A stretch of DNA of 45,219 nt, from NCBI RefSeq assembly GCF_030539875.1, contig NZ_JAUNXI010000015.1, positions 1 through 45,219 of the forward strand, written 5' to 3'. Below the pieces are notes generated by a model. That model did no database searches, had not been told where the DNA came from, and worked only from the letters and a program-made list of their open reading frames with translations. This document shows positions 1 through 45,219 of this stretch, piece by piece (within the stretch, counting starts at the first letter, position 1; every line of letters starts with the position of its first letter). Source of the DNA: Methanobrevibacter sp. Lineage in GTDB: Archaea > Methanobacteriota > Methanobacteria > Methanobacteriales > Methanobacteriaceae. The position numbers and the translations under genes are program-made.

Positions 1-57
1 TAAATAAAAAAGAGACAATTAAAAAAATACTAAATAAAAAGGGATAATTAAAAAAAG
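1..57. repeat. Short tandem AT-rich repeat at the left edge
   Basis: Two near-identical units of about 27 bases begin at 1 and 31. Each reads TAAATAAAAA, then a purine-rich G/A block, then AATTAAAAAAA. The array lies just past the 3' end of the minus-strand gene at 62. A simple slippage product is the likeliest explanation. Confidence 0.5.
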
Positions 58-61
58 AAGA

Positions 62-547
62 CTAGGATTCATTAACTATCTTTCCAGTCATGTGTTCTAT
101 CTTCAATGCAAAACACAATGTCCTCTTCAAGTCATGTTCTATTTCAGATTCTATATAATCCTCGTCGTCTGTAAACTTGTAGCTTAAAAGCCTGCTGATT
201 CTTTCAGTTTCTCCCATGTCATCGATCATTTCAATCCTTCCAAAGGCAATCACGCTTTTTATATTCAATGACCATTCTCCAGGCTTTCTGAATCCTGAAT
301 CATATGTGCAGAATGATGCCTTGTTGTTTTTCATGATCGCATCAATCTTATGGCCTTTTCTTCCTCCATGGAAATATATTGCATTGTCCTCTGGAATATA
401 TAGAAAATTCATTGGCATGCCGTATGGATAGTCATCATCCCCTATTAGGGAAAGGACTCCTCTAGGCTCGTTTTTCAATATTTCCATGCATTCTTCATCT
501 GATAATTTTTGTTTTACTCTAGCTACTTCCCTGAACATGTCAATCAT
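62..547 (-). CDS. Pyridoxamine 5'-phosphate oxidase-fold flavoprotein (NimA-like)
   Basis: This 161-residue protein looks like the split-barrel FMN-binding family that includes 5-nitroimidazole-resistance (Nim) proteins. Seen in sequence: an N-terminal helix (LSDEECMEIL), then the strand pattern GVLSLIGDDDYPYGMPMNF, then a basic HGGRKGHKIDAI loop typical of the FMN phosphate-binding part. Length fits the family (about 150-160). It is probably a cytosolic flavin reductase or oxidase; the substrate cannot be told. The start at 547 has no strong ribosome-binding site, and an in-frame ATG three codons later (538) is an alternative. The gene stands alone and reads out of the window's left side. 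Confidence 0.75.
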   Translation of the reverse strand: MIDMFREVARVKQKLSDEECMEILKNEPRGVLSLIGDDDYPYGMPMNFLYIPEDNAIYFHGGRKGHKIDAIMKNNKASFCTYDSGFRKPGEWSLNIKSVIAFGRIEMIDDMGETERISRLLSYKFTDDEDYIESEIEHDLKRTLCFALKIEHMTGKIVNES

Positions 548-1727
548 TCTTTATAAATTTTGTTGGCATTGGTTATTAAATTCAATATTAATCATTTCTT
601 TTATTTTTCTGCATAAATATTACTTTTGATAAATTCATTATAAACATTATTCTATTTATGATTGAAATAATATTAAAATTTTCATTTTACTTTTTAAAAT
701 GAAAAAAAGCAGTTATTATTATTTAGTTCATTTTTTTGAATATTTAATTAACAAACAATTAAAATTAATTATTTTTATGAAGAATCTTCATAAAAAAGTC
801 AAGTGTATAATAAAATGATAATTTTTATTAGTTATTTAAAAAAATGAATATTTATATATCATTAAAACAAATAATTGTTTAAGAGAATAATATGTATTAC
901 TAATACCCCCCCCCTTTTTACATAGTTGTTTTTAACCATTTGCATATTATTCTCCGATTTTTTTTAATTTACTGCTTTTTTTAACCTTTTTCATATAAAA
1001 ATATTCCCTTAGAAGTCTTGTTTTTATTTGCTCACATTAAAATGAATGTTTTTTAAAAAATAGACTCTTAATTTGATATAAAATAAATTTTTTAAAAAAA
1101 AATAGAAGCTTAATCTAAAAAATAAACTAAATTTTTAAAAAAAATAGAATCCTAAACTTAAAAAAAATAACTTTTAAAAAAATAGAATCTTATCCTAGCA
1201 TCAAGCTTATGATCCAATGCTGATTTTAAAAATGAGATAGAATTTTAAAAAAAAAGAAAAGTTTTTGATTATTCTTCCATTACAAACAAAATTAATAACC
1301 GACCCCTACAAAGGTGATTTTAAAAAACCACGATTTTCTTCTAAAGAAGATATATCATTTTACTATATGGCTTTCCCCCCATGCTAAGAGCACCTAATAA
1401 AAGCCAATTATATAAAAAGATATATAACCAACCCGAATATAGTTAAACTATAAACTTTATATTAGTTTTGTCCATAATTAAGTATATGAATAATCTCTTA
1501 CAAAATAAAATGTATAAGTTATCATTATTAAAATTTTTGATAATAAAACTAACTATACAAAAAGTGGAGAAATTAAGTAATCTAAAAAAAATATATTTAA
1601 TATTAATTGAAAAGATTAATTTATGTTCGAAAATAAAAAAATATGAGAATTTTTTTGAACAATAGTTAAATTCAATACAATTAAAAAATATATACAATAT
1701 TAGTACAATAATGGGGTGAAATGTTTT
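548..1727. other. Long AT-rich intergenic region with a poly-C tract and A-tract repeats
   Basis: About 1.2 kb without a convincing gene. It holds a nine-C run at 906-914, four A-tract repeats at 1049-1192 (listed separately), and a less AT-rich block at about 1296-1400 with CCGACCCC and CCCCCC stretches. That block may be a gene remnant on the minus strand (an open piece is broken by TAG and TAA) or a small RNA. Short open frames at 1443-1697 are low-complexity Ile/Phe/Lys strings and are not believable as proteins. Confidence 0.6.
1049..1192. repeat. Four imperfect A-tract repeats, about 41-bp period
   Basis: The unit is a T-run, then an A-run, then TAGA-A/C-TCTTA or a close variant. Copies begin near 1049, 1088, 1132 and 1172, so spacing is about 40-42 bases. 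A weaker fifth copy may lie near 1223. Nothing nearby encodes protein. Function is unknown; phased A-tracts can bend DNA or place archaeal histones. Confidence 0.5.
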
Positions 1728-2438
1728 ATGATATTAAAAAAAATCCAAGGAACTCATATGGATCCAGCTGACTGGATTGAAACCTATATTATAGAAGTTG
1801 AATTTTTAAATGATGAAGACAAGACTCAATACCTGTGCATGAGCAGTGAATTCGATGAAGATCATCAATGCATGGTGGAAGATCTTGCCATCACAAATGA
1901 GAGCATCTTCGACATTGCCGAAGTAGCATTCAATTTCCCAGCAGACAACAGGGAAGAATATTATTCAGCAAAGGAAGCTGCTGTTGAAGCATACGGCCCT
2001 TATAGAAAGGGACTGCTTCCTGTGGACATGGAGATTTCCGAATATAAGAAAATCATCCAGTTCGCTCAGATGGCCCTGATTCATGCAGGCAGCAGTGAAA
2101 AGCTGAATGAATTCTTCAAGGTCTATAAAGACAAGGCAATAGATGATGTGGAGCTTATTGAACAGCCAGACTGGACTGCCTTTATTGAAAAGAACATTGA
2201 AGATATTGAAAAAGAATGCTATAAAGACGACCTTGGCAACAAAGACGAAAAATTCATAGAGGATTTTGAAAACTTTGTGAATACTCTTAAACAAAAAGCG
2301 GAAAGCGAAACAGAGGACAAGATGCGACTGGAATGCTCTTCACTTCTGGACAATACTCTTACAGCGATTGATGACAAGGGAAAAGAAGCTTTATATTCCG
2401 GTATTAAAGAGTATGAAGAGCTTTATGGTTCTTTATAG
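1728..2438 (+). CDS. Uncharacterised acidic protein
   Basis: A 236-residue cytosolic protein rich in Glu, Asp and Lys, with no signal peptide or membrane segment. I do not recognise a family. The first third looks alpha/beta (YIIEVEFLNDEDKTQYLCMS); the rest looks helical and ends in EYEELYGSL. A GTG at 1716 would add four residues, but the GGGTGA motif at 1714-1719 sits eight bases before the ATG at 1728, so that start is preferred. Base composition is closer to the housekeeping genes on the right than to the defence island. A T-rich terminator follows. Confidence 0.7.
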   Translation: MILKKIQGTHMDPADWIETYIIEVEFLNDEDKTQYLCMSSEFDEDHQCMVEDLAITNESIFDIAEVAFNFPADNREEYYSAKEAAVEAYGPYRKGLLPVDMEISEYKKIIQFAQMALIHAGSSEKLNEFFKVYKDKAIDDVELIEQPDWTAFIEKNIEDIEKECYKDDLGNKDEKFIEDFENFVNTLKQKAESETEDKMRLECSSLLDNTLTAIDDKGKEALYSGIKEYEELYGSL

Positions 2439-2492
2439 TCTTTTTTAAAATTTTATTCTTTTTTTATTTTTTTTATTTTTTCTAATTAACTG
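2439..2492 (+). terminator. T-rich archaeal terminator
   Basis: Right after the stop codon at 2438 come several runs of five to eight T on the coding strand, broken by single A or C. This is the usual oligo-dT terminator form in archaea. Confidence 0.55.
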
Positions 2493-2601
2493 CTATTTTT
2501 TTCTAAACAAACCAACTACCCGTTAACCGACTATTTTTTTTAATCAACAAGAAAAATTATTAAAAAAAAGAATGATCATTAAAGAAAAAATCTTTAATTA
2601 A

Positions 2602-2714
2602 TTAAGCCTGATATGTTGTGCCTTTCAATACTCTTGCGTCCATGCCTTTTTCAACACATATAGGAAATGCTTGTTTGAATTCAATTCAACCCATCCATGA
2701 CCCTTACTTTCCAT
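2602..2714 (-). pseudogene. Small gene remnant broken by a 5-bp duplication
   Basis: Read on the minus strand from the ATG at 2714, the frame gives MESKGHGWVE. A tandem AATTC duplication at 2678-2687 then shifts the frame, and removing one unit restores FKQAFPICVEKGMDARVLKG and a stop at 2602. The rebuilt peptide is about 36 residues, probably the C-terminal end of a lost gene. I do not recognise the family; the GHGWVE string is only loosely like a transglutaminase-type His motif. Confidence 0.45.
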
Positions 2715-2742
2715 ACCATTAATTAAAAATTTGAAGTGATAT

Positions 2743-3859
2743 TTAAATATTCTTAAATTCTTTTAAAATCTTGTTTGAAGCAATTCTGTGTTCATAATTA
2801 ATTTCAGGATCATTTTGTAAAGTTTCAATAAAAGTATTCATAAAATCATCAGTATTGTTCAATAATCTCAAATAATAGTTTATTGTAGGCAAAACACCAT
2901 TAACAATAATTTGGCAGCCATGTTCCTCTTTAATATCTATAATTGATTTTTCAATCTTTTCACGATTAACTATTTTTCCTGTTGTTAAAATGTAATACCT
3001 TTGGATTTTTGTAGGTTTAATTTTATCATAAGCATCTTGAACCATCATACTATCTATATTTTTTTCAAATTTGACTTCAATAACTTCATATTTTTCTTTA
3101 CTGACTTCATCTTTGACAACAATATCCCCAGCTTCATGACTGCTTCTATCAGAACTTGTATGAGAACCTAAATTCTCAACATATTTTCCATCAAATCTTT
3201 TTATTTCCTTACTAATGCAAGAATAAATAGAATATAATGCAATAACAGGCAAAATAGACGCTCCAGGACTTTATATTTGTAATAGAAGAGTTTTACTAAA
3301 TAGTTCATTATATCAGAAATAGTAAATTCAGATTCTGATTCAATCGGGTTTATTAAAACAATAGCCCTTTTACTTTTTTCATAAATACTTCTTTGAAATA
3401 AACCAGTTAAAATTTCTTCAGGGTCACTCCCTTTTTCTTCTATATTATTAATAAGATTTAAAAATGTGGATTTAACATTGGTATCGCGAATCTTTCCAGG
3501 ATAATCGAGATTATAAGGAATATTCTGCTCTAAACTTCTAGTTAATCAACCTGATTCTCTCATAGCACCTGCAAACTTTTTTGATTTCAAAAATGGTGTA
3601 ACATATTTAGTATCAAAACTTCTGCCACTATATCCATTCGCCATATTTGCTTGGTGAAGTCTAATATCTTGCTCAGGATGTAAACATTTATAGGTTAAAC
3701 AAGTAGTTAAAACTGTAAAAACCCCTTTAAATGTTTCTTCTTTTTCTGCAAGAATTTTTATCCAATTTTTTCATCTTCAGTTAATTTTAGAGTAGAGAAA
3801 TCTTTTAATTTACTTGCTTTAGTATACATTTTTTCTAAAAATTCGCATTCTGGATCCAT
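2743..3859 (-). pseudogene. Decayed type II restriction endonuclease (SacI-family-like)
   Basis: Joining the frames on the minus strand gives a product of about 372 residues starting MDPECEFLEK at 3859, behind a GAGGGG ribosome-binding site. Conserved-looking blocks are DIRLHQANMANGYSGRSFDT, TRSLEQNIPYNLDYPGKIRD, SPGASILPVIALYSIY, SHTSSDRSSHEAGDI and EVIEVKFEKNID (possible PD-(D/E)XK core, D...E-V-K). These resemble, from memory, nucleases of the SacI family paired with C5 methyltransferases. Three lesions are visible: a lost A in the A-run at 3766-3771, a TGA at 3546-3548 where Trp is expected (ESG-W-LTRSLEQ), and a lost A near 3270-3272. It directly follows its partner methyltransferase. 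Family name is tentative; the broken state is clear. Confidence 0.75.
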
Positions 3860-4854
3860 ATAATTCCCCTCATTTAATATAAATTGATTATTAATTTCTT
3901 TTGCAATTTCTTTAATCATATTTACGCATACACTGTTTCCGATACGCCTATATAAATCAGAAGATTTTCCAATCTTCTTAAAATCTTCTGGAAAACCAAA
4001 AAACCTAAAACATTCATCAATAGTTAATTTTCTAACTTCACCTTCATCATAAATCCAATATCTGCCAGAAGTTTCACTAGAACTTATAGTGGGATGGTTG
4101 CCTTCAGAGGAGTATATCCTATTTGGTTGCTTATGAACTCTTGATAAATGCATAGTTCCAGGCCTAACTCCTTTTTTTCTAATTTTCTTATTACGGTAAC
4201 CTCTGAATATTAAACCAGATTTTTGCCTTTTATAATCATCAAGCAGTGTATATTCACTATGTTTTAAATATTCAAATTTACCTTCTTTGTCTAAAAATAG
4301 TTTCATAGAATCAATAGGAGTTTTATCTAATTTATCAAAATTAAATACTTTTCCATCCTTATTACCTACAATAATTACCCTTTCGCGATTCTGAGGAACT
4401 CCAAAATCTCGTGCATTAAGGACTTTATAAGATACTGTATAACCTAAATTATGTAATGATTGTAAAATTATAGACATGGTTCTTCCATGGTCATGTGTGG
4501 CTAAGTTTTTAACATTCTCTAAAATAAAGATAGGTGGTTGTTTAACTTCTAATACTCTGCAAATATCAAAAAATAAAGTTCCTCTTGCTTCATCATAAAA
4601 CCCTTCTTGTTTTCCGCAAATAGAAAAAGCTTGACAAGGAAAACCTGCACATAAAATATCGAAATCTGGTATTTTAGATGGGTCTAATTTTGTAATATCA
4701 CAGCATGGATTATCCTTAAAATTTTTTTTATACATTTCAATAGCATGAGGATCATTCTCACAACTAAAAACACATTCAAAATTTTCATTTTCTAGCCCTA
4801 ATCTAAAACCGCCTATTCCGGCAAAAAGGTCTATAATGTAATTTTATTTTTCAA
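3758..4854 (-). pseudogene. Frameshifted C5-cytosine DNA methyltransferase
   Basis: The motifs of a 5-methylcytosine methyltransferase are present in order: I (DLFAGIGGFRLGLE, near 4800), IV with the catalytic Cys (GFPCQAF, near 4640), VI (ENVKNL), VIII (QNRERVIIVG), IX/TRD end (ECFRFFGFPEDF) and X (RIGNSVCVNM). The natural start is a TTG at 4854 (K-N-K-I-T-F-IDLFAG), but a base is missing at about 4835-4837 (ATTATAG where ATTTATAG is expected), so motif I is out of frame. The frame still open starts at 4735 and lacks motif I, so it should not bind S-adenosylmethionine. At the 3' end the frame also runs on past the likely TGA near 3870 into the nuclease gene, suggesting another indel. It is the modification half of the decayed pair. 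Confidence 0.82.
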
Positions 4855-5210
4855 AGTATCAGCCCTAAAAATTTACTATTTTATAATTTTATAATAAATT
4901 ATGTAGTTTTTTACTTTTAAATGTTTAGAGAGTGTTAGAAAAGTAATTTTTTATATATTTAAAATGTTGAGTCCATATGCTGCAAATTAAAAACTATTTT
5001 TTATAATTTAGAATCAAGTATATTAAATAGACATTACATAAAACTGTTAGAAAACATGCCATTTATTAATTTATTTAATTATAAATTTAATTAAAATATA
5101 TCAAAACTTAGTTGCATTTTTTAAAATTATTAATAAGATAATAGATATGTTTATAGCGAATTTTTAATAAATTTAATATTAACTTTAATCGATTAATAAA
5201 AGGGATTTGA
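4855..5210. other. AT-rich spacer upstream of the GGCT-HEPN gene
   Basis: About 350 bases of very AT-rich sequence with no open frame of note. It must hold the promoters of the decayed methyltransferase (leftward) and the next gene (rightward). The ribosome-binding site AAAGGG at 5200-5205 precedes the ATG at 5211. Confidence 0.5.
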
Positions 5211-6146
5211 ATGGATTCAAAAATAGATTTTAAAACAGACTGTGAAAAAAGATATAAAACCAAAACTAGCGCATGTATTCCTAAAAATCTAGATTTGCCT
5301 TTTTTTGCTTATGGTTTTTTCAAGCCTCATCAAATAGCTCATTCTAAAATTCAAAGGTATTGTCATAAGGATATTAAGGAAGCATATGTAGAAGGCCACA
5401 TAAAACATGTGAATGGAATGCCGGTTTTAGATTTGAATAGAATAGGCAATTCTAGTGTTTTAGGTTACATATTGAAATTTAAAAATAGGGATAAGAAAAG
5501 AGCGTATAAAGCAATAGGTTACAGCAAACATATGAATATCTACAAATGGAAAGTAATAAGAATCAACGGAAAACCTGTAAACACTTTAGTTAGCTCTACA
5601 CCAAAAAAGTTAGATGAATTCTATTCCGTAATCCAAAATTTGGAATACGTTGTCCATAAAGAAGATCTGAGAAATAACATATATAATTATGATTGGAGAT
5701 TAGACCCACTTTATATCGAAACCATCACATACATTCATGATTTAATAAAAGATATGGAATATGATGAGTATAGAAAATTAATTAAAACTCAAATGCTCTA
5801 TACATCATTATGGACTGTGTTGGATAGGTTTTTGACTTTTAAATATGGGAATACTAAAAAAGGAAATGTAATAGCTTTATCCAAAGAAAAATATTTCAAA
5901 GATATTTTAGATGATGTTATAGGTAGAAAATTTAATGACACTAAAGTATTTTCAGCAGAAGATCTGAATTCACATAAATTAGATATAGATGACCCTAAAG
6001 AAGCAGCTTTGTATTATTATACTTTAAGGAATAATGTGGTTCATAGCGGTAAGATGTTCTCTTCAGAGAATGCGATGTTATTTGAAGCATTGAAAGAATT
6101 ATTAGATATTTTTGAAAGAGTTTTAAACGAAGTTAGAAATGAATAA
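5211..6146 (+). CDS. GGCT-like / HEPN-like fusion protein
   Basis: A 311-residue protein with two parts. Residues about 28-135 (LPFFAYGFFKPHQIAHSK ... VEGHI ... GMPVLDL ... LGYILKF ... YKWKVIRINGKPVNT) look like the gamma-glutamylcyclotransferase/AIG2-like fold. Residues about 165-311 are helical and contain R273-N-N-V-V-H278, the Rx4H motif of HEPN nucleases. HEPN domains often act as RNases in toxin-antitoxin and abortive-infection systems, so a defence role is plausible, but no antitoxin gene is seen beside it. It is convergent with the LlaJI-like operon (3-base gap). Domain assignment is by eye; the HEPN motif is the firmer part. Confidence 0.6.
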   Translation: MDSKIDFKTDCEKRYKTKTSACIPKNLDLPFFAYGFFKPHQIAHSKIQRYCHKDIKEAYVEGHIKHVNGMPVLDLNRIGNSSVLGYILKFKNRDKKRAYKAIGYSKHMNIYKWKVIRINGKPVNTLVSSTPKKLDEFYSVIQNLEYVVHKEDLRNNIYNYDWRLDPLYIETITYIHDLIKDMEYDEYRKLIKTQMLYTSLWTVLDRFLTFKYGNTKKGNVIALSKEKYFKDILDDVIGRKFNDTKVFSAEDLNSHKLDIDDPKEAALYYYTLRNNVVHSGKMFSSENAMLFEALKELLDIFERVLNEVRNE

Positions 6147-6149
6147 TAA

Positions 6150-7442
6150 TTAATTACTATTTCGAAGCCTATCCCTATTTTCTTTACAGGCACATTCAAT
6201 AGTATTAGCTAATTTCATTTTATTTTCTGTTGATTTACTTCTATAAGAATCCATTAAAAATTTAGTGTCTACTAAAATTCCTTGAATGTATTCGTAATTC
6301 TTTTCATTTTTTTTCCACTCTGACACAGCTGCACCGATATTAAAAAATGGTTTATCTGATGGAAACTTTTCTTCATTTTCATTATTAAAAGGAATTAAGA
6401 ATGCATTGTATATATTATTTGGGTTAATTTTTTTATTTATTTCTATATTCTCAGCATATGTAATCTGTTTGTTTATATCAGCATTCTGTGGCAAATCTTT
6501 TTTATTATTTGAATCACCATATTGATAATATTTAGCATCAAGAACGAAGTAACAATAATTATCTTCACTATCATTTGCACACATAATAGAATCTGGTTGA
6601 AGAGGGTGTGATGGTTGACTTCTTTCCCCATCAGATAATATCCAACATGCCTTAGGATAATACTCTATTTTTTCCTCGGTTCCAAAAGCTTTATCAATCA
6701 ATCCTTCCCAAACATTTTCAAATGAGTTAGTTCCAAAATGGAACTTATTTCCATGTTCATCTTCATCTATCGACTCAATAATATCTATCATTGATTGAAA
6801 TAATCTTTTTTTATTATCATTATTAGTATTAGCTAATTTGGTTCTAAGAATTGACAAAAATCTTTTATCATCAAATGGCCCTCCTGCTTTTGGAGGCATG
6901 AATGAAGTAAAAATCCATCCCACCCTTTCAAAACTTATACGGACACAATGCTGATGAATTCTTGTAATTTCATTATTTTCATTTGGAGTAGATTGTTTTA
7001 CTGTGAACAATGTATAAATTGGAGAATAGGTACAATTATTTCTATTTAATGACAATAAAGGCTTTTGTTGTTTTATAGTTCTTGACCAATCAATTTTTCC
7101 TTTTTCCCTAGTTTTGTAAACTGGTTCTACTTCAGTATAATAACCATTTTCCAAATAATAACGAATTATTTCAAGGTAAGCATTTATAGGGAATTCTACA
7201 TCATGGCTTTCTTCATACTTTTTTTCCGTAATGGAACCTTCCTTTTTGTCTTTAAATTCATTTAAAATATCAAATAATTTAAGTATGTCCCTACGAATTT
7301 CTTCATCTGTTTCGGAAAGCCTATAACCTATTGGAAAATAAACCAGTGCATCTCCACCATTCGCCTTGAGCCCAACAAAACGATTTTCACTATCATGTTT
7401 AACAACATTAATTCTATCTCTCAAAGTATTATTGCTGGTCAT
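6150..7442 (-). CDS. LlaJI-family restriction endonuclease subunit (McrC-like)
   Basis: A 430-residue nuclease subunit of a GTP-dependent restriction system. Family hallmarks: VGLKANGGDALVYFPIGYRL near the N-terminus, and a C-terminal PD-(D/E)XK core with PDSIMC at about residue 274 and LDAKYYQYG at about 300. In LlaJI, the R2 subunit of this type works with an McrB-like GTPase to cut DNA near GACGC. Here its ATG at 7442 overlaps the stop of the McrB-like gene by 14 bases, so the two are translationally coupled. It ends three bases from the convergent GGCT-HEPN gene. No damage is visible. The recognition site cannot be predicted. Confidence 0.82.
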   Translation of the reverse strand: MTSNNTLRDRINVVKHDSENRFVGLKANGGDALVYFPIGYRLSETDEEIRRDILKLFDILNEFKDKKEGSITEKKYEESHDVEFPINAYLEIIRYYLENGYYTEVEPVYKTREKGKIDWSRTIKQQKPLLSLNRNNCTYSPIYTLFTVKQSTPNENNEITRIHQHCVRISFERVGWIFTSFMPPKAGGPFDDKRFLSILRTKLANTNNDNKKRLFQSMIDIIESIDEDEHGNKFHFGTNSFENVWEGLIDKAFGTEEKIEYYPKACWILSDGERSQPSHPLQPDSIMCANDSEDNYCYFVLDAKYYQYGDSNNKKDLPQNADINKQITYAENIEINKKINPNNIYNAFLIPFNNENEEKFPSDKPFFNIGAAVSEWKKNEKNYEYIQGILVDTKFLMDSYRSKSTENKMKLANTIECACKENRDRLRNSN

Positions 7443-9168
7443 GTTCTTGTTCCTGGTTTGATTTTTCTGCTAGACCAATATATGAACGAGCTTCATTGGT
7501 AAAAATAGAAAATCTATCTTCATTTTTAGGTGCACTGAATTTTTCAACAAAATATTCTAAAGTAAATAATTCAACTTCTTCTTTATCAAATATTTTATCT
7601 CTATCAAATTTAAAAGCATCATCCCATAAATATTTTAAAACTTTTTCAGCAAATTTGTTATTTTGTAATTGAGCATCCTCTTTTTGTGTTTCAGTAGCAT
7701 TTTCATCATTAACTGCATTATCAAATAACAAATCATCTTTCCTAACAAAGTATGCTCCTAATCTTTTATCTTCAGATGATAAAGTAGTAGAATTTATTTC
7801 TATAATAAATTTATTAATTCCCTTACAAAATTCATTCCACTTTTTATTTGTGTTCAGTATTTGTATTGCGAATTCTTTATCATCTAAATCATTTTCAATT
7901 AAACGCATCTTCCAACGTCTTTGGAAAGCTGTATCTAAAGTAAATACATTCTGGTCTGATGTATTCATAGTTGCAATAATATTTAAATTAGAGGGAATCC
8001 TAACTTTATGATTTTTATTATCGTATACTTTATATGCTATATTTGAATTAGTTATTGCATATTCACTGGTGCCCTTTTTAAACCCATCTTTATAAGATTC
8101 CATTCTATCCAATAATTGAAAAACATCACCAAAAATAGCTGGTGCATTACCCCTATTTAATTCTTCAATTATTAAATAAAAACTTTCATTAGGATTTTTA
8201 AATGCTTTTTCCAAAATAGATGTGAATGGACCAGGTACAAAGTCATATGTAACATTACCATCAGAAACGATAGGAAGAATTTGCCCTATAAAATCACCAT
8301 ATGTATAATCAGGATGGAAGATTACTCTTTCCATTCTGGAATCATCATCACAGTAATCTTGTTCAATAGCATAACTTTTTCCAGAACCTGGAACTCCATA
8401 AAGTAAAATATTTTCTCCATTCGGTTCCCTTTGGGCTAAATCTAACGGATGAAAATGGTCATATACTTCTAAAACCCTATCAAAGATTTTGTATTCTTTA
8501 GCAAAATTATACATTGCCATCATTTCAAAAATATCATTATTTAAATCTTCTTCACTTATTTCGTTGCTAGATAATTCTTCAGCAGTATACTCTTTAGCAA
8601 AAATAGTTCCAGCTTCATATTCTTCACTGTGATTATATTCCCCATTGAAATCTACAACATCATCAAAATTATCTAAATTAAAATTTAAATCATTTCGTGA
8701 TTGATAATAATATAAAAAAATAGTTTTAAAAACATTGGTCAAATATTCTAATGTATTAATATCATTTGGAGAAAGTTTACTTGAAGAAGTAAAATTGCCT
8801 GTTCCTATAGCTAAAGAGAAAAAAACTCCAGTTTTATCAGGTTTAAATAAGAAAACAGGATAAAATCCTTTCGATGCGTTTGTAGTTATTTCAACATCAA
8901 AAATTGGTATATAACAAATATCCGTCCAGTTTTTACCATGCCCATACTTCCCTGTAGTATTATAGCCATCTCCTATAATATTTTTTATTATTCCGGGAAT
9001 TTTTTTAGTAATGGTTTTACCCCACTCTTTAGACTCCAAATATTTTTCATTAGTATAAGCATATCTCTCATCTCCAGTAGCTTTATATCGTGCATCTTCT
9101 ATTTTTTTACCATTGTACTTTGTTCTAACAAGATCTATTAATTTAACTAAATTTTCTTCAGACTCCAT
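7429..9168 (-). CDS. McrB-like AAA+ GTPase of the LlaJI-type system
   Basis: A 579-residue protein. Residues about 10-170 match the MrcB/DUF3578-like N-terminal domain (KKIPGIIKNI ... FDVEITTNASKGFYPVFLF ... FFSLAIGTGNF). The AAA+ motor follows, with Walker A GVPGSGKS at about 258-265, Walker B LIIEELNRGN at about 330, sensor-1 IATMNTSD near 398 and an arginine-rich FQRRW near 414. McrB-type motors hydrolyse GTP and drive DNA translocation before cleavage by the partner nuclease, here the overlapping LlaJI-like gene. The N-terminal domain is likely to bind the target DNA. The upstream region carries an ATAGT-TT-ACTAT palindrome. The gene appears intact. Confidence 0.85.
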   Translation of the reverse strand: MESEENLVKLIDLVRTKYNGKKIEDARYKATGDERYAYTNEKYLESKEWGKTITKKIPGIIKNIIGDGYNTTGKYGHGKNWTDICYIPIFDVEITTNASKGFYPVFLFKPDKTGVFFSLAIGTGNFTSSSKLSPNDINTLEYLTNVFKTIFLYYYQSRNDLNFNLDNFDDVVDFNGEYNHSEEYEAGTIFAKEYTAEELSSNEISEEDLNNDIFEMMAMYNFAKEYKIFDRVLEVYDHFHPLDLAQREPNGENILLYGVPGSGKSYAIEQDYCDDDSRMERVIFHPDYTYGDFIGQILPIVSDGNVTYDFVPGPFTSILEKAFKNPNESFYLIIEELNRGNAPAIFGDVFQLLDRMESYKDGFKKGTSEYAITNSNIAYKVYDNKNHKVRIPSNLNIIATMNTSDQNVFTLDTAFQRRWKMRLIENDLDDKEFAIQILNTNKKWNEFCKGINKFIIEINSTTLSSEDKRLGAYFVRKDDLLFDNAVNDENATETQKEDAQLQNNKFAEKVLKYLWDDAFKFDRDKIFDKEEVELFTLEYFVEKFSAPKNEDRFSIFTNEARSYIGLAEKSNQEQEHDQQ

Positions 9169-9220
9169 TACTATTCCCCTTTAAAAAAATATTATTTGAC
9201 AAATATAAAACAGTTAATAT

Positions 9221-9235
9221 ATAGTTTACTATTTG
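9221..9235 (-). promoter_or_regulatory. Promoter region of the McrB-like gene with palindrome ATAGTTTACTAT
   Basis: The 12-bp sequence ATAGT-TT-ACTAT lies 54-66 bases upstream of the gene starting at 9168, next to a TATA-like ATATATTAA. The same ATAGTAAAC core appears upstream of the McrBC genes (24005-24014) and in the P elements at 11683 and 29836. It may be a promoter element or an operator; only its position and recurrence support this. Confidence 0.35.
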
Positions 9236-9285
9236 AAAATATTTATAATTTTTTAAAGAGATAAGAAATAAAATAATTATTAAAA

Positions 9286-10002
9286 TTATTTTTTTAAATC
9301 TTCTTTTAATAACTCAAACATTTCTTCTTTAACTTTTTTATTAGATTTTAGAACAAATTTTGCATTTGAAATCTTCCTTATTCGTCCTCTCTTAGTATAA
9401 ACAAAATTATCTTTTTCTATCGCATTACACATTTCACATTGTGGAATAATATTTACTATGGTTAATGGTTTATTGGGATCAATATGGCCTTTTTGTAATT
9501 TTGTTATATTACCATAACGATAATTTTTTTCTCCTTCTTTTGAACCACATGTAGCACACCTATAATCATAATCCTCTTTTAAATTTTCCCAATCATCTTC
9601 AGTTAATTCAATTTCCCTCCTTAAACTATCAAAATTAGGATAAGGCTCTTCAACACTTATTAAGCAATACTCTCCAGAATTAACATTATAATGAGAGCAT
9701 TCTGGGTCCCCCCGTTTTCCACTAATAATGTACCATCCTGATTGCTTGCCTAACATTCTTCCTGCTTGGACATCACCCGATGTGCCATCTGTTGGATATT
9801 GTAAAACAAAGTCTGTTAAGTCTTCTTTTTTGACAGGTTGTTTAAAATTAATATACAAATATATTAATGCTAAAGATGAACGAATATATTTTTCACCTCT
9901 TTTAAACCCAGGAATTTTTACTCCATACTCTTTTAAATATAATTCATGGTTATTAGCTAACTCATCATAATATTTTTTTAACTCATTTTCTTCAAGATAC
10001 AT
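9286..10002 (-). CDS. HNH endonuclease of a restriction-modification locus
   Basis: A 238-residue protein. The C-terminal half has a zinc-bound HNH core: CATC at about residues 149-152, KGHIDP at about 172, and NIIPQCEMCN at about 185-194. The N-terminal half (YPTDGTSGDVQAGRMLGKQSGWYI) resembles the region seen before HNH domains in several type II restriction enzymes. It lies between the intact methyltransferase and the McrB-like gene on the same strand, so it could be the cutter for that methyltransferase or an extra part of the LlaJI-like system. Start ATG at 10002 is 36 bases from the divergent regulator promoter palindrome. The gene is intact. Confidence 0.8.
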   Translation of the reverse strand: MYLEENELKKYYDELANNHELYLKEYGVKIPGFKRGEKYIRSSLALIYLYINFKQPVKKEDLTDFVLQYPTDGTSGDVQAGRMLGKQSGWYIISGKRGDPECSHYNVNSGEYCLISVEEPYPNFDSLRREIELTEDDWENLKEDYDYRCATCGSKEGEKNYRYGNITKLQKGHIDPNKPLTIVNIIPQCEMCNAIEKDNFVYTKRGRIRKISNAKFVLKSNKKVKEEMFELLKEDLKK

Positions 10003-10025
10003 AATTTTATTTAAGTAAAAAACAA

Positions 10026-10037
10026 TTTTTATATATA
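10026..10037 (+). promoter_or_regulatory. TATA box for the winged-helix regulator
   Basis: TTTTTATATATA lies immediately before the palindrome at 10038 and about 35-45 bases upstream of the likely ATG at 10071, as expected for an archaeal TATA box with a short leader. Confidence 0.5.
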
Positions 10038-10055
10038 GTTACATATTTATGTAAC
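10038..10055. promoter_or_regulatory. Palindromic operator GTTACATA-TT-TATGTAAC
   Basis: A perfect inverted repeat with 8-base arms and a 2-base centre. It touches the TATA box on one side and the start of the regulator gene on the other, and it lies in the divergent gap with the HNH gene at 10002. A dimeric winged-helix protein bound here would block transcription initiation, so the simplest reading is autorepression and control of the leftward genes by the 86-residue regulator. Confidence 0.6.
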
Positions 10056-10070
10056 CAAATGAGGAATTTT

Positions 10071-10331
10071 ATGATGAATAAAGAGTTAAATTATATTTTA
10101 AAAAGTGAAATTAGGTTCCATATAATATTACAATTAAAAAATGGAATTAAAACTCCAAAAGAATTATCATCAAAAAAATTCTATTTAAGTCATATTTCTA
10201 CAAATCTGAAAGAATTAGAAAATAAAAATTATGTAATATGTGTTAACCCAGAAGATAGGAAAAATAAGAAGTATTCGTTGACTAAAAAAAGTGAAGAAAT
10301 ATTAAACTATTTACATAAAATAACAAAATAA
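10071..10331 (+). CDS. Small winged-helix transcription regulator
   Basis: An 86-residue DNA-binding protein with an archaeal winged-helix pattern: helices to about residue 30, a recognition region (PKELSSKKFYLSHISTNLKE), and a wing (VNPEDRKNKKYSLTKKSEEIL). The ATG at 10059 is also possible, but GAGG at 10061-10064 stands six bases before the ATG at 10071, which favours the latter. It sits inside a restriction-modification cluster, divergent from the HNH gene and tail-to-tail with the methyltransferase with no gap, a place typical of restriction-system controller proteins. It is not a canonical C-protein, so the control role is inferred from place and from the adjoining palindrome. Confidence 0.75.
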   Translation: MMNKELNYILKSEIRFHIILQLKNGIKTPKELSSKKFYLSHISTNLKELENKNYVICVNPEDRKNKKYSLTKKSEEILNYLHKITK

Positions 10332-11453
10332 TTATTCGAATTTTGACAAAGATTTTTTCATTTCAAAAGCAATGGCTTTTGCTAGTAAGGGTGGTACAGC
10401 ATTCCCTACTTGTTTATATTGTTGACTACTTGAACCCATGAATTCAACATAATCTGGAAAAGATTGCAATCTACAAGCTTCTCTGACTGTGATGACCCTA
10501 TTAGATGTAGGGTGTAAAAATCTTCCTGGGGCACTAGCACAACCACAATTACCTGTAATGGTATCTGCAGGTTTATTTTCATCTAATTTTCCATAAATAT
10601 TTGAATAACCTCTTTTGAGTTTTAAATCATCCGGCAAATTTCCATGATTTCCGCCCTGAGGAATATTTTTTATCCTTTCAATAACTACTTTTGAATGATT
10701 TGGTGCTTTATGATTAAACAATTTTTTACTGTTTTTTCTACAAAATTTTTGATAATCATTTTCAGGCTCTTTATCGTATTTTTCTGCAGATTCGTTACAT
10801 TCAATAGTAGGTAAATCAGAAACGGCATCTTTTACTGTTAAATATGAATTAGAGTTTTCAAAAAAACTAAACAAAGATTTTTTATCATGATGTGTAGATT
10901 TAGGGAATTTAAAAATAAAATTGTAATTTTTTTTAATTCCTGCGAAGAAAATTCTTTTTCTAAATTGGGGAACTCCATAATCTGCAGCCAACAAGACTTT
11001 AGATTTTACATTATAGCCAATTTCATCAAAAATATCAATTAATTCATCTTTAATTAATTCTCCTTGACCGTTTTTCATAGAAGCAAGGCCAGAAACATTT
11101 TCCATTAAGAACATTTTTGGTTTAATTTCATTAACAATATCTGCATAAATTCTAACTAAATTATTTCTTGGATCATCAATCATCCTATTTCCAACTGTGC
11201 TGAACCCTTGACAAGGTGGACCCCCAATAACAACATCAATATCTTTAGAGTCTATGTTATTATTTTTTAAAAAAGAAAGAATATCGATATTATTTAAATC
11301 TACATTAAAGCCTTTAGTATTTGGATGAGAATTTTTATATGTATCTAAAAAATTTGGTTCTATATCAAAACCTGCTAATATATTAAAACCAGCCAATTCA
11401 AAACCTAGACTTAAACCTCCTGCTCCACAAAATAAATCAATGATATTATACAT
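10332..11453 (-). CDS. Intact C5-cytosine DNA methyltransferase
   Basis: A full-length 373-residue 5-methylcytosine methyltransferase. Motifs in order: I IDLFCGAGGLSLGFELAGF (residues about 5-23), IV GGPPCQGFSTVG with the catalytic Cys near residue 80, VI ENVSGL, VIII QFRKRIFFAG, IX REACRLQSFPDY and X QVGNAVPPLLAKAIA. The target-recognition region lies between VIII and IX and cannot be read for specificity. It starts the leftward block methyltransferase - HNH - McrB-like - LlaJI-like. LlaJI itself uses two such enzymes because its site is asymmetric; only this one is intact nearby. A link with DISARM (class 2 uses a C5 methyltransferase) is also possible. Confidence 0.9.
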   Translation of the reverse strand: MYNIIDLFCGAGGLSLGFELAGFNILAGFDIEPNFLDTYKNSHPNTKGFNVDLNNIDILSFLKNNNIDSKDIDVVIGGPPCQGFSTVGNRMIDDPRNNLVRIYADIVNEIKPKMFLMENVSGLASMKNGQGELIKDELIDIFDEIGYNVKSKVLLAADYGVPQFRKRIFFAGIKKNYNFIFKFPKSTHHDKKSLFSFFENSNSYLTVKDAVSDLPTIECNESAEKYDKEPENDYQKFCRKNSKKLFNHKAPNHSKVVIERIKNIPQGGNHGNLPDDLKLKRGYSNIYGKLDENKPADTITGNCGCASAPGRFLHPTSNRVITVREACRLQSFPDYVEFMGSSSQQYKQVGNAVPPLLAKAIAFEMKKSLSKFE

Positions 11454-11760
11454 GAAAATCTCCTTAGCCTTTAAAATAAAAAAATATAAAAATAATATTT
11501 TTTAGGAACTATTTTATTATAAAATTTTTTTAAAAAATAAAAATTATCGATTTAACAAATTTTTATAATTTTATATTAAACTTAAATACTTATAAATCTT
11601 AAGAGAGCAGTTGAAAACAAATATTTAAAAATAGTTAACCATACTTTAAAATTCATAAAAATACTTAAACTATCTATTACAAATAGTAAACATCTTATTT
11701 AAATAAAAAACATTTAAATACCACCTTAAACACAAAACAAACCATAAAAATCATTTTAAA
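11454..11760. other. Intergenic region, ending in P element copy 1
   Basis: About 300 AT-rich bases between the methyltransferase start and the small frameshifted gene. No protein-coding sign. Its right half holds the P repeat element described separately. Confidence 0.5.
11636..11703 (+). repeat. P element, copy 1 (upstream noncoding repeat)
   Basis: It contains ACCATACTTTAAAATTCAT, then ACTTAAA, then ATTACAAATAGTAAACAT and ATTTAAATA, in the same order as the copy at 29773-29855. It includes a small palindrome CTATT-ACA-AATAG. It lies upstream of the gene at 11761 and may act as its promoter. Confidence 0.6.
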
Positions 11761-12136
11761 GTGATAAAAATGTGTGAAGAAAAGTTAAAAAAAGTAATAG
11801 ATATGGAAACCGAAAAAATAAGAGACAAGTATGATCAATGCCAAAATCTAGTGAGATTATATCAAATATGGGAAGTAAAGAAGATGACTGGAATTGACAT
11901 TGAGACAATCAAGTTAATGAGGTCCAAACTAAAAAAAAGAAAATAAGATATGTGAACTCCAAACAGACATAAGGGATTTGGACTATGAAATAAGCTATAA
12001 TATGGGATTTGAAATGGGGGTGATGGAAAGCAAATACTCTGCAGCATACCAACTGCTTAAAAACGACTGGAAAATTGAAGATATAGCCAGAATAACAGAA
12101 CTTGACCAAGATCAAATCAAACAATTAATTGATTAG
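11761..12136 (+). pseudogene. Small helical protein gene split by a +1 frameshift in an A8 tract
   Basis: The first frame starts GTG at 11761 (or ATG at 11770) and ends at 11946 after SKLKKRK. Removing one A from the A-run at 11929-11936 joins it to a second frame (ENKICELQTDIRDLDYEI ... NMGFEMGVMESKY ... KIEDIARITELDQDQIKQLID) ending at 12136. The joined product would be about 125 residues. The end pattern (KNDWKIEDIARITELDQDQI) resembles the tail of Rpn/PD-(D/E)XK transposase-like proteins, which often end in an IAEITGLS-type motif, but the nuclease core is absent. It lies between the P element and the H hairpin. Homopolymer slippage, decay or a sequencing error could all explain it. Confidence 0.65.
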
Positions 12137-12197
12137 ACATGCAAATCATCTTTAGGCAAACATCATTTATCAAGATGATTTCTATGGTAGACCAGTT

Positions 12198-12286
12198 CGA
12201 AAGGCGACCTATCCTCCCATGGATTCTTAGGGGCTAAAATTAAATGAAGTTTTTAGCTCCTGAATCTAACAATTAAAATTTATGCA
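12198..12286 (+). repeat. H element, copy 1 (conserved hairpin)
   Basis: It aligns with 30820-30914. Shared blocks are CGAAA, CCTCCC-A/G-TGGA, TTAG-GGGGCT, TGAAGTTTTTA-G/C-CTCCT, ATCT-N-ACAATTAAA and TTTAT-A/G-CA. AGGGGCTAAAA (12229-12239) pairs with TTTTAGCTCCT (12251-12261) over 11 positions with one G-U pair. It starts about 60 bases after a stop codon, so it may be a 3' RNA structure or an element end. Confidence 0.65.
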
Positions 12287-12293
12287 CAAGGAA

Positions 12294-12395
12294 TTTATTG
12301 TTTACAAATAATTTTCTCAACTAATTTTACTTATTTTTAACCATATCATTATAATTTTACAGCTTTACTGAAAATTGGCTTTAAAATTATATAGT
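12294..12395 (+). repeat. T element, copy 1
   Basis: It shares ATTGTTTAC, ATAATTTTCTC, TAATTTTACTTATTTTT, CATATCA, TAATTTTACA and CTTTAAAATT in order with 29963-30075, and the first half with 30950-31003. It follows the H hairpin directly, as at 30.9 kb. Role unknown. Confidence 0.55.
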
Positions 12396-12454
12396 ACCCT
12401 ACAGAAAGTATTTTAAAAAAAAATAAAACCTTGAATGAAAGTAAAAATTAAAAA

Positions 12455-12745
12455 TTATCTTATACAGCCATTAAGATAATCCTCAATTTCTTCATCACTC
12501 ATTTCTTGATGTTCTCCTTCAAGCCTTCACACAAGGTGTCAAAGTAGTCCCGTGACAGCCCATAATAATCCCAAATTGTGCTGTTTGTAAGTATTTTAAG
12601 CTCAAAGCCGTCCATTTCACCAAGGCCAATTATCTCATTATACCAGTTTGGATTGTCTTCAGGGGTTCGACCAGAATTTTCCCGTCTACAGACGTGTTCA
12701 AACTGAACTTCATTAAAAAAATCTTGATAATTAATTAAATTTATA
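12455..12745 (-). pseudogene. Remnant of an unknown gene
   Basis: On the minus strand an open piece reads NYQDFFNEVQFEHVCRREN, then GRTPEDNPNWYNEIIGLGEM and DGFELKILTNSTIWDYYGLS up to a stop at about 12510. The sense then continues in a neighbouring frame (LEGEHQEMSDEEIEDYLNGC) to a stop at 12455, so one indel lies near 12525. It has no good start codon. I do not recognise the family. It lies between the T element and drmA and is less AT-rich than its surroundings, so it looks like a left-over of older chromosome. Confidence 0.5.
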
Positions 12746-12852
12746 ACTTATGAATTTTAGATTTAATATCAACTACTAACAAGGGGGTTTTTACTATAGA
12801 AATTGATTATAAAGAATATCAAAGATTTGCTAATATTTTAACTGATGATATA

Positions 12853-15800
12853 ATGTTAAAATTAATAGGCAAACATGACAATTTTTTAAGATATAAGGAA
12901 ACTCATACTCCTTCTAGAACTATTTTTGTTGGGAATTTAGAAGAAGCTAGCAGTATTGATGTGAATGACTCCAAATCAGGATCTTCAAACTCATTATCTG
13001 TAAGATTTCTATTAAATGATTTAAATGATAAAATTGACTTAAATTTATCATTATCTGTTTTTTATAGAGTATATCCTACTTTTGAAGAGCAAGAAAAATA
13101 CATCAAAATAAATTATGAAGATACTGATAATGTTAATCAGTTTAAGATGGGTAATATTTGGAAAAGAAAAGATATTCCACTGAATCTTATAAGCTTTGAT
13201 AAGGATGAAATTTTTACAGTTGAATTGAAGGATTATATTCAAGATATTTTAGAATCAGATGAATTATATTTAAATTCTGAAGACATACCTGCAGATATTG
13301 CTAAAGATGAAGATAAATATAATTCATTTATAAAAGAATTACCTAAAAAAGATAACTCTTTTCTTAATTGGACTGTGGAAATCTCATTAAAAACTCAAAA
13401 ATTCACTCAAGATAAAAAGGAGCTAGTATTATGTACTATTTCATTAGTAAATAAGTCTGAAAGTCCGGATATTAATTTTAAACTTTACGAAAGTAATATT
13501 TTTGCTCCAAGTTTAGATATTAACCTTAATAACAATACTCCAGTTCCTTTTAAATATAAGTATACTCATGAAGGATATGCAAAAATATATGAAGAATATT
13601 TAAGATGTGTAAACTGCCAAGGAAAATTAAAAAATAACCATATAACAACAAGTGCTTACTCTTCATATGACCAACCAAAAGTTACCCCAAAAAACCAGAT
13701 AGAAGGGGCAGATATTAGATTTGAAACATTATCTACTGAAGAAGGATTAAATGAATTAACTAAAATTTATGAATTAATGAATGAACACCTCAATGATTGT
13801 GAAACTAAAGAACCCGATGAAGAATATTCTGAACAGATTTCTAATTTTAGGAAGATGCAAGATAGTTTTTACAAAGGGATAAATCTATTAAAAAATAATC
13901 CAAAGTCTTTAAAAGCATTTTTATTAATGAATAAAGCATTTAAATTAAATTCTGAAGAAAAAGGATATGATTCCTGGAGATTATTCCAGATAGTTTTCAT
14001 TGTTTCAGAATTAGTTGATGTGGTTGAAAAATCGTTTTCTAAAGATACCTGTTCATTATTGCATGTTATGACTGGTGGAGGTAAATCCGAAGCATACTTT
14101 GGATTAGTCATATTCTCAGCATTTTATGATAGGATTACCGGAAAAACATTTGGCGTGACAGCATTTACTAAATTCCCATTAAGAATGTTATCCATTCAAC
14201 AGTTACAGAGAATTGCCAATATATTTATTTGGGCAGAAGAAATAAGAAAAAATGAAAATTTAGGAGGCGAACCATTTTCCATAGCCTATTATGTCGGTTC
14301 TACTGATGATGAATTCCCTGATTATAACTATAAAGTCCTTAAAATTATTGAAAAAAATGCAAATGATGGTTTAGATACACCAGGAAAAATTATTGATACT
14401 TGTCCAATTTGTAAAGATCATCCTCCCGTATTTTTAGAAATGGACCCTGATAATAAAACAATTATCCATAAATGTAGTGAATGTGGACGAGAGTATCGCT
14501 TGTATTTTAGTGATGATGAGATATATCGTATGATTCCCACATTTATTGTTTCTACTGTTGATAAACTTGCATCTGTGGCCCAAAATAGAAGATTTAAAAA
14601 TTTATTCGGAGGCAAGTTGGATATTTGTCCAAACGGCCATGGATTTAATTCAAGAAATGACATATGTTTCTACAAAGATAAGAATTCAAACCAATGCAAA
14701 GAAAAAGGAAATCCGGTTCAAATTGACTTTAATACAGGACCTAGTTTGATGATACAGGATGAACTTCACCTTATTCGTGAAGGATTTGGTACTATTGATT
14801 CTCATTTTGAATCCATGTTTGAAGCTTTAGAACAAGAACTAGGGGGATTTTCATTTAAAAGAGTAGCAATGACCGCTACTGTTGCAGGTGCTAGAAATCA
14901 GATAAAACAATTGTATGATAAAGAAACAGTAATTTTCCCACCAAAATTAATAAATTCCAAGGGAGAAGACTTCTTTTTTAACTATGAAAAATATGATGAT
15001 AAAAAACCAATAATTCAAAGAAGAATACTTGGAATCAAACCAAATCATTCTGTAATTTCACCTTTAACTGCAATATTAAGATATTCTGCACAATTTTTTA
15101 AATATTTGGATGAAAATTTAGAAGAATTTGCTGAAAAATATGAATTTGACTTAGAAGATTTAATCGTGATAAAAGAATATTATAAACAGATTTTAACTTA
15201 TCACAAAAAGAAATCTGCAACACAAATTGTTAGTTATTTTGCAGAGAGCTTTATTAATGGCCGTGAAGATTCTTATAATATTGAAGCCAGACCATTAACA
15301 GGAGAAAATAATTTAGAATATATCAAGGAAACAATAGATTTGGTTGAAAACTATTACAAAAATCCAAATAATAGTAACCGGTTGCTCTCCATAAATGCTA
15401 CAAGCATTGTGTCACATGGAGTGGATGTCGATAAATGGAATTTCATGGTATTCGATGGAATGCCTAATAATACCTCAGAATATATTCAAGCCTTAAGTCG
15501 TGCTGGACGTAAAAAATTTGGAGTTATCTTCTTAACATTTGTACCTCACAGAACTAGAGATCTAAGTTTTTACCATAATTTTAATGAATATCATGAAATA
15601 TTGAATGATAAGGTTGAAAATGTTGCACTTTCAAGATGGACCAAATTGGGATTCGATCAAACATTTACTAGTGTATTCTTAGGGGCAATATTAAATTATA
15701 TGTCTGATATATGTGAAAAACCGATTTATTTAGTCAAAGATGTTCGAAAACTTTTCATTAATGACTATGAAAATATTAATAATGCTAAAAGAGAGGATAT

Positions 15801-16095
15801 CAATCAGGAATTACTTCAATTATTGACTGATTTCTTGCATAAATCATATATAACTGATTATGAAGTTACAGGTTCTAAATATTTCCGCGAGAGCATTAAA
15901 AGAGAAGCTGAGGATAGAATATTAGCTTTAGCAAATTATGGAATTTCCAGGGATAATTCTACATTCTTAAATAAAGCCTTGAAGAATAATGATAATAAGA
16001 ATTATAATACCCAAATGGGTATGAGAGGCATTCAAGACATAATAATTTTAAAACCTGGAAATGGTGAAAGTACATTTAGGAATAATTGGAGGTGA
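12853..16095 (+). CDS. drmA: DISARM helicase DrmA
   Basis: A 1080-residue (from the first ATG) SF2 helicase. Motifs: N-terminal THTPSRTIFVGNL; a CVNC pair near 250; Walker A MTGGGKSEAYFGL at about 405; zinc-like CPIC ... CSEC at about 516-540; Walker B variant QDELHLIREGFG near 634; MTATVAG near 672; and motif VI EYIQALSRAGR near 878. This matches DrmA of DISARM, which restricts phage DNA together with DrmB. The frame is open upstream, and GGGGG at 12783-12787 precedes an ATA at 12796 rather than an ATG, so 19 more residues (IEIDYKEYQRFANILTDDI) are likely part of the protein. The stop overlaps the drmB ribosome-binding site. Confidence 0.82.
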   Translation: MLKLIGKHDNFLRYKETHTPSRTIFVGNLEEASSIDVNDSKSGSSNSLSVRFLLNDLNDKIDLNLSLSVFYRVYPTFEEQEKYIKINYEDTDNVNQFKMGNIWKRKDIPLNLISFDKDEIFTVELKDYIQDILESDELYLNSEDIPADIAKDEDKYNSFIKELPKKDNSFLNWTVEISLKTQKFTQDKKELVLCTISLVNKSESPDINFKLYESNIFAPSLDINLNNNTPVPFKYKYTHEGYAKIYEEYLRCVNCQGKLKNNHITTSAYSSYDQPKVTPKNQIEGADIRFETLSTEEGLNELTKIYELMNEHLNDCETKEPDEEYSEQISNFRKMQDSFYKGINLLKNNPKSLKAFLLMNKAFKLNSEEKGYDSWRLFQIVFIVSELVDVVEKSFSKDTCSLLHVMTGGGKSEAYFGLVIFSAFYDRITGKTFGVTAFTKFPLRMLSIQQLQRIANIFIWAEEIRKNENLGGEPFSIAYYVGSTDDEFPDYNYKVLKIIEKNANDGLDTPGKIIDTCPICKDHPPVFLEMDPDNKTIIHKCSECGREYRLYFSDDEIYRMIPTFIVSTVDKLASVAQNRRFKNLFGGKLDICPNGHGFNSRNDICFYKDKNSNQCKEKGNPVQIDFNTGPSLMIQDELHLIREGFGTIDSHFESMFEALEQELGGFSFKRVAMTATVAGARNQIKQLYDKETVIFPPKLINSKGEDFFFNYEKYDDKKPIIQRRILGIKPNHSVISPLTAILRYSAQFFKYLDENLEEFAEKYEFDLEDLIVIKEYYKQILTYHKKKSATQIVSYFAESFINGREDSYNIEARPLTGENNLEYIKETIDLVENYYKNPNNSNRLLSINATSIVSHGVDVDKWNFMVFDGMPNNTSEYIQALSRAGRKKFGVIFLTFVPHRTRDLSFYHNFNEYHEILNDKVENVALSRWTKLGFDQTFTSVFLGAILNYMSDICEKPIYLVKDVRKLFINDYENINNAKREDINQELLQLLTDFLHKSYITDYEVTGSKYFRESIKREAEDRILALANYGISRDNSTFLNKALKNNDNKNYNTQMGMRGIQDIIILKPGNGESTFRNNWR

Positions 16096-16099
16096 TTTT

Positions 16100-17995
16100 A
16101 TGGATGATTACAATATGAAAAAAAAGTTTTCTGCTTACAGTGCACTTTTTAATCTAACTCCATGGTCTACTTTTATGAGAGACGGATTATCAAACAGAGT
16201 AGTGGTTTTATTTAATGATGAGAATGAAATAAATTTAAAAATTAACAATGAAAAAAGATTAATAACAAATTTGTATAATTATATTCGGGATATGTATAAT
16301 AAACGCATAGATAACCATAATCTTACATTAAAAGAACTTCCCCATGTTCCTTATGATGACATGATAGAGATTGTTAAATTACAATTAAAATTCGATGATT
16401 CAGAATCTAGTTCTGGAAAATATGTAACTTATCCAAGAACTTTTTATTGTGAAAAATGTGGAGATTATGTTTATTTTAAAAATGATGCTGAATTCGAGAA
16501 TTTTAATCCAAAAAAATGTCGAAAATGTTCAGACGGCCAATATACTCAATTTCATTTTGTAGGATTCTGTGAAGAATGTGGAAACATTCAACCATGTTCT
16601 CAAGGATGTAAAGAACATCATTTAGAAGATATTGAGCTTAAACGTAGAGACAAGGATGATTTGAAAACTTGGCAATTAAAATGCAGAATATGCGGGAAAG
16701 AAAGAGATTTCGTTCCAACATGTTATCATAACGACTTCAATGGAGATTCTTTAATCAAAAAAAGCAAACCTTTCAAAACCATGTTTCCTTTAAATATGAA
16801 TGAAGGCTCCGTATTTAAATCTGTAGTAAAAACAATTGTTGATATTCCTGAGGGTTTTGGTAATTACCGTCCAGGAACTGAACCTAACCCAGATTATATT
16901 TTATTTGGCCTTTATTTACAAAAATTTGATGAATTATATAAGAATGTATCCTTCAGAAAAGTAAGTAGAGATTTGAATATTTATTTCAGTTATCTAGATG
17001 AAGATGAAGAAGATATTGAAGACGATGGATATACAAAACAGTTTGAAAGAGGGCAGAAAATAAATGAAATAGTTGAAACATTAGAAAGAGAATATTCAAT
17101 CAAAGAAATATCAGAAATAAATGATTATTTGATTTTAACAAGCTTTTTCGATAAAAGTAAAGATAAAGATTTATTTATTCCTAGCTACAACGAATATTTC
17201 AAATCTGAAACAGAATCAGAAGATATGGATTTAAACTCTTTTGAAGATAATGATGATTATGAATCATTTAAAAATGATTATAATATTTCCAATATAATCT
17301 ATATTCCAGATATTCATTTAATTTCATCATCTATAGGAAAAATAAGAGGAATTAATAAATTTTACGATGATTCATTTGTTCCTCATTTTGAGCCTCATTG
17401 GAAAAATATGGCAGAAAATAAGATTAAAATCTATGCATATCCTTTCCAAACAGAAGGTTTGATGATTGATTTGGATAAAATCAAGATTGTTAATTGGTTA
17501 ATAAGAAATGATAAATTAATTATTGATGATAAAAAGATTACTGAAGAAATCAGCACATATAATGAAGCTAAGGAAATATTATTTAAATTAGATGAAAATA
17601 AAGAGAATTCATCATATTACGAAGTGAAAAAACTATTACATACTTTTTCCCATATTTTAATAACTAGATCAAGTTTATACACTGGTTTGGATGTGAATTC
17701 TTGTGGCGAAATAATTTTCCCTAAATCTGGGGCCTTTGTTATTTATTCTACAAGCAACATCAATATTGGAGGATTCAAGTTTGTATTTGAAAATTCATTG
17801 AAAGAGTGGTTTAACAATGTAAAACTAGATATCACAGATTGTATTTTCGATCCAACATGTATTCAAGACGCAGGAGCCTGTTTCTCATGTTTGCATTTAC
17901 CTGAGTATGTGTGTTCTGAATTTAATGACCATCTTGACAGGGATGTGTTCATAGGAGAACATAGATATAATTTTGGTTTTTGGAATGACCTTTAA
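16100..17995 (+). CDS. drmB: DISARM protein DrmB (DUF1998)
   Basis: A 631-residue protein. It has several Cys pairs in its first 210 residues (CEKC, CRKC, CEEC, CRIC), a Glu/Asp-rich middle, and a C-terminal DUF1998 domain: LLHTFSHILITRSSLYTGLD at about 512-531, then FDPTCIQDAGACFSCLHL and CSEF at about 580-610. DrmB with DUF1998 is a core DISARM part that forms a DNA-translocating complex with DrmA. The ATG at 16100 is chosen because GGAGGTGA (16088-16095) lies four bases before it and overlaps the drmA stop; an upstream GTG at 16061 has no such site. Tight spacing marks one operon with drmA and drmE. Confidence 0.85.
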   Translation: MDDYNMKKKFSAYSALFNLTPWSTFMRDGLSNRVVVLFNDENEINLKINNEKRLITNLYNYIRDMYNKRIDNHNLTLKELPHVPYDDMIEIVKLQLKFDDSESSSGKYVTYPRTFYCEKCGDYVYFKNDAEFENFNPKKCRKCSDGQYTQFHFVGFCEECGNIQPCSQGCKEHHLEDIELKRRDKDDLKTWQLKCRICGKERDFVPTCYHNDFNGDSLIKKSKPFKTMFPLNMNEGSVFKSVVKTIVDIPEGFGNYRPGTEPNPDYILFGLYLQKFDELYKNVSFRKVSRDLNIYFSYLDEDEEDIEDDGYTKQFERGQKINEIVETLEREYSIKEISEINDYLILTSFFDKSKDKDLFIPSYNEYFKSETESEDMDLNSFEDNDDYESFKNDYNISNIIYIPDIHLISSSIGKIRGINKFYDDSFVPHFEPHWKNMAENKIKIYAYPFQTEGLMIDLDKIKIVNWLIRNDKLIIDDKKITEEISTYNEAKEILFKLDENKENSSYYEVKKLLHTFSHILITRSSLYTGLDVNSCGEIIFPKSGAFVIYSTSNINIGGFKFVFENSLKEWFNNVKLDITDCIFDPTCIQDAGACFSCLHLPEYVCSEFNDHLDRDVFIGEHRYNFGFWNDL

Positions 17996-18006
17996 TGAGG
18001 GGTTTT

Positions 18007-20571
18007 ATGGTTCTTAAAAAATGGAATAAGGTTATTAACAGCAGAATGGGATGTTATTTTCCAGAGAGAAATAATGACAAGACATTAGAGTTTCCTAAAA
18101 ACTTAAGTCCCTTAACAAACTTTTCTTTAGATGTTTTTGCAAACACAATATCAGAGAAAAATTTAATTATTAATTTTCCTGATTTTAAACTGGGCCCCAT
18201 TTCATTATTTGCATATATATTTTCTGAAAAATTTAAACAAAGCATATATGTTTTAGCTAATGAAAAGGGAGATTCCTTAAATAGCAGATCTAAAATTTCA
18301 CTTAATAAGAACCACTATTTGTTAAGTGATTATGGCGAGTTTATTTTCCACAGATTGCCAATTTTTTATTTAAAAAGACTTAATGAAAATGAGGATAATT
18401 ATCAAGAAAATCCAATAAAATATAAATTGTCTTTAGAAAAATATCTTCCCCGTGCTAGTCGGAAATTTAAAAAAGAATATACTGAAAAAAGAGTTTTAAA
18501 TCAGAATTTCTTTCCAAAAATTATTATAGATACCGACAGCTCTTTGCATAGCATCAAAAACAAATTAAAAATCATTCTTGAAACTAATGATAAATATATT
18601 AATCCTGAGAAGTTTCCTATTGGTTTAATCATTATTGAAGACGGAGATAGATTCTTTCGATCATTTGGTCGATTGGAAAATTTCATAACTTGGTTTAAAG
18701 AATTAGATAAAGATGTTAAGCTATTAATACATTTTAATAATCCTCCTATAGAATATGTGAAAATACTAATAAAAGAATTGAATTTCGCTGTATTACCGTT
18801 TAATAAATTCATTTTAACAAATAACGATTATTTAAATGAAAACTCCAGACATTACTTTGAAAATAGAGGAACTGTTAATTTAGAACATTTGAGTCGCTAT
18901 AATTTAGATTCAGATATTTTTATTAAAGAAAACATAAATGTTACTATTTATGATGATATAATCAATTCCGGTTCAATTGATATGTTTTTCTCTAATGCCT
19001 ACTCTTCATTTAAAAAAATAGACATGGATACTGTTTATAATCAAAATTCTCTTCACAAAGCCAGAGAACTACTGTTTAATTTATATAATTTAACAATTAA
19101 TCCAAACTATTTAAAAATTTCATTTAAATTTAATAATCATTGGATTAGAGGAAACATATATCATTTTATCCAAGATTTCAAGAGTAAATTGTATATGGAA
19201 AATCACAAGAATAGATTTTTGATTTATGACTTTTTAGATTCATTGAGCAGCATGTATTTTGAATTGTCTAGCTGCAAACGTGTTAATGAAGATTTATCTT
19301 ATTCAAGAAAAGCCAAAGACTATGTTTTATACGAACTATTGGAGGATTTGATTAAACAGAAAAAAGAAGTGTTTGTCGGCACTTATATTGATACTGAACC
19401 TACTGTTTTAAAGCAAACTTTGGAAAAGGGAGAGTTTTCTAATGCGGATTCAGTAGTTCCAATTTCTATGGAAATGCTTATTCAAAAACCCGATTCTGAA
19501 AAAGTTGGAAAAACACTAGTTTTGCCGGGCATTATTCCAGAAATGTTCACTTCAGAAATATTTAAACCATATGACGAAATAATTATCTTATCCTACGAAG
19601 GTAGAAATCATAAATATCTGGTGGAACAATTGAATCGGCTTGTATTTGGGAATATTATTGAAGAAAAAGAGTATATGGATTATTTCAATGAAGCATTAGA
19701 GCCTTTTGATTCTGAAGTGGCTCGTGAGATATTGGATAATTTTTATAAAAGATTTAATGAAATAGAATTTGAAGAAGAAAAAACCATAGAAGAAACAGAG
19801 CCTATGGAATCAGAATTTGAAGAAAGTGAAAATATTTTCAATATAGATATTAATTTCGACAATTATATGAATGATTGGACTGAAAGTAAATCCAATTTAA
19901 GTTCGGATATTTCCAATGAAATAGATTATAAACATTATGACACTATTTCATTTAATTTACAGAATATTTCAAATAATAATTTTGTAGAAAAAAAATTACC
20001 TGTAAATAAGTCATATTTAACATTCGACAACATCTACCATATTGATGATGCAAAAGAACTAAAACCGTCTGAATTGAAAAGCGGGGATTATATCGTCATT
20101 ATTGACAATGATGAAAAAAAATCCTTATTAAGCTTAGTAATAGATGCTTCTGATTTGAAATCTAAAATAAAATCTGATTTAGTTGAATATTGGAAATTAG
20201 AATTTTTAAATTTTGTTGAAATGAATAACCTCAAATATTCAGAGGTTTTTGAATTGTATCGTGAAGAAGGCGGGGATAAAACATATCAAACTGTCATGCA
20301 ATGGTGTAAGGGCGAGTTAATCGGTCCCCAATCTAGTGAAGATTTATACATCATAGGCAAACTTATTGATAATGATTTCATCATAGAAAATTACAGAATA
20401 ATTTTTAGACAAATTGCATTAGTAAGAAATTCACATCGTTTAATAGGAAGGAAATTGAAAAAGATGATTAAATCTATTTTAACTGATGAATACTTAGATC
20501 TTTCCAGTTTAAACGACAGCGAATACTTAATTTATGAAAATATACAAAATGGAATTTATAAAATTGTTTAA
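18007..20571 (+). CDS. drmE: DrmE-like protein of class 2 DISARM
   Basis: An 854-residue protein that I assign to DrmE from its size, its place directly after drmB and its general form. It looks like a worn helicase: an N-terminal lobe (FPDFKLGPISLFAYIFSEKF), a second-lobe-like block (ELLEDLIKQKKEVFVGTYID ... KTLVLPGIIPEMF ... YDEIIILSYEG), an acidic linker at about 590-660 and a helical C-terminus. I see no Walker A. DrmE marks class 2 DISARM and its activity is not known. The ATG at 17995 overlaps the drmB stop, but GAGGGG sits four bases before the ATG at 18007, so that is preferred. It could instead be another defence-associated protein of similar build. Confidence 0.6.
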   Translation: MVLKKWNKVINSRMGCYFPERNNDKTLEFPKNLSPLTNFSLDVFANTISEKNLIINFPDFKLGPISLFAYIFSEKFKQSIYVLANEKGDSLNSRSKISLNKNHYLLSDYGEFIFHRLPIFYLKRLNENEDNYQENPIKYKLSLEKYLPRASRKFKKEYTEKRVLNQNFFPKIIIDTDSSLHSIKNKLKIILETNDKYINPEKFPIGLIIIEDGDRFFRSFGRLENFITWFKELDKDVKLLIHFNNPPIEYVKILIKELNFAVLPFNKFILTNNDYLNENSRHYFENRGTVNLEHLSRYNLDSDIFIKENINVTIYDDIINSGSIDMFFSNAYSSFKKIDMDTVYNQNSLHKARELLFNLYNLTINPNYLKISFKFNNHWIRGNIYHFIQDFKSKLYMENHKNRFLIYDFLDSLSSMYFELSSCKRVNEDLSYSRKAKDYVLYELLEDLIKQKKEVFVGTYIDTEPTVLKQTLEKGEFSNADSVVPISMEMLIQKPDSEKVGKTLVLPGIIPEMFTSEIFKPYDEIIILSYEGRNHKYLVEQLNRLVFGNIIEEKEYMDYFNEALEPFDSEVAREILDNFYKRFNEIEFEEEKTIEETEPMESEFEESENIFNIDINFDNYMNDWTESKSNLSSDISNEIDYKHYDTISFNLQNISNNNFVEKKLPVNKSYLTFDNIYHIDDAKELKPSELKSGDYIVIIDNDEKKSLLSLVIDASDLKSKIKSDLVEYWKLEFLNFVEMNNLKYSEVFELYREEGGDKTYQTVMQWCKGELIGPQSSEDLYIIGKLIDNDFIIENYRIIFRQIALVRNSHRLIGRKLKKMIKSILTDEYLDLSSLNDSEYLIYENIQNGIYKIV

Positions 20572-20610
20572 TTTTTTTAAAAAGAAACTAGATTCAAAGG
20601 GGTTAAAAAT

Positions 20611-21618
20611 ATGGTTGATTATGGATACTGTCCTAACTGCGGTTCCAAATTACTGAAAAAAGAAGGCAGATTCGGCTCATTTTTAGGTTGTGAAAGATTT
20701 CCAAAATGTAAGTTTTCCCTTGATTACAAGCCTGAAAACATAGGATTAGATTTCAGCAGCATTGAAAAATGTCCCAATTGCGGTTCCAAATTACTGAAAA
20801 AAGAAGGTCGATTCGGCCCTTTTTTAAGTTGTTCAAATTATCCAAAGTGCAGATTTTCCATGAATTACAAGCCAAAAAAGAAACCGAATACACCTGTTTC
20901 ACATTATAAAATTACAGTTAATAAAAGACGGCACTCTTTTCAAAATGAAAAATACAAATCTAAGGTAAAACTTACAAAAGAGTTTGTTTTTGCTAATTTA
21001 GATATGGTGCTTGAAGATTTTTTAAATACTAAAAATTGGGAGGAAGATGTTTCTTTATGCATGGACATTTTTGATGATTGCATAATGATTGAAGAGGAAG
21101 AATATCTGGATTCTGTATTGGGTTATGCTCATCATCGAAGAGATAAACGTTCTTCTATGGAATATGCATGTGATTTAATGCTTGGATGGGTTTTAGAAGA
21201 TTGTTTAGTTGAGATACTGAATGAACTGGGATATAAAACATCTTTAAATGGAGCAGATAAAAATAGAAAATTCTTATTGAATCCAACAACAGATTCAGAC
21301 TTGAAAGTTTTGGTTGATGAAAAAGAAGTCCTGATAGAATCGGTGAATGATTTTACAGGATATTGGAAAAAAACCAAATGGGTTCCTTTAAGGGATAATA
21401 AATATCTTAAATTAAAAAGAGAAAAAAGTTTATTATTTGGAATAGACTATAAAAATGAATTATTTATTTTGCTTAATAGCTCACAAAGAAAAGCACAATA
21501 TATTCAATACCACAGGCCGTTCAGCAAACCGGCATATGCTATATTATTAAATAATGATGATTTTCATAATTTAAATGAAGTTAGATCTATTATTGAAAAA
21601 ACTTTATCAGAATATTGA
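20611..21618 (+). CDS. Double topoisomerase-type zinc finger protein with nuclease-like C-terminus
   Basis: A 335-residue protein. Two near-identical zinc fingers of the topoisomerase I C-terminal type lie at residues 7-33 (C7, C10, C27, C33) and 54-80 (C54, C57, C74, C80), each CX2C-X16-CX5C. After a basic linker comes a helical region and then a possible PD-(D/E)XK-like core at about 195-295: EILNELGYKT, TDSDLKV, VLIESVNDFTGYW, LRDNKYLKL, LLFGID. The last catalytic Lys is not in the usual place (E-S-V), so activity is uncertain. It follows drmE by 39 bases with its own AGGGG site and ends the operon, where DISARM normally has the PLD nuclease DrmC. It may replace DrmC. Confidence 0.6.
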   Translation: MVDYGYCPNCGSKLLKKEGRFGSFLGCERFPKCKFSLDYKPENIGLDFSSIEKCPNCGSKLLKKEGRFGPFLSCSNYPKCRFSMNYKPKKKPNTPVSHYKITVNKRRHSFQNEKYKSKVKLTKEFVFANLDMVLEDFLNTKNWEEDVSLCMDIFDDCIMIEEEEYLDSVLGYAHHRRDKRSSMEYACDLMLGWVLEDCLVEILNELGYKTSLNGADKNRKFLLNPTTDSDLKVLVDEKEVLIESVNDFTGYWKKTKWVPLRDNKYLKLKREKSLLFGIDYKNELFILLNSSQRKAQYIQYHRPFSKPAYAILLNNDDFHNLNEVRSIIEKTLSEY

Positions 21619-21657
21619 TACTACAAATATTATTTAAAAAAGAAGGTAAGCCCAAAT

Positions 21658-22848
21658 TTAGTAGCTCCTAACTTGATTAAAAACAGTTTTATTAAAGTAA
21701 ATCTCTTTTAAATCCTCAGGGCTTAAATTAAATTTTTTAAATTCCTCATTATTTTCGAGAATATATAAAAGCAAATCTTCTTTATATTCATTTTTTGAAT
21801 AATGCATAGCTTTGTGACAATTAGGACATAGTGAAATTACATTTTCTTCACAATCTAACTCCTCTTTAAAACTATCATTTAGTGATACCGGAATTATATG
21901 ATGTCCTTCTACATAGTTAGGTCTATTAACACTTGGAAATGTTTTATGTTCTTCATTGAAAAAGCAAGAATAATTATTTTTTTCTAAAACATTACTAATA
22001 ACATTTGGATTTCTTGGTTTACATCTTATCTTATTTTTAACATCTTCATATTGTTTATCACTTATAAAGAACATGTCTTCATATTCCATTTTATCTACAA
22101 TATCTTCTATAAAATCTTTTACTGATTCATCTAATGTAATGTAACTATTACTGCGGTTACCTATTTCTTTTAGTATATTCATTTCCCGGAGTGATGCTAC
22201 TACCCATATATACCATTTTTCATAATATCTTTTTGACACTGATTTTAAATCTTTTTTTGATATATTATCCAGATATTCCAAATAATTTTTGTTTTTTAAC
22301 TTGTGCAAAATAGTTGGCATGTCTTCTTCGGTCCTTATGAAAGGTATGTCTATGAAAAACATTTTTTTATTAATCAAACCTTTGTGCTGAGAATGTTCGG
22401 ACATTAATTTAAACATTATTCTAAAAGGAAATAAAGATAAATCATTATCTTTTGTAGCATGGTTTGGATATGATGTTTTAAGTAGTTGCAATATGTAAGA
22501 TTTTAATGCCTCATCATAATCTTTGTTTAACATATTTTTTAGGAAATTTTTTCCATCAATGGATAATGATAGCAAACCATCAATATTCCTTATAAATCCT
22601 ACAAACTCTAGTGATCTGTAAAAGTGTCCCTTGTTTGAATCATTAGGGTCATGGCCATAATGAAAGTTTAAATAATCAGCTATTTCCTCTTCAAATTTGT
22701 CTTTTTCAACAAGAGGATTTTCATCAATATAATTTAACACACCAATGCATCTTTGTGACATTAGATTGTCTTCCCACTCTTCTAAACTTGAATCAAAAAG
22801 CCTGCCATTTCCTGGTGCTTGCCACCGATATTGATCTGCCCTAACCAT
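21658..22848 (-). CDS. HNH restriction endonuclease
   Basis: A 396-residue protein with a C-terminal HNH core at about residues 315-350 (EGHHIIPVSLND ... ENVISLCPNCHKAMHYS) and a helical N-terminal region resembling the specificity part of type II restriction enzymes (WQAPGNGRLFDSSLEEWEDN). Its ATG follows the TAA of the methyltransferase with no gap, so the two form one operon and very likely one type II restriction-modification system. The product lacks the single Cys-X2-Cys at the front of the HNH, having only one CPNC pair. The gene is intact and tail-to-tail with the zinc-finger protein. Confidence 0.82.
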   Translation of the reverse strand: MVRADQYRWQAPGNGRLFDSSLEEWEDNLMSQRCIGVLNYIDENPLVEKDKFEEEIADYLNFHYGHDPNDSNKGHFYRSLEFVGFIRNIDGLLSLSIDGKNFLKNMLNKDYDEALKSYILQLLKTSYPNHATKDNDLSLFPFRIMFKLMSEHSQHKGLINKKMFFIDIPFIRTEEDMPTILHKLKNKNYLEYLDNISKKDLKSVSKRYYEKWYIWVVASLREMNILKEIGNRSNSYITLDESVKDFIEDIVDKMEYEDMFFISDKQYEDVKNKIRCKPRNPNVISNVLEKNNYSCFFNEEHKTFPSVNRPNYVEGHHIIPVSLNDSFKEELDCEENVISLCPNCHKAMHYSKNEYKEDLLLYILENNEEFKKFNLSPEDLKEIYFNKTVFNQVRSY

Positions 22849-23898
22849 TTAATCAGTCCTCCTAGGCATTGTTTCAATTAATTTAGCTGAAAATTTTGGT
22901 GGAAATCCTTCTCCAACTACTTGTCTTACTAAATTATCACTAGCCCAGTCAGGGATATTCCAATCATCAGGCAATCCAGTTAATCTCAATATTTCCAATA
23001 GAGATAAAACTCTCGCATCAGAATAAGTTCCGTCTTCCAATTTTCTTCCAGGATGTACATTATTCTGTGAAGATACTGCACCATTGCACATGGTAATGGT
23101 TGGAGCTGGCTTATCCCAATCGATTCTTTTATAGGTTGTGTTATAACCTTTAATTCTCCTACCATCTTTTTTAGGATAGTAAACTTCATTATCAAATGCA
23201 CTTTTACCTGTAGGAGTATGTTTCATCCATAATATGTGATTTTTATTATGTTTTTTAGCATAATGCAATGGAATATCAGATTTTTCTTCACTCTCAAGAG
23301 AAGGTAAATCACCAATAACATCCCTTACAGTTGTTTTTGGCATTTTTTCAGGAAATTCCCACTTTTTAATATTTGATATTAGAAAGATAGCTCTTTTTCT
23401 AGTTTGTGCAGTTCCATAATCTGCACAATCCAAAACCCCATAATTGATAAAGTAACCAAGAGGCTCTAATTCACGAGTAATGAAATCCAGAATTTTTACT
23501 TCTTCATCTTCAACTAATATTGAAAATTTTAACATCTGAGGAACATTTTCAATTATAATATTGCTAGGTCTAACTTTTTTAATAAATTCTATAGTATATA
23601 TAATTAAGGAATTTCTTGGATCATCTTTGTTCATTTTACCTGCAACACTCATTCCTTGACATGGAGGGGTTGACATTAAAAAATCACAGTTGTTTTCTTC
23701 ATATAAGTTTATTAATTTATTAAAAATATTTTTATCACTTATATCACCACAGACCATTTCTGAGTCAGGGTATAAATGAGAATAAAAGTCACATCTTTTT
23801 TCAATTAATTCATTAGAAACACAAATATTGATGCCTTTTTCTTTTAAGTATGTCTCTCCTATCCCAACATTTGCAAATAAGGAAATTCCGTTTATCAT
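22849..23898 (-). CDS. C5-cytosine DNA methyltransferase (FANVGIGE-type motif I)
   Basis: A 349-residue 5-methylcytosine methyltransferase of a less common subgroup. Motif I reads SLFANVGIGETYL instead of DLFxGxGG. Motif IV STPPCQGMSVAGK holds the catalytic Cys near residue 80, motif VI is IIENVPQ, motif VIII QTRKRAIFLI, and motif X is the variant QVVGEGFPPKFSAKLI. It should protect the site cut by the HNH enzyme encoded directly after it. Because it also lies beside DISARM, it could serve as DrmMII. It is divergent from McrBC with a shared promoter gap. The gene is intact. Confidence 0.85.
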   Translation of the reverse strand: MINGISLFANVGIGETYLKEKGINICVSNELIEKRCDFYSHLYPDSEMVCGDISDKNIFNKLINLYEENNCDFLMSTPPCQGMSVAGKMNKDDPRNSLIIYTIEFIKKVRPSNIIIENVPQMLKFSILVEDEEVKILDFITRELEPLGYFINYGVLDCADYGTAQTRKRAIFLISNIKKWEFPEKMPKTTVRDVIGDLPSLESEEKSDIPLHYAKKHNKNHILWMKHTPTGKSAFDNEVYYPKKDGRRIKGYNTTYKRIDWDKPAPTITMCNGAVSSQNNVHPGRKLEDGTYSDARVLSLLEILRLTGLPDDWNIPDWASDNLVRQVVGEGFPPKFSAKLIETMPRRTD

Positions 23899-23984
23899 CC
23901 AAAAACTCCATTTTTTTAATAATATTTTGTTATTTGTTATATTTATAATTCTTTTTATTATTTATACAATACTTATATTTATAT

Positions 23985-24016
23985 TGGTAAACTATATATA
24001 ATAAATAGTAAACTTT
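23985..24016. promoter_or_regulatory. Divergent promoter gap with two GTAAAC sites
   Basis: GGTAAACTATATATA (23986-24000) and AATAGTAAACTTT (24004-24016) lie in the 173-base gap between the methyltransferase start (23898) and mcrB (24072). The first merges into a TATA box (ACTATATATAATAA) pointing to mcrB. The repeated GTAAAC core also occurs upstream of the McrB-like gene at 9168. Confidence 0.4.
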
Positions 24017-24071
24017 CATTTTAACATTTTATATTGTTTTATAAGGATTTAATAAAATTATTTCATGATAT

Positions 24072-25607
24072 GTGGGGGATTTTATCATTACAAGCTTAAA
24101 AGAAGATTTTAAAAAAGTATTAAATGAATATGAAGCACAAAAGAGACTACCTTTTAGTAAAGATAATGAAATACTTAGATTTGTACATGATTCATTTAGA
24201 GATGATCTAGACGAAATGGTTAATGATGACAACTACAAAGTAAAAGGTTCAGTTGGTAAGGGAAACTGGTCTGATTGCCCAACTATTGCTATTATGGACA
24301 AGGACATAACACAATCTACTGAAAATGGATACTATTTGGTTTATTTGTTTAAAAAAAATATGAATGGAGTTTATTTATCTTTAAGTTTTGGTTCTAAGCA
24401 GTTTGAAAATTCCAAAACAAAAATTGAAGATATTATCGATGAAGTTAGGAAATTAATTAAAGAAGAAAATTTCCCTTTTATCAAGAATACTGATTTTAAT
24501 TTAGTTATGGATCTTGAAAGTAATGGATATAGGCCAAAATCCTATGAAAAAAGTTGTGTATTATTTAAATATTATGATAAAAATGATTTTCCTGATGAAG
24601 ATGTATTAAGAAATGATTTAAAAGAATATTTAAACCTATACAAATTCATTAAAAACAATTACAAATTTGAACTTCTAGTAGAAGAAGAGGATGATTCAAA
24701 ACCTACTGGTACTTTAGAGGACTTTAAGGAGTCTAAATTTGAAAAGTATTCAAATGAAGATTTCTTAAATGAAGTTTTTATAAGCAGTGAAAACTATAAA
24801 ATTCTAAAAAAACTTCTTGCTAATAAAAAAAATCTTATTTTACAAGGTGCTCCTGGAGTAGGTAAAACATTCGTAGCAAAACGTTTGGCCTATGCAATGA
24901 TGGGCATAAAAGATGATGAACGAATTGAGATGATACAATTCCATCAAAGTTATTCATATGAAGACTTTATTGAAGGATACCGGCCTATTGAAGAGGGTTA
25001 TGAACTTCAACCAGGAACTTTTAAAGAGTTCTGTGAAAAAGCTGACAAAGACAAAAATAATGACTATTTCTTCATTATAGATGAAATTAATAGAGGCAAT
25101 CTTAGTAAGATTTTCGGCGAATTATTTATGCTTATTGAAACTGACAAGAGAGGAGATAATTATAAAATCAAGTTATTATATTCAAAAGAACCATTTTGTA
25201 TTCCAGAAAATGTTCATATAATTGGTTTAATGAATACAGCAGACCGATCAATTGCTATGATTGATTATGCATTAAGACGCAGATTTGCATTCTTTGACCT
25301 TGAACCAGGATTCGATTCAAAAGGATTTAAAGAGTACACAGCTCAAATGAATAATAAAAAATTCAGTGCATTAATAGATTGTATGAAGAACCTTAATATT
25401 TCAATAGAAAAGGATGAAAGTCTTGGAAAGGGTTTTAGAATAGGCCATAGCTATTTATGCGATTTAAATAGAGAAAGCATTGATGAGGACTTAGAATACA
25501 TCATTAATTATGAAATTATTCCACTTCTTAATGAGTACTGGTTTGACGAGCCAGACAAAGTAAATGATTGGAGTGAAAAGCTGAAAAATTGTTTAAATAA
25601 TTCTTAA
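24072..25607 (+). CDS. mcrB: McrB-type AAA+ GTPase
   Basis: A 511-residue motor subunit. The N-terminal 190 residues are MrcB/DUF3578-like (KGNWSDCPTIAIMDKDITQS, GYYLVYLFKKNMNGVYLSLS). The AAA+ part has Walker A GAPGVGKT at about 260, QFHQSYSYEDFIEGYRP, Walker B FFIIDEINRGNLSKIFGEL at about 333, sensor LMNTADRS near 386 and LRRRFAF near 400. McrB binds DNA and hydrolyses GTP; the McrC subunit cuts. The GTG at 24072 is the only canonical start, but GGGGG at 24074-24078 lies just ahead of an ATC at 24084 (giving ITSLKEDFKK), where an ATG would be expected. It is paired with mcrC 22 bases downstream. Confidence 0.85.
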   Translation: MGDFIITSLKEDFKKVLNEYEAQKRLPFSKDNEILRFVHDSFRDDLDEMVNDDNYKVKGSVGKGNWSDCPTIAIMDKDITQSTENGYYLVYLFKKNMNGVYLSLSFGSKQFENSKTKIEDIIDEVRKLIKEENFPFIKNTDFNLVMDLESNGYRPKSYEKSCVLFKYYDKNDFPDEDVLRNDLKEYLNLYKFIKNNYKFELLVEEEDDSKPTGTLEDFKESKFEKYSNEDFLNEVFISSENYKILKKLLANKKNLILQGAPGVGKTFVAKRLAYAMMGIKDDERIEMIQFHQSYSYEDFIEGYRPIEEGYELQPGTFKEFCEKADKDKNNDYFFIIDEINRGNLSKIFGELFMLIETDKRGDNYKIKLLYSKEPFCIPENVHIIGLMNTADRSIAMIDYALRRRFAFFDLEPGFDSKGFKEYTAQMNNKKFSALIDCMKNLNISIEKDESLGKGFRIGHSYLCDLNRESIDEDLEYIINYEIIPLLNEYWFDEPDKVNDWSEKLKNCLNNS

Positions 25608-25629
25608 TTATAAACGGATTGGTGATTTT

Positions 25630-26688
25630 TTGACTCCACCTGTTAAAAACATCTATTATATGCTGAGTTATTATTTCACTGGCCTTAATTTTAAAGAGTA
25701 TTCCAAATTATCTGCTGAAGATTTTGATAATATCTACGAACTATTCAGTGAAATTCTTATTCTAGGCTTAAGCAAACAAATTAAACAAGGACTTTTTAAG
25801 GACTATATTGATGTTAGTGAAGCCATTAGCACAGTTCATGGCAAAATCAACATCTCAGAATCTATCAAACCCCAAAATATCATCAACAAAAAAATCCAAT
25901 GTAGCTATGATGAATTTTCCTTTAATTCTTACTTTAATAAAATCATTAAAACCACACTCACTATACTTTTAAAAGCAGATATAACTGATTTAAGAAAACA
26001 TAAGATAAAAAACATTATTTTTTATTTTAGAGATGTAGATGTAGTTGATATTAATGAAATAAATTGGAAAATAAGATATGATCGAAGTAATCAAACATAT
26101 AGATTATTAATCGGCATTTGTTATTTAATCATAAATGGCCTTATGCAATCAGAAACTGAAGGTGAACATAAACTAATGAAATTTTTTGATGATGCAAGAA
26201 TGAGTACATTATATGAAAAATTTATTTTAAATTACTACATAAAAGAACATCCCGAAATTAAAACTCATTCTCCAAAAATAGAATGGCAATTAGATGATGA
26301 AGAAGATTACTTGCTGCCTAAAATGCAAACAGACGTGACTTTGGAATATGAAAATAAAATATTAATCATTGATGCTAAGTTTTATTCTAAAATAATAAGT
26401 GGCAGGTTTAGTGATACTGTTAGGTCTGCTCATCTTTATCAAATTTTCACTTATGTAAAGAATAAAGAGATAGAATTATCAAATCAAGACCATGAAATAG
26501 CAGGTATGTTATTATATGCCGGAACTAAAGAGAAGATACAACCAGATGTTAGTTACAAAATGAGCGGAAATGAAATAAGTGTCAATACACTTGATTTGTA
26601 TTGTGATAACTTTAAAGATATCAAAAATCAATTAGATAAGATAGTAGAAAATTATTTTGGCATAATATCAGATAAAGATTATTTATAA
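25630..26688 (+). CDS. mcrC: McrC-type nuclease subunit
   Basis: A 352-residue partner of the McrB protein. It begins with the typical PPVKNIYYMLSYYF and VHGKINISESIK regions and has a PD-(D/E)XK nuclease core: TDVTLEYENKILIIDAKFY, with D at about 233 and D-A-K at about 247-249. The start is a TTG at 25630 behind a good GGTGA site (25621-25625, four bases away). With mcrB it makes an McrBC-like type IV restriction pair, which cuts modified DNA; but the neighbouring methyltransferase leaves open a methylation-sensitive type II use. The gene is intact and no third subunit is seen. Confidence 0.85.
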   Translation: MTPPVKNIYYMLSYYFTGLNFKEYSKLSAEDFDNIYELFSEILILGLSKQIKQGLFKDYIDVSEAISTVHGKINISESIKPQNIINKKIQCSYDEFSFNSYFNKIIKTTLTILLKADITDLRKHKIKNIIFYFRDVDVVDINEINWKIRYDRSNQTYRLLIGICYLIINGLMQSETEGEHKLMKFFDDARMSTLYEKFILNYYIKEHPEIKTHSPKIEWQLDDEEDYLLPKMQTDVTLEYENKILIIDAKFYSKIISGRFSDTVRSAHLYQIFTYVKNKEIELSNQDHEIAGMLLYAGTKEKIQPDVSYKMSGNEISVNTLDLYCDNFKDIKNQLDKIVENYFGIISDKDYL

Positions 26689-27006
26689 ATATATTTTGTG
26701 AGAAAATAAATGAGGGGGCATTGTGACCTTAAAAATCTTAATCTTTTTTACTTTATTTTTTAATTAAATAAAAATAACATAACCTTATTAACTGTTAATT
26801 TAAAAATAGCTACAATCAATTTAATAAAATCTGAATTAAAAAATATTATTTTTAATCTAGAGCATATAGCTACTTTTTTATCAAAACTTCTTTTTTTAAT
26901 CATTTCCTTAATTTTTAAATACTTTACTAAACCAATATATTCTTATATAGTTTGTTTTCAATTGAAAACTTGCAAAAAAAGTAAAATAAAGCCTTGGTGG
27001 AGAAAC
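26689..27006. other. Intergenic region closing the defence island
   Basis: About 320 AT-rich bases after mcrC. A TATA-like TTCTTATATAG at 26940-26950 and a GGTGGAG ribosome-binding site at 26996-27002 serve the next gene. No open frame of note. Confidence 0.5.
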
Positions 27007-28971
27007 ATGGAAATTATCAAGCAAAAGCAAACCCCGAAAAGAAGTTTCAAGAGAAGTTTAATAGTATTTATTGGAAATATCATAGGAATCTACCTGATAA
27101 GCTTTTTAGGATTAGGAGTCAAGATCAGCTCATTTGATGACATATTCCTTCTAGTCTTATTCATAGGTTTGGTAAATGCAATCCTATGGCCTGTGCTGAC
27201 AAGAATAGCAATGCCATTCCTGGTCCTGACTTTCGGATTCGGAACATTGATATTGAACGGAATTCTCCTTGAGATGCTTGCACCATTGTTTTCCATAGAA
27301 ATCCACGGCCTTGCAACAATCCTTGCCCCGCTAGGAATGGCTGCTGTGACAACCTTGCTTTCCTCATTGATAACAATTGATGATGACAGCTCATATTACC
27401 GTTCTGTTTTTAATGATGCCAAAAAGAATAGAAAAGATGAAGTCAAGGATTATCCTGGAGTGATAATCGTTGAAATCGACGGGCTTGCATATGAAGTGCT
27501 ACGGGAAGCTGTCGAAAGGGGAGAGATGCCAACAGTCAAGGAAATGATTGAGAGCAATGAGTACAATCTTAGAATGTGGGAAACCGACTTGTCTTCACAA
27601 ACCGGTGCAAGCCAGGCGGGAATCCTTCATGGAAACAATGAAGGCATCGTTGCATTCAGATGGATAGAAAAGGGCAACGGCAATCAGATGATGCAATGTT
27701 CCGGAATCACCAAAGTGCCTGAACTGGAAGAGAGGATTTCAAATGGAGATGGATTGCTTGTGGATAATGGAGCAAGCAGATCCAATCTATTCTCAGGCGA
27801 TACCGACAATGTGATATTTACTTTCAGCAAGATAATGGATTTCAAGAAACTCTACAACAAGGCATGGTACTCAGTATTTTCCAATCCAAGCAATTTCGCA
27901 CGTATCATCTCCCTGTTTCTCGCAGATATGGCACGCGAGGTCTGGTCTCAAATCACCCATTCCCTAAGGAATGTCACCCCTAGAATAAAACGGGGAATAA
28001 TCTACATTCCAACAAGAGCCGCCACAAACGTCTTCATGAGGGAAATCAACACTTCAACACTAATCGGAGACATGATGATAGGGGATGTTGATGTTGCATA
28101 CTCAACATATCTTGGCTATGACGAGATAGCCCACCACTCCGGAGTCAGGGACAGTGATGCATGGATTGCCTTAAGGCAGATGGACAGGCAGATCAAACAC
28201 CTGATTGATGCCAACAAGTATTCCCCAAGGGACTACCAGTTCGTGATTCAATCAGACCACGGCCAGACAAACGGAGCCACATTTACCCAGAGATATGGAG
28301 AAAGCTTTGAAGACTTTGTCAAGTCCCTGCTTCCTGAAGACATGTCTGTCTTTGCAAAAATGAATTCCAATGACGACCATTTTGTAAAGGACTACACCCC
28401 ATTTGCAAGAAAGGAGAAGAAAATAGCCGAAGAGAATAAGGAAGCACAGGAATTAAGTGACTCTGAAGTCATCGTATTGGCTTCAGGAAACCTTGCAATG
28501 ATTTACCTGACACAATGGAGCCAGAGACTGACATATGAGGAAATCAACAGCTATTTCCCTGAACTGATACCTGGCATTATAAACAATGAATATGTCGGTT
28601 TCATTCTAGTGCGTTCCAGAGAACATGGGGACCTGGCAATTGGAAAGAATGGAACATACTATCTTGACAACGACAAAATTGATGGGGAAAACCCTCTTCT
28701 CGGATTTGGAGACAATATCGTCAGACATTTGAAAAGGACAAGCTCATTTGAGCATACTCCTGATATTCTGGTCAACAGCTTTTATGATGAGGAGGCCGAT
28801 GAGGTATGCGCATTTGAGGAATTGGTTGGAAGCCATGGAGGAGCAGGCGGAGACCAATCCAAGCCATTCATATTATATCCTTCAAGCTGGAATGTCAGTG
28901 ATGATGATATAATAGGTGCTGAAAGCATTTATAAGCTGTTGAAGGATAATTTGGCTGAATTGAAGAGCTAG
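27007..28971 (+). CDS. Membrane-anchored alkaline-phosphatase-superfamily protein with holin-like N-terminus
   Basis: A 654-residue protein. Residues about 15-125 form four membrane segments like the phage holin IV superfamily (LIVFIGNIIGIYLISFLG, LVLFIGLVNAILWPVL, PFLVLTFGFGTLILNG, PLGMAAVTTLLSSLI). The rest is an alkaline phosphatase/phosphodiesterase domain with metal-ligand motifs VEIDG (about 155), SSQTGASQAG (about 200), GYDEIAHHSG, QSDHGQTNG and GSHGGAG. The site of action (inside or outside) depends on topology and is not known. GGTGGAG is close upstream of the ATG at 27007. Base composition is richer in G+C than in the island, so it is probably ancestral chromosome. Confidence 0.8.
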   Translation: MEIIKQKQTPKRSFKRSLIVFIGNIIGIYLISFLGLGVKISSFDDIFLLVLFIGLVNAILWPVLTRIAMPFLVLTFGFGTLILNGILLEMLAPLFSIEIHGLATILAPLGMAAVTTLLSSLITIDDDSSYYRSVFNDAKKNRKDEVKDYPGVIIVEIDGLAYEVLREAVERGEMPTVKEMIESNEYNLRMWETDLSSQTGASQAGILHGNNEGIVAFRWIEKGNGNQMMQCSGITKVPELEERISNGDGLLVDNGASRSNLFSGDTDNVIFTFSKIMDFKKLYNKAWYSVFSNPSNFARIISLFLADMAREVWSQITHSLRNVTPRIKRGIIYIPTRAATNVFMREINTSTLIGDMMIGDVDVAYSTYLGYDEIAHHSGVRDSDAWIALRQMDRQIKHLIDANKYSPRDYQFVIQSDHGQTNGATFTQRYGESFEDFVKSLLPEDMSVFAKMNSNDDHFVKDYTPFARKEKKIAEENKEAQELSDSEVIVLASGNLAMIYLTQWSQRLTYEEINSYFPELIPGIINNEYVGFILVRSREHGDLAIGKNGTYYLDNDKIDGENPLLGFGDNIVRHLKRTSSFEHTPDILVNSFYDEEADEVCAFEELVGSHGGAGGDQSKPFILYPSSWNVSDDDIIGAESIYKLLKDNLAELKS

Positions 28972-29022
28972 TTGGGGGTTTAATTAAAAAATTCATAACA
29001 ATCATCGGAAAAATTTTTGTCT

Positions 29023-29106
29023 ATAACCCTATAAACTGGAAGTAAATACAAGAGATATTAAAAAAAATTTTTTCTCCATAACCCCTGTAAACTGGAAGTA
29101 AATACA
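29023..29106. repeat. Pair of 28-29-base direct repeats
   Basis: ATAACCC-T-ATAAACTGGAAG plus TAAATACA occurs at 29023-29050, and with one extra C and one A-to-G change at 29078-29106. The 27 bases between are low complexity. They lie 75-155 bases upstream of the gene at 29181. Two copies are too few to call a CRISPR; regulatory sites or a local duplication are more likely. Confidence 0.6.
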
Positions 29107-29180
29107 TGATAAAATAAATGAGATTTTTTAATAAAATTTTTTTATTGATAAAAGAGATATTTACTTGAAAGGCGATTTTC

Positions 29181-29735
29181 ATGACAGATACAATATCACA
29201 AGACAAATATTCAAAGGAATTAATCGAATTGGATTTTCCGGAAAAACTACTGGCTAGTCCGGAAAGTGGAAATTTGTTGGAATATTGCAAAAAGCATGAC
29301 ATGAAATATTTAAAAAAGTCTGACGGACTCCTTGTCAATGTAAAGTTCGACAAGCATTTCAAAGTATCCGAATGCATCAAAATGAGAAATAAATTAAGCC
29401 GCAAAGGACATTTATATGATAAGGAAGACATCAAACTGCCTTTGGAAAATATTAATCTACTGAGGTCTAAAATCGAAGAAAAAGCATTTATTCTAATATC
29501 AAGCCCCTTAGAAGATTTAAATAGGAGTAATGGATTTGAAAACTATCCCTATGACATCTATGTGATTGATCCTGGTTTTCTGGATTATTATGCTTTCATT
29601 GAAGAAGGTTCAAGACAAGAAGAGAAGGTCAATTATGCTTTTACAAATGCGGAACAATCACAAATTCAACATGTAAATGAAATGATATATCAAGACACTG
29701 GATTGTCTGATGTATTTAAAAAATACATTTTTTAA
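29181..29735 (+). CDS. Uncharacterised cytosolic protein
   Basis: A 184-residue protein with no signal peptide or membrane segment that I cannot place in a family. It is rich in Lys, Glu and Asp. The block KAFILISSPLEDLNRSNGFE and YDIYVIDPGFLDYYAF in the C-terminal half looks like alternating strands and turns. Start ATG at 29181 follows AAAGGCGATTTTC, a plausible ribosome-binding site. The upstream gap holds a pair of direct repeats, and the DUF3800 cassette begins 12 bases after its stop codon. Confidence 0.6.
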   Translation: MTDTISQDKYSKELIELDFPEKLLASPESGNLLEYCKKHDMKYLKKSDGLLVNVKFDKHFKVSECIKMRNKLSRKGHLYDKEDIKLPLENINLLRSKIEEKAFILISSPLEDLNRSNGFENYPYDIYVIDPGFLDYYAFIEEGSRQEEKVNYAFTNAEQSQIQHVNEMIYQDTGLSDVFKKYIF

Positions 29736-29772
29736 AAAAAAAATAATTAAAAACCATTCACTATTTTTAAAA

Positions 29773-29855
29773 AATAATTCACCATACTTTAAAATCCATA
29801 AAACACTTAAAAAAAATTTAAACTAATCATTACAAATAGTAAACACCTAATTAAA
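29773..29855 (+). repeat. P element, copy 2
   Basis: ACCATACTTTAAAATCCAT, ACTTAAA, then ATTACAAATAGTAAACAC and AATTAAATA, in the same order as 11636-11703. Here it is followed by about 100 bases of non-coding DNA and then the T element, not by a gene. Confidence 0.6.
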
Positions 29856-29962
29856 TACACACATCAAACCAAATCGAATCCAAAATTTCTTTTATAGCCC
29901 TCGCAAAAAAAAGACCCAACAAAAGTTTAAATTAAAAGGGTATCTGAAAAATATGGCCAATC

Positions 29963-30075
29963 ATTGTTTACTATATAAAACTATACATAATTTTCTCCGA
30001 TAATTTTGCTTATTTTTTACTATATCAACCTAATTTTACAATTTAATGATAATATTGACTTTAAAATTTAGAAAA
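29963..30075 (+). repeat. T element, copy 2
   Basis: It contains ATTGTTTAC, ATATAAAACTATACATAA, TTTTCTCCGATAATTTTGCT, TATTTTTTACTATATCA and CTTTAAAATTTAG. The whole length aligns with 12294-12395 apart from a 14-base insertion, and the first 44 positions align with 30960-31003. It lies upstream of the DUF3800 gene, so it may carry its promoter. Confidence 0.6.
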
Positions 30076-30206
30076 TCTTTATATAAGATTATATATAGAT
30101 TATTTTTTAAAAAAAAAGAAAAAATGCAATAAAAAAATATATGCAAATGCAATAAAATAAATACATTTTACAAGGGCATTATAAGAGATTGATATGGTGT
30201 GCAATA

Positions 30207-30806
30207 ATGAATTATATATACATTGATGAATCAGGAGATTTAGGGAATGATTCTAATTATTTAATCATGGGAGCCATAATAACAGATGACAAAGACAAGC
30301 TAGATAGAATAATAAAAAAAGCCAGAAGAAACTATAAACGGAAATTAGGCAATTCTACTGAAATAAAAGGAACAAAAACCAGACGCAACATTAAGAAAAA
30401 AATTCTAAAGGAGTTAAATAAAATAGATTATCAGTTAGTTATAATTGTTTTTGAAAAGAAACACAAATATAAAATTAATTATCATCATAATAACAACTTA
30501 TTATACAATATAATAGCTTCAAAGCTTGCTCCAAAACTACCTATCACAAACAAGACATCCATAATAATAGATAAATCAAAAAATAAAGAAAAGGATCAGC
30601 GAGAGTTCAATGACTTATTTTTAAACAATTTAAATAATCCCAAAAACCATCCGGTAACTATAAAGCACGAAGATTCAAAAAGAGAAAAAGGACTTCAAAT
30701 AGCTGATCTGTTATCATGGTCAGCATATCAAAGCATTGAACATGAAAATGATGAATTTATAAAATTAATCACAAATAAAACTATAAAAAAAGTATTTGAA
30801 GATTGA
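30207..30806 (+). CDS. DUF3800 family protein
   Basis: A 199-residue protein with the family's signature start YIYIDESGDLG (Asp7, Glu8 and Asp11 acidic cluster) and signature end KGLQIADLLSWSAYQ. DUF3800 proteins are thought to have an RNase H-like fold; their role is not settled and many sit near mobile or defence genes. The ATG at 30207 is chosen because the family begins right before YIYIDE; a TTG at 30189 would add six unlikely residues. It is strongly AT-rich and Lys-rich, unlike its neighbours, and lies between two T elements with the H hairpin 13 bases after the stop, which suggests transfer as a unit. Confidence 0.8.
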   Translation: MNYIYIDESGDLGNDSNYLIMGAIITDDKDKLDRIIKKARRNYKRKLGNSTEIKGTKTRRNIKKKILKELNKIDYQLVIIVFEKKHKYKINYHHNNNLLYNIIASKLAPKLPITNKTSIIIDKSKNKEKDQREFNDLFLNNLNNPKNHPVTIKHEDSKREKGLQIADLLSWSAYQSIEHENDEFIKLITNKTIKKVFED

Positions 30807-30819
30807 AGAACCCCAATGC

Positions 30820-30914
30820 CGAAATAATGTCGCCTCCCGTGGAGACAAAGCTTAGAGGGGCTGAACCTCAATTGAAGTTTTTACCTCCTACATCTTACAA
30901 TTAAATATTTATAC
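30820..30914 (+). repeat. H element, copy 2 (conserved hairpin)
   Basis: It aligns with 12198-12286. AGGGGCTGAA (30856-30865) pairs with TTTACCTCCT (30880-30889) with one C-C mismatch and two G-U pairs. The preceding CCTCCCGTGGA and following TTACAATTAAA and TTTATACA blocks are also kept. It is richer in G+C than the surroundings, as expected for a structured RNA in an AT-rich genome. Confidence 0.65.
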
Positions 30915-30949
30915 ATAGACCATATTTAAACCTTTGCATATGATTTGTT

Positions 30950-31003
30950 TTAATTTACCATATAAAACTATACATAATTTTCTCCCATAATTTTACTTAT
31001 TTT
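30950..31003 (+). repeat. T element, copy 3 (5' half)
   Basis: It contains TTTACCATATAAAACTATAC, then ATAATTTTCTCCCATAATTT and TACTTATTTT. It follows an H hairpin as at 12.3 kb but loses similarity after 31003. Confidence 0.6.
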
Positions 31004-31292
31004 AATGATGAAAAAATCTAAAAGAGTTTTGCAGTAACTTAAAAATTATATAAGAAAATACGATTTTCTGGGCAAGCAAATTAATAAAAAGATACATCCA
31101 GAGCATAATAACCGTAATATTTCGAATGCTTACTTAAGTGGTTCAAGTTTGAATTCATAAGCATGATTTAAAAACAATTCACTATTTTTAAGTTAAATTA
31201 TTTAACTAATCATATTTAACAATGTTTAAATATACAATACAATAAAAATAATAATATCTTTTAATCGATTGTATTAAAAGGGAGGAAAACAA

Positions 31293-31817
31293 ATGAATAA
31301 AAAGATATTCGCTATAGCTATAATAACAATAATGTTTGGAATGCTAGCTGTAAGTGCCGCAACTCTTGAAGAAGAGGACTTCGGCAATTTCACACTAGAA
31401 GTTCCTGCCAATGCAGATTTCACAAAACAAACAGTCATACCTGCTGGAACAGTATTTCACATATCATCAGGAAGCAGCCTTTCAGATTCCATAAACGAAG
31501 TTGCCAGCGATCCTAAAAAGACCCACACAATGTGGGAGGATGAAAGCATTGACTTGTGCATAGAATACGTCATATTCTCCGAAGACAACTACACAGACTA
31601 TGAAGATGCAATGGACAAGCTCTTCAACGGCTCCAGCAAGATAAAAGAAGAGAATGGATTGTATATATACGAGTTGCCTTCAAAAAATGACTATGACTAT
31701 GCAGTTTGCAAGGTCTCCGAAGGATTCCTGTTTACATCAGGAGATGAGATGGTTATTGTAAGAGGCAATGACCTTGATGAATTAAAGGAGATAGCTGCTA
31801 CTGCCAAGTTCAAATAA
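31293..31817 (+). CDS. Secreted protein of unknown function
   Basis: A 174-residue protein with a clear signal peptide (KKIFAIAIITIMFGMLAVSA, cleavage likely after SAA near residue 23). The mature part is acidic with a strand-rich look (GNFTLEVPANADFTKQTVIP, MVIVRGNDLDELKEIAATAK) and no membrane anchor. Family not recognised; small secreted proteins of this general kind are common in Methanobrevibacter-like genomes. A strong GGGAGG site at 31280-31285 precedes the ATG. T-runs after the stop make a terminator. Confidence 0.7.
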   Translation: MNKKIFAIAIITIMFGMLAVSAATLEEEDFGNFTLEVPANADFTKQTVIPAGTVFHISSGSSLSDSINEVASDPKKTHTMWEDESIDLCIEYVIFSEDNYTDYEDAMDKLFNGSSKIKEENGLYIYELPSKNDYDYAVCKVSEGFLFTSGDEMVIVRGNDLDELKEIAATAKFK

Positions 31818-31852
31818 AATACTTTATTTTTTTATTATTTCTTCTTTTTTTG
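31818..31852 (+). terminator. T-rich terminator
   Basis: Two seven-base T-runs (TTTTTTTATTATTTC and CTTTTTTTGC) follow the stop codon of the secreted protein on the coding strand. Confidence 0.5.
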
Positions 31853-31962
31853 CTTAAAACTTTCCACATAAAAAATTAATTAAGGTTTTATTTTTAATTT
31901 ATAACGTTAACCTATTTTTATAGATAATTAAGACAAAATTTTCAATAGACGATTTCAGAAGT

Positions 31963-33333
31963 TTGAATGCTTCCAAGGGACAATCAAAGGATTCCAATAG
32001 TCTGAAGAAGGAAACAGACAATTCCATTAACCATTATCATGATGAAAAGCATGTTCTAAGGGCATACGCCTCTCCATCAATATATGATTCAAGTCCTGCA
32101 ATAAAGATCTTCTTTAAAAACATAAAGGAAGAGATAAAATATAAAAAGGAATCACAATATCTCAGAGACACCCTTTCACTGGTTCAAAACAAGAACAGCC
32201 TTGCAGTCTTATTTAAAAGCGATTCAAAAAGGGATGAGAATTCAGTTTACGAGGAGAGCCTCATCAACGACAGGATGGAGCGCATGGATTCATTCCTCTT
32301 TGACGAGGGGCATGATGATGAAAGCTTCACAGACATGCTCTCCAGGAAAACAACTTATTCCAGCGGCATCTACAATATTCTCGATTTGGATTCCAGATTC
32401 CACAGCCTCGATGATATTGACATTATGGAATACATTATAGATGCAGACAGACAGAACCTCCTCGACGAGCTTGAAAGCCTTTCAAAAAACTACAATCCAA
32501 TCGATGTGAATTTCAGAATCAAAAGCAGCAGGAACAAGGAGAAGTATCTAGGTCTCATCATAGAAGGCCAGTTCGATGAAAACGGAAGCTTAAAAAATTA
32601 TATGGGCTTCATAAAGGACAACAGTTCCCGATTCTATTATGAAAAGGAGCTCAAGGACAGCCTTAGAGACATGGATGCATTATTGAATGAAGTGCTGGAT
32701 ATAAATTCCAAGCTGATTGCCATGAGCGATTCCGAGGAACAGCTGCAGGAAAACTCTTACAGCTTCATCATGGATTTGCTTGATTTATTCATTAAAATAA
32801 TGGACAGCAAATTGGAAAAGGGCTGTTTAAAGAAAGACATACTTCAGGATATCCAACTTATCATCAATGTTCTATTGTTAATACATCGACATATAGGATT
32901 CTCAAGGGAAAATAACTTCAATCTCTTGAATATGAGCTTGAAGGATTATATTGAAGAGCTGCTTCCATATCTCTACAGCCACAGCTATCTCAATTTGAAG
33001 TACGTGCTCGATCTCGAGGACTTCAAGGTGGATATTGGAACAATGGCATATCTGGGAATTATGATTTATGAATTCCTCTTCAATGTGCTGAGCTATGACA
33101 TCATGGAGAAGAAGTATACAAATGTTTCAATCACACTGAGAAGAGAGAAGAACAATGGCATTTTAAGGATAAGGAACGAATATGGAGACCTGGACAATCC
33201 GAACAGGAAGGACTTGAACATAATCTCATACATAACAGGCTCTTTGGATTTCGAACTAATCAAGGAAGGTTGCGAAGAGGATTACACAATCACATTCCCA
33301 ATATCAAACGACTTCATCAGCAGCTTGAAATAA
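31963..33333 (+). pseudogene. Degenerate PAS/histidine-kinase-like protein, possibly 5'-truncated
   Basis: A 456-residue product if TTG at 31963 is used. Residues about 140-225 look like a PAS domain ending in FDENGSLKNYMGFIKDNSSR. The next helices stand where a HisKA_2 domain would place its phospho-accepting His, but no H-x-V-K-N motif is seen. The last 100 residues are like a worn HATPase (GIMIYEFLFNVLSYDIMEKK, then TNVSITLRREKNNGILRI); the N-box Asn is kept, but the glycine-rich ATP lid is gone. The frame is open upstream to 31924 (IKTKFSIDDFRSL) without a proper start or ribosome-binding site. It is either a pseudokinase or a broken gene. Its last 198 bases are repeated at 35194. Confidence 0.6.
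33136..33333 (+). repeat. 198-bp direct repeat, copy A (3' end of the kinase-like gene)
   Basis: This segment, up to and including the stop codon, is repeated in the same direction at 35194-35391 with no indels and seven differences that I count by eye. Confidence 0.9.
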
Positions 33334-33585
33334 TTCAATAAATCCTTTATTTGTTAATTCTTCCACTTTTTAATCATCGAGCGTATTTGCAGAACAAATT
33401 TCATAAAGTGGCAGATAATTTTAGAGTGTTATGCCAATGCCAATATGAAGTTGGTCAAAAGGAATCAATAGTTGCATAATCCCGATTCACCTTTGCATAT
33501 TGGTGGGGTTAAGGGGGGTGATATAGTAAAAGAAATTAATGAACTGGCTATATTGATGCACTAAATTAATTTAGAAAGATTCTAT
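33334..33585. other. Intergenic region with a possible gene remnant
   Basis: Plus-strand fragments KVADNFRVLCQCQYEVGQKE (about 33406-33470) and HIGGVKGGDIVKEINELAIL (about 33498-33564, ending in a stop) lie in neighbouring frames with stops between them. They look like the tail of a decayed gene. I cannot name it. Confidence 0.35.
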
Positions 33586-35016
33586 TTAGGAGGAGCCATA
33601 TGTCTTTTTTCCACCATGTCCTCCAAATATTTCCCATTTTCCATGGTTTAGTTCGTTAAATAAACTGTTTCTTTCTTCACGACAGAGATTAGGGTCAAAA
33701 TCAACTGAGGTCATTAAAATTGGTGCATATTTATTGTATTCTGCCTGTTGAGGTATCATATTTTTCATATTTATGTAAATATCTCCTGTAAATGCAATTT
33801 TATGTTTAAAATCTATTAAAACAGATTCTCCTGGAAGGTGCCCTCCTTTCCCTTCATAAAGATTAAAATGCAATTCGCCAAAATCAAAATATCCGGTTTG
33901 TTCGATAGGTTTTGATATTATTCGTTCATCTCCAACTACTCGAATTTTTTGAGCATTAACTGGTTTATATGCAGTTAAAATATTGCAAATATTGATGTAT
34001 GGTTTGTGAAGAGGATTTTCCTGGCGGAAATTGTTTTCATGATTATGCTCCAATCGTAAGGACTGTGCACTTTTTGCACTGGCATAGACAATGTCAAAAA
34101 GAGGTAAGAGTCCGCAGTGGTCAACATCGGCATGTGTTATGAATACTTCTTTTTTCATGTTGTCAAACTCGGGGATAATGTCTTTGATGATGGACAGCAT
34201 TTCCTCTTCATAACATGCATATCCAGTATCTATAAATAAGTATTTGCCGCAGCTTTTTATAATGGCAATGTTGCTTCCGCAAGGTGGTTCGATAAGTGTT
34301 ATTTTGGTATTTTCGGTTATTTTATGATGTGTTGTTCTTGTGGTGAAATTTTTCCCTTTTGAAGCTGCAATAATTTCTGTAAAACGACTTATGCTGTCAA
34401 AAGTATGAAATGGTAAAACCCCTCTTTCATTAAGCATCTGCATCACAAGATTTGTGTTGATTATCAATTCATTTTTTGATTCATCTGTAATGTCTATTGT
34501 TGAAGATATCTGATTTACGAAGTTATTGTAAAAAAAGCTGTTGTCATAAATCTTATTGGCGTAATCTGAGTTAATGACTTTAATCTGGCAGGATTCACTT
34601 GCCTTTTTAATGAATGTGTCAATGTTAGCATTATCTTCAACAACCAGTCCCATCTTGAAAAACTGATGCTTTTTATCCGTTTGTTGGGAGCTGATATATG
34701 TAATATTGAAGTTAAAATCACTTATTAACTCTAAAATTGGAGTAACTGCTCCTGGAATGTCTTCAAGTTTAAATTCAAGCAGCACTACATCACGATAATC
34801 TAAATCCTGCTGTATGTATCCTATTGACATTAAATCTTGGGTTGCCTTTTCAAGGCTTTCTTCATCGCCTTCAACATCAATAAATAATAAATGGGAATCC
34901 ACAGATTTATTGTAGCTCACTCTAGTAATATTTATACCTAAATCAGAGAGACATTTGCTTGCTTTTAAAAAAGCACCGATATGATTTGGCATTTTAGTAA
35001 TAAATGTCTTATTCAT
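33586..35016 (-). CDS. ACT-domain / metallo-beta-lactamase-fold protein
   Basis: A 476-residue cytosolic protein. Residues about 1-145 hold two ACT-like regulatory domains (NHIGAFLKASKCLSDLGINI and IPGAVTPILELISDFNFNIT), which usually bind amino acids. The C-terminal part is a metallo-beta-lactamase fold: THADVDHCG, GGHLPGE, FTGDIY and FGGHGG supply the metal ligands. ATG at 35016 is chosen because AGGTGA sits five bases before it; the frame continues nine codons further upstream without a site. The gene lies between the two copies of a 198-bp repeat and points against its neighbours, so it was probably inserted. Substrate unknown. Confidence 0.75.
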   Translation of the reverse strand: MNKTFITKMPNHIGAFLKASKCLSDLGINITRVSYNKSVDSHLLFIDVEGDEESLEKATQDLMSIGYIQQDLDYRDVVLLEFKLEDIPGAVTPILELISDFNFNITYISSQQTDKKHQFFKMGLVVEDNANIDTFIKKASESCQIKVINSDYANKIYDNSFFYNNFVNQISSTIDITDESKNELIINTNLVMQMLNERGVLPFHTFDSISRFTEIIAASKGKNFTTRTTHHKITENTKITLIEPPCGSNIAIIKSCGKYLFIDTGYACYEEEMLSIIKDIIPEFDNMKKEVFITHADVDHCGLLPLFDIVYASAKSAQSLRLEHNHENNFRQENPLHKPYINICNILTAYKPVNAQKIRVVGDERIISKPIEQTGYFDFGELHFNLYEGKGGHLPGESVLIDFKHKIAFTGDIYINMKNMIPQQAEYNKYAPILMTSVDFDPNLCREERNSLFNELNHGKWEIFGGHGGKKTYGSS

Positions 35017-35043
35017 GAAATCACCTATTATGTTAAGAATCAT

Positions 35044-35520
35044 TTTTTAAATTAATTTATAGTAAATCATATTTTACTTTAAAAGTTTTGAAAGAAACGG
35101 ATATTAATCTATGTAATTTTATTGTATTTTAAAATTTGCAATTTAATGGATTGATTTGTATAATATTCATTAATTATTATTAATTTTTAAACGCTGAGAA
35201 GAGAGAAGAACAATGGCATTTTAAGGATAAGGAACGAATATGGAGACCTGGACAATCCAAACAGGAAGGACTTGAACATAATCTCATACATAACAGGCTC
35301 TCGGGATTTCGAACTTGTCAAGGAAGGTTGCGAAGAGGATTACACTATCACATTTCCAATATCAAACGACTTCATCAGCAGCTTGAAATAAATTAGAAAT
35401 AGAAAAAACCATAATCAAATTATTGTAATAAAAAAAGAAACAGAAAAAAACCATAATCTAAATATTGCAATTAAAAAAAAAGAAAAGAAAAGGGATAAAA
35501 ATCCCAATTAGAGTTTAAAT
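35044..35520. other. Spacer carrying the second kinase 3' end
   Basis: An AT-rich stretch to about 35190, then the 198-bp repeat copy, then a short A-rich run (with the sequence AAAAACCATAATC twice, near 35404 and 35446) to the end of the adhesin gene. No gene of its own. Confidence 0.55.
35194..35391 (+). pseudogene. 198-bp direct repeat, copy B: orphan 3' end of a kinase-like gene
   Basis: It keeps the reading frame (LRREKNNGILRIRNEYGDLD to ISNDFISSLK and stop) with only two changed residues compared with copy A (GSLDFELI becomes GSRDFELV). No start or upstream domains are present; similarity stops abruptly at 35194. It is a truncated duplicate or the end of a lost paralog. Confidence 0.85.
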
Positions 35521-38500
35521 TTATTTTCTTCGTATGAATATGCTATTAGAAACTAAAACAACTAAAGCTATCAACAGCATGACAAATGGATTACCGGTTG
35601 CACTGCTCACAGGCAGTTCAGCAGATTTACCATTTGATGGTTCTGATTCATTATTGCCGTTATCATGATCTATTTTTATTGAAAATGTAGTGGAACTGCT
35701 GTTATAATACTCATTGCCATGATATATGACTTCTGCTACAGCATCGTCTGAAGGAAGTTCAACATCCTTGAATACTGCAACTCCGTTTACTACCTCTGCA
35801 TTATAGGACTTGCCTCCAATCTTCAATGTTGCAGTGCCGTTTTTAACTGGCTTGCCATTTTCATCTACAATATTGACAGTGATATCCATCTTTTCACCTT
35901 TCTTGCCGGTGACATCATCGGCAGAAGGAGATGTGTTGATCTTATCCACATGCACTTTGATTGTAGAGCCTGATGGGTTGTAAAAGTCATTGCCTTCATA
36001 TTTGACAATAGCTTCATAATCCCCAGGGTCTGGCAGAACAACATTGAATACGGCCTTGCCCTTTTCAACGGTAGCATTATATGTCTTTCCATTCAATGTC
36101 AATGTGACTGTTCCATTTTCAACAGGATTTCCATTCTGGTCCAATACATCCACTGAAATAGATTTTGAGTCGCCAGGTTTTCCTGAAACATCATCTCCCT
36201 TAACGGTTGTATTGAGTTTCAATATGGTTACTGTTGACTCGTTTTTAACTGAAGCATAATCATTGGTGTATAATACCTGTGAAGGATATACACCCGGTTC
36301 GCCGAGTTTGATATTAGGGAATACCGCCTCTCCGTTGACAACGGAAGCTGAATAAGTCTCATCCGCCGCATTCAACAAGAAATTCATTGAGATGGCAAGA
36401 GCAAGCCTGTTTGTGTAAACAATAGTCATGACTGCTTCACCACCATCTACAGGATTTCCGTTTTCATCAAAGACATGAGCATGGAAATCTTTGTATTCAC
36501 CTGTATAACCAATAACCGGGTCAAGGACAACAGTTATTTTATGTCTTACTATTAAATTGGAAGTATTAGATACGCTATCGTGATTTTCATCGGTAACGGT
36601 TGTGAGTTTTACAGTATATTCGCCTGCAGGCAAATCAAGGTCTTTAATGGAACCGCCCACTTCAAGAGCACCCTCAGCAACAACATTATCACTGCCATCA
36701 ATAATCTGATAAGAAATGCCTGTAGCATTCACGCTTTCAACAGGAATGACAATAGGCTCGCCAAAGATGACATCCACATCCTCGCCCCAAACATATGAAG
36801 GAGCAGGATTGACTCTTATTTTAGAGCTGTTGGTACATTCACTTATGTAATCATCGCCAACCTGGGTTGTGAAATTAATGGAATATTTTCCAACATCCAA
36901 ACCCTTGATGGTGACTTCATAATGATTGTCATCAATCTTGACAAGTTCAAAGTCAACAGCCAATGTTGTGCCGTCTTCATCCATTATGACTATATCCTTG
37001 AGTCCTGTTGCGTATTCTGTTTCAACAGCCACAACTACATCGCTGTCATATGTGACCTCCACATCATCCGCATGAGCTGAGGAATTGCCTCTAATTACGA
37101 ATTCCTGAGCTTCAGACCTGACTTCAGTATAATAGTCATCCAGATAATGGATTGCGGTTACTCGGTATTTGCCTGGCGCCAATACAAGATCGATAATCTC
37201 TGCAAATCCATCGATTTTTGTATTGTTTGTCAGGTTTGCAACTAATACAGCACTATCTCCGTCGATTTTTTCAACTTCAAAGTTGATTGGGATGAGGCCT
37301 TCATGCTCGTCCTGATAAGGAAGAACACCATTTTCACTGTTCTGGTATCCGTTTACAGTATAAACCAGGGAACTGCCTGTGTTTCCATTGTATCCATGGA
37401 AGTCGACATTCTTGAACTTGATTCTTCCTGCATCTTCCTGATTGTTGAAGATTGCATTGTTGATATTGTCATGACCTGTGAAATTGGCATGGAAAGATAC
37501 CTTGTCCCCATCCACGACCACTTTGTTTGGCAGAGAACTGTCAACACCGTTCATCTCCAATGCGCTGGCATTAGCCAGGTTGGAGAAGAATGAAGAGTCT
37601 GAAATATTCAAATATCCACTATCCAGAAATATGGCGCTTCCGGAGAACGCACGGTTCTTTGTGTAATTAGAGTCAGTGATTTCACCATCGCTGTCTTTCC
37701 AGTACATGGCTCCTCCGTTTTCAGCAATGTTGCCTTCAAAGAGATCGCCATCGATGACGATTCCTGTGGAATTGAATACATACTCCAAAGTAATGTTTCG
37801 TGTCCATGTTTTTGTAGGCCTGTAGTAAACATCCTTGGTTGCGTTTTGTGAAACGAACTGAACTACACTCACAGCACCTCCTTTATAGGCTGTGTTGTTT
37901 GTGAAATTGCACTCTTTTATTGTTTCATTTTCACATCCGCAGATGTATATGGCTCCTCCCTGACCATCTTCTGAGCTAAGATAATTCTCATCAAAAGTTG
38001 AACCGGTTATTCTATTATTGCCTGTTTTATATGGAATATTGTAGTAATATTCATATCCAGTGCTGGTGTCGACTCTATTACCACTTGGCACAATATATGG
38101 GAGCATTGCTACAGCTCCTCCATTGTCTGAAGCATGGTTCTTGGTGAAATTGGAATCTCCAATAAGATTGTATGAACCGATGCAATAGACAGCTCCGCCC
38201 TCATCCGCAGAGTTCTCTGTGAAATTGGACTTTGTGATATTTGTGCTGTTGCATGAAAGCAATACCGCTCCTCCGTTTTCGGCAGTATTGGAATCGAATC
38301 TGGAGGATATGATCTCAGTTGGAGCATAAACTGCTACAGCTCCTCCTTGTAACTGGGCACTGTTTTCAGTAAAATTGCTGTCTTTAATTGTAGTATTTTC
38401 ACCAGTATTTGCAACATAAACCGCTCCTCCATAATCTGCTGTATTCTTCTCGAATGAGCAGTTATCAATCAGATTGTCATGAGCGGATCCTGTGTAATAG

Positions 38501-40140
38501 CTTGATCCTCCGATATATACTGCTCCTCCATAGTTTGATATAGTGGATTGAGCATTTTCCGCCTTGTTTTCTTCAAAGACACAGCCTGCTACGTTATTAT
38601 CGCTTGATGTGAGATATAACGCACCGCCATACCTGTTGGCAGTATTGTTTATGAAAGTGCAGTTGTCAACAGTATTTGAACCGAGAAGGTATAAGGCACC
38701 GCCATCGCCTGCATAATTCTCCTTGAATATGCACTGGCTTATGTTGGTGTTGAATGAACCTGTGTATGAGGAAAGCTGGCAGATAGCACCGCCATAATAA
38801 GCGGATCCTCCGGAAGATGAGGCGTTGTTTCCAGTGAAATTGCAATTGAATATGGTTGCATTCACACCTTTTGGAACATCACTAGCACTTGGATTATTAA
38901 TCAAGATCATGATTGCTCCTCCATAGCCTCCACCGTTCATTCCATTGGTGTTGTTGTCGAATGTGGAATCTCGGATAATGCAGTCGGGAGCTCCAATATA
39001 TACAGCAGAACCACCATAACCACCGCTTTCACCTTCAATCACACCACCGGTGTTGTTAGTGAACTTGCAGTCTTCAATGACTGTTCCATCTCCAGGCATG
39101 TATGAAATACCCTTTCTTGGATAAGTGGAATTTGGAACTGTGGTGTCATATTTGCTTCCGTGCATGATCAAGACAGCTCCTCCCTGGATTGCACTGTTGT
39201 CAGTGAAATTACACTGGGTAATATTCACCTTTTTTGCACCGACCAGGATAGCTCCTCCACCTGCTCTCCATTCATATGCTGTACAGTTGACAAATGAGCT
39301 GTTGGAGATTGTGATATTTGAATCCTCTTCAGTGGACCAGATATAGATTCCACCTCCTGCCAATGCTCGCAAATTCCTGAATGTACAGTTGTTGACTACT
39401 CCATTTGTGAAATTCTGAAGGTAAAGGGCTCCTCCATACTGATAGAATCCTGCAGTAACCATGGTTGTAGGCAATGGAGGATTGAGTGTTGAATTTTCAA
39501 AGATACAATTTTCTATCCTTCCATTGTCCCCTATCCAGCTGATATCTGCTCCAAAATAGCCTGTCCAGCTGGTATCAGGAGCAGTTCCAGGATAATATCT
39601 CCTTAAAAGCCCGTTTACAAAGGTCAGATTCCTCAATGTCACATCATTTGATGTGACTTTCATGATTTGGACCGCATTCTTACCATCAATGGCATATCCA
39701 TTACCATCAATGTCGATAGAGTCTTTAATTTCTATAGTCTTGTCATTGGCTGAATAAGCATATGACTTATCCAGCACAAGGGTAGATCCATAATTTGAAT
39801 CTATGAGTCTCTGCAATTCATCAAAGGAACCAGTCTCATCTTCGCCAAGTTTCTCATCATCTGCTGAAACAGTTAATAGATTATCTTCTGAAACAGCTAA
39901 AGAATCATCTCCATCTGAAACAGCTGAAAAATCATCATCTGCTGAAACAGATAAGAGATCATTCTCATTATCACTCGCAAGCTGATTGTCAGAAACCGGC
40001 AATTCCGCGGACTGGAAAACATCATGAGAAAATAAATCATTTGAGCTGTTATCCTGCACATTTGCTGCATTGACTGCTGAGAAACTCATCATCAATAGAC
40101 AAATGACAAGAATAAAACTTATCACATATTTATTTTTCAA
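35521..40140 (-). CDS. Large adhesin-like surface protein (parallel beta-helix, Ig-like repeats)
   Basis: A 1539-residue surface protein. It has a signal peptide (residues about 1-26, MKNKYVISFILVICLLMMSF...), a Ser/Asp-rich stretch (about 30-105), then right-handed beta-helix repeats to about 900 with repeated N-C-x-F-x-N-N-x-A and GGAVY/GGAIY/GGAVL motifs. After that come Ig-like repeats; the last three start VLDQNGNPVENG-type motifs, and the end is a membrane anchor (NPFVMLLIALVVLVSNSIFI) plus RRK. Adhesin-like proteins of this design are expanded in Methanobrevibacter and are thought to bind host or partner cells. The start is TTG at 40140 behind GGAGG with a 6-base gap. Less AT-rich than the island. 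Confidence 0.88.
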   Translation of the reverse strand: MKNKYVISFILVICLLMMSFSAVNAANVQDNSSNDLFSHDVFQSAELPVSDNQLASDNENDLLSVSADDDFSAVSDGDDSLAVSEDNLLTVSADDEKLGEDETGSFDELQRLIDSNYGSTLVLDKSYAYSANDKTIEIKDSIDIDGNGYAIDGKNAVQIMKVTSNDVTLRNLTFVNGLLRRYYPGTAPDTSWTGYFGADISWIGDNGRIENCIFENSTLNPPLPTTMVTAGFYQYGGALYLQNFTNGVVNNCTFRNLRALAGGGIYIWSTEEDSNITISNSSFVNCTAYEWRAGGGAILVGAKKVNITQCNFTDNSAIQGGAVLIMHGSKYDTTVPNSTYPRKGISYMPGDGTVIEDCKFTNNTGGVIEGESGGYGGSAVYIGAPDCIIRDSTFDNNTNGMNGGGYGGAIMILINNPSASDVPKGVNATIFNCNFTGNNASSSGGSAYYGGAICQLSSYTGSFNTNISQCIFKENYAGDGGALYLLGSNTVDNCTFINNTANRYGGALYLTSSDNNVAGCVFEENKAENAQSTISNYGGAVYIGGSSYYTGSAHDNLIDNCSFEKNTADYGGAVYVANTGENTTIKDSNFTENSAQLQGGAVAVYAPTEIISSRFDSNTAENGGAVLLSCNSTNITKSNFTENSADEGGAVYCIGSYNLIGDSNFTKNHASDNGGAVAMLPYIVPSGNRVDTSTGYEYYYNIPYKTGNNRITGSTFDENYLSSEDGQGGAIYICGCENETIKECNFTNNTAYKGGAVSVVQFVSQNATKDVYYRPTKTWTRNITLEYVFNSTGIVIDGDLFEGNIAENGGAMYWKDSDGEITDSNYTKNRAFSGSAIFLDSGYLNISDSSFFSNLANASALEMNGVDSSLPNKVVVDGDKVSFHANFTGHDNINNAIFNNQEDAGRIKFKNVDFHGYNGNTGSSLVYTVNGYQNSENGVLPYQDEHEGLIPINFEVEKIDGDSAVLVANLTNNTKIDGFAEIIDLVLAPGKYRVTAIHYLDDYYTEVRSEAQEFVIRGNSSAHADDVEVTYDSDVVVAVETEYATGLKDIVIMDEDGTTLAVDFELVKIDDNHYEVTIKGLDVGKYSINFTTQVGDDYISECTNSSKIRVNPAPSYVWGEDVDVIFGEPIVIPVESVNATGISYQIIDGSDNVVAEGALEVGGSIKDLDLPAGEYTVKLTTVTDENHDSVSNTSNLIVRHKITVVLDPVIGYTGEYKDFHAHVFDENGNPVDGGEAVMTIVYTNRLALAISMNFLLNAADETYSASVVNGEAVFPNIKLGEPGVYPSQVLYTNDYASVKNESTVTILKLNTTVKGDDVSGKPGDSKSISVDVLDQNGNPVENGTVTLTLNGKTYNATVEKGKAVFNVVLPDPGDYEAIVKYEGNDFYNPSGSTIKVHVDKINTSPSADDVTGKKGEKMDITVNIVDENGKPVKNGTATLKIGGKSYNAEVVNGVAVFKDVELPSDDAVAEVIYHGNEYYNSSSTTFSIKIDHDNGNNESEPSNGKSAELPVSSATGNPFVMLLIALVVLVSNSIFIRRK

Positions 40141-40221
40141 TTAATTCCTCCTAGAATTGAAATGCGCATATTTAAAAAATATGGATTATTAATTAATAAC
40201 CAATTATTATTATATTGTTAA

Positions 40222-40236
40222 TATTATATATATGTG
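40222..40236 (-). promoter_or_regulatory. TATA box upstream of the adhesin gene
   Basis: On the minus strand CACATATATATAATA lies about 85-95 bases before the TTG start, in a gap with no other gene. Position and sequence fit an archaeal core promoter with a moderate leader. Confidence 0.4.
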
Positions 40237-40383
40237 AATAATATTGACTTTGACTTGAAAAAAAATAATATTTAATCAAATATAGATGAGGAAAATTTTA
40301 GGAATATTAATTTTAGAAATAACAAAATTTTATAAATTTTTTTAAAGGGGTTTGTCAATAAATCTATTTTTTCTTAATTTTTC

Positions 40384-40701
40384 TTGTTTTTTCTATTTTT
40401 AAGTTTATTTGGTTTTGGTTTTTATTTTAGAGTTCTGTGGTTCTTTATAGTCTTTCCGGGAGGGATTATTTCAACCTATGTCTTCCAGGGTATTGGAAAA
40501 GGAACACATTCATTGGTCTTTACAATTATTCGTGAAGCGATATGTGCGACATTTTTCTCAATACTTTTTGGAATAGTGTTTGGATGGGGAATAAATGGCG
40601 TATGGTTTGGGATATTGGTTGGATATACAATTGGAGGATTAATAGCTATTGTCTATGCAAACAATTACCTTAAAAAACTAATGGTAATGGAGGGCAAGTG
40701 A
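40384..40701 (+). pseudogene. C-terminal fragment of a MATE-family efflux transporter
   Basis: An open frame of 105 residues reading PGGIISTYVFQGIGKGTHSL, then FTIIREAICATFFSILFGIV, GWGINGVWFGILVGYTIGGL and a basic end. This matches the last two or three membrane helices of MATE (NorM/DinF-like) multidrug transporters, which are normally about 450 residues. The front three quarters are missing, with only AT-rich DNA upstream, and the frame has no proper ribosome-binding site. It is a truncated, surely inactive remnant. Confidence 0.65.
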
Positions 40702-40734
40702 ATTTGCAAATGTTTTTATGAAATGACCTTTTGA

Positions 40735-40990
40735 AAACAAGAAAGATTCGGGAAGAGTAGCATCCGGTCAAGCCTAGGCTGATGAAGGGACAATTGCTAA
40801 TTTGTCTTGCATTAACGGAATTGATTCTGATTCATGGGCCAATATTATTGGAAATTCAAATCAAATAAGACCTGATTTATTGGGAAAACTTGCTCATGAG
40901 CCAATATTATTGGAAATTCAAATCAAATAAGACCTGATTTGTTGGGAAAACTTGTATACTGCTAAATTTGCATTTTCCAACTTCAGGTCA
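40735..40990 (+). pseudogene. Gene remnant with a stop codon and an internal duplication
   Basis: One frame reads KKDSGRVASGQA, stop, ADEGTIANLSCINGIDSDSW, then ANIIGNSNQIRPDLLGKLA before a 62-bp tandem duplication breaks it. I do not recognise the family. With the MATE fragment it marks this 0.6-kb stretch as a place of gene decay. Confidence 0.4.
40832..40954. repeat. 62-bp tandem duplication
   Basis: The 61 bases at 40832-40892 recur at 40894-40954 with two mismatches (period 62). They contain GCCAATATTATTGGAAATTC and AAGACCTGATTT. Since 62 is not a multiple of three, the copy shifts the reading frame of the remnant it lies in. Confidence 0.85.
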
Positions 40991-41112
40991 TGTTTTCATT
41001 TATCGGAGCATTTATCCAAATGGATGGTTTTAAAAAAGAATAAATGCCTGCCTATTGATGATATCTTCTTTTTTCAGTAATATTTTTATAAAAATAAAAT
41101 AAATTTAATAAT

Positions 41113-42006
41113 ATGATTGGAACAGTTTTTTATTTTCCATGGGAGGTTCAACTGATACTATTCCTGCAGAGTTCCCTTCCGAGTTTCGTATTAGGGTTTT
41201 TTGAAATTATAGCGAATGTCGTTTCCAAGAATGTTCTTGCATTGTTATTCATTCTAATCTATTTGGCATACAATAAGGATTGGGGTAAATTCACATTGCT
41301 CTCCTTGGGTGCGGCCGGCGTGTGCTGCGAGTTTGTCAAGATGACTGTCGCACGCTTAAGGCCATATGCCGTTGTGGATAAGGTCAAGTGTATTTATGCC
41401 AATGTGCCCGACCAGAATCCTTTGGACTTTAAGATTCAGGGATATTCATTTCCAAGCGGTCATTCGATGATGGCAACCAACCTGTTTCTAGCCATTCCAA
41501 TATACATCAGGAATAATCCATATATTGCACTTGGATTGATTGGAGTTTTGATTGTTGCGATTTCAAGGGTAGGATTAGGCGTTCACTTTCCGACAGACAC
41601 TATTGCAGGTTTCATCATTGCCTTGGTGATAATATTAGCATTGTCCCGCATTTATGATAAGGTTGAATATAGGAAATATCTCTATTTGGGGATTATTGCA
41701 CTGTCTTTAGTGGGAATCGTGTTCTGTCCTACAATAAGTTATATTAAGTATGTGGCATTGGCTGCAGGTATTTCATCAGGTTTTCTTATCGAGGAGAAAT
41801 ACGTTAACTTTGAAAACCCTAAAAGCAGACGTGATGCGATAGTCAGAGTTTTAGGGGCAATCGTATTGTTCATATTGCTTTTTGTCATGATTCCAAAACT
41901 TGCGGGCAAAACCGAATTGGTTGATTGCATCAAGTATTCCCTATTCACATTCATAATACTTGCCGTATATCCTTTAGCCTTTAAAAAGATTGATAGGGAT
42001 GGATGA
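41113..42006 (+). CDS. PAP2-family membrane phosphatase
   Basis: A 297-residue integral membrane protein with about eight hydrophobic segments. The three PAP2 signature motifs are present: KMTVARLRP (about residues 76-84), YSFPSGHS (about 115-122) and SRVGLGVHFPTD (about 154-165), with catalytic His residues in the last two. Such enzymes dephosphorylate lipid phosphates, for example polyprenyl diphosphate carriers used for cell-wall or glycan assembly, at the outer face of the membrane. The start ATG at 41113 has no strong ribosome-binding site, which suggests a short-leader transcript. The C-terminal 90 residues form extra helices beyond the core. Confidence 0.85.
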   Translation: MIGTVFYFPWEVQLILFLQSSLPSFVLGFFEIIANVVSKNVLALLFILIYLAYNKDWGKFTLLSLGAAGVCCEFVKMTVARLRPYAVVDKVKCIYANVPDQNPLDFKIQGYSFPSGHSMMATNLFLAIPIYIRNNPYIALGLIGVLIVAISRVGLGVHFPTDTIAGFIIALVIILALSRIYDKVEYRKYLYLGIIALSLVGIVFCPTISYIKYVALAAGISSGFLIEEKYVNFENPKSRRDAIVRVLGAIVLFILLFVMIPKLAGKTELVDCIKYSLFTFIILAVYPLAFKKIDRDG

Positions 42007-42130
42007 TTGAATCCATTCAATCAACTTACTTTTTTTCAAGATCATTCTGTTTAATGGGAATGGATTCATCTTTTAAGTCATTTTTTATTAATTTATTTAT
42101 TTAAACTGGTTCATCATACCTGCGGCGGGA

Positions 42131-42613
42131 ATGCTGTTTGGAAATGACTTGAGAAGATGTGTGGATAAGGATGAATATGAAGCTCTTTTAAAACTAGAAG
42201 AAGCGGGAATCTCCTACAATGCAATCATAATGTTTGGAGTTGCAGGAAAAGGAAACTACCATGAAAACGCAGCTGAAACAATCAAGCTCTTAAACAGATT
42301 CAAGCCAAGGATGATTTTGACAATGTCAACAGCGGTTCAGGACAATACTCCTTTAAAGGAAATGGTTGAAAATGGAGAATTCGAAATTCCAACTGAACGG
42401 GAAATGCTGGATGAGGAATTGATATACCTTGAAAACCTTGAAATGGATGATGACTGCCTCTATTTTGGAGCCCATATCTACAATCTAAGCAGGATTACAA
42501 TGTATTTCAAATACCAGGACGAAATGATTAAACAGTTGAAAAACAGAGTTGAGGAAATTGACAGAAACAATCCAGGACTGCTGGATTCAGTACTGCCAAG
42601 AGGAAATTTATAA
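42131..42613 (+). pseudogene. Truncated radical-SAM protein (C-terminal part only)
   Basis: A 160-residue frame related by eye to the C-terminal half of the intact gene downstream: RRCVDKDEYEALLKLEEAGI matches KGYGEKEAYETLEKLKNSKM, and IPTEREMLDEELIYLENLEM matches LTEREIIEDEMALIENLDVP. The cluster-binding Cys motif and the whole first half are missing. It starts within the repeated-gene block at an ATG without a clear ribosome-binding site. It is best read as a 5'-deleted paralog left by tandem duplication. Confidence 0.7.
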
Positions 42614-42696
42614 ATTAAACCAATCATTCCAAAAGGAAAATATAAATACCCAATAGAAAGTTACAATACCCCAAATGAAATTTATGAGGTGATAAG

Positions 42697-43587
42697 ATGC
42701 ACTACACAGGACCGGTTTACAGACACCCATTAGAGGCAAACACTCCAATCTTAGAGATAACTTACGGATGCTCATGGAACAAATGCGCTTTCTGCAACAT
42801 GTACAAGGATGTGAAATTCGGAGTCTCACCAAGAGAACATATCGAAGAGGACTTGCAGGAGCTTTCAAGAATATATCCCCACAATCTGCGCAAGATAACA
42901 GTAGCAAATGGAGATCCATTTGCCCTTTCCAATAGAAGATTGCTGGAAATCAGCGATTTGATTCGCGAATACTTCCCTAAGATGTCAGTCATTTCATGCC
43001 AGGCATCAATCAGAAACATAATGCGCAAGTCACAGGAGGAATTGGATCAATTATACGAAGCAATGTATGATGATATATACATAGGCCTTGAATCAGGATG
43101 CGATGATGTTCTTAAATTATTGAACAAGGGATATGGTGAAAAAGAGGCATATGAAACCCTTGAGAAGTTGAAGAATTCTAAAATGAGATATATCTCCCTT
43201 TTGATGGGAGGTGCAGGAGGCAGGAAATACCGCAAAGAGCATGTGATGGATACAGCCAGGATATTGAGCGCATATCCTCCAAAAATGATTTCCATCATAA
43301 CAACAGGAATTGCCTCAGGAACCGAATTGGCGAAGATGCGTGACAGCGGCGAATTCCAACAGCTGACAGAAAGAGAGATAATCGAAGACGAGATGGCATT
43401 GATTGAAAACTTGGATGTTCCAGGCAATGTCTATTTCTACGGCCATCACCAGAACAATGTGGCACGCGTAAGCGGACATTTAAAGGAAAAGGAAAAATTA
43501 ATCAAGGGATTCCAGGACAAGCTTGCATATCTTGAAGCAAACAATCCTGAAATACTGGATATTGGTTTAACCAGGGAATACGTTTAA
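42697..43587 (+). CDS. Radical-SAM protein
   Basis: A 296-residue enzyme with the iron-sulfur motif YGCSWNKCAFCNMY near residue 27, spaced CX4CX2C rather than the classic CX3CX2C; a subgroup of radical-SAM proteins uses this GCSxNKCxFC form. Downstream are a substrate barrel with GLESGCDDVLKLLNKG, MGGAGG and a helical end. The reaction is not known. AGGTGATAAG precedes the ATG at 42697 by a proper distance. It sits next to a truncated paralog at 42131, so this pair arose by tandem duplication. Confidence 0.82.
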   Translation: MHYTGPVYRHPLEANTPILEITYGCSWNKCAFCNMYKDVKFGVSPREHIEEDLQELSRIYPHNLRKITVANGDPFALSNRRLLEISDLIREYFPKMSVISCQASIRNIMRKSQEELDQLYEAMYDDIYIGLESGCDDVLKLLNKGYGEKEAYETLEKLKNSKMRYISLLMGGAGGRKYRKEHVMDTARILSAYPPKMISIITTGIASGTELAKMRDSGEFQQLTEREIIEDEMALIENLDVPGNVYFYGHHQNNVARVSGHLKEKEKLIKGFQDKLAYLEANNPEILDIGLTREYV

Positions 43588-43709
43588 ATATTCCCCAATA
43601 TCCTTTCAGCAATATATATTTTTTAATACATTTTTTATTTATTTAAATTCATTAAATCAATATTCTTATTTTTTTAGCAATAATTTCTTATTTTTAAAAC
43701 AAGATTTTT

Positions 43710-44099
43710 TTATAGCAATATTTCTTCATAGCCTTTTTTTATCTTTTCCTTGAATTCATCATCTCTTAAATCGCCTTCCAATTCGTATAATCCAAAAATC
43801 ACCATTTCATACAATATTTTATTCATTTTTCTTCCTTTTTCTGTAAGGTAGTATTCAGTGCTTCTTTTTGCATCATCATCAATGATTTTCTTGCAAATAA
43901 GCCCCTGATTTTCAAGATATTTCAATGTGTCGGACAAAACGACATTGCTTAAATTAGGCTTGTCTGCTTTGAATTCATTGAAATGCTTCTTTCCTGCAAA
44001 AAGGTCCTTCATTATTCCGAAAACCCATTTTCTTGATAGCAGTTCGTTAACGCAGTTTATTGGACATGCGTCTTTTTGATAAATTATGCTTGTCTCCAT
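43710..44099 (-). CDS. HxlR-family transcription regulator
   Basis: A 129-residue winged-helix protein of the HxlR/DUF24 type: N-terminal CPINCVNELLSRKWVFGIMK, the recognition region HFNEFKADKPNLSNVVLSDT and a wing with KRSTEYYLTEKGRKM. The Cys residues near position 12-16 could sense redox or electrophile stress, as in other HxlR proteins. It is divergent from the nitroreductase gene, a common arrangement in which the regulator controls the flavoenzyme. The start at 44099 fits the family's first residues. Confidence 0.88.
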   Translation of the reverse strand: METSIIYQKDACPINCVNELLSRKWVFGIMKDLFAGKKHFNEFKADKPNLSNVVLSDTLKYLENQGLICKKIIDDDAKRSTEYYLTEKGRKMNKILYEMVIFGLYELEGDLRDDEFKEKIKKGYEEILL

Positions 44100-44256
44100 G
44101 TTAAAACCTTAATCATTAAATCAATATTTTTAAAACTGGTTAAATTCTATTAAAAATCTAAACCTGATTAAACTACTTAATTAAAATTATCAAGACCCTT
44201 AAAAGTTCAGTCATTGAATGATATATTTGTTTTATTTTTTATTAAATATTGCTAGT

Positions 44257-44272
44257 AAGTTTTAACTAACTT
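44257..44272. promoter_or_regulatory. Candidate HxlR operator AAGTT-N6-AACTT
   Basis: An inverted repeat with 5-base arms in the divergent gap, 46-61 bases upstream of the nitroreductase ATG and just ahead of TATA-like TTTAAATA at 44293-44300. Place and symmetry suit a dimeric regulator, but short arms in AT-rich DNA can occur by chance. Confidence 0.35.
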
Positions 44273-44317
44273 TTTAATTTAAATTTGATAGATTTAAATA
44301 TAGTTACAGGTGTTATA

Positions 44318-44965
44318 ATGGAATTTTTAGAAGTAATGAAAAAAAGACACTCTTCAAGAGACTTTAAAAAGGATGAAATACCTGAAGAAACATTGAAAAA
44401 AATAGTTGAAATTGCTGCAATGTCTCCATCCTGGGAAAACTCCCAGCCTTGGAACGTCTACATTGCAACCGGTGAAACTCTGGAAACCATTCGTGAAGCA
44501 TGGATTGCAGAAAACGACAAGAAGATCAAAGGTTCCGCAGACATGAATCCAGGCCACAGAACCAACTTCTCCGAAAGAGGCCAGAAGAACATGGCTGACT
44601 TAATGGACTCAATCGAAAAATTCGATGACGACAAGGATTTAGAAAACTTCAACCATGTGCAGCACATCCTCTTCAACTCCCCTGCTATTGTTTACCTTGC
44701 ACTTCCTAAAGACTATACCGGATATTCCCTTTATGACTTAGGCGGTTTTGGAATGAGCTTGATGCTTGCAGCTACTGAGTTAGGAGTAGATTCCATTCCT
44801 GCATATGAATTAATCAAATATCCTTACATCTTAAGAGACAATCTCCCAATTCCAGAAGATGAGGATATTATTATGGGAATTGCAATTGGACACGAATCCG
44901 AAGAGCATATTAATGAATATGATTCCCCTAGACTTGATCTGGATGAGATTTTAAAAATAAATTAA
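44318..44965 (+). CDS. Nitroreductase-family flavoprotein
   Basis: A 215-residue FMN-dependent NAD(P)H oxidoreductase. Hallmarks are the start MEFLEVMKKRHSSRDFK (FMN-phosphate Arg pair), AAMSPSWENSQPWNVY, and the late block DLGGFGMSLMLAATELGVDS and MGIAIGHESEE. Length is typical (200-220). It probably reduces quinones or nitro compounds. ATG at 44318 is chosen because AGGTG lies a few bases before it; a GATAG-linked upstream frame start at 44285 would add unrelated residues. It is divergent from the HxlR regulator at 44099. Confidence 0.88.
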   Translation: MEFLEVMKKRHSSRDFKKDEIPEETLKKIVEIAAMSPSWENSQPWNVYIATGETLETIREAWIAENDKKIKGSADMNPGHRTNFSERGQKNMADLMDSIEKFDDDKDLENFNHVQHILFNSPAIVYLALPKDYTGYSLYDLGGFGMSLMLAATELGVDSIPAYELIKYPYILRDNLPIPEDEDIIMGIAIGHESEEHINEYDSPRLDLDEILKIN

Positions 44966-44979
44966 GACTTAAATTAGTT

Positions 44980-45024
44980 TCTAAAATAAATACTCTTTTT
45001 TTCTTATTCATTTTTTCTTTTTTT
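44980..45024 (+). terminator. T-rich terminator
   Basis: Several runs of five to seven T (CTTTTTTTCTT, ATTTTTTCTTTTTTTAC) follow the nitroreductase stop codon on the coding strand. The remaining bases to 45219 show nothing else. Confidence 0.5.
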
Positions 45025-45219
45025 ACATAATGATTATTATATGCTTAAATTTTTGACTGCATTTCCAACATACTGTTCTTATTATGCGTTACTAAATTAA
45101 ATCAATATGCCATACCATTTTTCTTATAATATTGTTTAAATTCTAGTGCTTATAAAACATATGACATTTTATAATATCTAATGAGCTTCCAATTACATAA
45201 CAAACATATTACAATTTAT

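What the first reader, a model, noticed from the sequence alone, without database searches (positions are those of the whole stretch)
12198..12395. Recurring H (hairpin) and T noncoding elements behind unrelated small genes
The H element at 12198-12286 and 30820-30914 keeps a stem (AGGGGCTRAA with TTTTASCTCCT) with most pairs conserved, and each is followed by a T element (12294 and 30950); a third T lies at 29963. Before them are a frameshifted helical-protein gene in one place and DUF3800 in the other. A constant noncoding frame around different cargo suggests an undescribed cassette, or a family of small structured RNAs.
Basis: partly seen in the sequence, partly recalled or inferred. Interest (0 to 1): 0.68.

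Follow-up and report, generated by a model that had tools for sequence, protein, structure and literature searches.

The report
Structured RNA paired with DUF3800 nuclease
The repeated non-coding "H" element is the gene of a small folded RNA, read from the opposite strand, that sits tail-to-tail against a DUF3800 nuclease-like gene in many archaea; the pair looks like an RNA-controlled toxin (toxin-antitoxin-like) module and this RNA branch is absent from the Rfam catalogue.

Summary
The H similarity is real, but strand, structure and "cargo" were misread. The H copy at 30805-30892 is a structured RNA encoded on the MINUS strand, tail-to-tail with the DUF3800 gene (30207-30806). A covariance model found 69 copies in 47 of 152 genomes of the phylum, all in one archaeal family (mostly Methanobrevibacter), with strong covariation (20 of 28 pairs changed on both sides). 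An archaeal TATA box lies 37 nt upstream in most copies. DUF3800 is always convergent; its fold is RNase HII-like. DUF3800 decays first while the RNA remains (36 of 59 distinct loci). No intact DUF3800 close to the window's was found without an RNA. The same arrangement recurs in other archaea, with an RNA type not in Rfam and with Rfam's DUF3800-X RNA; bridging hits connect the types. The 12198 copy is a decayed solo remnant without promoter or intact 3' half. The T element is a local repeat, not part of the system. Best reading: a two-part module in which the RNA restrains (or is an obligate partner of) a DUF3800 nuclease, working like an RNA antitoxin but lacking the defining features of type III toxin-antitoxin systems. 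Structure, strand, promoter and linkage are shown computationally; the antitoxin role is inferred.

The parts
30207..30806 (+). DUF3800 gene, RNase HII-like putative nuclease; the ORF is open from 30189, likely ATG at 30207
   Evidence: Pfam PF12686 E 1e-17; PADLOC DUF3800_VII; AF2 pLDDT 94.8, best PDB folds archaeal RNase HII
30805..30892 (-). H2: structured RNA core, convergent with DUF3800 and ending at its stop codon
   Evidence: R1 83.5 bits, E 1.6e-19 (this copy was in the model); family structure and covariation
30923..30930 (-). TATA box (GCAAAGG-TTTAAATA) of the RNA gene; start of transcription expected near 30900
   Evidence: coordinates; the same box at -37 +/- 2 in most copies
30785..30804 (-). 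probable 3' tail of the RNA with a U-tract, antisense to the last codons of DUF3800 (inferred end)
   Evidence: T7 run in the sequence; T-runs of 5 or more after the RNA in 41 of 60 copies against a shuffled mean of 23 (maximum 34)
12229..12286 (-). H1: decayed solo copy of the RNA gene; 5' half recognisable, 3' strand of P1/P3 and TATA box lost, no DUF3800 beside it
   Evidence: similarity to H2; no TATA; E 2.5 at 12203-12264, minus
29960..30075 (.). T repeat copy upstream of DUF3800 (local repeat, not part of the conserved module)
30954..31003 (.). T repeat copy beyond the RNA promoter; with 29960 it flanks the DUF3800-RNA unit as a direct repeat
   Evidence: 94% identity over 50 nt
12308..12388 (.). 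T repeat copy beside H1
   Evidence: 81% identity

Best explanation
H2 is the gene of a small, three-way-junction RNA, transcribed from its own archaeal promoter on the minus strand and ending tail-to-tail at the stop codon of a DUF3800 gene that encodes an RNase HII-like nuclease. The two genes form one module found across archaea. Most likely the folded RNA binds the DUF3800 protein and holds its nuclease activity in check; when RNA supply fails (infection, loss of the module, stress) the nuclease is released. It therefore works like a protein-toxin/RNA-antitoxin pair. SHOWN computationally: structure, strand, positioned promoter, linkage and orientation, fold of the protein, order of decay. 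INFERRED: that the RNA binds the protein, that it inhibits it, and that the free protein is harmful. H1 is a relic of the same module.
For: 69 copies found with a model built from 15. Covariation: 20 of 28 pairs changed on both sides, 173 double-changed cells against 53 in shuffles, 91.6% of cells paired against at most 52% when slid. Minus strand: -17.6 against -1.35 kcal/mol. TATA motif within -46..-26 in 52 of 65 copies (shuffle mean 7, maximum 15; mirror control 4), mostly at -36 to -38. Every detected adjacent DUF3800 is convergent, usually ending within about 30 nt of the RNA. All DUF3800 genes of the close clade (matches to the alignment at about E 1e-60 or better) have an RNA downstream, including those first seen without one (L224, L225, L229, L239). 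Loss is one-sided: of 59 distinct assessable loci 23 have intact DUF3800, 22 a broken one and 14 none, with the RNA still recognisable. RNAs beside intact DUF3800 all keep the promoter (23/23) against 26/36 beside decayed DUF3800 (Fisher p 0.0045). DUF3800: invariant D8, E9, D123, D168; RNase HII-like fold, Foldseek E 1.6e-6, TM about 0.6. The same convergent layout recurs in 15 loci with Rfam DUF3800-X and with a further RNA type.
Against: No expression, binding or toxicity data. The decay order could partly reflect target size (a 600-nt gene against a 90-nt RNA) and shared ancestry of loci. An obligatory cofactor or guide RNA would also be always present with an intact protein. Neighbouring genes are mostly housekeeping or integrases rather than defence genes. 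Retained solo RNAs could also mean that the RNA acts in trans on something else.
Confidence: 0.5

Rival explanations
1. Effector ribonucleoprotein: the RNA is an obligate cofactor or guide that activates and aims the DUF3800 nuclease, much as omega-RNA serves TnpB, for instance in defence.
For: Every intact close DUF3800 has an RNA; conserved unpaired stretches such as GGCGAAUUAGG; DUF3800 was suggested to act in interference or RNA processing beside Cas12a2 (PMC10910872); the window module lies in a defence island.
Against: RNA copies with promoter persist after the protein is lost, 26 of 36, which a pure cofactor should not do so often. No variable guide-like segment was seen at a fixed place.
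Confidence: 0.28
2. Antisense control: the convergent RNA overlaps the 3' end of the DUF3800 messenger and limits its expression (type I-like).
For: Tail-to-tail layout; the probable U-tract tail overlaps the last codons.
Against: Overlap is short (about 20 nt) and the conserved information is in internal base pairs that covary, not in complementarity to the gene; in many loci the RNA core ends up to 30 nt beyond the stop codon.
Confidence: 0.1
3. Non-coding end of a mobile element that carries DUF3800 (element terminus), with H and T as ends.
For: Copies lie among varied genes, some beside integrases; T repeats flank the unit in the window.
Against: T is absent with H elsewhere, and a positioned promoter and covariation on one strand point to a transcribed RNA. 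A conserved second end on the other side of DUF3800 was not looked for systematically.
Confidence: 0.07
4. H and T are chance or low-complexity similarities.
For: The region is AT-rich, and T matches elsewhere are weak.
Against: H1-H2 score 61 against shuffle maximum 28; model hits to E 1e-22 in other species.
Confidence: 0.01

Closest known systems
DUF3800-X RNA (Rfam RF02984)
   Same: Convergent, immediately downstream of an archaeal DUF3800 gene in all 15 loci found; outer helix, GGUAA-type junction and inner hairpin look alike; a model of the intermediate RNA type (R3) hits four DUF3800-X RNAs at the same coordinates with E 3e-4 to 2e-3.
   Different: The window RNA does not reach any Rfam family, even at E up to 5; most copies have an extra hairpin (P2) and some a further hairpin.
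Other DUF3800 RNA motifs of Rfam (DUF3800-I, DUF3800-IX and others)
   Same: Putative RNAs linked to DUF3800 genes (Rfam families named in PMC11701678; association noted in PMC10910872).
   Different: No match to these models here; their orientation relative to the gene was not tested.
Type III toxin-antitoxin systems (ToxIN, CptIN, TenpIN)
   Same: Structured RNA paired with a nuclease-type protein; likely RNA neutralisation of a protein.
   Different: There the RNA is upstream in one operon, in tandem repeats, before a terminator (PMC5086642); here it is single, downstream, convergent, with its own promoter, and the protein has an RNase HII-like fold.
Retron type VII / PADLOC DUF3800_VII
   Same: DUF3800 domain protein; that type VII retrons carry DUF3800 is from memory.
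   Different: No reverse transcriptase was recognised among the window proteins scanned.
TnpB with omega-RNA (IS200/IS605)
   Same: RNase H-fold nuclease beside a non-coding RNA.
   Different: Omega-RNA is on the same strand as tnpB (own knowledge); here the strands are opposite and no transposon ends were found.

Membership tests
DUF3800-associated RNAs (general class) | Conserved structured RNA located next to a DUF3800 gene | tested here: met
Rfam RF02984 DUF3800-X | Match to the covariance model at the gathering score | tested here: not met
   no Rfam match for the window or close relatives
Rfam RF02984 DUF3800-X | Position: convergent, directly 3' of DUF3800 | tested here: met
   Window and relatives; the 15 DUF3800-X loci
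Rfam RF02984 DUF3800-X | Detectable homology of the RNAs | tested here: inconclusive
   Only through intermediates: R2 hits L224 (1.9e-5), L226 (0.0017), L186 (0.044); R3 hits L226 (2.4e-6) and DUF3800-X loci (3e-4 to 2e-3)
Type III toxin-antitoxin | RNA antitoxin upstream of the toxin in the same operon, separated by a terminator | tested here: not met
   RNA downstream, opposite strand, own TATA box
Type III toxin-antitoxin | Antitoxin RNA made of tandem repeats | tested here: not met
   Single unit beside nearly all genes
Type III toxin-antitoxin | ToxN-like endoribonuclease fold | tested here: not met
   RNase HII-like fold
Type III toxin-antitoxin | RNA neutralises toxicity of the protein | not testable with these tools
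   Needs expression experiments
RNase HII-like nuclease fold (DUF3800) | RNase H fold with an ordered D-E-D-D acidic set | tested here: met
   Fold; invariant D8, E9, D123, D168; placement in the active site not measured
Type I (antisense) toxin-antitoxin | RNA complementary to the toxin messenger and acting on it | tested here: inconclusive
   Only about 20 nt of possible overlap at the 3' end

The most novel reading that the evidence does not exclude
Archaeal DUF3800 genes with their convergent RNA are a large, so far unrecognised class of RNA-controlled RNase HII-like toxins (a new type of toxin-antitoxin architecture: independent convergent RNA gene, non-repetitive three-way-junction antitoxin), which would give a common function to the DUF3800 RNA motifs.
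Probability: 0.4. Interest if true: 0.82.

Novelty: new variant of a known kind. Interest (0 to 1): 0.62.

Why it matters
DUF3800-linked RNAs have been catalogued as candidate RNAs; I found no paper in the library that states their function. Here strand, promoter, partner gene, orientation, protein fold and order of decay come together into a specific testable module in archaea, including rumen and gut methanogens. If the RNA restrains the nuclease, this is an RNA-antitoxin architecture outside the type III definition; if it guides the nuclease, it is a compact RNA-dependent nuclease. One experiment (protein with and without RNA) separates the two. The two RNA types described here (window type; GGUAA..GUGUACC-UUGA-GGUGCAC type) had no Rfam match in the scans made.

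Tried and rejected
T as a conserved element: rejected. Rfam membership by direct match: none, including searches up to E = 5. 'Different cargo' reading: no recurring cargo but DUF3800. Defence-island association as a rule: not supported, neighbours are mostly housekeeping genes and a few integrases, although the window copy does sit in a defence island. PDB sequence search for DUF3800: no relative, only de novo designs at E > 0.1. Viral contigs: only three distant DUF3800 relatives. The primary paper on the 224 RNA motifs is not held.

Full report
WHAT WAS CLAIMED. Two H elements (12198-12286, 30820-30914) with a shared stem, each followed by a T element, behind unrelated genes.

THE OBSERVATION. 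The two H copies are related (local alignment score 61; maximum of 1000 shuffles 28). T has three copies in this genome. But the window's own genus and family give a different picture of what H is.

RELATIVES. A DNA search of 67 congeneric genomes found H-like sequence in a number of them; the best matches start right after a DUF3800 gene. Fifteen copies, without the 12198 copy, were aligned. On the minus strand they share a fold: P1 (GRAG/CUYC) closes a junction with hairpin P2 (AACUUC/GAAGUU) and a long arm P3 ending in an inner hairpin. RNAalifold gives -17.56 kcal/mol on the minus strand and -1.35 on the plus strand; single-sequence folds agree for H2 and its relatives. The asymmetry is expected if the minus strand is the RNA: G-U pairs become A-C mismatches on the other strand (79 G-U against 3 A-C cells in the minus reading; the structure was derived on that strand, so this count is biased, but the comparison of fold energies is not).

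A FAMILY. A covariance model from these 15 finds 69 copies in 47 of 152 genomes of the phylum, in 4 genera of one family; a second model from all 69 finds the same set. In the 69-copy alignment 91.6% of pair cells are standard pairs (at most 52% when slid), 20 of 28 pairs have changes on both sides (shuffled mean 12.4), and 173 cells are double-changed (shuffled 53). The alignment was fitted to the model and so leans towards it, but the first 15-sequence MAFFT alignment already exceeds its controls. Some copies lack P2 and some carry an additional hairpin.

Tested on the same alignment, it has no more pairs with double changes than shuffles give (3 against 3.0), and one pair fails in 47 of 63 sequences.

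PROMOTER. Relative to the RNA start, TTTA[AT]A[AT] occurs within -46..-26 in 52 of 65 copies (shuffle mean 7, maximum 15; mirror control 4), mostly at -36 to -38. That fits an archaeal TATA box with the transcript starting about ten bases before P1. In the window the box is at 30923-30930 on the minus strand. After the RNA a T-run of 5 or more lies within 35 nt in 41 of 60 copies (shuffled mean 23, maximum 34).

PARTNER. DUF3800 is detectable beside about 50 of the 69 RNAs; it is always convergent and usually ends within about 30 nt of the RNA. Conversely, DUF3800 genes of the close clade found by an independent protein search all proved to have an RNA: those without an R1 hit had one on inspection (L239 cut by the contig end; L224 E 1.9e-5; L229 0.005; L225 0.008). 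For more distant DUF3800 genes of the family some RNAs are recognised by other models (L228 R3 E 2.4e-19; L226 2.4e-6; L227 6e-6; L238 DUF3800-X), while several (L230-L237, except L232 at E 0.19 with R2) have no significant model match, and in L233 and L234 nothing similar is visible.

PROTEIN. The alignment of 22 DUF3800 proteins has invariant D8, E9, D123 and D168. The AlphaFold2 model is confident (pLDDT 94.8), and the best solved folds are archaeal RNase HII (3p83, 1eke, 1i39; E 1.6e-6, TM about 0.6). From general knowledge, RNase HII has a DEAGRG motif and a D-E-D-D active site, which DUF3800's YIDESG and its ordered acidic residues resemble. Altae-Tran and colleagues also reported an RNase H fold for DUF3800 and its link to putative ncRNAs (PMC10910872).

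ORDER OF DECAY. Among 59 distinct loci with enough sequence, DUF3800 is intact in 23, broken in 22 and absent in 14, while the RNA is still recognisable; the promoter is present in 23/23, 18/22 and 8/14. So the protein is lost first, then the RNA erodes. Loci with an intact close-clade protein and no RNA were not seen. One-sided loss of this kind is what a toxin with an antitoxin predicts. Target size (600 against 90 nt) would produce part of it, and the loci are not independent, so this is suggestive rather than proof.

OTHER ARCHAEA. A scan of GTDB genomes with the DUF3800 alignment gave 80 loci, mostly archaeal. Fifteen loci in all, counting L238, carry Rfam's DUF3800-X RNA directly downstream on the opposite strand. 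Many others (Woesearchaeota, Micrarchaeota, Methanosarcinales, Thermoplasmata) carry a second RNA type at the same place, GGUAA[A/G]NCC...GUGUACC-UUGA-GGUGCAC...GGUUCUG, with a TATA box in 24 of 29 and heavy covariation (12 of 22 pairs changed on both sides; covariation score 0.495 against 0.161). Ten of these loci had no relevant Rfam match at E up to 5. Its model hits DUF3800-X RNAs at identical positions (E 3e-4 to 2e-3) and the intermediates L226 and L227, while the window-type model hits L224 and L226 and, weakly but at the right place and strand, L186, L165, L168 and L158. This suggests one continuous RNA superfamily; homology of the window RNA to DUF3800-X is indirect and not settled.

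THE 12198 COPY. It keeps the 5' half of the RNA gene (minus strand), lacks the 3' partner strands, lacks the TATA box and has no DUF3800; the family model scores it at E = 2.5. I read it as a relic of the same module.

T. T is confined to this genome apart from weak AT-rich matches, so it is not part of the system. Two T copies flank the DUF3800-RNA unit as a direct repeat, which may record how the unit arrived or was duplicated; this was not resolved.

MECHANISM. Shown: a structured, own-promoter, minus-strand RNA gene tightly linked to a convergent RNase HII-like protein gene. Inferred: the RNA binds and inhibits the protein. The main rival is an RNA that activates or guides the protein. The module does not meet the definition of type III toxin-antitoxin systems (upstream tandem-repeat RNA before a terminator in the toxin operon; PMC5086642), so it is filed as working like, not as a member of, that type.

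NOVELTY. DUF3800-associated RNAs are a known kind (Rfam, PMC11701678). The window RNA is a new branch of that kind, absent from Rfam in the scans made, with new evidence on strand, promoter, partner orientation and likely function.

Noticed in passing
window 12853-20571: DISARM-like genes DrmA, DrmB and DrmE in a row (PADLOC and Pfam), directly after H1 and T.
   Followed up: no
window 3758-9168 and 24072-26688: LlaJI-type restriction endonuclease and MrcB/AAA gene with a cytosine methylase, and an McrBC-type pair: the window is a defence island.
   Followed up: no
L205 1-5597: Euryarchaeal locus with three DUF3800 genes, each convergent with its own RNA, plus two further RNAs in 5.6 kb.
   Followed up: partly
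L029 862-1479: An otherwise intact DUF3800 in which the first conserved Asp is Asn (YIYINESG), next to an intact RNA with promoter.
   Followed up: no
L188 1652-1724 and 3143-3216: One locus holds both the second RNA type and DUF3800-X; only one DUF3800 was found there.
   Followed up: no
window 11770-12140: Frameshifted small helical gene before H1; its tail resembles the C-terminal tail of Rpn-type recombination-promoting nucleases (impression from memory, not tested).
   Followed up: no
window 26962-28971: Protein with a Phage_holin_4_2 membrane domain joined to a phosphodiesterase domain.
   Followed up: no
L090 3302-5075: Three RNAs in 1.8 kb with one intact DUF3800 and remains of another: tandem copies at different stages of decay.
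   Followed up: partly
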